Shown piece by piece: positions 1 through 64,000 of a stretch of 64,000 nt of DNA. Under the pieces are notes generated by a model, which was given only the letters and a program-made list of their open reading frames with translations, made no database searches and was not told where the DNA came from. The DNA lies in NCBI GenBank assembly GCA_903813345.2, contig CAIIXF020000011.1, forward strand, positions 5,294,571 through 5,358,570. Direction: 5' to 3'. Position numbers and translations under genes: made by a program. This DNA comes from Owenia fusiformis. Its lineage: Eukaryota > Annelida > Polychaeta > Sabellida > Oweniidae. The stretch's first letter is position 1, and each line of letters begins with the position of its first letter.

Positions 1-161
1 GCCCAAATTTTTACCATGACAATTTTGTGACGTCATAACATGTAAACAATGTGATTTCGACTGGAATTGTGTAAAATTTTGGTCTTTTTTTCACACATTT
101 CTACATATTATCTTCATGAAATGTTATGTAAATCTGCTTTAGGTACGTAATACAACAATTA

Positions 162-262
162 TGTCCGTATCATTGAATATATGCCTTCGGTCCGTCGTCT
201 TGCAAGCTCGGGCTATATTGACTTCGGATCTCAGGCATATATTCAATGATAGGGACATGTAT
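162..262. repeat. Short hairpin element (MITE-like)
   Basis: Two inverted arms of about 22 bp (core TATCATTGAATATATGCCT and its reverse complement) enclose about 50 bp. No coding capacity. It has the form of a small non-autonomous foldback element, upstream of the first visible exon of the membrane-protein gene. Confidence 0.6.
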
Positions 263-374
263 GGGTGCAACTGCTAAGTTTTGTCTTTTGTAACAAATAA
301 TTGTCAGTAGTTGCATTTACGAGTAACATTATAATAATTCTATTGTTTCCCTATTCTCTTCTATTGGTCTACAG

Positions 375-3300
375 GTGGTCGAACTGATGTTATTTGCTGT
401 TTACCCATTTGGTTGCACATTACTGTTGTCCTGGGCAACCGCATCTGTGATTATGGTAGAAGCAGCTCCTTACTGTATTATCATATATGGGTAAGCCTAC
501 TTTACTATATTATCATGTATTGGGTAAGCCTACTTTACTGTATTATGATATATGGGTAAGCCTACTTTACTCTATTATCATATATGGGTAAGCCTACTTT
601 ACTGTATTATCATATATGGGTAAGCCTACTATACTGTATTATCATATATGGGTAAACCTACTTTACTATATTATCATATATGGGTAAGCCTACTTTACTG
701 TATCGTGTGTCTTTGAAACAGAAAGATGCGATGAGTGATGGAATAACTTTTCTTAGGAATAAGAAATTTTAATTTCTTCTAAATCAGATGCAATCATAAG
801 TAGATTTTTAACCCATACAGATAAAGCAATGAACAGATGATAAATTCATTCATGGTAAGCAGCACAGAAGCCCTCAGGCTCTACTTTTCTTATTACAATT
901 TTTTTTTCACCCAGAAGGTGTGACATATTGTTACAGTCTCTCAAATTTTTTGTGGATGGTGTTCAGTGGTCAGGGTTCAGCGGTTAGTGTCTCTAACAAA
1001 TGACAGGTGGTTACATTTTCCATGTTAATGCCTTATTTTAATCATGCTAAGGATTGCAGAATCCCTCAAGCTCTTCTTTTTTATTACAGATTTGGTTTCT
1101 TTGTTACAGATTTTTTTCTTTTCTTGTTACAAATTTGGTTTCCTTGTTACAGATTTTTTCCTTTTCTTATGAAAGATTTTTTTCTTTTCTTATTACAGAT
1201 TTTTTCCTTGTCTTGTTACAGATTTTTTTCTTTTCTTATTACAGACTTTCCTTTTCTTGTTACAGATTTTTTTCTTTTCTTGTTACTAATTTTTTCCTTT
1301 TGTTCTTACAGATTTGTTCTACTCCAATTATTTATGACACCAACAATATCTTCATTCTGCAAGACAGATTCCCAGAATGCAGAGACAACGCTCATACTTG
1401 ACCCAATGATAGTTGGGATACTGAGTCTAGTGTACGCTACCATGCCGACAATGGTATATGTGGTGATCACCTTAATATTGGATTTCAGAACCCTCTTTTA
1501 TGCATCAACAATAGTAAGTAAAAATTTCAATACTTACATATTTAAATGATAACTCTTCTTCCTTCATTCGAAATGCTTCTTTAATAACTAAGCTGAGAAT
1601 CATTAACAGAAATTTCGTTAAGTTACGAATTTGTACAGTAAATCATTTGTAACATGGATATAATGACATCACAGTTAGAGATGGATACACAATGGACTTT
1701 ACACATTCTTAACTTTAGGAAGTTTCTGTTAATGAAGGATAGATCCAAGCAAAGCTATTATTGCAGGAGTGACAGAATTTTTTTTATATATATTGTATTT
1801 GTTTATATCAAATTATTACAATAAACACAAATACTTTAGCGGCTTTGTAAGTTACATTATAAGCCACTTTCAGGATGATGATTCACAAAACTAGGTCTGC
1901 AAATGATCTGATAGTAATGATGCTATAAGCATAATAGGTCACCAGACTGCCTGGAGTCCCTCAACACAGTCATAAGAAATTGCTTATCCACTAGTTGGGC
2001 ATTTTGGCATGCACTTAAAAAGTGCATATTTGGCTTTCTAAATTAAATTAAATTGCATGTGTTGTACATGTGTATGCAATGTGTATACAATGTGTATGCT
2101 ATGTGTATGTATTACTTTTATGCTCAATTCACTAACAATTATCTGAGTGGCTGATACTGCCTTCAGCAAAGCCACTACAAGTGTACAATCTTTATGTATT
2201 GTATTTGTAAAATAAATTCTATGAATAAAAAAAAACTGAGTGTGTATGATAAGTGCTCACCTGTCTTAAGCCCTAAACACAACAAAAACATGAATGTAAT
2301 TTCCCATTATTGACCATTAAATAAAAATACAATATTGAAGCCTCACTGTTAGATACCTCCTCATGTCACAAGTCGGTCTGAAAGAATATTGTCATATACC
2401 TGACATTTATCAAACAAAATTGAACGTGTATAACTATAAGTACTCTGGTTTTGAGATTTTGGCACTATTCCTTATTTGCCATTATCTGCTACTCTCTTTG
2501 TGTTTTCCAGATTCATGGCTTGTTCATTGCTGGCTTAAGTGTGTTCCTATCCTCACTGTTACATTTTTTTATTTTATTTTTTTTTTTATTTATATTTGTT
2601 TATTAAAGTCTCACATGTCTCCTGGACATCAAGCCGTTGCCGGCTTAGGAGAGACTATAAAATGTAGTACATTAAAATTCAATTTTTAAAATGGTGTTTA
2701 AAATATAATCAGTTTAGCCATATTAAAATATTAATGTTCTTCTGTGTTTCATTATATTAATCAATGTATTGGCTAAAGTCCTATGTAGGTTGGAGTTCAT
2801 AATGAGAGCATATTGAACTAGATTATTGCACTGATTAAAGTCACTATATAAAATATTCATTTTGTTTATAAGTTCTTGCCTTTGTTGTTCATACATATTG
2901 CAAGATAAAAGAATGTGTCTTTCATCTTCAATTGAGCCTGTCCCACATGTACAAAGTCTGTTATCAATGGGAGTTGGTGGTCTACAGTATCTGCCAGTCT
3001 CTATATGGATTTTCAGTGTCCCTGATCTAAGCTGAGCTATGTGCCTCCTCTGGTTCCTATTGAGCTGGTTTACAACATAACCCTCAGGTTCAACTGCATG
3101 TGTTTTGTGTAGCCTGTAGGTACGTAATTTGTTACCATTCATTGGAGCTTTGCTGTCATCCCAGAGATTATGCATCCATGTGGTGTGATCCGCCGAAATA
3201 AGCAGTTGCTTGAAGGCTTGAAGTTTTGTCTTTACATTAGATATATATGGTTCATTGAAGTATTCTGTTCCAGACGATTCAAATAACAAGGTAGTCTGCA

Positions 3301-6300
3301 TTTCCCATGACTTTGATCGTCCTGGAAAAGTACATGATGATGACCATATAAAGACTTTCCTATTGAGACGATCATGGTCCATGTTAGTTAGCCTACAGAA
3401 CAGACGTGCAATTTCCACACGCTGTTTAGTGTAAATTGATGGCCATGCCATGTCTCCGGTGGTGGCTATGTTTGGTGCACATTTCCCAAGGCATAGAAAA
3501 TAACGACATGCTCTGTTCTGTATGGCATTTATGCATGAATACTGTCTTGTACCCCATATTCCAGCTCCATATAGGAGAATTGGCTGGACCATAGTTTCAA
3601 AAAGTCTTGTGTATACTTTATATGGGAATCCTCCAAAGGATTTAAATTTGGCAATCACCGCTCCAAGAGCTCGGTTGGCAGATTTTGCGAGTATTTTTAC
3701 TGATTCATTATAGTCCAGATGTTCATTAAAATACAGTCCCAGATATTTATAATCATGTGTGTAATCAAGTGTAATTTCACCACATATAAATTGTTTCTGG
3801 CATCGATTTACATTTTTGAGGCGAAAATGCATTATTTTGGTTTTGTCTTTATTAATCTGTACTCTCCACTTTTTGCACCATTCATTTAATATATTAAGTA
3901 GTTGTTGTAGATTATCTGGGCTTGGGGCGATCAAAATAATATCATCTGCATATGCTAGAATACCTATGTTAGTCCCTCCAATGTCAATGCCATATCCAGT
4001 GGTATTGATTTCTGATATAAGGTCATTGAGATATATCGAAAAAAGCGTGGGCGATAGTTTGCACCCCTGTTTCAGACCACAGGTCACGTCAAACCATTCT
4101 GTAGTGCTGCCGTCACTCATCCTTACTGCACACTGAACATCCTTGTACATTGATGTAATTGCAGCATACATACGTCCTTTAACACCCATGTTTGCAAGTT
4201 TGAGCCACATGCAGTCTCTATTGATATTGTCAAACGCACGGCGGGCGTCCACTAGAGAAACGAAGGTAGATTGCTTCCGCAGTTTGCGATTGTTAACTAT
4301 ATCATGTAATGTGTGGATATGATCGATGCAGCTTCTCTTTTGACGAAACCCATTTTGACTATCACATAGTTTTTTGTTAAGTTCTAGCCATTTAGTGAGT
4401 CTACAGTTTAAAATGTCACAATATACTTTAGCTGGGACAGATATAAGTGATATTCCTCGATTGTTCATCGGTACTCTGCTATCTCCAGCTTTAGGTATTG
4501 GCTTAATTACTCCATGGTTCCAAATTGATGGCACACATCCATTTTTAAAACATAGGGAAATTATTGTAAATAGAATTTCAATACATGTAGGGTTTTTTAA
4601 TACCTCCGCTGGGATATTATCTATTCCAGTTGCTTTACGAATTTTAGCTCTTGTAATGCTGTCTATAACTTCCTGTTTTGTAATATCTGAGTTTAAAATT
4701 GGTGTAGTAGTTGAATTCTCATCGAGGTTCATATTGCTCAATTCTGTTTTCACATTAGTCAAGTGAGTTTCATCAAATGTTTGGTTATTAGCATCATTAT
4801 ACATATTGCTGAAGTCAGTTCGCCATTGATGACGCACAGCCTCTGGGTCTGAACTTGTTACATCTCCATTTTCATTGACTAATTCCATTGGTGTAAAATT
4901 AGGCCTATCGTCAGCAATTCCTGTATTTTTATATAATTTCCAGAAAGATGTCTGTTCAGTTGAGTTACACATTTCCAAGAGGTGGGCCTGTTCATTTACT
5001 TGATGTTGATGTTTCGCTTTTCTAAGGGACTTGTCGAACCTACGCCTTGCTGCACAGAAATCTTGACGTAATGTTTTCTTTTGTCGAGATTTGTCACTTA
5101 GCCAGATCCTCTCCCTTTCTTTAGCATAATCCCATTTTTGTTGTAATTCATCTGACCAATATGGTTTGGCACGCTTTTTATGTTTAAATTTGGCATTATT
5201 ATAATTACGTTTGTGGGGCAGTTTTAAGTCCATTTCAGAATGTACAAAGTTCATAAAATTGGAGTAAGCATCATCGATGCCTGAAATATCTTCATCTAGT
5301 GACTGTATTCTATCTAAAGTTGCATGTAGCTGACGCTGTACATCGTCACCCATCATAAAATTGTCTGGTATCACATTAAGCTTAAATTGCATATTTTTGT
5401 TTATTGCACTGTTTACAGCATATGGTGCAGAATTAATTGGTGGCAGGTTTATAGTACTATATATTAATGAGTGGTCAGGTACCTTCACTGGAACGGGTAT
5501 ATCATATTTTGAGATTGCGTCTGTCATTGTTAATACACCGAAATCTGCCCAGCTATTTAGTTGCTCATGGGGAACCACGATATAGTCCACAACTGATTTC
5601 CCTCTTGGTGCTATGAAGGTGAAATCACTTGGACCAACACGTCCATTTATCATGCAGGTGCTGGTGCTAGTTAGAAAATCGATCAGAGTGTCTCCATACG
5701 CATTAGTTGTAAAATCAGAAATATGAGTACGTGGTTGTATATGGTCCACCCCCTCAATGAAATCATTTGATTCCCCACATCTGGAATTGAGGTCACCACA
5801 TATGGCAAAGTGTCCCAAGTTCTGATAGGCATATATTTGGTCTTGAAGACTTTGGTAAAATAATTCTGCATCACTCTGCCTCGAGGAATCCTTTGGTGGA
5901 AGGTAGCAGCTGCATATACATATGGATAGATTTTGATTAGATTTGCATGTGAGTTTAATCCACATTATGTCCTCCACACTTTTATCTAAAATTGCACAAT
6001 CAAAGGTTTCCAACAATTGACGTTTTATTAGCACACCCACACCTCCAGATCCTCTATGCGCATTTTTATTAATATCTTTACGATTATGTCCATACCATTT
6101 ATAAACTCGGCTTATTGGTTCAATATTTAATGTTTCATTTCCTTTCAGCCAAGTTTCACTAATACATATCACATCTAAGCCTGTAGCAGATAAAATATCA
6201 TTTCTAAAACCTGAATTATCATTCACATCCCTGGACCATCCATTAACATTGAATGACCCCACTGTGAACTGCCGGCAACGGCTATTGTCCTAATGTTGGG

Positions 6301-9300
6301 AATTATGACGCCTACCCCTGGCACGTTGGGGCAGATTTACCTGCTGGATTGGTTGGGCTACGCCACGTTGGTTTCTAACAAGTGGAATGTTCACATTTCT
6401 ATCAGCCGACATATTCAAACGCTGGGGAGAATTTTGCCTTTGACGAACTTGTCGGACTGCTGATGATACGGAACTAGAACGTCTGCGCCTACGGTTCCCT
6501 GGGGATGTAACCCTGTTGTTTATATTGGTATGCTGCATTTGCATGGGGTTTTGACGGTCAAGGACTCGACCATTTATAACTGTCAGTTTGTCGTTGGCAC
6601 ACATATTTACGATTTTACGGAGATTCGCTTCTGCAGTAAGTGTCTCACGGGATTTCACTTCATTTATATATATTTTACGGGTGTTGGCACATTTAGATAG
6701 GGCTGCTTTATTTTTCAGTACAAATTCTCGTTCCTCGGTTGAGTGAAATGTCGCTTGTACAACCTTTGAATTAGGGAATCTTCCAACCCTTTTGGCTTGA
6801 AGAGCATATATGTCCAGTAGTTTCATATCATCCTTCAGGATTTTATTAACTTTTGCTAACACATCTTCATTTTGCTCATAGGCAATATTTCGAAATATGA
6901 GATCCAGGCTAATATTGTGCTGAATGTTTTCAGTCAGCATTTTTACACTTGATTTTACTGCATTTAGATCATCCTGCACCTGATCAATGTTTTTCTGACA
7001 TACCTCTTCAGCGATATTACGCATACGCTTTTCTTGGTTGTCCAGCCGTGTTACAATGTCGATTTGAGATTTCTGGATGGTCTCGAACATTTCAATTATG
7101 CGGTCGAAGTTCGGTAATGTAGCGATAGAGGGTTGTTGGATATCTATGCTGTGCTTCAACGTATCCTTGTGTGCCATAACAATGACATCATCTGTATTCT
7201 GTGCCCTGAAAGGTACCCTACCACCCTCGGCTTCCGGGGTAGGTGACTCTCGGGGGACTCCATGCCGAGGGTGTGACCCAGGGCAAGGACTCTCCCGGGA
7301 GGCAGCTTCTACACCTACATATAAAGTCCTTTATGTTTTACAGATCCATGGCTTGTTCATTGCTGGCCTAAGCGTGTTCCTATCCTCACTGTTACATAGT
7401 CGTTTGTGTTTTCCAGATCCACGGCCTGTTCATTGCTGGCCTAAGTGTGTTCCTATCCTCACTATTACATATAAAGTCCTTTGTGTTTTCCAGATTCATG
7501 GCCTGTTCATTGCTGGCCTAAGCGTGGTCCTATCCTCACTGTTACATATAAAGTCCTTTGTGTCTTCCAGATCCGTGGCCTGTTCATTGCTTGCCTAAGC
7601 GTGTTCCTATCCTCACTATTACATATAAAGTCCTTTGTGTTTTCCAGATTCATGGTCTGTTCATTGCTGGCCTAAGCGTGGTCCTATCCTCACTGTTACA
7701 TATAAAGTCCTTTGTGTCTTCCAGATCCATGGCCTGTTCATTGCTTGCCTAAGCGTGTTCCTATCCTCACTATTACATATAAAGTCCTTTGTGTTTTCCA
7801 GATTCATGGCCTGTTCATTGCTGGCCTAAGTGTGTTCCTATCCTCACTGTTACATATAAAGTCCTTTGTGTTTTACAGATTCATGGCCTGTTCATTGCTG
7901 GCCTAAGCGTGTTCCTATCCTCACTATTACATATAAAGTCGTTTGTGTTTTCCAGATCCACGGCCTGTTCATTGCTGGCCTAAGTGTGTTCCTATCCTCA
8001 CTGTTACATATAAAGTCCTTTGTGTTTTCCAGATTCATGGCCTGTTCATTGCTGGCCTAAGCGTGTTCCTATCCTCACTTTTACATATAAAGTCCTTTGT
8101 GTTTTCCAGATCCACGGCCTGTTCATTGCTGGCCTAAGTGTGTTCCTATCCTCACTGTTACATATAAAGTCCTTTGTGTTTTACAGATTCATGGCTTGTT
8201 CATTGCTGGCCTAAGTGTGTTCCTATCCTCACTGTTACATATAAAGTCCTTTGTGTTTTCCAGATTCATGGCCCGTTCATTGCTAGCCTAAGCGTGGTCC
8301 TATCCTCACTGTTACATATAAAGTCCTTTGTGTTTTCCAGATTCATGGCCTGTTCATTGCTGGCCTAAGCGTGTTCCTATCCTCACTTTTACATATAAAG
8401 TCCTTTGTGTTTTCCAGATTCATGGCCTGTTCATTGCTGGCCTAAGCGTGTTCCTATCCTCACTTTTACATATAAAGTCCTTTGTGTTTTCCAGATTCAT
8501 GGCCTGTTCATTGCTGGCCTAAGTGTGTTCCTATCCTCACTGTTACATATAAAGTCCTTCCTGGAGGCATCAGGTATTATAATATTTTTCAAACTCATCT
8601 ATTTCTCATACATGTATATCAGTTTCCAATCCTCAACTAAATCAAATCTTTCTGTATTGCATTTCGACCCAATTTAAAAAAGCAAATTTGTGTATTTTTA
8701 CCTTTAATGACACCTTAAGCTTTATTAAAGAAGCAAATCTAAGTTGATTGCAATCTTGCTATACAAGATATGTATAGAGCTGAAATAAAGAAAGAGAATG
8801 TTCTGCCAACTAATCCTTGTTTGATCCCAAATATTTGTTTGTATATGTTTTAAATGTATAAATGAATAAACACAAAGAGCTTGCGTGTCTCAAACTCACA
8901 TGTTTTGCATTTTAGTGAAGCAAATAAACTCGATTCACTAGTTTTAGAGAATTGGGAAACAAAGTTATTTAATCAGCACATTTACAAAAGCTTAAAGTCA
9001 ATATGTTGGAATGCCACAAAATGTGAATTACATTTAAATCCCATTTAAAAAAACAAATCTGTATTTCAGGTATTGAAGAAAAATACATTAAATACATACG
9101 TTGGTGTGCTGCCGTGGTTTGTCTCAGTTTGTTAGGACCTGTGCTTCTATACCAGGGGACCCCTTCAGAAGTGCTACACCTAATGCCTCTAGCCGCAGCC
9201 TTACATACTATATATGGTTACGTTGCTGGCAGAAAAAATAATGATGTAAGAATTAGAGAATATACTCGTTATTGACTTTATTAAAGAATTTAAGCCCACT

Positions 9301-12300
9301 GGCCTGAGGGGTCAAGGAATTGTGGAGAATTTGTTTTATTGTGTTAATCTTTCAATGAGGGCGTGAGCATATAAGATGCAAGTGCATTATATCACAACAT
9401 GCAAATGCACAATATGCAAATGCAAGAAATGATGTAAAGAGTGAACATTTTATTGTTTGAACTAGCACTTCGTATTTTAGTTTGAAAGATGCACTAGGTC
9501 TCAAAGATAATATTTTGTAATTGCAGATTCCACTGGTTGTTATGGTGGTTGTCATGACAATATTTTACATTTACTTGTTTTCCATATTGCCATGGCAACT
9601 CAAGTATCCTTTCAAAATAATTACATATAAAGTGGAGATATTTCTATTTTTTACCAAAAGGCTGTTTGCAAAAGATAAAACTTATTTTAAAAAATGCTGC
9701 ATTTTTGTGTCACATTGTACCAGTATTGTCTATGTCAATAATCTGCAAAAGGCCACAAAGTTGTAATTTTAAAAAGTTAGTTCCTTGACAATGTGAGTCA
9801 GTATTTGAATGACAACGTGGGAGGTGTTCAATACATACATATGGTAATGTGTATAAGTGTTCTACTTTGTGTATTAGCTGTCATCGTTGCCGTAGTTGCG
9901 GAGCCAGAGTTGTTTGGAATCGTCATCACCTTTCAGTCATTTTGTAAGTTTTGAGTTTGCACAAAATAAAAGTTGAGATTATTAAAGAGAGGACTGTTAA
10001 TTGATGTTACATAAGCATGAAATAGTTCAGATTTAGAAATATTTTGTTAACATTATTGCAGTATTATAAAAGTCATTTTCAAAATATTAACTAATGCTTA
10101 TTTCAGGAGTGGAAGACACCACTGGTACTTTTTGCCAGTATATTTCCAATTTATGATTAAAAGGCTGTAAAGTAACAATTTCCTATAACCGTCTTTTTAT
10201 ATTTACAGCAATGGTTATGTGTGAGAAGTTCTTATTAGCTGCAGGGGTGTATTCCCCAACACTTCTAACAATAATACTGGTGTTTGCAGCATACTTCCTT
10301 ATAAGGTATGATTCCAAATGGGGTTTCGTATGCTCCCGCTTTTCATAGTTTACCCCTTTAGTAAAATTAGCTTTTGACGTGTGAGTGGGAGGATGAGGCT
10401 TTAATTACCACGAAGGTTGAGTGACTTTTTCACATCAGCCCTCAAAGGCAGAATCACATCTATAGTATGTATTTTATGGTTCATCCAAAGGGGTTCGATA
10501 CATGTACATGAATCAATTCCATGTCATAGTGTTAAACATTTTACATGAGCTCATTGTTGACAATTTTATTTGCAGACTATTTCACGCCAATAAGATTTAC
10601 GAGAAAGATGCACTGATGTCTCTCTCCCTCCATCTTACAAAGGTTCCTGACATCATCGATGCCGTCGTTGACAATAAAGATGTCTCCACTGCATCGTTTA
10701 CCTATCGTTTATTTTCCACATTGATCTTAGCTGCAATTGTGAGTCGTGTGGTTGTCTTTGAAAACAGAGATGTTATACCAAACATACAGGTAAAGCATAC
10801 ACGTATGTTATGTGCAGTATGGTTCACTGACTTCCCGAAGCAATGGAATAAAATTGCTCAAATTCGGGATTCAAAAATAGCCTTGGTCCCAGTTGTAGGC
10901 CCATTCTGTCATAGCTATGATTGTTACCACTTTTGGTCATCAGTACAAGCACTTAAAAAGATGGATAAAACTGGAAACCTTACTCACTACAATAGTATTT
11001 CAGACTTGTATTTGTATGCTTTGCACTCTAATACCTCGATACATCATATAGGTTTTAATCCATTGCTTGTTTATCGGATCTATCATTTACATCCTGTATT
11101 TGGATTATTTTAAATGATGTGAAGATACTATCAGTGACAATTTGATTGTTTTTGTACTTTTAGGCATTGATGTACTTTGTTGCGCTAGGGGTGTCCATTA
11201 TGTTTAACACATTCTCTATCCTTCCTGAGATTTGGTGGTTCGTCATGCGTGACTTTCCTAGCCTCATTGATGTTATAGGTAAGGTACATGTATAGAAATT
11301 GTGACATATCTTTGCTATAGGTACCATAAGGTGGAACCTGTGACACCCATAGCCAAAAGTTCTTTCAAATCATACAGTTTCTCATTGTTTTGAGCACCTG
11401 TCAAGTGATATGTGGCAAAAATTGTCAAATTTGATCCCCCTGGATTTTTGAAAAGCCTGAGCTCCCCCTCTTGGTGAAAAATTGCTACGGGTCTGCAGTA
11501 GTGGTACTAAATGTCATATCAATTTTTTTGTTTTATTTCCAGCCCTTGGCTTCACCATCTGGGGCTTGCTATTTCTTAAGCTTTCCTACTGCCATGTGAT
11601 ACCAGGAAATGACACTAAACAACTAAGCCCGATGTTGCTATGCTATGGGGTCCTCATGATGCTCATTCATCCTCCTTTGGAATACACATGGTAAGTCAAG
11701 ACCCCTTATATTAAATTCGTTATTGTACATGCTGGTAAGCTTTGACAAAAATTTGCCTAATATGGTATTGCTAAATAGTTGTCAACTAACAAGGATTGAT
11801 CAAATTAGGCCAATAAGTCACCAAATACAGGTATACTCTATCAGTTTCTCAAATGGTACGAGACGATATTTAATCAAAATTTGCTTCATTTATTTTTCAG
11901 GGAAGCAACCCAAAAATGGCTGATTTTATTGAGCATCACAATCAGTCTCCCAACCCTGCCAATTATACGCACGATACGCCATCCATTGCCCTTATTTGGT
12001 CTCACAGCAGTCGCTGGGTTCCCTGTTGGATTCTTTGTCACTGATATTGTAAGCATGAATTGCGAAAAATTGTTTGCACTTGTATTTTTTAACAATTTGT
12101 ACTATTTTTGTATTATTAAGTTTTATTTCGAGGATATTTTGATTCAATTATAGAGCTTATTTGCATTTTAATTTCTGTGTAAAACACTGTCAAATGTAGA
12201 GCGTATTGAAAATCATACTACATGCACTTGTATGCAAGACTTACCCTTGCAAATGATAAGATAAGAAAGGTCATTTCAAGACTTTACATATCTGAATTTC

Positions 12301-14337
12301 TATTATTAAAAAAGTAAAATGAAAATAACCCTCGAAAAATAAATACTTATATATATATATCCTAGACTCATAAAATGTTTACTCAATATTAAATGAATAT
12401 ATTTTGAATAATTTGATTTTAGATTTATTCTCTGCTAAAAGATGGCAGTGGTGTTGGTGTGTTGGCAAACATGTTCATAGGATTAAATCTCACCACAGTG
12501 TTTTTCCTGACAGCATCTCTGTATCAGATAGACCACATTACAACAGTCCTTCGCAAACGCTTGTATTTTATGTGAGTATGAGGGGGATTTACATGTACAT
12601 GTGTTTGTCATTGCAGGTCAACGTGTGTCTATTTATTTGTCTTTGCAGGTCAATGTGTGTCTATTTATTTGTCATTGCAGGTCAATGTGTGTCTATTTAT
12701 TTGTCATTGCAGGTCAATGTGTGTCTATTTATTTGTCATTGCAGGTCAATGTGTGCCCATTTATTTGTCAAAACCTGATTTCAATCTTAAGAGGGGATGA
12801 ACTTTTTGTTGTTTTATGATTTCATCTGTTTCACAAGTTTATTTTGGAGGTTGCCAGATACCTTTAAAAATCAAATGATTTCTTGAAGAAAATCAGAACT
12901 GTTTGACTTGAAGAAATGATGTGAGCAAAAATAATATGTAAAATTCTATTTTCAAAACTTTAAAGACAAGTTTAAAGTTTTGAAAATACAATTTTACGTA
13001 TTGTCTTTATCTCATCTAATGTCTTCACATTGCATGACATGTGCTAGATCATAACCAGAACATTGTATTTGGTTTCTTTCAATTTTTAGATTGACCACTC
13101 TCGGCATATGCAGTGTAGTTCTCTTCATCCATGATGCGACGTTCCTAGATTTGAGGACGGAGCATGGTAGCCTCAAAATGGAGTTCATCGATATTCCTGC
13201 CAGTAAAATGGCGTTGTTAAACACATTGGTGGCAGCTGCGGGATTGAAATTGTTTTCGATTAAAAATAAGGTAAATTAGTCACCATTACATTTACAAGTG
13301 TCTAACAGTTATTACGTAGAAGTACAAGGGTAAAACACATGTGATTCGATTGTAATTTAATATAAAATTTATTTTTATTCCTAATATAAGCAGTGTTGAA
13401 TTGTATTTTAAGCCTTCTAATCTTCCCAAAACAGCGGGTGGTGTACCTTATATAGACAGGAAGTTACCATTGCTAGGCAACGCTTGTGCAGTAATAGCGT
13501 ATTTGCTGGCATGCCAGGCATGTCCCATACAACAGTGGGAATTCTGGGTAAGTTACCTGGCAACATAAAATGTTTTGACAAAATTAGAAATATACCAGAA
13601 CTCAATAAGAAAGTTGATGGTGCTACCATTTACAAAGACCAGAGTTGAGGTTTGACACATAAATACATAAGGGTTATGTACTGGGAGGTTTAAAATACAG
13701 GGTTTATCCCAAGGGAAATACCCTATAACTGAAACCTCCCAGTACATAACCCTTATCAGTTTTAGTCTTTGATAAGATATAAGCATGTCGTCTTTACTTC
13801 AAAAAGAATTAAAAATTCAAATATAATTTAATTTAAAATTTATTTAATTTAAATAATATAATATAATTAAATGATAATTCTTATATACTTTTTTCCATCA
13901 TGTTTTTCTAGTATTGTGGATGTACCCTCTTGTTGCTCCTTCTACAGAAAGACCACTATTTATTACACATCCTGTCACCTAGCAACCAGGCAGCACCAGC
14001 TGTTTCCATGACAACACTAATGCTCCTTTTCACAACATTGATTTCAAATCAATTATGGACTACAGAAAGTGGGTATACAATGTTTAGAGGCATTGTGGAG
14101 ATAATAATCGAAATAATTGCTTTACCTAATTTATTAACGTTTCTCTATCTCTTTTGGAAAGATAGCACAAACACTTTAGATGGGCTCGAGCAAATAGCTG
14201 TGTTTACGATGCCGTTAAATGGGTTGCTATTCCTGTTTGGGACATCTTATAATAGCTGGGTGTTAGCTGGAATCAGTCTTGTTTGTGGAATATGGACAAC
14301 AATGATAAGGATACCACATTTACGCAATACCATCTAA
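375..14337 (+). CDS. Uncharacterised large multi-pass membrane protein (3' part of gene, 15 exons visible)
   Basis: I do not recognise the family. Exons read: 375-490, 1312-1513, 8495-8573, 9070-9245, 9527-9603, 9798-9943, 10209-10305, 10576-10789, 11164-11278, 11543-11690, 11901-12048, 12423-12571, 13090-13270, 13413-13547 and 13912-14337 (TAA). The phases join exactly, giving 2409 nt (802 residues plus stop). The first exon is entered from an upstream exon outside the window, so the N-terminus is missing. Nearly every exon carries one or two hydrophobic stretches of about 20 residues, so well over ten membrane passes are likely. The main polar stretch is around exon 8 (LFHANKIYEKDALMS and following), probably a loop. 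One intron (9604-9797) is U12-type. The last exon codes for 141 residues and ends PHLRNTI. Several junctions sit in tandem arrays described separately. A transporter or an ER/Golgi multi-pass protein would fit, but nothing seen decides this. Confidence 0.8.
470..705 (+). repeat. 32-bp tandem array copied from an exon/5' splice site
   Basis: About eight copies of a 32-bp unit with core ATTATCATATATGGGTAAGC. The first copy is the end of the exon at 375-490 plus its donor (exon ...ATATGG, then GTAAGC). Each later copy repeats exon end plus donor, so about eight competing 5' splice sites lie in a row. Only the first keeps the phase needed by the next exon, because 32 is not a multiple of three. 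Confidence 0.85.
949..1033 (+). repeat. Interspersed GGTGGT-rich repeat, copy 1
   Basis: A stretch of about 85 bp ending AACAAATGACAGGTGGT followed by TACATTTTCCATGTTAATG. Related copies lie near 35111, 49528, 58168 and 59973. All share the end motif ACAAATGACAGGTGGTGACA and a G/T-rich body. No coding potential; probably a small non-autonomous element. Confidence 0.55.
1080..1316 (+). repeat. About 20-bp tandem array carrying repeated 3' splice sites
   Basis: Roughly ten degenerate copies of TTTCTTTTCTTGTTACAGAT run up to the real acceptor before the exon at 1312. Each unit holds a pyrimidine tract, a CAG and the first few bases of the exon (ATTT). The array therefore looks grown from the acceptor junction. 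Confidence 0.8.
2504..2564 (+). repeat. Orphan left copy of the 77-bp acceptor/exon repeat
   Basis: One unit (TTTTCCAG followed by ATTCATGGCTTGTTCATTGC and so on) stops exactly where the LINE's A-rich tail begins. Its continuation, ATAAAGTCC, resumes at 7321 on the far side of the LINE. It is therefore the left end of the array at 7316-8573, split by the insertion. Base 2560-2564 (TACAT) is the left target-site duplication. Confidence 0.85.
2723..6262 (-). CDS. LINE ORF2: endonuclease plus reverse transcriptase
   Basis: About 1180 residues. The N-terminal apurinic-like endonuclease shows SFNVNGWS, ICISETWL, GGVGVLI, CGDLNSR and PDHSLI. The central reverse transcriptase shows NNRGISLI, QNGFRQKRS, LVDARRAFD, GLKQGCKLSPTLF and the catalytic YADD (codons at 3941-3952), followed by INKDKTKIMHF and YKYLGL. 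The C-terminus has a Cys/His cluster, LCTCGTGSIEDERHILLSC, as in many LINEs. There is no ATG before the endonuclease: the open frame begins directly after the ORF1 stop codon in the same frame, and the first usable-looking codon is GTG at 6262. The protein would nick target DNA and copy the element RNA by target-primed reverse transcription. The frame has no internal stop. Confidence 0.93.
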   Translation of the reverse strand: MGSFNVNGWSRDVNDNSGFRNDILSATGLDVICISETWLKGNETLNIEPISRVYKWYGHNRKDINKNAHRGSGGVGVLIKRQLLETFDCAILDKSVEDIMWIKLTCKSNQNLSICICSCYLPPKDSSRQSDAELFYQSLQDQIYAYQNLGHFAICGDLNSRCGESNDFIEGVDHIQPRTHISDFTTNAYGDTLIDFLTSTSTCMINGRVGPSDFTFIAPRGKSVVDYIVVPHEQLNSWADFGVLTMTDAISKYDIPVPVKVPDHSLIYSTINLPPINSAPYAVNSAINKNMQFKLNVIPDNFMMGDDVQRQLHATLDRIQSLDEDISGIDDAYSNFMNFVHSEMDLKLPHKRNYNNAKFKHKKRAKPYWSDELQQKWDYAKERERIWLSDKSRQKKTLRQDFCAARRRFDKSLRKAKHQHQVNEQAHLLEMCNSTEQTSFWKLYKNTGIADDRPNFTPMELVNENGDVTSSDPEAVRHQWRTDFSNMYNDANNQTFDETHLTNVKTELSNMNLDENSTTTPILNSDITKQEVIDSITRAKIRKATGIDNIPAEVLKNPTCIEILFTIISLCFKNGCVPSIWNHGVIKPIPKAGDSRVPMNNRGISLISVPAKVYCDILNCRLTKWLELNKKLCDSQNGFRQKRSCIDHIHTLHDIVNNRKLRKQSTFVSLVDARRAFDNINRDCMWLKLANMGVKGRMYAAITSMYKDVQCAVRMSDGSTTEWFDVTCGLKQGCKLSPTLFSIYLNDLISEINTTGYGIDIGGTNIGILAYADDIILIAPSPDNLQQLLNILNEWCKKWRVQINKDKTKIMHFRLKNVNRCQKQFICGEITLDYTHDYKYLGLYFNEHLDYNESVKILAKSANRALGAVIAKFKSFGGFPYKVYTRLFETMVQPILLYGAGIWGTRQYSCINAIQNRACRYFLCLGKCAPNIATTGDMAWPSIYTKQRVEIARLFCRLTNMDHDRLNRKVFIWSSSCTFPGRSKSWEMQTTLLFESSGTEYFNEPYISNVKTKLQAFKQLLISADHTTWMHNLWDDSKAPMNGNKLRTYRLHKTHAVEPEGYVVNQLNRNQRRHIAQLRSGTLKIHIETGRYCRPPTPIDNRLCTCGTGSIEDERHILLSCNMYEQQRQELINKMNILYSDFNQCNNLVQYALIMNSNLHRTLANTLINIMKHRRTLIF
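6290..7177 (-). CDS. LINE ORF1: RNA-binding chaperone-like protein
   Basis: 295 residues. Residues of about 25-90 are a predicted coiled coil (heptad-like hydrophobics with many Q, E, K and N). The middle (about 90-200; NISLDLIFRNIAY to KIYINEV) resembles the RRM-like core of LINE ORF1 proteins. The C-terminus is basic (RRRRR then SSSV, several RxR), suited to nucleic acid binding. It ends with TAG at 6292-6290, and ORF2 continues in the same frame right after. By family knowledge it would coat the element RNA in a cytoplasmic particle. The start ATG at 7177 follows a short GC-rich leader. Confidence 0.85.
   Translation of the reverse strand: MAHKDTLKHSIDIQQPSIATLPNFDRIIEMFETIQKSQIDIVTRLDNQEKRMRNIAEEVCQKNIDQVQDDLNAVKSSVKMLTENIQHNISLDLIFRNIAYEQNEDVLAKVNKILKDDMKLLDIYALQAKRVGRFPNSKVVQATFHSTEEREFVLKNKAALSKCANTRKIYINEVKSRETLTAEANLRKIVNMCANDKLTVINGRVLDRQNPMQMQHTNINNRVTSPGNRRRRRSSSVSSAVRQVRQRQNSPQRLNMSADRNVNIPLVRNQRGVAQPIQQVNLPQRARGRRHNSQH
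7316..8573 (+). repeat. 77-bp tandem array (16 units) containing 3' splice site and exon
   Basis: Sixteen units, spaced 77 bp except the first interval of about 72 bp. Each comprises intron end (GTGTTTTCCAG), the exon body starting ATTCATGGCCTGTTCATTGC, and TACATATAAAGTCC. Only the last unit (exon 8495-8573) runs on into CTGGAGGCATCAG and a donor, GTATTA. Units are highly similar (a few substitutions each), so expansion is recent. Each unit translates to the same membrane segment (HGLFIAGLSVFLSSLLHIKS), but the 77-bp period shifts the frame, so only the last acceptor gives an open exon. Confidence 0.95.
9604..9797 (+). other. U12-type (minor spliceosome) intron
   Basis: The donor is GTATCCTTT, matching the minor-spliceosome 5' consensus. 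TTCCTTGAC at 9781-9789 matches the U12 branch-point consensus, and the acceptor GAG lies 9 nt after the branch A. Using this acceptor (exon from 9798) keeps the frame open through QYLNDNVGG and into the following membrane segment. The next AG (9801) leads to an immediate stop, and an acceptor before 9880 gives the wrong phase. Confidence 0.85.
12601..12770 (+). repeat. 36-bp tandem array with AG|GT cores
   Basis: Nearly five copies of a 36-bp unit containing TTTGTCATTGCAGGTCAATG, just inside the intron after the exon at 12423-12571. Every copy joins an acceptor-like pyrimidine stretch plus CAG to GTCAAT, so each looks like a zero-length exon. The unit does not include exon sequence. Confidence 0.85.
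13669..13754. repeat. Small perfect hairpin
   Basis: AAGGGTTATGTACTGGGAGG and its reverse complement face each other across about 40 bp, which themselves contain a smaller inverted repeat (GGGTTTATCCC, AGGGAAATACCCT). The hairpin lies in the last intron of the membrane-protein gene and has the form of a short foldback element. Confidence 0.75.
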
Positions 14338-14397
14338 GTCTGTTAATCAAGACTTGAGAATTTGAAGTAATCCGAAATAGCTAACATCTTTAAACAT

Positions 14398-14770
14398 TTT
14401 GGAGCTAGCAGGAATTAGTCTTGTTTGTGGAATATGGACAACTATGATAAGGATACCATATTTACGTAATACAGTCTAAAACTAATAGTCCAGAGAAGTT
14501 GCAGATCCAAATGGGCAATAGCATCACGAGTTTGACTACCACACTTATGCAATACCAATCTAAGTCTGTTAATCAAGACTAGAGAATTTGAAGTAATCCG
14601 AAATAGGCAACATCTTCACGAGTTTCTAGCATCTTTAAACATTTTGGAGCTAGCAGGAATTAGTCTTGTTTGTGGAATATGGACAACTATGATAAGGATA
14701 CCATATTTACGTAATACAGTCTAAAACTAATAGTCCAGAGAAGTTGCAGATCCAAAATAGGCAATAGCAT
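14398..14770 (+). repeat. Tandem partial copies of the terminal coding exon
   Basis: Two copies, 245 bp apart (from 14401 and 14646), repeat the last coding segment (frame for LVCGIWTTMIR, then a stop) plus downstream sequence. They lie in the 3' UTR or just after it, following the true stop at 14337. Differences from the true end show they are older than a single recent slip. They could hold alternative 3' ends but have no splice sites I can see. Confidence 0.75.
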
Positions 14771-15135
14771 CATGAGGTTGACTATCTGAGAAAACTAATT
14801 CCTTATGTGAATAAAAACGCATGGAAAGGAATCCATTTGTTGGTGCATATACTCTCACCCAGTTAGTACATAGCGTTTCGATTTCAATAGATGAATGTAC
14901 ATGTAATGTTGCCTGAATTCGTTTCTACAACATCGAATGTGTGGCTCATCAATTTTTGTAAAAAAACTTATACATATGTATTAATATTAAGCATATTTTA
15001 TTCGTCTATGTTTTACAATATCATACATTAAATTGATTTACAGTGAATTATAAAACAAACTGTCTTGGAAGCAAGCTGTTACAAGTACATGCATATACAG
15101 ACGTTGAATTGATGAAGAATTAATTGGATTTGTGA

Positions 15136-15411
15136 TTAACCCTTAAATGGTTAGGCAATAGAGAATTACAACAATGGTAAGGGGGCACATCTCCCCCCCC
15201 TTATGATCTCAGAAACGATCAATCATAGGAGGGTTGTTTATTCGAATCCTAGTATTTTAAGCTCACTTTTGACTATATTGAGCCATTATTGATGAAGAAA
15301 TCCATATTCTCGGTACTTGGAGGTTCATCATTATCAAAATAATTCATTACGGGGGGGGGGGGGGGGGGGGGTTAGGTAGACCTGTCCTCCTCCTAATCGT
15401 TTAAGGGTTAA
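15136..15411. mobile_element. TTAA-flanked MITE (piggyBac-like ends)
   Basis: The left end TTAACCCTTAAATGGTTAGG and right end CCTAATCGTTTAAGGGTTAA are inverted, each starting at a TTAA. The interior holds a C run near 15192 and a G run of about 22 near 15353-15371. TTAA target sites with CCC-type ends are typical of piggyBac-superfamily non-autonomous elements. No ORF. Confidence 0.65.
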
Positions 15412-15952
15412 TTCTTCATGTGCTATAAATTATATTTATATATTTTGATTTATGATGCCATCGATTTAATTATATGACTTCATGGTTATATTTATCATTT
15501 TGTACGTTTCTTTTTTTAAGAAAATAAATGCAGTAAAATTGTATAGTCCTCTTCTGTCCCTTACCGCTTTCACAATTGGGAGTACAGCACATGTAAATTG
15601 GGTTAACTTTTCATTATTTGAAAGACCATTGACTCATCCCTATCGATCTTGGGCAACTGTTCAAAGATGGTAATGTTTTGTGTTTTAAAGTGATTTTGGC
15701 CATTTTTGGATTAAAATTGTCAGGGGAGGAGGGACGGAAATAAGATAATCCTACTTTCCTATCAATGTGACTTTCCCGGGAATTTAAAATGAATAGAATG
15801 TAAATGTGGTGTGTCCCAGGGGTATGTTATGGCACATGTACCAATAAATCCCATAAGGGGATCAATCATTTTGAACTAAAACACTTTGGGGAGTGCCTAC
15901 TTTGCACTAAACCCCCAGTTGTATAAACAGACAACTCCCATTAGGCAATTGA

Positions 15953-16140
15953 AACAATAAAGTACATTATATTTATTTAATGTCTATATAAGTCAAGTAA
16001 TGTTGAACTGAAACACAATAAAGTACATTATATTACATTTAATGTCTATATAAGTCAAGTAATGTTGAACTGAAACACAATAAATACATTATATTACATT
16101 TAATGTCTATATAAGTCAAGTAATGTTGAACTGAAACAGC
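15953..16140. repeat. About 62-bp tandem repeat, three copies
   Basis: Three units containing TTTAATGTCTATATAAGTCA and AATGTTGAACTGAAACA follow one another, ending at the next MITE. Non-coding, AT-rich. Confidence 0.8.
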
Positions 16141-16150
16141 TGACCTAGTA

Positions 16151-16387
16151 TACAGGGTGTCCCGAAAGTATGCCCACCCCCTAGGCAGCCATATACCAGT
16201 GTCGTCATAGTATGTGTCATTTTATTTTGGCAAAACACTAACTTTTAAAGTTACTGTAACTTTTTCCCATTTGGCAAATCAATGTAAATTTGGATAAGCT
16301 TTAAAATGATACATGACACATACAATGAGGACACTGGAATATGTCTGCCTAGAGGGGAGGGGGCATACTTTCGGGACACTCTGTATA
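16151..16387. mobile_element. MITE with TACAGGGTGTCCCGAAAGT ends
   Basis: The left end TACAGGGTGTCCCGAAAGTA and right end TACTTTCGGGACACTCTGTA are inverted over about 40 bp, with inner inverted stretches (GCAGCCATATACCAGTGTC against its partner). Length 237 bp, no ORF. A related element with similar outer bases lies at 61947-62178. Confidence 0.75.
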
Positions 16388-18737
16388 ATGATTATCTTCC
16401 TGAAGAGAGTATGAAATATCATGACACATGCTCAGTATTTATATATCAATAAAATGTCTTCAATCAATTAATCTTATTATACGTACTAAATCATATTTGT
16501 AGTTAGTAATGTAACATTTAACAGGAATTAAACGTTAATAAAAATAATGTTCACGGCTTCAGTCCACAATAGAAAACATAAAATTTGTGTAGATGACACA
16601 ACTTCTAAGTTTATTTCATATTCCTTTAAATTGGTATAAGCTACATTTTGCATAATCTTTATTTCATCTCATAGCCACTAAAACCTGTAAATATGTTACA
16701 TTGATTTTAATAATAAAAAAAAAAAAAATATATATATATACTATCTGTATCTCAAAATTGTTCTTTTAACTAGCTAAAATAGTTCCTCCTTTTTAAACAG
16801 CTGTTGTCTGACCAACCATCAACTAGATTTAAACATATTCCTGTGAAAACCGTGCGTCATTCTTAATAAAGCTAAAAGCTCATCTTCAATGTGGAACTAA
16901 ATGTCCATGATTGCAAATTTTTTGCTAAAAAGGCTATGTCATTCGTTATGAAGCTAAGAGCAACTATTCAAAATCACATCTTGTCCTAAGAAACTTGTAT
17001 GATATTTTTAAAAGCTAAAAGCTAAACTATTTAAAATCACATCTTCATGATGATAACATTGTCCTAAGAAGCTTGTATGATATTTTTAAAAAGCTAAAAG
17101 TTATTCTGTTATTTAAAAGTCATACATCAGTATATATACAGTTCTTGGAGTTCTTGGAATAAGGGTTGATCTCAATTTGAACAGGTTGATCTGATTGGAT
17201 AGAGATCTTTGGGGACAGTTTAATTCATGGAACACTACCCTCGCCTCTCCTGTAACCACGTGTCTGCATTGGCAACCAAAGGAATGTGTTCAGTGATCAC
17301 TTAAATGGCTGCAATGAGGGGTGGTGTGAATATAAACTATCGCTGTGGTCAGAAATAAATGTTTCTCCAGGAACTGTCGATACACATCAGATCAAAGTGA
17401 ATTACAACATCTAATAATATTTACATGAATAACAAACAATGCATATTCAAGCATTTAAAAATACATATTTAGTTGCACTTAACTACACCCATCATAAAAT
17501 ATTCTTTGTCTTTGGGTGGGATGATCTCGCCAAGGAGAGAATTTTCACAGATGTACATGTGTACCTTGGAACAATATTTGTCTTCCAATAAACAAAGTGA
17601 ACAAAATATGAAATGTCAGCCTCGTTTGATTTGTGGCAATTAATAAACTCGAGCGAAAGAGTAAATCTGAACAACATGCTAGCTAAATCTCGTTTTTTGT
17701 CAGATTTTAAGAGATTTGCATATTAAACCTCAAATGAGTATGAGTGGTGTATGTATGTATGTATGTAGGTATGAATGTATGAAAGTTTAATATACCAAAA
17801 CATAATTTTTTTTCCCTTAATTGTTTTTACCATAGACACATGTATCTTATTAGGTAGGCTAAAAAACAAACGCATCACAGTTTATGAACCTCATGTTAAA
17901 CACCGACTAAAAAAATTGTGATTTGCTGTATTAAATGTGAATGAAATGATGAACAAATATATATAAAAAAAAAAAAAAAAATTAAACCTCTAATAACTTA
18001 CATTACTTTCTTTTAAATGGCATATTTGAATTCAGTGAAATGTTTTCTCCTATAATAGCTTTGATTTACACAGTTATGTAATATGAATAATTTTCTATGA
18101 CAATTTAAAAATATTTGGGCCAAATCTCCATAGATGCAATGCTAAAATTCTTTAAAACCTTGCATTATTTGTATGTCAACCAACATTCGCATGTTTAATC
18201 ACAACATGTCCATAAACAGGGTCATCATGTGGTATACCATTCAAGTTTTATATAGATTCAACCAACACTCTTTGATAAACCATGAAATTAAGCCACTTTT
18301 CCAAGATTTTAGCATGTACATGTAAGTGAATGGAACTCTAGCCCAAATTAAAAGCTGAATAAAAGATGGCAGCATTAGATTTCATTGCTTTTTCTGCTAT
18401 TTTGAGTCTACCCTATTTAATATTCAGTGCTGTTTTACAAACATTAAAATCTTTATGACAAAGAGCTATAATGGTCAGAGCATTGAATTCAGATCTGCAT
18501 GCATTGATTTGTGAACTGGGAATTTCAAAGAATTAATGAAACCAACACTTGTATTTGGCTCCACTAAAATAGTGTACATTTAAATATGACCCAGTCCAAA
18601 TATTTTTGACTTCCCCAAAATATTAAATTTAATATAAAACAGAAATAGTGCATTTCTGTTACAGTAATATGATTGTTTGCATTTGAAAGCAGTTATTACA
18701 TGTATTAAAATACATGTTTTGCTTTGTTTGTATTTTA
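16388..18737. other. Intergenic stretch without a recognisable gene
   Basis: AT-rich sequence. It holds an imperfect tandem repeat near 16850-17110 (units with TTGTATGATATTTTTAAAA), a short A/T tract near 16715-16740, an ATGT microsatellite near 17745-17780 and a poly-A tract near 17968. I see no exon with supporting splice sites. Confidence 0.5.
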
Positions 18738-19020
18738 CAATGAGAATTTTTATTCATGGAATAAAAGTTCAAAGTGAAATTCTTCTTATCATCATCCTCT
18801 CATTTCTTTAAATGAGTACATGTAGTAGATATTGTTTTTTCTGGATAACCTATCACTTTTTGCCATTTATACCAAAACATGCATTTAATTAGGCTATCTC
18901 ATCACATTCTGATGGTCAAATATGCTCACAGATTAGCTAATATGCAGAATTTATACCACCATGCTCCCAATTCAGTTGCACAGTTAACATTTCTCTTGTT
19001 CATCATGATTTTGGTCTGTA
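18738..19020 (-). pseudogene. Broken partial copy of the fibrinogen-domain exon
   Basis: This stretch is a diverged duplicate of the 3' half of the functional exon at 19274-19920. It keeps the order NHD..., GAWWYK, then a poor match, then the end MMIRR-like peptide and the same ATTCATGGAATAAA-type 3' flank. It has in-frame stops and frame shifts (for example a stop after FCILANL), so it is dead. It reads NCATELGAWWYKFCILANL, that is, it keeps both cysteines of the usual fibrinogen-domain disulfide, which the functional copy lacks. It lies about 250 bp downstream of the intact gene and arose by local duplication. Confidence 0.75.
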
Positions 19021-19273
19021 AAATAAAACAATATCCCAGCAGCCACAAGAAGGCATAAACTTTTAATTTCATCAATTCATCAATTTCATAACAAATAGTG
19101 ATTTACAGTTTCGATTGGCATCGTGCACGAGGATGTAATACAAAATGCCGTATGATATATTAAAAGGGATCACATTTTTGCTGATATTGCATTTGAAAGT
19201 GGATTTTAAAAGATGAGTTTAGTTATTTTTGTTACTATTTCTTAGAGAAAGGTTTTATTCATAGAATAAGAGA

Positions 19274-22200
19274 TTAAACTCTTCTAATCATCATTTTCAT
19301 TTCTTTAAATGAGTAGTTACCACCATTATGTGAACGACCTATCCTTTGTGGCCAATTAGCCCAATACATGCATTTAAGTCTCACATCACATTGTGATGAA
19401 GACATGTAAGGTCCATATAGGTGAGCATATGTGTAGTCTTTATACCACCATGCTCCCAAATATGTAGTTGCAGAGTTATCACTCCACTTATCATGGTCTT
19501 TGTCCTTCGTACTAAACTTCATGTTGTTGCTGTATGTCATGCTATCGCCCGCTGTTCCAGAATATCCAGACACAGTGATCCTATATTGCTCACTCTCTCC
19601 TGCCAGGTCAAACGTACTATATTCTGCATATTTTGTGACACTTCCTTTGTCTGGCCAAGTAGTGAGCTCAATACGGAGTTTATAACTTCCCAGCTTTAAA
19701 ACTGACAATATATTATTAAACCCTAAGAAGTACTCCCCGTCGATGTTCCCAAATCCTCTCTTGTAATCTTCCCAGTTCCTGTAAAAGTCTACTGAGCCAT
19801 CAAACCTCTGAGCAAAAACAAGCCAACCATTGATGCATTGCGTTGAGAAGATTCTATCTGTAGTTCTGATATTTACTCTACCATCCTGTTGATTTTCACA
19901 GTCTGGTACCCCTACAGTAGCTTAAAACAAAAGAGAACATAGTATGCATAGTCTGTCAGGTGACCTTTGTTTTCGTGTGCGCGCTACGGTTTGATTCGTC
20001 TTTGCAATTCAGCTACCATACCCTGGCAATCCAAAGTTGGGTAAATACCTTCCCTACATGTGCCCGCGGGTTCATGTGGAGGTAATTTCCCGGGTAATTT
20101 GGTCAAGGATTTGAAGAAATTTGATATCGAAAAATGGGGTGAGGGTAGACAAAATACAGTCCAGGACCTAAAATACTGAATAAGTAATAATATATATAAT
20201 TTTGCAAAATAAGGCTGAAAAAACTATCCTAGAACATACCCTTGGCTATAATCTGTGTTTCCATATATTATTGCGCAATAACCTCTAGATTTCTTATTTT
20301 TAGGTTTAATTGGTTGCTTTGAAGCAGTGTAAAAGCCTGTTTTTGATAGATTGTTTGAATTCTTTGAAAATTTGCAGCCCCTCACAGATGGGGACACAAA
20401 CTCTGCTGAAAGGAAGGACTCTGTATAAAAGAGTAATGTACACGTTCCAACAAAAAGGTTTGTTTTGCTCTTCAGGGAATAAGTCTGAAGAAAGATGGTG
20501 CAGTATGAAACTCACAATCCTTGATTTCCAAACCTCTGGTAGGTCTAAATTTCAAATTAATCTAAAATTCGTGGTGTAGCTGGTTTTCAGGTTTTGATAC
20601 GCAACGAATGAAGGATCCCGTGGAAATACTAGTAGGTGATGGGCTAGCCCTTAAATTGCGGTATGGAGGTAGAATTTTGGAGACCATGCTAGTTACATCT
20701 TAATTTGTAATTCTCACCAGAATTTGGCAATAATTAAGCAAAATTTTACAGCGTTTAGGAAAAATTCAATATTTATACCCCCCACACGACAAAAGTAGGG
20801 GGTACATAGAAAATAATTAATAACTTTACAAAAACATTATAAATAACCACAATTTTTTCAGAATATATGCACATATATGTCATTGATAAGTTGTAAAAAT
20901 TTGGTGACTATAGGTATGATGGTTGCTATGGAAACATAATTTGTTTGTCAAAATTTGCTAATTTCTGTCTGTTTTGGGGGGCTCGTTAATGAAAAAATCG
21001 TATGTTAGCAAGTTATGCTGCAAAAATAGTATTGTTTTAAGGTCTGGAAAATTGCATATATATGTCCTGCATGCATTAAAATTGGAATGATGATTGAATC
21101 TCAATCAGAAATATTTTTAAATTTTTTTTCTATGACCCACCCCTTCTAAATAATCCAAAGTGGGCGTGGCATTTAACTGAATGATCAAGCCTACTTAACA
21201 GTAGATAATTTAATTGTATAGCCAGTATTATCACAATTTCAACAGAATGTAGGATTCTGGTATCAGTTACCAGTTTATATGATTTCATTTATCCCCCTCA
21301 ATATTTATTACCCCTCCTTCGTCACCACCACCCCTCCCGCGTGACAAAAGTAGGGGATACCTTGAAAATGATTAATAACTTTACAACAATGCAGCGAATA
21401 ACCACCAGTTTTTCAGACAGAATAAATGTATATGTCATCAGTTATTGGAAAAATTCTTGGTAATTATAGGTATGATAGTTTCTAAACAGGATTCGATCGT
21501 CAAAATTTGTGAATTTGCGAAGATATTGGGAGGGGCGCTGGTTTACAAAGAATACTAGCGAATTCTGCTGCAAAATTAGCATTGTTTTAAGGTTTAGAAA
21601 ACTGCATATGTATGTCCTGCATGCATTAAAACTGAGATGATGATTCGGTTTCAATTAGATTTTTTAGATTTCACTATGACCCACTTCTTCTTTATAATCC
21701 AAAGTGAGCGTGACATTTAACTGTATGATCAAACCTACTTAATAGTTCAATATTTCTACAGAATGTAGGCATCAGTTAACTTTTTATCATTTTGTTCATC
21801 CCCAAATATTTATGCCACTCCCCTCGTATTAACATACTAAAAATTACACATGTATATGTCATTAGTAACTGGAAAAAGATTATGGTGATTATAGGTTTGA
21901 TGGTTGCTATGGAAAACGGATTCGATTGTCAAGCAAAGGACCGCATGTTGTTTGTATAATGAATCGGGGGATTTTGCATTTTGCTGGTGTTTTTTATCTT
22001 AAAAACATTAATACACTTTAAAACATTTTATTGACTATAAGACTGCACCATATAATCCCCAAACATGAATCATTAATACACACCTCATTGGGTTGTGATA
22101 TAAACCAAAACAATAGTCAATAAAATGTTTGAAAGTGTATTTAGAGAAATGCATGAAAAAACTCCCCCGATTCATTCTACAAACAAGTCGCGGTCCTTTT

Positions 22201-25200
22201 GTGAATTCATGTAGACTTGTAGATTTTCTTGAGAGCAACAAAAGAAAACAATCTACCTGTATACTTTGCTACTCTTGTTCCCATGACTCATACATCTCTT
22301 CATCACTTTTGATCATCAGAACCATACAATATAATATATCTTCTGACATTGCTTAGCGTAGATACACTTTTTCCTGGTGTTAAATCTTAGATAGATGATG
22401 CGGGGATGTACCATGGAAGGAGGTCAAGGGGTAGGTACAATGGTACTGGTACAATGCTGTCCAAATCAAAACCTCAACAATACAACCAACAATCAACAGG
22501 CACGCAAAGTTCCTAGGATCCACTTGGTATAAAACGATTCAGTCCCAAACATGTTGTTTATAATGATCATTGATGAAGATAACAGTCACGTCCATCTGAC
22601 AGCTTCACAGGCAACAGTACTGTAAAATTACATACTGTTGTATATATCCAACAGTATCATATGGTACCATTTGGGCTATGGTACTGTATGGTACAGTAAT
22701 ATATGGTACCATAAACTAAAATAGTATTGTACGGTACCATGGACACTGTACAGCACCATAATACGAATGGTTCTGTACGGTACAATTAATGTACCATGAG
22801 TGCAGATTGGTGGTGTTTATCAAGCCATTTGATATCACAGAATCAAGACTCCTATGCATATCATCAGAACTTCCACCACTTACTCAAGTCAAAAAATCCA
22901 CTCAGTGTTAAGAGCTGTTGCTTATCAAGAATTTGTTAAATGCCTGTATTAGGATCAATGCTAAATCATTTGTTGCACACAAATTAAGATGAAGAAATTC
23001 CATTCAGTTTATAATAAAAACTCATGGACAGCCATAAAATCATGGAAAGCCCATTAGGACAGATTCTATGATGCTTAGCAAAAAGCAAATTGCAGTTATC
23101 TAGGGAGAAGGGCGTGTCACAACTTACAAAACAGTGAAAGTGTGGCCAAATGTCCTTTTACCAAGTTGCCAAATTCCCAAACACATTTCGTCAACTGGCT
23201 GATGTTCCATTCTCTGGTGTTTCAAAGTACAGTGATATATCAATCACATTTTGATATGTAACTAAGTATTGGACAGTCTCTCCAAACTTTCCATTCTTCA
23301 TGTCATTCTTGAATGTTAAGTACTTTGTGATAACTCATTGTTTTCAATATTAACTAAGGCTTTAGTTGAAGTAGCAGTAGTATAAGTGATTGAATGATTT
23401 GAAATGCAATACAGTATATATTCTGCTCGTAAAATTCTGTGTTGGAACGAGATGAAGTCGAGTGCCAATACATAATATCGAGAGCAGATAAGTAAGCTGA
23501 ATACCTTCCAGATTCATGGGATTTTAAAATCAACAAGGATTCCAATTCCTCATTCATGACTTTATGAATTCTGAAGGCCTTGTTGAAATGTTTTCCACTA
23601 CTATCAATTGAACTGCATATATCAAAGATTCTTTAAGTATGTCCTCGAACCCTTAATCTCATATATTTTCTCGCATTACAAAAGGGTATAGAATGTCCCC
23701 AATCTATTGAAAGCATTGCAGTGAAACATTAAAGGATCAGGCAGAATTATAAATCTTCTTTTCTGCCTCTAAATCAAAGTTTGTTAATGTCACCTATTAT
23801 TATTTGTGAATGACACCCTATCATTATTTCAGTTTTAATGTATGTAGGAGACAGTTCCTTCTGTTACCTTAAAACAATGGAATTTTGCTGCATAATTTAC
23901 TAGGATATGATTCTTAATGCACTAGCCCCCCCCCCCACCCAATCTACACAAATTCACAACAATCAAATCCTGTTTCTATAGAACCATCAAGAATTATTTC
24001 AAATTACAGATGAAATATACATTTATTCTGTCTGAAAAATTGGTGGTTATTTGCTGGATTGTTAAGTTATTAATCATTTTCAATGTATCCCCTACTTTTG
24101 TCATGCGGGAGGGGTGGTTGAGGAGGGAGAGGGGTTATAAATATTGAGGGGAGATAAAAAAAATCATAGAAAGTGTTAACTGATCCCAGAATCATACCTT
24201 CTGTTGAAATTGTGATAATACTGGCTATACAATTAAAGTTATCTACTGTTAAGTAGGCATGATCATTCAGTTAAATGGCACGCCCACTTTGGATTATTTA
24301 GAGCGGGTGGGTCATAGAAAAAATTTCTAAAAATATTTCTGATTGAGATTCAATCATCATTCCAATTTTAATGCATGCTAGACATATATATACAATTTTC
24401 TAAACCTTAAAACAATGCTATTTTTGCAGCATAAATTACTAACATAGGATTTTTTCGTTAACTAGCCCCCCCAAAATAGACATAAATTAGCAAATTTTGA
24501 CAATCAAATTCTGTTTTCATAGCAACCATCATACCTATGGTCACAAATTTTTTACCACTTATCAATGACATATATGTGCATATATTCTGAAAAAATTGTG
24601 GTTATTCATAATGTTTTTGTTAAGTTATTAATTATTTTCTATGTACCCCCTACTTCTGTCATGCGGGGGGTATAAATATTGATTTTTTCCTAAACGCTGT
24701 AAAATTTTGCTTAATTATTGCCAAATTGTGGTGAGAGTTACAAATTAGGATGTAACTAACATGGTCTCCAAAATTCTACCTCCATACCGCTTTTTAAGGG
24801 CTAGCCCATAACCTATAGGTCTAAAATGAATAAAACGTTAAAATAAATCCCTGATATCCGCAAGTGTAATAACATGCGTTAACTACTGTACTTGTGTTTA
24901 TAATATTTTCAAGCGCTCACCTAGTATTTTCTGTATGTCATCTCTTAACTCTGCGTTATCACACTTCACGTCGGGCTTATGTAACAAAGCAGAAATGTCA
25001 TTTTTCAAAGTTGAAATATCCTCTTTCAGTGACAACACATCATTGGTTAGTGAAGAAATGTCATTTTCCATGGAGGAAACATCATCTTTCAGTAACGAGA
25101 CATTATTAGTTAGTGTAGAAATGTCATCTTTCAAGGTTACAACATCATTTGTCAGGTTAGATGAATCCTCTTTAATATTATCTCTCATTTTCCACAAATC

Positions 25201-26815
25201 TTGCTTCTGGCAAACGTTCTTATCAACGGTTCCGGATCCGGTCTGAGCATTGTATTCTGGAAGATAATATTTTTGATCAATAATACTACATCCAAGTAGG
25301 TGACAAAATTGTGTGTGGGGTACTAATATACAGGGCGTCAAATGTATTAACTTTTTTTATTTTGAAAGTTATCATACTTTCCCATATTATATCATCTTAA
25401 AGCTTATGTAAAATGATGATCACCCTTAGAAAATCAAAAATGAACTCTTCTTAATGAAATTGCTACAATGTTTCTTGTAAGGTTGTTCACACCATGCAGA
25501 CAAATCGCCTAAAATTACATTCGTATGATGTGAGACTCGACATTCACCAGGAAAGTAGAAATATTTTGTCACCCATGATGCAAATCAATGGATGTTTGCC
25601 AAATATTATATATACCACCGTCACTGCTACCCACCTAGTTACACAGACGTATCGTCAGTGTATCATGACGGAACTACTTCCGGGACTAGGTTTCGGTAAG
25701 ATTTTTTATTTCCCGATTTACATCTACTTATAAGTCACGTTGTGGATCATAATTTGGCTCGAAGTTAAGGAAGATAGTCTAGTTTGAGAATGTGTCGATG
25801 GTTTAAGGTTTTATATATTAACGAAGACACAATTCACGTATTTAGTCCCTCGCTTTTGTTACACTGACGAACGACCAATATTAGTGTAATATTGGCAATA
25901 TTAATGCCGATCGTCAGTGTAACAAAAGCGAGGGACTAAATATGTGAAATGCGTCTTCATTAACATACCAAACCTAAAACCATCGACACATTCTCAAACT
26001 AGACTATCTCCCATAACTTCGAGCCAAATTATAATCCACATCGTGATTTATAAGTAGATGTAAATCGAGAAATAAAAATATCTTACCGAATTCAAATCCC
26101 GGAAGTAGTTCCGCCATGATACACTGACGATACGTCTGTGTAACTAGGTGGATAGCAGTGACCGTATTACTTCCTGGTTATTTTTGTCGAGTTATCTTCA
26201 AAATGATGAGCTTGCTGTTTTTCTAAATTCTCCAATTCTGTGATTTAATTTTTTTGATTCCTAGTGCCCAATGAGAGCATGCAATAGATAGATGAAAACC
26301 ATGTTGAAGTAGGAGAAAACATATGGGGAATAACATTATAAATAAATGAATATAAAAATAAATAAGTAAATTAATAATAATGGTAATAATTATACCTGGA
26401 AAATAATGAAATTGCGAAAACAACAGACTCTACAACTAAAGAAACGATGGATTTTTTGAAATTGAAATTCAATATTAAAATAGAATGTATTACCTTGAAA
26501 AACACCTCCTCTGGCCAGTCCAATGACAAGACACTGAGCAATCAGGATAACGATTACTGCACCGGCTATAATGATCTTCCACTTGTTTTTCGCGAGAAAG
26601 GATTTCTCCTCTGGCTTTTTAGGTAGGTTCTCATAAGTAGGATTTTTCATTTCTTCTTCGTTCCTCTCACCCAAAGTAGCATATTCCGCCATATTGACAT
26701 CAACAGATTCAGTCTTGTTAGCCTTTCGCTGAGGTTGGCGTTCTTTCAAATTTATGTAAGTGATGTCATCCGTATTAGGGATTGGTGGAAGAGACGTGTT
26801 TGGTGTTTTAGACAT
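19274..26815 (-). CDS. Type II membrane protein with ITIM-like tail, coiled coil and fibrinogen-related domain
   Basis: Exons 26815-26494, 25256-24921 and 19920-19274 join in phase 1 at both junctions to give 434 aa. Residues 1-77 are a hydrophilic N-terminal tail with three tyrosine motifs: I18-T-Y20-I-N-L23 (matches the ITIM pattern), A43-E-Y45-A-T-L48 and P59-T-Y61-E-N-L64. Residues 79-101 form a single membrane span with lysines on the N-terminal side, so the tail is cytoplasmic. Residues 142-199 are eight near-perfect heptads (L at one core position, V/I at the other), a coiled coil likely to trimerise or dimerise. Residues from about 220 to 434 are a fibrinogen C-terminal domain: GSVDFYRNWEDYK, GFGNIDGEYFLGF, SGTAGDS, FSTKDKDHDKW (calcium site), GAWWYK and FKEMKMMIRR. 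The two cysteines that usually flank GAWWYK are replaced (Ser and Tyr). Such domains bind acetylated sugars or proteins; an innate-immune or adhesion receptor is the likely role. AATAAA lies 15 nt after the stop (19259-19254). Confidence 0.88.
21935..22200. repeat. Hairpin nested in the 4.2-kb inverted repeat
   Basis: AAAGGACCGC, ATGAATCGGGGGA and AATACACTTTAAAACATTTT recur in inverted order on the right (AAAATGTTTGAAAGTGTATT, CCCCGATTCAT, GCGGTCCTTTT). The whole is about 266 bp, arms about 100 bp, no ORF. It probably inserted into the larger element. Confidence 0.75.
22625..22795. repeat. Degenerate GGTACC/GTACCAT-rich palindromic tract
   Basis: About ten overlapping variants of TATGGTACCATA and GTACGGTAC in 170 bp, each nearly self-complementary. 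It could form many small hairpins. It is a simple repeat inside the centre of the large inverted repeat; no gene. Confidence 0.55.
25616..26164. repeat. 550-bp palindrome holding a first-exon-like sequence in each arm
   Basis: Arms of about 250 bp pair across a centre near 25890. Outer ends share CACCTAGTTACACAGACGTA. Each arm, read inward, has ATG, 10 codons, a phase-1 exon end and GTAAGA: 25665-25695 on + (MTELLPGLGF) and 26117-26087 on - (MAELLPGFEF). Arms differ at scattered positions. It lies in intron 1 of the fibrinogen-domain gene. It may be a foldback transposon or an inverted duplication. Confidence 0.8.
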
Positions 26816-26907
26816 TGTTCGCTGATACGAGCTATTAAGAAATATTTCATAATCAGTTTAAATATGGAGGCTAAACGGGAATTGTAAAATATATTAAAAA
26901 ACACAGT

Positions 26908-27129
26908 ATGCAAAAACCTCGAGTGAGTATGAGTGTAACGGAATGGCATGATGAAAACACGCCTCCGATAACAATATCTGACGCGCAAAGAAATAAGTAT
27001 TCAACACGCCATCCTATATATTTTAGAAACTTGTGTCACGATCCAGAAACGATAAGAAAGATCATGGATCATTTCATTCAAACTGAGGTTATTCCAACAC
27101 CCGTCGAGGAGCAAAAAGGAAACTCTTGA
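26908..27129 (+). CDS. Small divergent ORF, unknown
   Basis: A 73-residue ORF starting 92 bp from the start codon of the fibrinogen-domain gene on the opposite strand. The peptide is hydrophilic and balanced in composition (TEWHDENTPP, PETIRKIMDHFIQTEVIP), unlike the low-complexity ORFs around it. No signal peptide, membrane segment or family motif is visible. A GTGAGT lies a few codons after the start, so it may be part of a spliced 5' exon instead. Weak support: a single frame with no known relative. Confidence 0.25.
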   Translation: MQKPRVSMSVTEWHDENTPPITISDAQRNKYSTRHPIYFRNLCHDPETIRKIMDHFIQTEVIPTPVEEQKGNS

Positions 27130-28898
27130 CATCAAGGAAAAATCGTTTATCAAAAACTGAAAATTATTATTTGTTCATATTTGAATAAGATTTTTGGGTT
27201 ACACTCATGATATTTTGCAGTTAATGTAACTTTGGATGGTTTTTACAACAGTTGAACGCAAATGATATTGAACAAACAAAATCAATTCTCGGAGAACAGG
27301 AACTGAGAAATAGATTTGTACCATACTTAAAACAAATACATTTCGGATGAGAATTAAATTAATGCAAAGTAGTGAATAAATTAATAAATGTAATTGTAAT
27401 CTCAATAAGAATTAAAGAAATATCTCACCGGTTTTAATCCAAATGTTTTGTAGTGTGTCCCTTGGGAATTGCGCAGTGTTCAGTACCTTTTGTAATCAAA
27501 TAACCTTTTCAGCAAGCCACAATAGACCAACTTATATGCACTGGGTGAACAAAGAAATGGAACTCACCTAAATAGTTAGATTTTTCGGAAATCGACTTTC
27601 CTTTAAAATCATATGAACAGACTGGAACCTGAAATTCAGTATAGAGCTGATCCCCAGACGTTTCGATTACTAGCCAAAGTTTAAGAAAGTGCATTGCTTT
27701 TACTTATTCATGAGATTATGTTCTGTTGTGTCACACTGATCGATATTATTACTTTTAAGTTGTTCACCCCAGTCTCTTCTAATTGATATCTAAGTAGTGG
27801 GGCGTGTAATTCTGAAAATTCAAAGTTTAAAACATATATTGATAGACGTATGGCACCTTTAAATGTAATTATGTAACTGAAAATTACTTGTTACCGAAGT
27901 AAATTTAATCGAAGCCTTTTGTATAGTCATGTTAGCGTAGTAGTGAAAAATAGAGAAGTTTATGCCTTTTTATATTAAATTCTGTGGAAAATGGTTGTAT
28001 CTCATCTCTCATTGCTATTTTCATAATGATATTATGAAAGGGGATACGGGTAAATGTTGTGAAATCATGAAATCATCAATCATGAAATGTAATCATATAA
28101 AATCATATAGCTTGTCGCTCATTCATTGGTTTCTAGTACAAATCTAAGATGCGAATGCATCTAGCTAATATTGATTTTAGAAAGTTTCGGGTTTTAATTT
28201 TTAATTAAGAAATGAAAAAATCAATATATCCTAATTAAATTTTAAAGCTTGTCAATTTACTGGATCACCCTGTATGCGTTGATTAGAGAATAGAAGTATA
28301 TCATGTAAATTTGAAAGGTTGAATTGGATGTTTTCAATCGGAGTATTGGGTGAAGGACGTGTATAGATGCTTGCTCTGCCAATCAAATTGCGAATTTTAA
28401 CTTCCTTGTTGAAAAGAAATTCTTAAGGCTGTACATGAACAGTTTGATTTGGTCGCTTTTGCTTATTCATTTTAAACTGCATTCAGTGATCACACAAATG
28501 GTTTGTTTGCTTTGATTGAATAAAAAATCTATCTTAAAGCATCAACATTTTCAATAGAGTCAGATCAATTTGACATAAAAATGAAATAAAATAACTTTAG
28601 CAAAATAAAAGTTGTACTGTATGAGAAATCTATCTGATCACATTTCATTTTAATATTAGAGACAGGAGAAGCAAGTAAGATGAAAGACCAAATATCCCTG
28701 AAAATGGTCCGGTTAACCGAATTTTAGCAGCTGCTATATTTAGATTGTTAGATTGTGACTTTTATTGGACAATTAAAAAAAATGTTTCAGTTGATATGTA
28801 GTATATAAGGTCGTCCAAAACGTCTTTCAATGCGTTGGCTTCTTTCATCAAAATCTTTTAATTCAACTTTATATCTCATATTTCTCACTACCCATACG

Positions 28899-28962
28899 TT
28901 GCCTAGGTTATTACCGTTGCTTAGGTTATTACCGTTGCCTAGGTTATTACCGCTGCTTACCT
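28899..28962. repeat. 18-19-bp tandem repeat
   Basis: Between three and four copies of GTTGCCTAGGTTATTACC. Confidence 0.8.
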
Positions 28963-29654
28963 TAATCCCCTAGCTTGAAAAAATCGGTGAAACCCAGAAA
29001 AAATCAACGTATATCTACTTTTTAGAAAGATTGTTTCCCCGAAAATGACTCGGGATTTCATGAAAATATTGAATTTTCATGAATACATGAATCTTTGGGA
29101 CATTTTACAGGGTATTTGATAGTCGGCCAATATCGCATTTTCTCTCGGAATAAAGTTCATATTACATCCCTCACATTTAATAACCTCTATGACTTTAGTT
29201 GAACAGTATCTTATTTGAATATTTGATTCTGGACTTGACATAATTTTTTCATTGAAATTTCATGAGAGTAAATACAAGTATACATACATTAATCACCACT
29301 CAAGAGTTATTCTCATTGTGGCTATTCATATTCAAAAGTTATTTATATTTAAGTCACATAAAGGTAAACTTCAATCTCATGAATGACCAACATAAAGCAA
29401 CTTTGTCAATTTATATTTTATTTGTTCTGTTTGTACATATATATAACATGTGATACATTTCATTCATCAATATATTCTTTACTGTACACAATAATACATA
29501 GAAAATACAGAAGCAAGCTCTATCAATATTTTACAAATGGTCACTCTCTTCTTGTATTTCCGAAAATCAATACTTTATTAATTATTTCTCTGACATACCA
29601 GTATTTGTTAAACAAATGTCTGGTGAGTGAACAAATCTTTAAATGTTAACAAAT

Positions 29655-29835
29655 CTATGATAGTAAATAAATCTTTGTAAGCAAACAAACTGTAGTCTGT
29701 GAACAAATTGCTGATAGTAAACAAATCTGTCATAGTAAACAAATCCTTCATAGTAAACAAATAAATCCTTCATAGTAAGCAAATCCTTCATAGTAAACAA
29801 ATCCTTCATAGTAAACAAATCAATATAAAGTAAAC
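29655..29835. repeat. Imperfect tandem repeat around TAGTAAACAAATC
   Basis: About nine copies of CTTCATAGTAAACAAATC and variants, period about 17-21 bp. No coding meaning; the opposite-strand ORF across it is a repeat artefact. Confidence 0.75.
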
Positions 29836-30492
29836 AATTACTGGTTGAGTGATCAAATGTATATTTGCCATTCATTCTGGCAAGATTTCATTTCCATTTG
29901 TTCATAAAATAACAAAATGTCTGACTTATGTCAACAATCGCAATTGTTTCCAAAGTCTGCAACAATCAATAATAACATTAGTAATTCCTAGATTTGGCAA
30001 TATCAAGTTTTCGTTCACAATTACATAAAAAGTCACTCCCTAAAAAAGTTGTCGACAAACCTAACAATTTAGTAACGTAGCATTGTTTCTAAAATATTAG
30101 TTTATCAACGACATTTTTATGTTTTGAGGCATGGTACAGCTTATTTTTGATAATCAAAACTTATTTTTGATAATCAATGCTTATTTTTGATTATCAAAAA
30201 TAACATGCCAACAGTAACATTTTTGATAGGTGTATCTTTCAAATTGCATGAGAATTAAGGCATACATCCTGCAATTTAGTGAGTAAGATTGGCATTTAAA
30301 TTACAGCAAAGTTACGGCAATAGCACTGAACAATGAACATGTTCAAGAATACATTACAATACATGATACATCAATATGTTGCAATTTAATGTATCATTTA
30401 CATTTCACAAACAAGAATTTTAACTAAGGAAAATAATTCTATGAAGTGAAGTGAAACCTGTTATATGAATACTTCTATAAGAGTAGCTCCTC

Positions 30493-30982
30493 TTTAAAGG
30501 CCCACTTTGCGTATTTTCAATTTTTGGTCAAAGTAAAGACTTACATTTGAATTTCATGGTATGTCCAATGTATTAATAAGAACCCTATCTTTCATTTGAC
30601 ACCATCAACAGCTCAAACGGACCACATCTAAGCTTACAATAAATTATCAAAAAATATTTTCGATCTGTCAAGCTTTATAATTATCTATCAATTCTTGATC
30701 AATGTCATTGAAAGATGGCACAGTTGTTTATCTTACATGATACATTTATTTTTATAGAAGTGTCGCCATCTTTAAAATTTAAAGTAATTTAAAACATGCA
30801 CTTTGTTTAGCATGAGCATGCACTACTAGTGATCTCTGAACTTTAAATGTTTTTTTCTATGCGAGTTATTTTTTCTTGGTTCAATATTAAGCAAATCAAA
30901 CTTTGTGTCATATTTGAGCGAGTGTGTGAGTAACATGTTTCAATGAATTTTTTCTTCTAAATTAAGTATAGTGGGCCTTTAA
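30493..30982. mobile_element. MITE with TTTAAAGGCCCACT ends
   Basis: Left TTTAAAGGCCCACTTTGCGT and right ATAGTGGGCCTTTAA are inverted ends of a 490-bp non-coding element. Confidence 0.65.
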
Positions 30983-32164
30983 GTGGAACAGTAGTAAAGT
31001 TGAATAGTGAACAGTAAAGGAATTAAGCATTGAATAAATAAGCTTTCAAAGCTTTTAAGGCTGGCCAAGAAAATTATCCAATGTGTCGAAAGTTTGACCT
31101 GCCTAAATCTGACTGAGTAGCAGGGTTCAGTTCACAAAGTAAGCCTCTGAATTAATAAAAATGGCAGGAGCTTCTTTAAGGGCAGGCAGCTGACTTTATT
31201 TGCTTGTTTTTCACAAAATTACCAAATATTTTGAGAAATTTGGTTATTTTCCATTTTTTATGTGAAGAATTTCAATTTTGCCTGTTGTTTTTATTACCTG
31301 TGCCTGATGCTGAAAATTCCAGGTTGAAACCCCTTCAAACAAAATAAATCATCTATCGTGTAATTGACTCATGCTTATGAATATGGAGGAGTCATCTCAA
31401 GATGGAGTTAACTGAAGAACTAGAGGATTCCACTTGAAGAAATATCAGAGGGGCCACCTCAAAATAAAATTTGGGACTGTGTGTTAAGCTGTCATATACT
31501 TCTACATCAGAACTACAAGCTAGGGGAAACCAAACATTCATAAACTAAATGTTACCAATACAGAGTATCAGCAAACTTAAATAGTAAATACTGCACATTC
31601 AATCACATTTACTCCGGATGAGTAAGAAATTAATCTATCCGTGAAAAACTAAACTTCAAAATCCGGCCTCCAATATACAGCCTACAGGTATGAGAAATTG
31701 TACAACTTGTTTACCCCAAGAACACCCATATTTCCGAGAAGCACTTTTAAATCCGAAGAACACTCATATTTGGTGTTCTCTATACAACTTTTCAGGTACC
31801 TGATTCACATGGATTGGTTTCTCTGTATTCAAATGGACACTCAGACACTAAGGTACAATTTGGACATAAATTAGAGAGTATTATATTTGTTCTTCTTTCA
31901 AAAAATGAAATGCCGAATTTAAATTTGTGTGGTCTGAGTTGGCTTATCTATTAATAAACTCATTAAAAAAGATGGTTTTTACATTTGATCAATAACAAGA
32001 CTTTCAACGGGCCCATATTCCATCTTGGAGCACCAATATTCTCCCCAAGAACATTTATAATCCCTCCCCCTTAGAACACTAACATTTTCCCCGAGACTTA
32101 AATGGCACTCATGTACTTCTCAAGGAACACTCATACTTTCAAAAAAATATCTACACTTCCCAAG

Positions 32165-32330
32165 AACACCTATGAGTCAAAAGGAACATTTGTGTGTCAT
32201 AAGGAACACTCATGTGTCATAAGGAACACTCATGTGTCATAAGAAACACTCATGTGTCATAAGGAACACTCATGTGTCATAAGGAACACCTATGTACCAT
32301 AAGGAACACCTATGTGCCATAAGAAAACCT
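32165..32330. repeat. 20-bp tandem repeat
   Basis: About eight copies of AAGGAACACTCATGTGTCAT and close variants; degenerate relatives with AAGAACAC extend upstream to about 31720. Confidence 0.85.
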
Positions 32331-33048
32331 GTACTACACTGGAAGCATCCAGATTTCCCAAAGAACAGCCACATTAGACCAACATATTATACGACATGAG
32401 AATTTTTCAGTAAGTCAGTGTACATGCACCCAAATTCAGTTATGTACAAAAAGTGACCATATCTTAAATGATTTTTAGATGTGTATGACACATACTATAA
32501 ATAAGGGATCATTCAGATATGCAGAGCTTCTTAGCCAGTATTATATATATTCTTCATCCATCCATGTTCTATCTTGAACACTGAGTTGAGAAATCATCCT
32601 TTTGTTATTAAACTTATATCATCCCCCAAAAGAAATTTGGGTTGATCTTCACCAATTCTCGGTCAAATAATGATCCATTTGGCGATTAATCCTTTGTTGA
32701 TGGTAATTCCATTGAATTTTCTCCAATAGATTTGTATTTATTTGCACATCTTAAACTTTGAGTCATTTAAGCATCCCTTGGGAATCCGTGAATCAACCCT
32801 AATGTAGTTGTACAGAATCGACTTTCTGCCAAAGTATCATGTAATTTACTTCCATACCTCAAATCCTAAATGGACCAATCACTCGAAATAAATTTCGTCT
32901 AGTAATATCTATTTATGGAGATAAATCAAATCTCCGGGACCAGCATGCATTGCACTCGATGCTGATCAGTTTTGTCTCCAATCAGTCGCTCAGTTATATA
33001 AATTAAGCAACTTTTATAACAATTGGGATATATTTATTTTTTTCAGGT

Positions 33049-36000
33049 TTAGCAACACCCTCCAGATTTTGGTTGTTCTACTTGGTCGTCATCCACGACC
33101 ATAACACTACGCCTCGTAGAGTTGCCGCCTCGAGTTGGGCCTGTGGGTTTGGTTAAATCATCACCAGATTTGTCCATCATTGCTGAAAGGATTAAAAGGC
33201 AATTTTGAGGTTACACTGTAAAGCAAAATGTCTATAGTATGATTGCCCTATCTTTTCAAGGCATTCTCCATTTTAATATTAACCTCTTGACTACCCAGGA
33301 TGACTAGATTTCTCGTCACCTCAGAAATGACCTTGAAACCCAGAGGGCCGAGAAAGTCTGTCTTAAAATTTTTCACAAAAACTGCTCTTATTTGAACAAT
33401 TTTCTTCCAATTTACACAAAAATTGTTTTAAAACGTGTAGAAATGATCTCTGCCATCTAATTTTACTAAGTTGAGCATCTTAAGTTGTATAGGTATATAG
33501 TAAATTGTCAAAAGGTGGCAAAAATGAAAAAATTCTCTGGTTTCAACCGATTTTAGAGCCTTGGATTCAAGAGGTTAAAATCATCTGTGCCCTTAATTAC
33601 TTTCAACTTAAATATGCTGACTTTTTTCATACAAAAGAGGATATAATACTACAATGGGACCTTTCATTATTTCATTTCAAACAATGTGCGAAAATTATTT
33701 TCTGTACATCAATGAGATGTGCATGAGAATTTGCACTTTTGATACATAAAAAAAGCAAAATATTTTAATTTTTTCTTACTGAACTAAAAATTTGTATTTT
33801 TGCTGTATGTTCAACTTTACAAATGTAATAATCAGTCTCGTTCAAGCCAATGTGACCCCATATGCCTCTCCACCATTGGGTTGAAGTAAACAATGAGATA
33901 TCCAGAGAGTTGTTGCAAGACTAAAATATTGCTTTATTGATACTCACATTTGCTTATATCTAAGAAAAGTTCTTCTATTCCTTTGTTGAGCTTAGCTGAT
34001 GTGTGAAAATGTTTGGCTCCAACTGAGGCTGCATATCTGAAACATATATGTAAAACCCATAAACATGAGAGAAAAGGGTATCCTTTCTCCAAAGAGGATA
34101 TTACTATACAGAATGTTCTACCCTGGACAAAACAAGGAGATGAACATTTTGGTAAATATTTCCCAAATTGGTCAATGCTTGATCAAAGAAGGGATCTTGG
34201 TTTCTAATTCTCCTTGCATTTTTCAATCCCTTCATAACATTCATACTGGATTTTGTAAGATTCAAATAATATACTACATATAATCTATAAATACATTTTC
34301 TAAATATTATCAAACATAAAGGAGTATTCCACCCAAGTATTTTCTGTTTTTAATCAATTTCAATTCTTTAATAATCATCAAAAATACAATGCATTCAATA
34401 CACAGTGCTTACAGGCAAGTCATCAGTACAAGTTTGAACAAGGCAATAATAAGCAAATATTTCATTCTATGGAGGGCAATACCTGTTCATCTTTCAATGA
34501 TTTTTGCAGCATGTATTGCCCGCAGCCCGAAGGGCGAGGGAAATACATGCTGCAAAAATCATTGAAAGTGCAACAGGTATTGCCCGAACATAGAATGAAA
34601 TATTTGTTTTATTATATCATTGCTAGACATTCACTTTGTATGTGCCTATTGAGTCCATGACGAATACTTTGCAGACTGTAACTCTTGTAATATTCCCCAT
34701 CCTTCGTTCGCAGTTCAAGAAAAAAATCCTCTAAAATTCCATCCAGAACGATTTTATCGATAGATTTAACGTCTATTTCGATATCTTTTTCGTCCACATA
34801 ACACTTGAAACTGTTCAAAGACGTTTCCGTTGATTTAATGGTGTTTTTAGAATGCACATCCCTCAAGATGTCGTTCTTTTCATCGGAATTCAGACTTTTA
34901 AATTTTTTTCCGTCTGCCATTTTAATGCACGTCACAACCGTACTGGACGAAACGGGACGATTCAGAATTCCCGGGCGGGCAATACGCCGGGCAATACGTC
35001 TTTTATAATTCAAAAATTAAGGGAGGTGTGAAATACGCTTTGGTATTTTTGATCACATGGTACTGAATTAGCCAATCAAATGACACAAATTCTAGCAATG
35101 ATATAATAACATGCAAAATGTCACCACCTGCCATCTGTTAAAGATCCCGAACTCTGAACACCAAACACAGCGCCCTAACCATCGAACACCATCCATAAAA
35201 AAATGGAGACTAAAAAAAAAAAATGTCACCATCATGAAAAAATGCTTTAAGTACTCACGATTCCGCCTCTTGAACAGTGACGTGTCTATCTTTTTCTAAA
35301 TCTATTTTGTTTCCAGCTATGCATAAACATATATCATTTCCCAACATTTTCTTTAGTTCTTTAACCCAGTTTTTAACCTGGAAAAAAAAAGGTTCACCAA
35401 AATGTACACTTTTCACGCATAGGCTTAATTTTAAAATGATCTTAAATAGTTGATTTTATTTTATTCCGTTCAACTCTATTTGAGCTATATTTTCTTCAGA
35501 TTTCTGGGTTAGATCATGGGGTTTCAAGATCATACAAATTGTTTACATATTTATAATCATTAAATTATTATAAAACAAACATTTCAAAATATTTCATCTT
35601 ATGACTTCAATAAAAAATGTTGCGTAAATAACAAAATTACGTATTCTTAGTTTTGACAAAAATATATTACACGCACCCTATGAAATGAGTCTTCGTCTGT
35701 GATGTCATAAACTAAAATTGCACCATTACTGTCTCTGTAATAAATAGGACCTAATGCGTGGAATCTTTCTTGGCCAGCTGTATCCTAAAAAGTAGAAAAC
35801 AAACAAATAAATCATTACATTTCATATTTCATTACATTTCATAAATCATTACATTTCACATTAAATTACATAGTGGGTGTAATGTTACAACTACAGTAAA
35901 ATTTTAAATGTTAGGAACTACTTTGAATTTAAAAAATAAGCAATCAAATGATTATATTGCAACAGTATATAATAAAATAGAAACATATGTACTTGTCCTA

Positions 36001-39000
36001 ACTTTTGTATATTTCAGATAGTTATGTATAATGTGCAGTAGAGCTGTGGCCTTTTGTAATTTAGGGAGTTTCAGCCATGTTAATTTTTCAGAAAATAACA
36101 TGGCAGAGAAGCATCAAAATATAAGAGGGCACAGACATGATAGCTAAACTACAAAACAAACTAAAATATACAAAAGTTAGGACATGTATAAATGTTTCTA
36201 TTTTTACATATACTGCTTCAATATCGTCCTTTGATTGCTTATTTTTTAAATTCAAAGTAGTTACTAACATTTAAAATTTAACTGTAGTTACTACTAGTTC
36301 AAGTAAAGTTCAACTGTTTGAACCATAGAACTAATTCGAGATGTTTAATGCAGAGTGCTATATAGTGGCTGAATAAATATGAAGCAAATGCATACCTGTA
36401 ACATTTCAAATCTCCCTTAAGATGATTTCTTTTGTTTGTACAGTAAAACCTGTCTTAATGAACACCTCTCTCTAGTGAACACTGTGTTTAGTGAACAGCA
36501 CTTCAAAACACATTTTATACATTAACGCCTGTATAAAATACCATCTCGGGAGAAAACACCTACCTACAGCGAACACTTTTTGTGGCTCGATAGGTGTTCA
36601 TTTCATACAGGTTTTACTATTTGTTTTTTAAATTTCCTCAAGATATTATTTTCATGGTTCTCTCAATGTTGACAAAATAAATATAATCTATAAAAAAAAC
36701 TGTCAACTTACCCATATTGCTAAATTTACTCTTTTACCATTGATGTTCAGTTTTTTGTTCAGGAACGATGCCTGAAAAGCAGAAAAAAAAATGTTTTCAC
36801 TCGAGGGATTCATTAGGCAGGTCATTTAATCCATAACAAATAAATAGTACCATGGGAGCTGGACTCACATGGTGTTGCTCAAAAGTGAATGATGGCTAAA
36901 ATGGCAGAAAATGAAAAAAAAAAGATATAATTTTTTGCTGATTTTTGTAACAAAATTATTTCATACAACTACTCTTTACAGTGACAAGGGTTTTTTACAA
37001 TGCAGGACACCTGAAATTATTTGTAAAGCTAGGAAATGGACCAAAGGTGAATTTCAAGTGACAAAAATGGCAACCATTTTGAAAACAAGAACACAAATGT
37101 GTACAAAATGTCCCTACCAAGTGGTGATACCGTGAAATGGTTATCCTGAAAATGAGTAGACAAGACTTTACCAACACAATTTGAGGATGGAAAATCCAAA
37201 GTGGCCACCTTAAAATTTACCTAGAATGCCAAAAATTTAGCCAGTTCTAGATTTTCATACTAAGAGCCACCCCTGAAAATATGAAATTGATCCGTCACAC
37301 AGTTAACCAGAAAACATGTAAACAAGACTTTACAAACAAGATTTCAGGATGGAAAATCCAAAATGGCTGCCTTGACATTTACCCAGAATGTCAAAAAACT
37401 AATCTGTTTGTAGATTTTCATACTAAGAATCATCCCTGAAAATATGAAATTGATCTACCAAACGGTTCACCTGAAAACGGGTAGACAAGACTTTACTGAC
37501 AAGATTTTAGGACAGAAAATCCAAAATGGCTGCCTTAACATTTACGCAGAATGCAAAAAAACTAATCAGATGTAGATCTTCATACGAAGAATCATCCCTG
37601 AAAATTTGAAATTGATCTATCAAACCGTTCACCTAAAAACGCGTAAACAAGACTTTACAGGCAAGATTTTAAGACGGAAAATCCAAAATGGCTGCCTTAA
37701 CATTTACCCTGAATGCATAAAAACTAATCAATTGTAGATTTTCATACTAAGAATCATTCCTGAAAATTTGAAATTGATCTACCAAACAGTTCACCTGAAA
37801 ACGAGTAGACAAGACTTTACAGACAAGATTTTAGGACGGAAAATCCAAAATGGCTGCCTTGACATTTACCCAGAATGCCAAAAAACTAATGAGATCTAGA
37901 TTTTTATACTAAGAATCATTCCTGAAAATTTGAAATTGATCCACCAAACGGTTCACCTGAAAACGCGCAGACAAGACTTCACAGACAAGATTTTAGGACC
38001 GAAAAATCCAAAATGGCCGACAATTAAAAAGTCCTTATGAGTTTTTGCTGATTTCTTTTTACAAAATTATCACATATAACTACTGTTAACAATAAAGTAG
38101 GCTTTAAAAACAAAGTACATCTGAAATTATTTATAAAGCTACTAAATAGTTAAAGTATGAAAACTCAAAAACACCATTCAATATGATACAAAGTATTATC
38201 ACGCGCTAACTTTTCTTAAGACATTCAAAATGGCTGACATGATTGAGCTAGCAGGTCCAAAACCTAATCAGATCTAGAATGAAGTGAGCTGAACAAGATG
38301 TTAAAGTTTTAAAAGCAACTGTGAAGCAGTTTTTCTTAAAGTTTGCAGACAAGGATTTTAGCATTTGACTTCAAAATGGCCGACAGGAAGTAGGTTTCGA
38401 GTTAAATTTTTTTCATCCACATCTATAGGCACTCATAAGTTATCCCTGAAAATTTGAAGGTGATATCTGTAGCGGTTTTGGAGAAAACTCCCGGACGTAC
38501 GGACGGACGGACAGACGGACGGACGGACAGACGGACAAACGGACGGACTGACAGTCGGACGCGCCTAGGCCGACAATATGGCCCCACACAATGTGGTGGG
38601 GACATAATAGGTGAACTTAAGAACCAGGAGTCATAGGGGAGTTATCTGTGCGAAATTTCGGTTTAGTCAGGGGGGAGGGTGCGTCGTGCGATTGTGGCAT
38701 AAAAAAGCCCTTTATTTCATATACATGTAACTCCTTAAAGGCAAAGAAACGTTGCCATGAATTTTACAATTTTTCAGGTGTGAAGAATAAGCGTCACATT
38801 CAGCTTAAATCAAATAATATAATCCTGCACTGTATTAAGAGTGTAAGATGTTGGAAGCAATCTATCTGTAGGCCTATACAATCATGTACATTTACATGTA
38901 ATGTATCTCTATCACTTCATTCCCTTGATGTAACTTTGTAGGACAACTACAATTAATGATGTTGGACCCTTAGCTAATCCCAAGTTTGATTCTCCATTAA

Positions 39001-41268
39001 TGAAAAAGGTAGACCCAAAAACTCCTTGTATGCCCACCATTGTTTAGGCTTATTTCTAAATTTCCAAATCCAAAAGCAGGATGAAACAAGAGATCATTTA
39101 AAAAAAATGAAGGCGATGTTTGCAGTGTTGTAATGAATTGTATTGATAAATAGGGATGCTTTCTTTTAACGCGGTTGTAATTTACTGAACGGCAAAAGTA
39201 GAAAAAAATCTGAACATTTTGAACTGATTAAGATCTTTAAATTGTGAAGGTCTGAGTACCTGGACCTCTTAGAAAACATCCAAACATATCAAAAAGTGAA
39301 GATGGGTCAATTTGATTCTCATTCTCCGAAGATATTTATAAAATAGTTAAATGTTCAGAGTTTTTTTTAATGCTGTAAATTGTTCACAATTATAAATCGA
39401 GAAGTCGCTCGATTTCTTTCGTATTTAGGAAATCATGTTGCCGAAAATCAGTGCACCCTTTTCACGGAGTTGTAATAAAATGAGCGTGTGTTACCGTGTG
39501 TCTACTTAGCAGTTTGTTCTATGTCATCCCTCCTGCAAGGTTACATTGTGGAACTCAGCCAAACACGACACTGAACTTAGGCAGTATTCTGGGGTTATAA
39601 AATCTTAATCGTAAAAATTTCCCATTTCTTCTTCTTCTGCAGCCCCTTGGAGAGTTCCGGAATAGAACAAAGTAGCGAACGTTGCGATCTTTCAACTTTA
39701 GTTCGTTGTTTTTCACCACTTTATGTGTTGTGTTTTCATTAGGAGGCGGTTTTATTTGAATGCATCATTTCAGGTCTTTATGAATCAATAGATCAATAAG
39801 CAGACTAAAAATACAATTTAGCAGTTTCTTTCATTGCGTACTGGGCCTGTTAGGCATGAAATACAATTTAGCAGTTTTGTTTGTTGCGTAATTGGGCCTT
39901 CTATAATCAGTAGCAAATGCTCGGAAAACATTTTCCAAAATATTTACTTCCGTTTTCCTTGAAGACATGGTTGGGTGACACGTCATTAAGTCACATGATC
40001 AATACAGTAACTAGTCACGTGATCAGACACATGTCAGGTGTCAGTCACGTGAGCTTTCAAAATGGACGACCTAAATTTCCAAAAATTCTGCTAAGATCAA
40101 CATCGACATGTTGTTGCCTTCATTGTCGTGTTTGGCTGCGTTCCACAATGTAACCTAGCAGGAGGGATGACATAGAACAAACTGCTAAGTAGACACACGG
40201 TAACATTTCATTATCTCGTTATTTTCACCAGATGAACTTATGCCAAGAATTTCTACTCAGTCTTTAAAAACCTTTCGACCCTACAACTTGCTTGCCAAAG
40301 AAATCTTGACACCCAGTAAGTCGTAGGGTCAAACAGTCGTAGGAATGGTTTTTAGTACATTCAATAGTCTAGTTGTAAATATTTGCTAAAACTTGCTTGC
40401 CTCAAACACCCTCATCCAAGCGTGTCCCGGTTAAAGAGAAATTCACACTTTTGTAAAAAACAATTGAAGAACAGCATAATAGAAAGTCAAATACAAAATT
40501 GATTTGCGCCCAAAATAGTTTGGGTAATGATTCCCGTCACTACCATGCATTTGTCCCCAAAGCAAGGTTCCTGGTGGACAGTGGTAGCAGGCGTACATAT
40601 TTCCTGCAAAGGGAGAAAGGTATGCTTTTCATATGTTTTTAAATCACCTTGTAACAAAATCAATATTGTGTCTAGCTTGCAGAATTGTTTAAAATGAATA
40701 TAAATATGTTAGACTCGCGCACCCATCCTTCGTAAAATTCGATTTACTCGCGCACACGTCATTTTGCGAGACACAAAAGTGCGAATTTCTCTTTAACCGG
40801 GACACGCTTGGATGAGATATTTGGTGAATTAGATCGTCTTCAGACATTGATGGTACGGGACAAGTTTCACAGAGATACAAAATCTTAAAACATGTAAAAA
40901 GTGTGATTACAAGCCTCAAGCGAAAGAAAATGCGAATCACTCGCGCACACGTCATCCATGAAGTCACGTGACAGACTATACCCAGGGTGTCAAATTTTGA
41001 ATGACATTGGCTGACAGAAATTGCCTAATTTTACAAAATATCCAACCTTTCCAAAAACAATTTTCAGATGATTTCAGAAATCTGAACAACAACATTATTC
41101 GCATATGACAACGAAAAACGATTTAGATTGACTCACCTGTAATGTTGTGAGATGTTTATCGTTGAATTTGTTTTCTACGTATCTGAGAACCAGTGATGTT
41201 TTTCCAACGCAACCCTCTCCAAGAAGCACAACTTTGAAGGAGAAATTGCGGCCCCCGCCGGCAGCCAT
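33049..41268 (-). CDS. rab21: Rab21 small GTPase
   Basis: Exons 41268-41137, 36771-36712, 35784-35677, 35377-35259, 34036-33948 and 33182-33049 join in phase to 213 aa. The human protein is 225 aa; the difference is mainly a shorter glycine/alanine stretch at the N-terminus. P-loop GEGCVGKT is at 17-24, WDTAGQE at 64-70 (catalytic Q69), GNKIDL at 122-127 and TSAK at 152-155. It ends GGCC, with cysteines 212 and 213 for double geranylgeranylation. The G-domain is close to vertebrate RAB21 ([38 protein letters not shown]). Rab21 acts on early endosomes in cargo and integrin traffic. All key residues are intact. Its start ATG is 387 bp from the divergent TBC1D15 ATG. Introns carry many repeat insertions, mostly in intron 1 (36772-41136). 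Confidence 0.97.
33279..33578. mobile_element. TTAA MITE, family TTAACCTCTTGA, copy 1
   Basis: Begins TTAACCTCTTGACTACCCAG and ends CAAGAGGTTAA. It is the reverse-orientation relative of the copy at 55246-55546 (shared GAAACCAGAGAATTTTT and TACACAAAAATTGTTTTAAA stretches). TTAA at both ends suggests piggyBac-type transposition. It lies between exons 6 and 5 of rab21. Confidence 0.8.
34447..34610. repeat. Hairpin element in rab21 intron 4
   Basis: Arms of about 70 bp (AAATATTTCATTCTATG..., GGGCAATACCTGTT..., AATGATTTTTGCAGCATGTA) face their reverse complements across a GC-rich loop (GCAGCCCGAAGGGC). No ORF. Form and loop resemble the hairpin at 52570-52739, though the arms differ. Confidence 0.8.
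34612..35108 (-). mobile_element. Small TIR element with a Crypton-like recombinase N-terminal fragment
   Basis: Ends TATATCATTGCTAGA and TCTAGCAATGATATA are inverted. On the - strand the element encodes 102 residues from the ATG at 34920 ([10 protein letters not shown]) to a stop next to the left end (34612); an in-frame ATG at 35013 would add 31 arginine-rich residues. The stretch [14 protein letters not shown] to [14 protein letters not shown] matches the pattern of the N-terminal DNA-binding part of Crypton tyrosine recombinases and their ZMYM/QRICH1 relatives (by pattern memory, not a search). The catalytic part is absent, so the copy is an internally deleted, non-autonomous derivative. 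Confidence 0.6.
35111..35196 (-). repeat. Interspersed GGTGGT-rich repeat, copy 2
   Basis: The reverse complement of the element described at 949-1033: starts ATGCAAAATGTCACCACCTG and ends in ACCATCCAT. It abuts the Crypton-like element. Confidence 0.6.
35885..36297. repeat. 410-bp palindrome in rab21 intron 2
   Basis: Arms of about 130 bp (35885-36014 and 36163-36297) share GTTACAACTACAG..., GAATTTAAAAAATAAGCAAT and GTCCTAACTTTTGTATATTT in inverted order, around 150 bp of unique sequence. No ORF or splice signals of note. Confidence 0.8.
36439..36620. mobile_element. MITE with CAGTAAAACCTGT ends, copy 1
   Basis: Left TACAGTAAAACCTGTCTTAA and right ACAGGTTTTACTA are inverted; inner GTGAACAC and GTGTTCAT motifs repeat. 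The CAGT(T)AAAACCT end is common in mariner-like MITEs. A sibling lies at 47512-47693. Confidence 0.7.
37127..38035. repeat. About 162-bp satellite-like tandem array in rab21 intron 1
   Basis: Five to six units of about 160-164 bp, each with GACAAGACTTTACAGACAAG, GGAAAATCCAAAATGGC and CTGAAAATTTGAAATTGATC. The last unit runs into diverged relatives (AAAATGGC at 38228 and 38375) and then the GGAC block. Unit order and spacing are regular, and divergence between units is moderate. Confidence 0.85.
38440..38612. repeat. GGAC microsatellite block with palindromic tail
   Basis: CTGAAAATTTGAAGGTGATA, then a run of GGACGGAC/GGACAGAC (about 38496-38562), then CCCCACACAATGTGGTGGGG, a hairpin. The lead-in repeats part of the 162-bp unit upstream, so both may belong to one interspersed element. 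ORFs across the block are artefacts. Confidence 0.7.
39491..40203. mobile_element. 713-bp TIR element with about 100-bp inverted ends
   Basis: TTACCGTGTGTCTACTTAGC and its reverse complement start nearly identical ends of about 100 bp each (they include ATGTCATCCCTCCTGC and GCCAAACACGACA). The interior has no transposase. It is a non-autonomous DNA transposon in rab21 intron 1. Confidence 0.8.
40411..40816. mobile_element. 406-bp TIR element
   Basis: CTCATCCAAGCGTGTCCCGG with TTAAAGAGAAATTC forms an inverted end of about 45 bp, mirrored at 40773-40816. The interior has a TCGCGCAC motif repeated and no ORF. Confidence 0.75.
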
Positions 41269-41655
41269 ATTGAACAATTGTTGGATGCGAACAATAAAAT
41301 AGTATCTACTTTTGCCTTGGATATTTGCTGTTTTTCGAAACAATTTATATTATGGCAGTAATATAGCAAAATGTAAAATATTTTATGTCAATGTTTTTCA
41401 ATATGGCGAGTCATATGAGGAAGTAACGCGTTTTCTCGCGAGAATTGTCGAGGCTTGAGCTTATGACATGAACAAATTTCAATTTATTTATACTTTTTTA
41501 TGATGTTTAAATTACTGTTTGATAATATTTGATCAATTATCTCAATCAATTAGATTATTGACATCATGAATTAAATCATATTTTGGCTTATTATGCATTT
41601 GAATTTAATCATTTTGTAAAGAAGGAGGGGCATATGACGTCATACCAAAACAAAA
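41269..41655. promoter_or_regulatory. Shared divergent promoter of rab21 and TBC1D15/17
   Basis: 387 bp separate the two start codons. A TCTCGCGAGA palindrome lies at 41434-41443. This element is known from many bidirectional, TATA-less vertebrate promoters. TGACGTCA (CRE) lies at 41635-41642, 13 bp before the TBC1D15 ATG. The rab21 start sits in ATATGGCTGCC and the other in AAAATGGCCC, both near the YY1 core. No TATA box. The transcription starts are not visible from sequence. Confidence 0.75.
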
Positions 41656-44600
41656 ATGGCCCAGTCTGAAGTTCGGGTAAACTTAATATTTTCTTTTATT
41701 CTAAATTTCTCAACGTCTCTTTGTCCTTAACATAATATTAAAATCGCGTATGTTACATTATTATATAAAGATCGTAAATGTTTATCAATCAGTCTTATAT
41801 TTCTTGTATGTTGAGAAGTAAAGGAGTGTCAACAAATGTGAAAAATATTTTTCTGATTGAATTGATTCAACATGTCAGTAAATGGGGCTTGATTAGCTTC
41901 AGTTGTGACTATGAATCATGACATCTGGTGATACTAAGGTTACATAATGCAATCCCTCCAAATACAAATCATACATTTAGAATGCCGCCTAGACAAGTAT
42001 TTCAGGTAGGGTCAGTACACATACATGTACATCACAGAAATTGTAGAATGAATTGAATCGTTTCACTAAATGGGACCAAGGACACACATGTACATGTAAC
42101 AGGATCTAATCAACCGGTGCACAAATTGCTGATTTAAAATAGTGGGAAATGTATATTGATTATGATTTCAGACGAGCCTTGATCAGGAGGTGCTTTACGA
42201 GAAAGATGGAGTATTTCTCCACACAACGATTTCTTCAGCAGAAAATGACGATACATTGATACCTGGGAGATTATTTCTCATAAAAAGGGTAAGCATTTTG
42301 TTGTCACAAAAACTGTGAATGAATGATGTTGAAGAGGAGGAAATTACCAAGAATTCAAAAATAAATTTTAAAGATGAACCCCCAGAGGTTGAATTCTGGG
42401 ATATTCCCCAACCATGTCATGGTGAAAGCAGGCTAAAATTTTTATCCTTTGCAAAAGTCCAGACTTTTTAATATACTCTTTAATAAGAGATATGTCAAAT
42501 TCTATTCACAATAGTAAAAAAATCATGGCATTAGGGGATGCATCAAAAGTTCGATGTCGGATCGGAAACTAAATAAATCTAGTTTTGACTTTGACCCCCT
42601 CCCCCCAAAACTAAATACCATGAAAGTTGATCGCTGAGAATTTAAAAAATGATTGCTAAACACGATCTAGTTTTTGTTAATTCCTATCGTAATTTGGGGT
42701 TTGACCCCCCCCCTAACTGCTTTATTTAGTTTTCTATCTGACATCACACTTTACCCATTACTGTCTGTCTTATAAGGGATTCAAAGCTTAAAAAAGGTCA
42801 ATTAAACCAGCATCAAACTGTAAATTCATTGTCGATAGTCAGAGGCTTGGTGAGGAATTAGAGTATTGATTGAAAAGAGTATTTTTATACTCAAAATGAC
42901 CTTTGTAACTGTATATATACGTTACATGTATCATTATTTTAAGTAAATGTAGCCAAAACAGATGGTTACATATCATCTTAATAACCATACATACTGTACA
43001 TGTATTTTGCATCATACAGTACTTCCCATATAAACACATGCATATACATGTACATGTATAATCTGTTTCAAGTTAAGGTTCACCAGCAGTGTCATTATTA
43101 TTGAAATATATATAGTATTAAATAGATTAAAATTCCTCAATTCACTAACCTTTTATAGCATTACTATCTAGCTTTCGACAACTCCTGTTGCCTTTCTCAA
43201 GATGTCTGAATTTGGCGGGAAACTGGTAGATTTGACCTTGACTTGATCTTTGACCTAGCAACCTCAAGTAGACTCGGGGAAACCTTATATCCTAAGTCTC
43301 TGTTAAGTTCAGGTTTATATTTATGAATATGTATCGCTTCCTTTATCTTTCGATCAAAGTATTTAGACTCTGAGTCAATAATTCTATAATCCCAGTTTAT
43401 CTTATGCGCTTCATCAAATGAATGTTGAGCGATTGCTGACTTATCTGGGTTAAATCTTAAGGCGTCTCTGTGTTCTTTTATTCTAGTTCCTATGGCTCTC
43501 CCTGTCTCTCCTATATACTTCTTATCACAATCAGAGCACTGGATTTCATATATGACTCCGGACTTAAGGTCCTTGGGAGTGGGGTCTTTGGGTGCAACTA
43601 ACGCTTGTTTGATAGTTTTCACTGATTTGAAACAAGTCTTGACTCCAATGTCTTGAAAAACACGTTGAAGTTTGGGAGCGATCGAACTCACATAGGGAAG
43701 AACTACCTTAATATCCCTATCGTCACTGTCTCTAGCAGGATCCTGTTGCCTAACTGTGTGATTCTGAGCTTGGTTTAACATCCAAGATGGATAACCACAA
43801 CGGGCTAATGCTTTATTAATATGGGTTTTCTCTGCTTCTAGCTCTGCGGGATTTGTAATAATTTCATTGGCTCTCTTGTGTAAAGTCTTAACTATTCCTT
43901 TCTTTGTTGAAAGTGGGTGATGTGAATCAAATTTTAAATATAAATCAGTGTGTGTGGGTTTTCTATACACACTAATGGACAAAGATCTATCCTCCTTAAT
44001 TTCAGTGACTGTATCTAAAAATGGCAACTTCCTATCTTTTAAAGCTTCAGTTGTGAATTTTATATCTGAGTCTACTGAATTGATAAAGTCTGTGAACTCT
44101 TGGACGAACTCTTCCTGTATAACTACCCAAGTGTCATCCACGTATCTCTTCCAAATGCGTGGTGGGTGCGGTGCTGAACTTAAAATCTTCTGTTCTAAAT
44201 GTTCCATATATAAGTTGGCAATTATTGGAGACACTGGTGATCCCATAGCTGCTCCATGGCACTGACTATATATTTCGTTTTTGAACGTGAAATATGTTGT
44301 ATTTAAAGTTCTAGCTAACAAATCACCTATGTGTTCTGGCGTTAATTTAGTCCTATCTGCTAACTTATTGTCTTTCTTGAGATTACTCACTATGATGGGA
44401 ACAACTGATCCCTGCTGCATGCGCCTATTTTAGATTTGAAGATAAGGTTGCACCAAGTTGAGAACCTGTTTTAAACAATCTGAAAATCTAAACATTTAGA
44501 TTTTTTGAATTCTTTTCTTCAGTCCAATTTTTTCAGAAAGTGTTAAATTAGCTGTTTTAAAAAATTTAATCCAGTACAGGATTTTTATAATTTATATGAA

Positions 44601-47600
44601 AAAAACTGGTCAAAATACGCCAAATTCTCTTGAATGTTTCATCAAATTCTCGTCTGCATTATCAGGTTGTTGTTTCTCTTGTAATCTCTCACTTAAACCC
44701 CCATCTTTATTTATTGTCATTATTATAATATCACAATTACATTTTATTTGCAGGCTGAAGGGGTATTTATAGATTGGAAGCCAGAACAAAATGTGCAGGA
44801 TTTGAATAAGACAGACGAATGGACGGTAGTGAATCACACGGTGGGATATAAATCAGATTCTGGTAGGTAAAGATACCTCTGATATCACCCTTGCTAGATT
44901 TCAACAATTTGTCTTTGTGGCTGTTCTACAAAGAAATTTTGTACAGCTCAGCTTTCTGTAGAATGTTCACACAATTTACAATAAACTAGGTGCAAGTAGA
45001 AATAATCTTGATTTGCTTTATTAAAAATTCAAAATTTAGTCGTGATTTCATATTTGAAATCTTATGTGATAAAATCACAAAAAGTGAAATATTGTTTTTT
45101 GTATTGGAAAGATTATATTTTCTTTTACTGGACATATATTTTAATTTGGGTAATATGAAAATTGAACCACTAAAACTGATGATATTCAAGCTTAAGGAAC
45201 TTTCTAATAATCTGTCATGTTATTAGCCGGGTTGGCCTAGTGGTTAAGGCATTGGTCTGAAAAGCAGGAAGTCTGGCTTCAGGCTGAAAAAGTAGAGGTC
45301 TTGGGTTCAAACCCAGGTCACAGCACTTCTTGTGATTTGTCTTTGACCTATGACTGCTGACCTATACCGGCCACTGTAAACCTGCATAGTATAAATGTGG
45401 CAGTTCGCTTGTCACTGGTAGAAAGTCATTAATCACACATCTGGTGTTCTTGCACATGCGTAGTGGTAATAAAATCTGTCTAGAAAATATGGCTGTGGTG
45501 TTTGAAGGCTATGTCATGTTGTCTGGTAAGCTTGAAATCTATGATTTCTACCTACATTTCTCTGTCTAGACTTGGCACCTAATTATCTCATGATATTAAA
45601 GACTTGCTGAATCATATTTATTTGGTCATTATGTCACTATTTTAAAGGTATCAGTTAATATGAAATAGATATTTTTTGCATTTTTGAGTGTACTTTTGCA
45701 TCATATTTTCTATATTTTCCTACTTTTTTACTTCAGAACTTTTTTCACAGTGAGAAACAATGGGGTATTATGAAACAATATCACTTCAAGAAAAGTGTAC
45801 ATTATTTTATTTAAAGAAGATATTGGCATTTTAATTGAGTAGGTGTTGGCCAAAATTGATATTTTTAACATTGGTTTGAATAGGCAACTTTGAGCTGTTG
45901 CTCGCAGAAAACAAGTGATATATCAAAGGAAAAAAATAATGTAGAAAATTGATTTAGATGAGCAGAAAGAGGAGACTTTGAAGTACAAAACCATCAAAAA
46001 ATTACAGGATCAAAAAAGTAGAATCAATTAGAAAAGTGCCTTTTCATGCAAATGTGTAATAAAATTAAAATTTTATTTATGTACTAGTGTTCCATTGACA
46101 AAAAATAGATACAATGGAATGTGTTAGAATTTGGTTAATTATGATTGGAAATTGTAAACTTTTTTTACATCTATGAATTACTAATTGATCATTCTTTTTA
46201 GTTATTGCAAAAGTTATAGTTTCTAAGTAAGTTTAAACGAGTAATAACATGAAAAGAGATTGCGGTTTAATTAACCAAAAGTGGCTATAGCATTAACTTT
46301 CTACAGTGGAAGACTGTTTGACCTACTAGTAAACAAAGCTAAGAACTGGATACTGGGCTAATTAATCAAAACAAGCTTGACAAGCGAACTGCCAGCTTAG
46401 GTTTACAGTGCGGCGATTACTAGAGTGCTGCTAACTCGATAAAAGGCTGGCCCTGGCTAGAATTGTCTATGGTTCTAGCCAGGATAAAGATACCAGTTCT
46501 TCAACTCGACAATGGGAAGAACTGCTCTACCTTAGTGACTAATATGTCATGATATGACATCTAAAGAGTCAATAAAAGATATAAATTTGCCCCAAATTAG
46601 CCACCTGGTGTTGAAACTGGTAACTACTGGTAACTACATACCCACATCTGAGTTATTAATGTGGATTTATCAAAGTATTCATCAGATTCATCAGAATTTA
46701 CTCCTCCTTTCAGCAATGGTACACTTTTTTCTTGCTTTATTATTTTTGTATAATTTGAAACGTTTTTCCTTGTTTTTTCTGAAAAATGAAATGTTAAAAA
46801 AAGATGGCATTTGGACATTTCTTGTTCAATATATTTGCTGCAGAAACTGATTTTTTGTTCAGAGAAAGATGGCATTATAGAAAAAATGGTTATTTTGTTG
46901 TAAATGATCATTAATAATAGTCTGACTCCAACAGCAATTACATGTAGGTGCTTGAAATATATTTTTATTCAGAGAAAGATGGCACTTTGAGATAAACTAA
47001 TATCAAAGCAATGATTATAAATGTATAGTACTCTAAGTGAATACAACTTGTAATATATTTTTTGAAATCCCTGTGTGAGTCAAGTGTCTTTGTATCTTCA
47101 AAAATGATTCCATTTGCGAGGTGCGCCATTAACAGAGGATTGTTTGTGCTTTATATGTTCTCTCATATAATTGCTTTCTCTTCCAGGCTCTGTATCAATG
47201 AAATCCCCGGTGAAACACAAACACATTATAACCTTCAATATTTCGGATTTGAAGAGCTTCAAAAGATCATCTCAGCAACTTGGGTGGTCCTATTTGATAT
47301 TTATCCTACAAGATGGCACCACTTTTCCTGCCCTTCATTTCCACCAAGGGGGCACTAAGGCTCTGATCAAGGAAATGGAAAAAACCCTCAGCATTAAAAA
47401 GTAAGTTGCTTTTGGTATTGGTGATTGATTATATAATTACCTTAAATTAAAGAAGGTTTTCAAATAGCCATTTTCTAAGAATTTCTAATATTCTTTGTAA
47501 CAGAAACTGAATACAGTTAAAACCTGTTAAAGTGGTAGCCCTTTGTTATCTCTAAAAAGTTTCCACTTGGGAAGTGTTCCACATGTAGAGGTTCATTTAA

Positions 47601-50600
47601 CATTAGGTCAATTGGTCTTTGGACTCTGAAAAATGTTCCACTATCAGAGGTGTTCGACTTACAGAGGTGTTCCTCTTTACAGGTTTCACTGTTTATGATT
47701 CATGGCAGATATGTGACATTTGTCCATCCACTCCCAAATACTGCAAATTAAAAACTCTCATCATAATCAAAAAAGAAACAACATCTCAAAGAATGGTCTC
47801 ATGCACAAAGAAACATTTCTAACACCTCCTCCCACTCATACCTTTAATGTATTTTGCCTACACTGTAAAAGTAAGTTTAAGTGGATCATGGTCAGTTTTC
47901 CAGATCTTAAACTGACTCCAAACACTTAGAGACTTAAATGCAATTACCACAGCAACCAAATTGAATTCATTAAAAACTAATTAAGAAAAAAGCAGCAAAT
48001 GCCTCGTTGTTGAGATCTCCAAATATTTAACTCACACAACATTGGCCCTGATACTAGATACTTTATTCTGTAGGCCTGACATTTTTGAAAATTGGATGAA
48101 AATGTCAGACTAAAAGCCTCATATATTTTGTCAGATAATATATAATGATCATATTTTTCAGATCTAATAATGACTCCAAGCTGTATATAGTGAGAGAACA
48201 TGATCCTCAGGCCCTCTCGAAATCCTTTGATGAGCTTCAACTGTTCACGGATCACTCCCAGGATATTGTTTCTGTGAGAAGTATACAATTAGATTCTTGT
48301 ATTCCTTGCGTCATGAGCTTTCCAAAATTAAATAAGATATAATTTATATATATTCATATGCATTTTAGTTTTCTGCTCGACTCACTTAAACTCTTACAAA
48401 TATACCTCTGAATTGGAAAGCTAAGAAATATAAGGCTCCGAAACTGTTAAGTGGTACCTTTATCCCATATAATATCATTGCAAGTTTGCAAGACAAAAAC
48501 GTTTTGTTAGAACTGTATGCAAGTAAATTAATTGAAAAATGAACCACATGTACAGTATTCAGTATGTTGTGCAACTTATTCGATTTGAATTTTAGAAAAT
48601 AATTAAAGATCCAGTTGGTGCTACTCTTGGGGGTTTTGCCAAGGTGACTAAACTACTCCATGACACGCTTATAGCTGCCGAGACTCAAGCAAATGGAAAC
48701 GGTGCTGGTGCTGATGATTTCTCTGACCTCTCTTTGAGTTTACGACAGCATGACGACACTGATATACCAGGAATACAGACCAGTGAACAAGACGAGCCTG
48801 GATTTGAAGTCGTCACCAGGGTGAGTTATTAAGTCACAACAATGAAGTTAGTGACATAATTATTATGATAGCTGAAGATTTTATGTTTACTGGTGTTCAC
48901 CATTTAGCAGATAGCATTAGAGTGTCTTTCGGGTTTTAATTTACCATAATAATAATTTACATTAGGTGGTGACATTTTGTCATATTAGTGTCATGTAAAT
49001 GATTGCGTTGACATTTTTAGTCCATCCAAATTTAATTGCAATATTTTAGCCTGAACACTTTCAATTATAGTGATTGCCTAAAAGAAGTAAATAAATTAAA
49101 ATATGAAAAAAGGAAAAGATTGCGAAACATTAGGGGTGAAATAAATGATGTTAAATGTTGTTTCAGACTGAGCTACCTCCTAGGCCAACTGTGACGAGAT
49201 CTGAACCTCTATCCCCCCAGGAATGGACCAAACACATGGATAAAGATGGCGTTGTTTTGGATCAAGACAAATTAAAGCAAATTATTTTCAGAGGAGTAAG
49301 TCAGTTTAATGCAATAGCTCTATATGACGTGCTTATCAAATGTCTATTTTGCAACTGAAAAATGTAATACTTTCCCAGGTGTACTTTCAACAAGTCATGA
49401 AATGGAAGTATTCATATAGTAAATTAAGTTTATTGCCAATTTTTGCTTCAATATTTTGATGATCTAGGCAGAACCTAAATAAGAAATTTTCTTTTATTTC
49501 AACATTTTTATGTGCATTATATTTGTGGATGGTGTTTTGCATTCAGCAGTTGGTGTTTGTGTTTGGCATTTGGTGGTTTGAGTGTCTGTAACAAATGACA
49601 GGTGATGACATTTTGCATGTTAATGTCTTGTTATTTGTTTATTTTTAGGGTGTGGATAAAACCATACGGTTAGAAGTGTGGAAGTTTCTGCTGGGTTACT
49701 ATAAATGGGACTCGACATATAAATCACGGACGGAAGAGAGAAAAACTAAAGTGTATGTTTGTATTTCCCATTTTCACCCCTTTCACATCTCACACTAGTG
49801 ACTTATATATTCATTATGATACCAGGATTCAATATTGGAAATATCATTATAGTCTATGTCATTTTGGATCCTAGGTATAATTAAACGAAACAAAGGGTTT
49901 TTAGAATCAGCATTTTACTAATGATTCTTCTCTTTTTGCCAAAATGGCCTGTTGAATTTTTGGAAAATCGAACAGTTTCCATAATTAAGTTTAAATTGTC
50001 AATCTTTACCAGTTGCTTTCATACATTTTGCCTTTTGACAGGAATTCTAATGAAATCTTTGAATATTAATAACTGAAGGAATTTAACTTGATGTAATGGC
50101 ATTATTATTTACATTTTTTGAAATTAATGCAATAATGATATCGATAGTTTTAGTATTCTGAATGTATCATCTACATATTACTAATATTACCATTTTGAGC
50201 AATCCCTTTCCATATTCATGACATTTAGATATTGTCTTTGTAATATACCCTACCCCTATATTAATTGCACATACCCTGTCCTTTGCTATGCAGTAACATT
50301 TTCAATATGAGCCATTCCACATATTTTCTGTAACATTGTTTTCATAAAAATGTTATCATAATATTTCATAATGAATTGTTTTACTGTTATTCACTTTAGT
50401 GATGATTATTTCCGGATGAAACTGCAATGGAAAACTATCAGTGAAGCTCAAGAAAGAAATTTCTCAGCTCTGAAAGAGAGAAAAGGATTAATAGGTATGG
50501 AAAATTCCCCTCAAATTCTGTATTAAATGAATGGAAAATTCCCTTCGAATTATATTAAATGAATGGAAAATTCCCCTCAAATTTTAATTTAATTCAAATG

Positions 50601-53600
50601 AAAATGTCCACCAAATGAAATTTTATATTTTGCTCGGTACATATCTGAAAACATTTATATTTCAATAACTAGATATAGTATTCAAAGAAATACAGAATCA
50701 TTAGCTCATTTTGAATGGTAAAGCTTCATATTCTTGTTTCAAAATCTAATTATAAGCAATATAATATCTAATTATTACTCTTTGTAAGAGATAGACAATG
50801 TCTGTCCCCTTAATTTTAATTTGGATTATGATTCCAAATGGTGAACAAAGTCAGAAAGGCGGTGTCTGACATATTCTGCAAATAAATAGATGGTATTCAT
50901 TTCAAACTTCTGCAAATTACCACAAAGCTACATATGGGGATATCTTGATATACGTATGATCAAAATCATTTTTAATAATCAGAGGGTGGTGTTGCTCATG
51001 GATAGTATTGCAGGGTACTAGTACTCTTTAAAATTGAAATATTTCTATTAATGCTATTTTGTCACCACCAGAAAGGGTGGTTGGGGCTTGGCGGTTAGTG
51101 TTTTTATATTAATGCCTTGTCTCTATCTCTAATCATCTCTATCAACTTTATGGATTCATTTCAATTTAGAATGATGGCAATACTTGTTATCTGGTTGGTT
51201 TCCCAAAGTTTACATTTAAAACACTACATGCTAGTATGATATAACAATAATGATTTTTAAGATTAAATATTCAAAATTTAGTCAGGGATTTTTTATTTTA
51301 AGTCAACATACAAAGGGGGAATTTCAATTTAATATGGAATAGGTGTTGCCTTTTGTTTCTGTATGATATGACACAATTCATCATATGCACACTTTCTCAG
51401 TATAATTCTACATTTTAGATAAAGATGTCACTAGGACTGATCGCACGCATCCCTTCTTCCAAGGCGAGAACAACCCAAGCATTCAGATGTTGAATGATAT
51501 ACTTATGACATACTGCATGTATAACTTTGACCTAGGTAAGTTTTTTAATGAATGGAATATATCTCAATATTTTCTTGGTTGCCTTAGCAGCCCATTGAAA
51601 GGTTTTTAAAAGTTTTAAGTATGTACAGTACTTACTCAAGGTCACTGTTATTTTAAGTAAGAATCATTTAGGGTACTTACATGTATCTCATGAACATTTC
51701 CTTAATATGCCTTTTTGGTTTAAAATAGGTCCATATTACACAATTTTGATTTTATTTATTTTAAATGTTCAAAACATACATTGAGACGACCCTGATTTCA
51801 ATACAGATTGTTCAGAATCATTTGATTCAAATTGTTTACATTTTCTTCCATATTTATAGGTTACGTTCAGGGCATGAGTGACCTCCTTGCTCCTATTCTA
51901 GTTGTCATGGAGAATGAAGTGGATGCATTCTGGTGCTTTGTCGGCTATATGGACCTTGTGGTAAGCTTATATCTGTCAATTCAAAGTAATTCATTTCAAA
52001 GTGCCAATTTTGTGTACTCTCTGACAAAACTCTGGTCACTTGGGATCTACATTGTACAAATGAACATAATTTTTTGATTTTGATCAATTAATATATAACA
52101 AAAAGAAATTGACACATATTGATAAATATCCTACTAAAAATTCAAAGCCCCACCTCATGAATTACCCATTTTGCATAAAAAATGAAACTTTTACTCTGCT
52201 TTTCGGGGAGACTACACCCCAAACCCCTCTTGATAATTAAATTACATTTATTACCATTTATTATATACCTCAAATGTATTCTAGATGCTCATTGGCTTAT
52301 TCATGGTCATATGACATGGAATAGATGAACTAATTCCCTGGAAAGTCCTAAATCCCTGCTTTCAGGGAAGATGAATTGTACTAATCACCAGTTAGGTCAT
52401 GTGACCAGTCAATAGTACATTTTATCTTCCCCCAAATCTGAGATTATAGGAGTTGAAAGGTAAAATGCCTTTAAATGCCAATAAGTACCTGTGAACATTT
52501 GATATTGAAATGAAAAGACTTCTCATTTTGTTATTGTTTACAGAGTACTTATCAGGTATATAATAAAACAAATAGTGACTGCCACATTTTCGGGAAATAG
52601 TGTAAAAATTTTCCTCTCAGGAATATCCTGTCAACTGACTTGTTCCCTCGGCCTGCAGCCTCGGGAACATGTCAGTGAACAGGATATTCCCTTGAGGAAA
52701 ATATTTTGCACTATTTCCCTCAATGGCAGTCACTATTTGTATAATAATAAATAAATAACATTACACATTTCATAATATGCATGCCTTTTTCAGCATTCAA
52801 ACTTTGAGTTAAGCCAAGAAGGGATGAAGGGACAACTAAATGATACCCACACTCTACTAAACCTTATGGACCCTGCACTATGCAACTATCTAGGTGAGCA
52901 CTTCAATGTATAGCTTAACCTCTAGAATCCCAGGTTCTAAAATTAAGCTAAGAGGTTAATAATGGCTGAGCCAAAACTATAATATTTTGGTTAAAAAGAC
53001 AAAAAAAAGTTAATCTGCTATGATGTTTTCAGAGCTGCAAATTCAAGGAACTGTTTTTATCTAACTCTGTTTGCAAACAGAATTCATGTTATATACTCTA
53101 ATATACACAAAAACAAAATTGTTTATGTCACTATTTTCAGAGAGCCATGAGTCCAGCAATATGTACTTCTGCTTCCGTTGGCTTCTCATCCAGTTCAAGA
53201 GAGAGTTCTCCTTTGAAGACATCATGAGACTGTGGGAGGTAAAGAGCTTCATGATTTATTTTTATCTCAGAATACTCTTTCTGTTCATTAAAAAAGAAAT
53301 ATTCGGGAATATCTCTTACACTTTTTGATCTGAAAATTGATGTTGAATAAATATTTCTGTTTGAGCCCAGTTCATAATCACTGCCTATACGAAATGTTAC
53401 TTCAAACAGAGAATTATTGCTTTATTTCATTTATATTTGTCTCATCCTTTGCACTACTGGTCTACTTCTGTCCGGATAAAACCAACATATATGCTCTTTT
53501 GAACGTCTTGTTGTGTGGAATATCGTCCATGTACTTATATAAAGATTTTAAAAAATTTAAATGTAAACCATTTTTAAAGTAAAATTTGAACTAAAAAAAT

Positions 53601-56600
53601 GGTGGTTTCATTATTGGGATGAGTGGGTAGCACTGAGTGTTAGATAGAATACTGAAACATATTAAGTGTAAGTTTTAATCATTTTAAAAAAGCTAGAGAA
53701 TTTATCTGATCATTCTTGCCCCTCATAACACTTTTTCTTCACAGTAAACTGTCATTCATTTAAACTTTGTTTGGGTTCTACCTAATTTTCTCCTGGAGCG
53801 ACTCATTACCAAAATGATTGAATTTCTCAAAAAAATGAATCTGTTTGTTCCTAGTATATATGTCTCTCTTTTTCAGTCTTTTTTCATTTGAACCACAACT
53901 CTATTATTGTGATAGTGTATTATTGGATGAGCAATCTTCATTATTGAATTACAGTGTTATAATAGAAAAAATACAATAGAAATGGCAATTAATTAACATT
54001 TGTATATCTGCGGCAAAATTAATATTTGTATTGTTAATAGCTTTACACATTTGTTAATAGCTTTTACAATGAAACTTATTGCCTGGCTGTACATACTATG
54101 AAGCCTTCTTTTGGAGGTGCAAAGTCAATCTCATAATCCTTGGTATATGTTTTTTGAGAGATGTGATTTCTTTTACATTAACACAGTATTTTAATATTTC
54201 CCATCTTCAACATTTCAACCTCCTCCCAACCCTGAGGTCAGAAGAAATTATGAAATTGCATTTATTTTGAAGCAATATTAAGAAAGAAAATATACCTAGT
54301 TTGAAAAATATTTTTGGCCCTTACGAAAATAGTTTTTTTCACCCAGAAATAACAGTATCTTTCTTTAATTTTTAAGTTCTGTGGATTTTTTCACCCCTAA
54401 TATAACAGTATCTTTCTTTAATTTCTAAGTTCTGTGGATTTTTTCACCCCTGAAATAACAGTAACTTTCTTTAATTTCTAGGTTCTGTGGACTGGACTGC
54501 CATGTAAGAACTACCACTTGCTAATATGTCTTGCTATCTTGGATACGGAAAAAGCAACTATTATGGACAACAGATTTGGATTTACAGAGATACTGAAGGT
54601 ATATTATGTCATTTTTTAAAGGTCATCACTTTGGGTGTTCATCATTAGCACACACTTTGACTTTAAAAGTATTTCTTAAGATAAACGAATTAACACAAGG
54701 AGTACACATGTCTCGAACTCGCAATCTTGTGGTTATCGCACACATACGCCTAGCTTGAACTTAAAGGGATATACATTGCCAGACCATTTCTCTCCTGATA
54801 TGGTAGCTTTTACCATACACATTCTTTAAATGTTTAGCAAAACATGGCAAGGTGGTAAAAATTGAGAGTCAATGACATCACATTCTGTATGAAATCTTAA
54901 AAGATGGCAGCTTAGTTGAAATGATTGTTACATTTTTAAATGATCAGTACTAACCATATTAAAACATCTTCATGTGTTTTACTAAATATGGAAAGTGCAA
55001 TTGTGTTATAGAGGTTATGTCACTATGACGTAAAATTGCCTGAGTTCTCCCAATATAGGCCTACCTTGGGAGGCTCTATATTTGGGCAAGAATGAAGGTA
55101 CACATATATTTCACGTCATAGTGACAAAACTGATGTATTACATACCTACATTCCCAGGGCTACTTCGTATAAATGATGTCACACATCTGTATGCAAGTAG
55201 AATTTGATTGAAATCAGACATGAAGTTGTGATTTTGTCATGGTTATTAACCTCTTGAATCCCAGGCTCTAAAATTGGCATGAAACCAGAGAATTTTTCAT
55301 TTTTTGCCACCTTTTGACATTTTATTACATACCTATACAACTTTAGATGCTCAGCTTAGTAAAATTGGACAGCAGAGATCATTTCTACACGTTTTAAAAC
55401 AATTTTTGTGTAAATTGGATGAAAATTGTTCAAATGAGAGCAATTTTTGTGAAAAGTTTTGTGACGGATTTTCTCGTCCCTCTGGGCACCAGTCTTATTT
55501 CATTTGTGACGGATATATCCGTCACTCTGGGTATGCAAGAGGTTAAAGAAATCTAATATCAAAATGAGGTTAGGGATATCGGTGCAATCGGGCAATATGG
55601 GTGGATGTAGCCCACTAACTTTGCCAGTGACTTCCATACAAATGCTTCACTAGGTATGTTTTTCATGATTAAGCTACCATATCAAGACAGAAATGGTCTG
55701 GCAGGGAATGTCCCTTTAGTGACAGCTCCTTATTTTGACCATCTTACATTTGATTTGATTTGCATTTTTCCTCAGGTCAATGAGACTTAAAAGTTTTCTA
55801 ATGTAAATATTTATTATAGAATTTAATAATTGAATTTAATATCACATTCATTTATGTAATGTATGTCATCAGAGTGAGATCAATTCCCCTTTTCAATGTT
55901 ACATTTACAATTATTGTTGTTTTATTATTACAGTATCATCTGCAATTTATTATCTGCTATCTCTATGATTTCCATATTTTTACTTGTTCAGTCATAAGTA
56001 TATTTAGTATATGCCTAATAGACACATTCATTTATTCATTTAGTTTTTGTTTTCTTTTATGATGATAAAAGGGCAAAATAAATGTTAATGACAATTACAT
56101 TAATGATAAGGGTTGATGTTAGCTGACTCTAATGACCGTGATGTCAGTTTATGACATTTTTTATTTCCCATCCATTGACAAGCAATTGTTTACATATATT
56201 GAAATTATTTTGATAATATTGTTAACTTTAAATGTTTTACAACATTGTCTCCATTTTAGTTAAATCACCTTTCATATGTAATTTTGCCTAATCATTTAAT
56301 TTGCCTATTGCCTAATCTTTGCCAGGTTCGGGAAATTTAATGTTGGAAATATTATCTTCATAATGTTATCCATGGGAAGTTTCTTTTTATTTGGAAAATT
56401 AAAATTATCAAAATAATAATTTGACCATTTGGCAAATTAACCACTCTGATTAAATGCCACTTTTGCTATTAATTGTAGCAAAACAGAGTTACTGTTAAAT
56501 ATATCCAGTTTATCTGAATTCAGATCTTTAGGATTGCATTATTGTAAAATATGCTATAATAGGAGTAAAGTGCTCTTTATTACCTAAACTATATGATTAA

Positions 56601-58801
56601 GATAAAAGTCAAAACTGCTCAAAGTAGCTGTCATTAATTCATCCTGAGTAACACTATTTTATTCATAAAAGTTCGTGAAGATGCACATGTATTCACCTCA
56701 ATGAAATAAAAAATATTTGTATAATATTAATATATTTTTCTTGGGAATAGATTATTAATTTCATCCTGATTTAGCCAAATTAATGTTGTTTTGGAACCAA
56801 TCAAGATATTACCCTTTGGAAATGGTATGAAAAGTGATACCCCATTCTGAGATTAATTACTTTTATGCTCTGGTATTATGACAATTATTTTTTGATCTGA
56901 GCTCATCTGTTGAAAAGATTTAAGAGTGTCATGAAGTGTAATAGGTTTCATGTTTTTATTATTGTCATTTAACATCCCACATCACAAATAGGCGTAGTAA
57001 TGTACTGTATTATACCATCATTAGATACATGTATTAACACTATGGTATCAGTTCACCCAAGTACGATTTGATAAGTGTACCAGATTGATACCTTGCACAC
57101 AGAGTCTAGTTATAAACTGTAACCCTCTGCCTAGTATAGACTATAATACAGTTTAGCAGCCCCACCCCAAAGATTGGTGCCTGTGACAGCCCAGGTAATG
57201 AATCATTCCAAATCTACCACTCTGACCCTTTCTCAACCAATCAACGAAGTTGAAGGAATGTGTGCTAAAAACGTGCTCATTAACTATGCGAAGATGTCAG
57301 GCGAGATAGAAAGTCGTCCGTATTTCAACGACAAACTCTGATTGGCTCGGTGAGATCAGAGATTTATTGTAAACTGAAAGAGTGAAGACGAAGCTCTCTT
57401 TTTAGAAGTGAAGTCGAACGAATGCAAAGGGTACCTGATTGATCGACTTATCCACAACAGTAATGTGTAATTGTGCATCTTTGTATTTGACTGACTGAAA
57501 AGAACGCAGGGGCTTTTAAGGAATTTTGTCTTGATCTTTCTACCAGTGTCCAGTACATAAATTATGAATCATACCATAAAAGGTATTGCTCATGTGCTCT
57601 CCAACTAGTACATTATGCCCCTTTTTGAAGGTCCTTAATACTTGTATTAATTTACACACCCTTTGATTTTTTAAACAGTACTAAGATAAACTTCATATAT
57701 ATGGCAGTAAAAAAATAATGATAAAACACAGGCAGTCTAGTCAGATGATATTAGCTGTCAAAAGTAGATGAAATGTGAGGTCCTACTGATCACAAATAAC
57801 TCAACATAATTGTGGCCTTTCAGAACTGAGAAGATATGAGAATATGTTTTATCATGAGAGTGTTTAACACATTTTGTAGAATGTCAAATGATGAATTTTC
57901 CTTAGTTATGATATGTCTCCCTAGAGACAAATCAAGTGTGCTTTTCAGCAAAATTTCATGTTGTTTTGTTTATTAAAAGGATACAGCACTTACTAAACGG
58001 GACATTAAGTAATTCAATATCATTAGTGTGTATAATTTCTGTATTTGTTCAGTTTATAAGTGTTGATTAATAATTTTATCATTAACTGAAACATTGTAGA
58101 TATTGGCATTAAGACTAAAAGAGCTTTGACTGTTTTTTGTCGTATTGTTAGATAAAGTCTTTTTTGTGGACGTTGTTGGGTTAGCGGTGGGTAGCTTTTG
58201 GTGGTCGGCGTTGGGCATATGTAACAAATGACAGGTGGTGACATTCTGCATTTTGTTATTCTTTCTTAAGAGCGTTTTGTATACCCATTCTCGACTAATT
58301 AAGGGTATGGTGACAAAATTTCAAAAAAGAATTTGGGTTTAGCATGTTCAAATCATGTGAATAAAACCAAGAATATTTTTCTTAGCCTTAATGTATAAGA
58401 ACATCTTATTTTTAATTTTTCAGCACATCAATGATTTGTCATTGACAATTCGTTTAGATGACATTCTCCCCCTAGCAGAGGCCATGCATATACAACTCGC
58501 ACAACTTGCCAGTGAAAACAAACTCAAGAACTCTATAAGAGAGATCATAGGCTTAGCTCCAGAGCCCAAGAACACCTCAGACTCTCCAGATGGGGATGAC
58601 ACCCCGAATGGCACTCCAAAATTAAAAAAGAAAAAAATGGACCTACTGATTAAAGCTCAGGAGAATATTTCCCGGGATGCTACGCAGAAAAGTAGTTCCG
58701 GTAGTGAACAGAGTTCCGGTAATGCTACAGCTGTGACTACGCCAGGCTCAGGAAGTAGTTCCGAGTTACTTTTGGACATGGATACTGCATTTATCTTATA
58801 G
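41656..58801 (+). CDS. TBC1D15: TBC1D15/TBC1D17-type Rab GTPase-activating protein
   Basis: Fifteen exons: 41656-41676, 42172-42288, 44754-44862, 47187-47400, 48162-48273, 48596-48820, 49167-49295, 49649-49752, 50400-50494, 51419-51535, 51860-51960, 52794-52893, 53141-53238, 54482-54598 and 58424-58801. All phases join: 2037 nt, 678 aa (human TBC1D15 691 aa, TBC1D17 648 aa). The N-terminal third matches the family's Rab-binding region (LGWSYLIFILQDG, FPALHFHQGG). EEWTK-like SPQEWTKHMDKDG precedes the TBC domain (about 290-545). The catalytic fingers are both present: I375-x-x-D378-x-x-R381 and Y416-x-Q418 (GYVQGMSDLL). The C-terminus is Ser/Thr-rich and less conserved. It would stimulate GTP hydrolysis by Rabs; Rab7 is the best known substrate of TBC1D15, and I recall TBC1D17 activity on Rab21. 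One ancestor gene before the TBC1D15/17 split is likely here. Confidence 0.96.
43060..44425 (-). mobile_element. 5'-truncated Penelope-like retroelement
   Basis: It sits in intron 2 of the TBC1D15 gene, opposite orientation. It consists of the ORF below plus a short 3' tail with the hairpin motif GCAACAGGAGTTGTCGAAAG, of a kind usual after the ORF in Penelope-like elements. The left boundary (about 43060) is approximate. The copy lacks the 5' part of the reverse transcriptase; these elements are commonly truncated on insertion. Confidence 0.8.
43197..44420 (-). CDS. Penelope-like reverse transcriptase with GIY-YIG endonuclease (partial)
   Basis: 407 residues from the first ATG in the open frame. 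Reverse-transcriptase motifs GAAMGSPVSPIIANLYME (residues 57-74) and YVDD (93-96) are present, followed by FLDT and VYRKPTHTDLYL, typical of Penelope-like elements. The GIY-YIG endonuclease is at the C-terminus: GVIY (288-291), YIG (302-304) and R313 of TRIKEH. The N-terminal fingers of the polymerase are missing, so the start used here is not the native one. The remaining frame is open. By family, the protein would copy element RNA and nick its target; this fragment is presumably inactive. Confidence 0.88.
   Translation of the reverse strand: MQQGSVVPIIVSNLKKDNKLADRTKLTPEHIGDLLARTLNTTYFTFKNEIYSQCHGAAMGSPVSPIIANLYMEHLEQKILSSAPHPPRIWKRYVDDTWVVIQEEFVQEFTDFINSVDSDIKFTTEALKDRKLPFLDTVTEIKEDRSLSISVYRKPTHTDLYLKFDSHHPLSTKKGIVKTLHKRANEIITNPAELEAEKTHINKALARCGYPSWMLNQAQNHTVRQQDPARDSDDRDIKVVLPYVSSIAPKLQRVFQDIGVKTCFKSVKTIKQALVAPKDPTPKDLKSGVIYEIQCSDCDKKYIGETGRAIGTRIKEHRDALRFNPDKSAIAQHSFDEAHKINWDYRIIDSESKYFDRKIKEAIHIHKYKPELNRDLGYKVSPSLLEVARSKIKSRSNLPVSRQIQTS
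45226..45515 (+). mobile_element. tRNA-derived SINE
   Basis: The head GCCGGGTTGGCCTAGTGG holds a pol III A box (TGGCCTAGTGG) and GGTTCAAACCC is a B box, spaced as in a tRNA with insertions. A non-tRNA body follows (GTAAACCTGCATAG, GGCAGTTCGCTTGTCA) and a GTAATAAAATCTG end. TGTCATGTT occurs just before (45216) and after (about 45514), a possible target-site duplication. It lies in intron 3 of TBC1D15. Confidence 0.75.
46310..46540 (-). repeat. SINE-related fragment, reverse orientation
   Basis: On the - strand it shares GCACTGTAAACCTAAG and GGCAGTTCGCTTGTCA with the body of the SINE at 45226. It lacks the tRNA-like head and has an 11-bp hairpin (CCTGGCTAGAA and its partner). Confidence 0.45.
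47512..47693. mobile_element. MITE with CAGTTAAAACCTGT ends, copy 2
   Basis: Inverted ends ACAGTTAAAACCTGTTAAAG and CTTTACAGGTTTCACTGT, with GTGTTC motifs inside. Same family as 36439-36620. Confidence 0.65.
49528..49628 (+). repeat. Interspersed GGTGGT-rich repeat, copy 3
   Basis: Shares GTGGATGGTGTT and GTAACAAATGACAGGTGATG with the copy at 949-1033. It lies just before exon 8 of TBC1D15. Confidence 0.6.
50488..50600 (+). repeat. About 33-bp tandem repeat starting at a 5' splice site
   Basis: Three units containing ATGGAAAATTCCC spaced 34 and 32 bp. The first overlaps the end of TBC1D15 exon 9 and its donor (TTAATAG, then GTATGGAAAATT); the others read TTAAATGAATGG at the same place, so the GT is lost in them. 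Confidence 0.7.
52570..52739. repeat. Hairpin element in TBC1D15 intron 11
   Basis: AAATAGTGACTGCCA, ATAGTGTAAAAATTTTCCTC and CAGGAATATCCTGT recur inverted on the right. Arms are about 75 bp, with a GC-rich loop around CCTCGGCCTGCAGCC. No ORF. Confidence 0.8.
52915..52959. mobile_element. 45-bp deletion derivative of the TTAACCTCTTGA MITE
   Basis: TTAACCTCTAGAATCCCAGG joins directly to AAGCTAAGAGGTTAA: both termini of the family at 33279 and 55246 with almost no interior, still bounded by TTAA. Confidence 0.7.
54335..54490 (+). repeat. 53-bp tandem repeat containing a 3' splice site
   Basis: Three units, period 53 bp, each with CTTTCTTTAATTTCTAAG and TTCTGTGGATTTTTTCACC. The last unit is the true acceptor of TBC1D15 exon 14 (TTTCTAG, exon GTTCTGTGGAC at 54482). 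The upstream copies keep AAG plus the first nine exon bases. Confidence 0.85.
54761..55719. mobile_element. 959-bp TIR element with a nested MITE
   Basis: Left TTAAAGGGATATACATTGCC with AGACCATTTCTCTCCTGATA and right mirror (GAAATGGTCTGGCAGGGAAT, TCCCTTTAG) form ends of about 47 bp. The TTAA MITE at 55246-55546 lies inside it. No transposase. Confidence 0.75.
55246..55546. mobile_element. TTAA MITE, family TTAACCTCTTGA, copy 2
   Basis: Begins TTAACCTCTTGAATCCCAGG and ends GCAAGAGGTTAA. Very similar to the reverse complement of 33279-33578. It is nested in the larger TIR element, so it is the younger insertion. Confidence 0.8.
58168..58262 (+). repeat. Interspersed GGTGGT-rich repeat, copy 4
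   Basis: G/T-rich body ending GTAACAAATGACAGGTGGTG then ACATTCTGCATTTTG, about 160 bp before the last TBC1D15 exon. Confidence 0.6.
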
Positions 58802-58857
58802 TATGAGAAAAAAGGATTTTCAAAAACTGACCACTCTTAGTATGTTTAACAGGGATG

Positions 58858-59068
58858 TACAGTGTTACAGGGGTGTATTACAGGGGTGTATAACAGGGAT
58901 GTGTTACAGGGGTACATTACAGGGGTGTATTACAGGGATGCATCAGGAGTTGGAGTGTATTAAAGGGGGGTATAAAAGGGGTGTTGAACAGGGTTGTATA
59001 ACAGGCGTGAATTACAGGGGTGTATTACAGGGGAGTATAACAGAGTTTCATAACAATAATGTATTACA
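58858..59068 (+). repeat. 15-16-bp tandem repeat in the TBC1D15 3' UTR
   Basis: About thirteen degenerate copies of GTGTATTACAGGGGT begin 57 bp after the stop codon. No coding meaning. Confidence 0.8.
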
Positions 59069-59413
59069 GGACAGATACTGAAGAGTGGTATACAATTAAT
59101 GTATACCACTCCAATATTCTGTGAGCAAAAAATTATTTGCTGAAAAAGTTATACAACATTATAATATACTAAGAGTGGTTCAAAAAGTCCCTAAAAGGAA
59201 CCATTCTGTTCTGTATAATTTTACTCTTACAGAGTACTAAAATATAGTATACACAATGATACAGAATAGGATATTACACTATATAAATTATAACCATATT
59301 GTAGATATAGAATGTGAAATTCCTTAGCATCGATCTTATCTAAAAAAAAACAAACTAAAAACCATGTGAGTTTTTTTAAATTTGATCAGATACGAACAAG
59401 AGACAAGTAGCAA

Positions 59414-59419
59414 AATAAA
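59414..59419 (+). other. Candidate polyadenylation signal of TBC1D15
   Basis: The AATAAA nearest downstream that I noticed, about 610 nt after the TBC1D15 stop codon. Later AATAAA copies exist (for example near 60666), so the end is not certain. Confidence 0.35.
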
Positions 59420-59972
59420 GACATTAAGAATTGTAAATAGAAATCTTCTAAGCTTATAAAATTGGTAAAATATATGTAGAAATATTATAAAGGATATTCC
59501 TTTGAAAACAATTGTGTTGGATTATAATCACGGGTACCAGACCTCAATATACTGCGGGCATTTTAGGATCCACAATGACCTGAACATAATGAGCAAGCTT
59601 GCTAATTAAGACATTTCTCCCAGTGCCTTTGTCATGATACAAGCTAGCTCACTGTATCACAAGGTCTGGTTCATACCCATGTCTGTACCACCTTCTTTTT
59701 TTATGTGTGCCTGTCCTCTGTATAGATTGCTAATGCTGTACATAAAATCATAAAGGGTTTATGCAATATTTTATAAAAAGCAAAGGAACATTAAATTAAA
59801 TCATCAAATGAATATTTTAACATACACTTGAAATTAATATTAAATATTACATAATTTGCCATTTAGTTGATTTCAGCTGAATAATTTCAGGTGTGAATTT
59901 AAATCAGATTTTTTTAACATACTTCTAAAGAAGCCTTGCACATAAGTGTTTAAATACATTTCATTATTTTTT

Positions 59973-60018
59973 ATGTCACCACCAGAATTGGCTTGCTACA
60001 AATGGCAGGTGGTGACAT
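59973..60018. repeat. 46-bp element with ATGTCACCACC inverted ends
   Basis: ATGTCACCACC and GGTGGTGACAT enclose 24 bp ending GCTACAAATGGCA. It is a short form of the GGTGGT-rich repeat family and shows that the family has inverted ends. Confidence 0.65.
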
Positions 60019-60094
60019 TTTACATTGCTATGTAATTTTTGTGAGAATGAATTAGGTTTGATGAACAATTGATATACATATTGATACACTACCT

Positions 60095-60241
60095 TAATGC
60101 CTTGGTCACATTTGCTCCGATTTTCCCTACGGCGCCCTGCCTGATAGAGTATTTTGTTCAAAATTGAATACAATATTGAGCAAAAAACTTAATCGGCCGG
60201 GCGCCGGCTGATGGATTGGAGCATATGTGACCCAGGCATTA
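60095..60241. mobile_element. 147-bp hairpin MITE, TAATGCCTTGGTCACATTTG ends, copy 1
   Basis: The ends mirror each other over about 45 bp (CATTTGCTCCGAT against ATTGGAGCATATG; GGCGCC pairs). No ORF. A second copy is at 63743-63887. Confidence 0.8.
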
Positions 60242-60776
60242 GGTGGGTCTGTTATAATGATTTCTGCAAATCTAAATGTAAAAGGTTAAGTTGAATGAGT
60301 CAAATTATGTTTCCTACTTTTACCTTAATGCACGAGTAGTAAATTCTGTTTCATTAATTATAATAATGTATGTTGCTGAAATTTACAATAACAAATTGAT
60401 TACATACAATATTTAAATATAGCTAATGGATTTTGTCTTGAATTCCCAAGGGTTTTTTCTTTCTAGTCATTATTATTGTGTTTTAAGGGGATGAAATATA
60501 CACTAGACATTTAGTACACATATTTTGCAAATTAGGACTATTTTTTAGGTATTTGTGTCCTTTGATGTACTAATATTGAAATGTTTGAGAAATTGGTACC
60601 AGAGGGATATGTGTATGCTGGTTATTATGTAAATAAGCATAACAATGATATATTGGTGAATCACAAATAAATACTATATTTAGCATTGCATCGTTGTTCT
60701 CTTTTAAACTACGTATTGTATTTGAGGTTTTATGTTCCAGGGATGTTCCAAGCATTTGAGCAATTCGGTTCTTCCA

Positions 60777-61225
60777 TCCTGTTTAAATAGATAATGTTCA
60801 TGTTGCATTCATGAAGAGTAATCCTGTTTAAATAGATAATGTTCATGTTGCATTCATGAAGAGTAATCCTGTTAAAATAGATAATGTTCATGTTGCATTC
60901 ATGAAGAGTAATCCTGTTAAAATAGATAATGTTCATGTTGCGTTCATGCAGAGTAATCCTGTTTAAATAGATAATGTTCATGATGCATTCATGAAGAGTA
61001 ATCCTGTTTAAATAGATAATGTTCATGTTGCATACATGAAGAGTAATTCTGTTTAAATAGACAATGTTCGTGTTGCATTCATGCAGAGTAATCCTGTTTA
61101 AATAGGTAATGTTCATGTTGCATTCATGAAGAGTTATCCTGTTAAAATAGATAATGTTCATGTTGCATTCATGAAGACTAATCCTGTTTAAATAGATAAT
61201 GTTCATGTTGCATTCATGAACAAGA
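60777..61225. repeat. 45-bp minisatellite, about 10 copies
   Basis: Units of 45 bp containing AATAGATAATGTTCATGTTG and CATTCATGAAGAGTAATCCT. Copies differ by one to three bases. As 45 is a multiple of three, the - strand shows a repetitive ORF (HECNMNIIYLNRIT), which I take as an artefact. Confidence 0.9.
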
Positions 61226-61266
61226 GTAATTCTTGCACATGTTTTGTTTTTTGACATTTTGTATTG

Positions 61267-61600
61267 TTAGTACCTCAACTGAAATACTCGATTCTTATTG
61301 GTTGATTAGCGGTCAACAATATACAAATGTCCGTCTACCATGTTTTTTCGGTAAATATTATGACGTCATGAAACTTTTCAAAAGGAGCGGTCAACAGTAA
61401 CTAGTAGCGGTCAACAGTACATATTGTTGACCGCTAATCAACCAATCAGAATCGAGTATTTCAGTTGAGGTACTAACAATATGCACTGTTGACCGCTACT
61501 AAGTACTGTTGACCGCTTCTTTTGAAAAATAAGTTTCATGACGTCATATTGTTTAAAGAAAAAAACATGGTAGACGGTCATTTTTGTAAACGTTGATGAA
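61267..61600. repeat. Nested palindrome with repeated GCGGTCAACAGT motifs
   Basis: An inner pair of arms of about 60 bp (GTACCTCAACTGAAATACTC..., ATTGGTTGATTAGCGGTCAA) mirrors at 61425-61485. A second, overlapping pair (GTCTACCATGTTTTTT, ATGACGTCATGAAACTTTTC) mirrors at 61490-61590. GCGGTCAACAGT and its complement occur several times, and each side holds one ATGACGTCAT. Foldback-type element, no ORF. Confidence 0.8.
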
Positions 61601-61946
61601 AGTGATATTTTGACTTAACGAGATGACAAGAATAGCAAAAATACAAATAGAAACGTAAAATTAACGTTAATTTACTTATGAGTACGCATTGCTGGCGTGG
61701 TTCGGAGAAAAGATTGTGAAATGAAGATTGATGATTGTCGTCTATATGTGTATTATTAGTTTCTTCGGACTAACAAAACAATTGTAGACCTCTCCATTCG
61801 GTCAACCGTCAAAATCATATACCTCGACTGAAAACCTTGAAACAACTGTTGACCTCCACCTTCGGTCTCTGTCAACAGTAGTTTCTCGGTTTACAGTCTC
61901 GGTAGACAATTTTGCCGGTTGACCTCTGGAGAGGTCAACAATATTG

Positions 61947-62178
61947 TACAGGGTGTCGAATAAATATGCCCCCCCCTTAATTTCAAGAGAATGAAAGTTT
62001 GTGCATAAAAGTGCATCTTGTTGAGCTAGTCATCTGAAACTTCACGTGGAGTGGCTCTGTGAAGCTTAGTTTTGATGTGCTAAAGAACAGTTTGGATATC
62101 ATGTGGAGAAAAAAGTTATCCAACATTATGTGAATGTTACAGCTAAGGAGGGGAGAACATATTTATTTGAAACCCTGT
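61947..62178. mobile_element. MITE with TACAGGGTGTC ends, copy 2
   Basis: Left TACAGGGTGTCGAATAAATA and right TATTTATTTGAAACCCTGTA are inverted. Length 232 bp. Related at its outermost bases to 16151-16387. Confidence 0.75.
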
Positions 62179-62930
62179 ATGTATACCCTCTATAAAACCA
62201 TTGCATTGTATTTTATCAATCATAACATTTTCAGTATTCTGTAAATTGTTACTGAAGTCTTTGTTACTTAAGTCCTTTTCGTATAATTTCCTACTGAAAA
62301 CAAATATTAGGCTTCCGACGATTTTTGTGCAAATTGATATTGTCATCGCAAATTGCCGGTTATTTTCGCATTATATTGTTGTCATTCAGTCAACATCACA
62401 TAAAGGACCATGTTTTTTACAGAATGTTTTCAATAATTGGTTTAAGAGAAAAACATTGTTTAATTCAGTTCACCGTATCGATACCTATCCTTCATGTACA
62501 TATTTTTGGGAAATTTAAAGATAGGAAAAGATGGTGGTGGGACATATGGAGGTTGTGCATACTTATATCTTATGCTGTCGGTTGCACACTCGCACATGTT
62601 TTTTTTTATGTATACAGAAATAAAGCCTACCACCTTTGGTATATCAAATAATGTATAATATCTTGTATGGCTAGATCGATGGTTCCATAGGCTTGACTAT
62701 TTTCAAATTAGCAATACGTGAAGCCTAATTTTGCTTTGACCGACTGCTACTTCAAAGAATCTAGGGTATATTGGCTAGGTGTGATGATGTCATTGGTCGT
62801 GAATTTTCAAAATAAGCAGTAGACCTTAGTTAACAAACTGCAACATCATCAATATAGCCAATATAACAAAGCCTCTTTGATGTATCCAAATGGAATATTG
62901 TTGTCTGATAGGATCCAAGGACACTGGCGA

Positions 62931-63437
62931 TCCACTCGATTTCGCTGGTTACCGAAACGGTTCTGTAACAAAATGTAGGAACGTCGAAGGTACAATTTTT
63001 CTTTTTCCCTTATTTCACACGTTGTAGGCAGAATTCCCACGGCATTTTTATCACAAACGTGTATCAGTATCATACGTTTCAGAAAATGTAAATGTATTTG
63101 CGAACAAATAGCTCAGAAGACTACAGAATCGTCGATTTTGTTCCTCACTTAAGTTACATAAACGGTATATCAGTTAAGATCAGCACTTTTAACCCATACC
63201 GTTTATGTAACTTAAGTGAGTAATTAAATCAACGAGTCTGTTGTCTTCTGAGCTATTTTTTTCGCAAACATGTACATTTTCTAAAACATATGATACTGAT
63301 ATACGTTTGTGAGAAAGAAATTCGTGGGGATTCTGCCTACAACGCGTGATATAAGGAAAAAATAAAAATCGTACGTACCTTCGACGTTCCGACAACCGTT
63401 TCGATAACTGGCGTAATCAAGCGGATCACCAGTGAAA
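62931..63437. repeat. About 500-bp palindrome carrying an exon-intron junction in each arm
   Basis: Arms of about 240 bp pair around 63170. Inner core CTCACTTAAGTTACATAAAC and its reverse complement; outer part CACTGGCGATCC against GGATCACCAGTG. Read inward, each arm has a coding-like stretch ending GAACGTCGAAG then GTAC. Arms are diverged at about one base in eight to ten. Confidence 0.8.
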
Positions 63438-63448
63438 GAGGAAGCCAT
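63379..63448 (-). CDS. Possible first coding exon of an unidentified gene
   Basis: ATG at 63448, 23 codons (MASSFTGDPLDYASYRNG, then CRNVE), a phase-1 end and donor GTACGT. The inverted copy in the left palindrome arm keeps TGDPLDFAGYRNG and CRNVE with mostly conservative changes but has no ATG. Protein-level conservation between copies hints at real coding, but I find no following exon on the - strand in the window. Confidence 0.35.
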
Positions 63449-63742
63449 TATTCAAACTCAATACCCCGGCCGTTGCCCGGCGTAGACCAATTTAATAAGC
63501 AACACTATTACCGTATTTTGAAGACTAGAACTGCTTAGGAATCTTAAATACTACCAAAATATTAATATTCGAAATGACCATCTTTCACCGGGAAACTTGG
63601 TCCAAAGAGAACTTTATGGGAATATTTTTACTAAATTGTTCCACTGCAGGCAATGGAGTATCGAATTCGAATAATAGCTGCCATTCTTCTTTGGATATGA
63701 TAACTATACTTGACCTGATCCGAACCTTCAGAGAACCAGATC

Positions 63743-63887
63743 TAATGCCTTGGTACCATTTGCTACGATTTTCACTACGGCGCCCGGCAGATTGAGTATT
63801 TTGTTCAAAATTGAATACAGATTTGAACAAAAAACTCAATCGGCCGGGCTCCGGCCGATGGATCGGAGCAAATGTGACCCAGGCATT
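63743..63887. mobile_element. 145-bp hairpin MITE, copy 2
   Basis: Same element as 60095-60241 (TAATGCCTTGGTACCATTTG ... GGAGCAAATGTGACCCAGGC). Full length, a few differences. Confidence 0.8.
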
Positions 63888-64000
63888 GCCCCAAATAAAA
63901 TCTCTCACGGATAACTTTCAATAAATACTAACCCATAATTGTATGTATGTGTTTTCACCAGGGGGGGGGGGTACACTCCCCTGCATTAATTTGGCTACCA

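Follow-up and report, generated by a model that had tools for sequence, protein, structure and literature searches.

Known repeats at exon–intron borders

Minisatellites whose units run across a splice border have been reported from lancelets under the name 'mirage' minisatellites, in the globin genes BflGb6 and BflGb9, where Adh3 and other loci are also mentioned (PMC3087553), and in PGBD5, where Adh and troponin C are cited (PMC3902484). Further marks of the kind are normal splicing that goes on undisturbed and an array length that is unstable somatically or from one individual to another. In human genes lying within segmental duplications, variable internal tandem repeats with units of about 30 bp occur at exon–intron boundaries; they are reported to alter transcripts, with RNA support for alternative transcripts, and are credited with the possible creation of novel introns (PMC2812944). 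A related proposal, that of Rogers as discussed in PMC3087553, is the gain of introns by tandem duplication of AG/GT proto-splice sites.

The locus described here resembles the lancelet cases in that its units span a donor or an acceptor border, both kinds of border are affected, and many copies keep their AG or GT (here 7/7 GT, and 9/11 and 17/17 AG; in lancelets many, not all); an earlier note on this DNA had named the lancelet minisatellites as the closest precedent, an apt choice on the evidence of PMC3087553 and PMC3902484. Unlike the lancelet cases, up to four arrays are found here in one gene, which is known from the sequence of one assembly. The reports that use the name 'mirage' come from cephalochordates and the present host is probably no lancelet, a difference in the range of reports and not in any structural criterion. 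All 40 hits of one pattern fell on C1-C12 among the 525 contigs, where lancelets have 19 or 20 chromosomes; a search for GFP-family genes, which are numerous in lancelets, gave no hit, and neither did its control. The repeats of human duplicated genes are likewise minisatellites at exon–intron boundaries, so that border minisatellites are not confined to lancelets; while the human repeats are reported to alter transcripts (PMC2812944), the reading frame here would demand that most internal sites be ignored. With intron gain at proto-splice sites the locus has in common that splice signals within a gene are duplicated in tandem, but no new intron is visible here and each unit holds one border. 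In mutually exclusive tandem exons, such as those of muscle myosin heavy chain, both splice sites are present in each copy; they too are tandem copies of exon sequence, whereas the units here carry one border. A literature search covering titles and the beginnings of abstracts, with most subscription journals outside its scope, found no such arrays reported outside chordates.

The host gene and its arrays

The window, that is, the whole stretch of DNA analysed, comprises 64,000 nucleotides at C11:5294571-5358570 (genome 498 Mb in 525 contigs; GC content about 34%). A plus-strand gene, the product of which is a multi-pass membrane protein, hosts all three arrays of the window, as delimited by Tandem Repeats Finder; an ab initio prediction places its start outside the window, about 11 kb upstream, and its stop lies near 14337. 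In window numbering, negative upstream of the window, its features are the following.

About -1937 to -1506 (L012:8063-8494), upstream of the window: fourth array, acceptor; TTTCAG units before the exon at -1508 to -1440 (L012:8492-8560)
375 to 490, plus strand: exon of the multi-pass membrane protein, its open frame joined in frame to 1312-1513; array 1 takes in its final 21 nt
470 to 703, plus strand: array 1, donor; 32-bp unit, 7.3 copies
1074 to 1320, plus strand: array 2, acceptor; unit of about 20/23 bp, up to 9.9 copies, in several overlapping Tandem Repeats Finder rows
1312 to 1513, plus strand: exon after arrays 1 and 2, placed by frame continuity
2499 to 2564, plus strand: first copy of the 77-bp unit, with 12 nt of intron end and 54 of the 65 exonic nt, cut by a LINE
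2565 to 7315, minus strand: LINE in the first 77-bp copy, with two open ORFs; edges read by eye
2723 to 6262, minus strand: LINE ORF2, 1179 aa, endonuclease and reverse transcriptase
6290 to 7177, minus strand: LINE ORF1, 295 aa
7316 to 8559, plus strand: array 3, acceptor and exon; 77-bp unit, 16.2 copies, 93% matches
8495 to 8573, plus strand: coding copy of the 77-bp-array exon, the sole copy followed by the exon's donor
9070 to 14337, plus strand: remaining host-gene exons to the TAA stop, the boundaries of one or two uncertain

The reading frame of the host gene is unbroken across its exons until the stop, and searches with the 886-residue assembled part of the protein yielded no family in Pfam (E up to 1) and no relative in the PDB (E up to 10). 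Further along the window, a Ras-family gene (about 33049-41269, minus strand) adjoins a TBC/Rab-binding-domain gene (about 42173-58802, plus strand) on the opposite strand; they resemble RAB21 and TBC1D15, respectively, a pair that is adjacent in human as well.

A single 821-bp intron (491-1311) separates exons 375-490 and 1312-1513, whose reading frame continues from one to the other, and arrays 1 and 2 are therefore the two ends of one intron, of which they make up 445 bases (213 + 232). A predicted 54-bp exon at about 915-968, which would split these two arrays between introns, was rejected for its poor donor and is also disfavoured by the continuous hydrophobic segment that the direct join of the flanking exons yields, a rejection that falls short of proof. 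The earlier note had described tandem arrays grown from splice junctions at three consecutive introns: the arrays are real by Tandem Repeats Finder and their units span splice borders by the GT and AG counts, but the frame join leaves two consecutive introns, not three, to carry the three arrays of the window.

The unit of array 1 consists of the last 21 nt of the exon and 11 nt of intron with the donor, in line with its earlier description as a 32-bp array copying an exon end and donor; GT is kept in 7/7 copies and GTAAG in 6/7. Array 2, also rightly described before as an array of about 20 bp copying the acceptor of the next exon, has AG at the end of 9/11 acceptor copies, the last of which (1312) is the coding acceptor and opens that exon. 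In array 3 the unit joins 12 nt of intron end, with the acceptor, to the first 65 nt of exon 8495-8573; it does not include the donor of that exon. All 17 acceptor copies of the 77-bp unit keep AG, both the single copy at 2511 and the 16 that run from 7344 to 8495; the acceptors of array 3 are 77 bp apart except for one spacing of 73, an evenness which indicates that none was skipped, and the last of them (8495) is the coding one. All nine matches found for the 77-bp unit lie at the host-gene locus. The reading of 2504-8573 as one 77-bp array of acceptor and exon is thus borne out for the unit but not for the single array, which is made of one copy, the LINE (2565-7315) and then 16 acceptor copies.

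The LINE is flanked on both sides by TACAT (2560-2564 and 7316-7320), and part of it, 301 bp long, recurs on C9 at 100% identity and on C6 at 97%. Since near-identical copies exist elsewhere and the first 77-bp copy is cut, the insertion is young and later than the first 77-bp duplication.

The fourth array holds seven TTTCAG sites, the coding one included, and similar words recur in a related stretch at -4960 to -4776. At L012:5430-7803 (about -4570 to -2197) there is a transposon-like insertion in which one coding-like segment is present as inverted copies; it sits between two stretches of similar acceptor-bearing repeat, and the acceptor-bearing array around it seems also to have been split by an insertion. 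Another array, at 12604-12770 (32-bp unit, 5.2 copies, acceptor-like units TTTGTCATTGCAG), was not counted because it lies inside an intron and not at a border, by eye about 30 bp past a donor and about 320 bp ahead of the next acceptor. Two more arrays were seen in this part of the contig: one of 45-bp units (9.9 copies, 93% matches) at 60776-61220, and one of 42-bp units (112 copies), which contains long open frames and lies just past the downstream end of the window, at L013:3616-8342 (67616-72342 in window numbering).

Site choice and the reading frame

In array 1, splicing from any of the six later donors would bring a stop at the border (6/6), and in array 3 a stop would likewise follow if splicing went to any one of the 15 acceptors at 7344-8418 that precede the last and the remainder were retained (15/15, a count that excludes the 2511 copy). 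Array 2 is less strict: a stop follows from 7/10 earlier positions, or 5/8 among the positions with AG, and three earlier positions, all with AG, leave the frame open as far as it was followed. The copies look equal to the working site and position must therefore decide among them; read in this way, normal mRNA would depend on the first donor and in most cases on the last acceptor.

The exon parts of array 3 hold 14 distinct variants, nine synonymous and five changing (P 0.019), as counted by script in a test weighted for transitions and transversions and with the indel-bearing tail of the 7344 copy omitted. This synonymous lean departs from a simple neutral expectation, on a small number of variants. 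Recurrent exchange with the working exon, or copying from it, would account for the lean, and so would selection. Selection might favour the additional copies, either as reserve splice sites or as a store of exon copies that exchange with the working exon; this idea draws on the lean and on the intact sites in most copies. It is nonetheless quite unlikely, as the copies of array 3 are so alike (93% matches) that intact sites are expected anyway, most internal sites would truncate the protein, and the same lean also results when the working exon is copied repeatedly, with no selection on the array. A broader proposal, in which the donor-less exon copies form a reservoir exchanging with the working exon, so that noncoding copies come to show coding constraint and preserve earlier synonymous states of the exon, and in which border minisatellites are general to minisatellite-rich genomes, also outside chordates, is unlikely but conceivable.

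The same arrangement in other genes

Arrays in which an exon ends inside the repeat while coding sequence lies outside it were sought by a scan of 114 merged arrays, 98 of them from 264 kb and 16 from 40 kb (304 kb in all), arrays within 420 bp of block ends being omitted. Four arrays passed: two belong to the host gene, while CAND1 and a myosin gene contribute one each; the scan overlooked arrays 2 and 3 of the host gene, and its sensitivity is thus limited. The CAND1 block on C1 had been picked by position alone and four myosin regions for exon density from a family search, neither being selected for repeats. The two arrays outside the host gene are:

C1:11238782-11239118 (L017:8782-9118): CAND1 donor array; 63-bp unit, about 5.5 copies
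L038:6155-6320: myosin V-like donor array; 41-bp unit, four near-identical copies, GTATG in 4/4

In CAND1, GT is kept at 4/6 copy ends examined, and an alignment of the C-terminal 149 residues to human CAND1 runs through the border of the array (the query had one wrong residue at the split codon); the myosin V-like protein also continues across its donor array. At C1a 35979-36142 a repeat of two copies, containing an acceptor-like word, looked coding at first sight and was set aside once its sequence was inspected. In the family search, C9:37986009-37994334 (minus strand) gave twelve matches in tandem, all to one stretch of the myosin head (about 18-84 of Pfam Myosin_head), the pattern expected of a large alternative-exon cluster in one gene.

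The six arrays examined comprise three at donors (host gene, CAND1 and myosin V-like) and three at acceptors, all in the host gene, and in each of them the unit holds one border, never both borders of an exon. These further genes also bear on the suspicion of an assembly or gene-model artefact, with arrays collapsed or expanded or with exons that are not real, which could feed on a host gene known from one assembly and having neither a Pfam nor a PDB relative at the cut-offs used. Such an artefact is very unlikely, given the frame that passes through the exons to the stop and the same arrangement in CAND1, aligned to its human counterpart across the border, and in the myosin V-like gene.

Arrays and splice junctions compared

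The earlier note had suggested that something about junctions seeds duplication, and had proposed a test of whether repeats overlap junctions more than shuffled controls do. The sample for this comparison was 304 kb, of which 114 kb surrounds the host-gene arrays, with exon calls mostly ab initio from a simple exon predictor; 182 junctions were kept after removal of predicted exons in transposons or long arrays and of one junction wholly inside a C1a array (20394). Arrays were rotated within their blocks 2000 times, a junction being counted when an array covers both of its sides. Arrays cover 6/182 junctions, against a rotation mean of 16.1 (sd 5.7), and 99% of rotations reach 6 or more; in the host gene alone, 4/31 junctions lie in arrays against 3.3 expected (P 0.40). 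The coverage profile, over the 183 junctions present before the last removal, has no border peak, with 3.8% at the border against 4.4-7.8% at 40-1000 bp into the intron, and 1.6% at 40-60 bp into the exon. Arrays cover 10.5% of the host gene, and local repeat load accounts for their clustering there. In the sampled 304 kb, arrays are thus no commoner at junctions than chance, and the seeding is not supported; for this sample, that is the outcome which the earlier note had named, for the whole genome, as refuting its proposal.

Genome-wide word counts were consistent with this. The acceptor word TTTCAGRTT occurs 34,150 times and gives 389 pairs within the gap pattern (1.14%), while its mirror word occurs 16,268 times and gives 76 pairs (0.47%). 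Three further words of the same composition, with their mirrors, give 136, 51, 406, 490, 254 and 231 pairs, or 0.45-2.37% per occurrence with occurrences estimated by a Markov model on the 304 kb. The per-occurrence rate of TTTCAGRTT is mid-range among the words of its composition and not exceptional, and its excess over the mirror word was rejected as a junction signal once occurrences had been counted and the six other words had proved to spread equally. Donor-word pairs number 403 against 630 for the mirror word, as raw pairs and not per occurrence. These word tests would overlook a modest excess, because the words differ several-fold among themselves.

An active seeding of tandem duplication by splice junctions, through R-loops, paused polymerase or bound snRNPs, would agree with four arrays in one gene, with the 389 pairs against 76 and with the precedent in several lancelet genes. 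It is very unlikely in view of the junction counts, which lie under the rotation mean in the sample and close to expectation in the host gene, of the coverage profile that lacks a peak, and of the 51-490 pairs yielded by the six other words of the same composition.

Probable chance duplication, tolerated by splicing

The arrays are probably best regarded as border-spanning minisatellites of the 'mirage' type, arisen as chance duplications that splicing tolerates and not seeded by junctions. Short tandem duplications would arise throughout the noncoding DNA of a minisatellite-rich genome, and some would by chance take in the end of an exon together with the donor, or the start of one together with the acceptor. 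A border duplication of this sort may be nearly neutral, normal mRNA persisting if the spliceosome takes the donor nearest the 5' end or the acceptor nearest the 3' end; within the 77-bp array, the last copy alone could be defined as an exon because only this copy has the exon's donor. The array might afterwards expand and homogenise as any minisatellite does. A unit with both borders would add an exon, which would explain why each unit has one border.

The arrays thus probably belong to the known 'mirage' kind, in a new host group, and suggest that border-spanning minisatellites are not peculiar to lancelets or to human duplicated genes. They offer a simple null, in which the share of ordinary minisatellites that happens to fall on borders would survive through the choice of the outermost site. 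The locus may also serve as a natural test of how a choice is made among near-identical donors (array 1) and near-identical acceptors (arrays 2 and 3).
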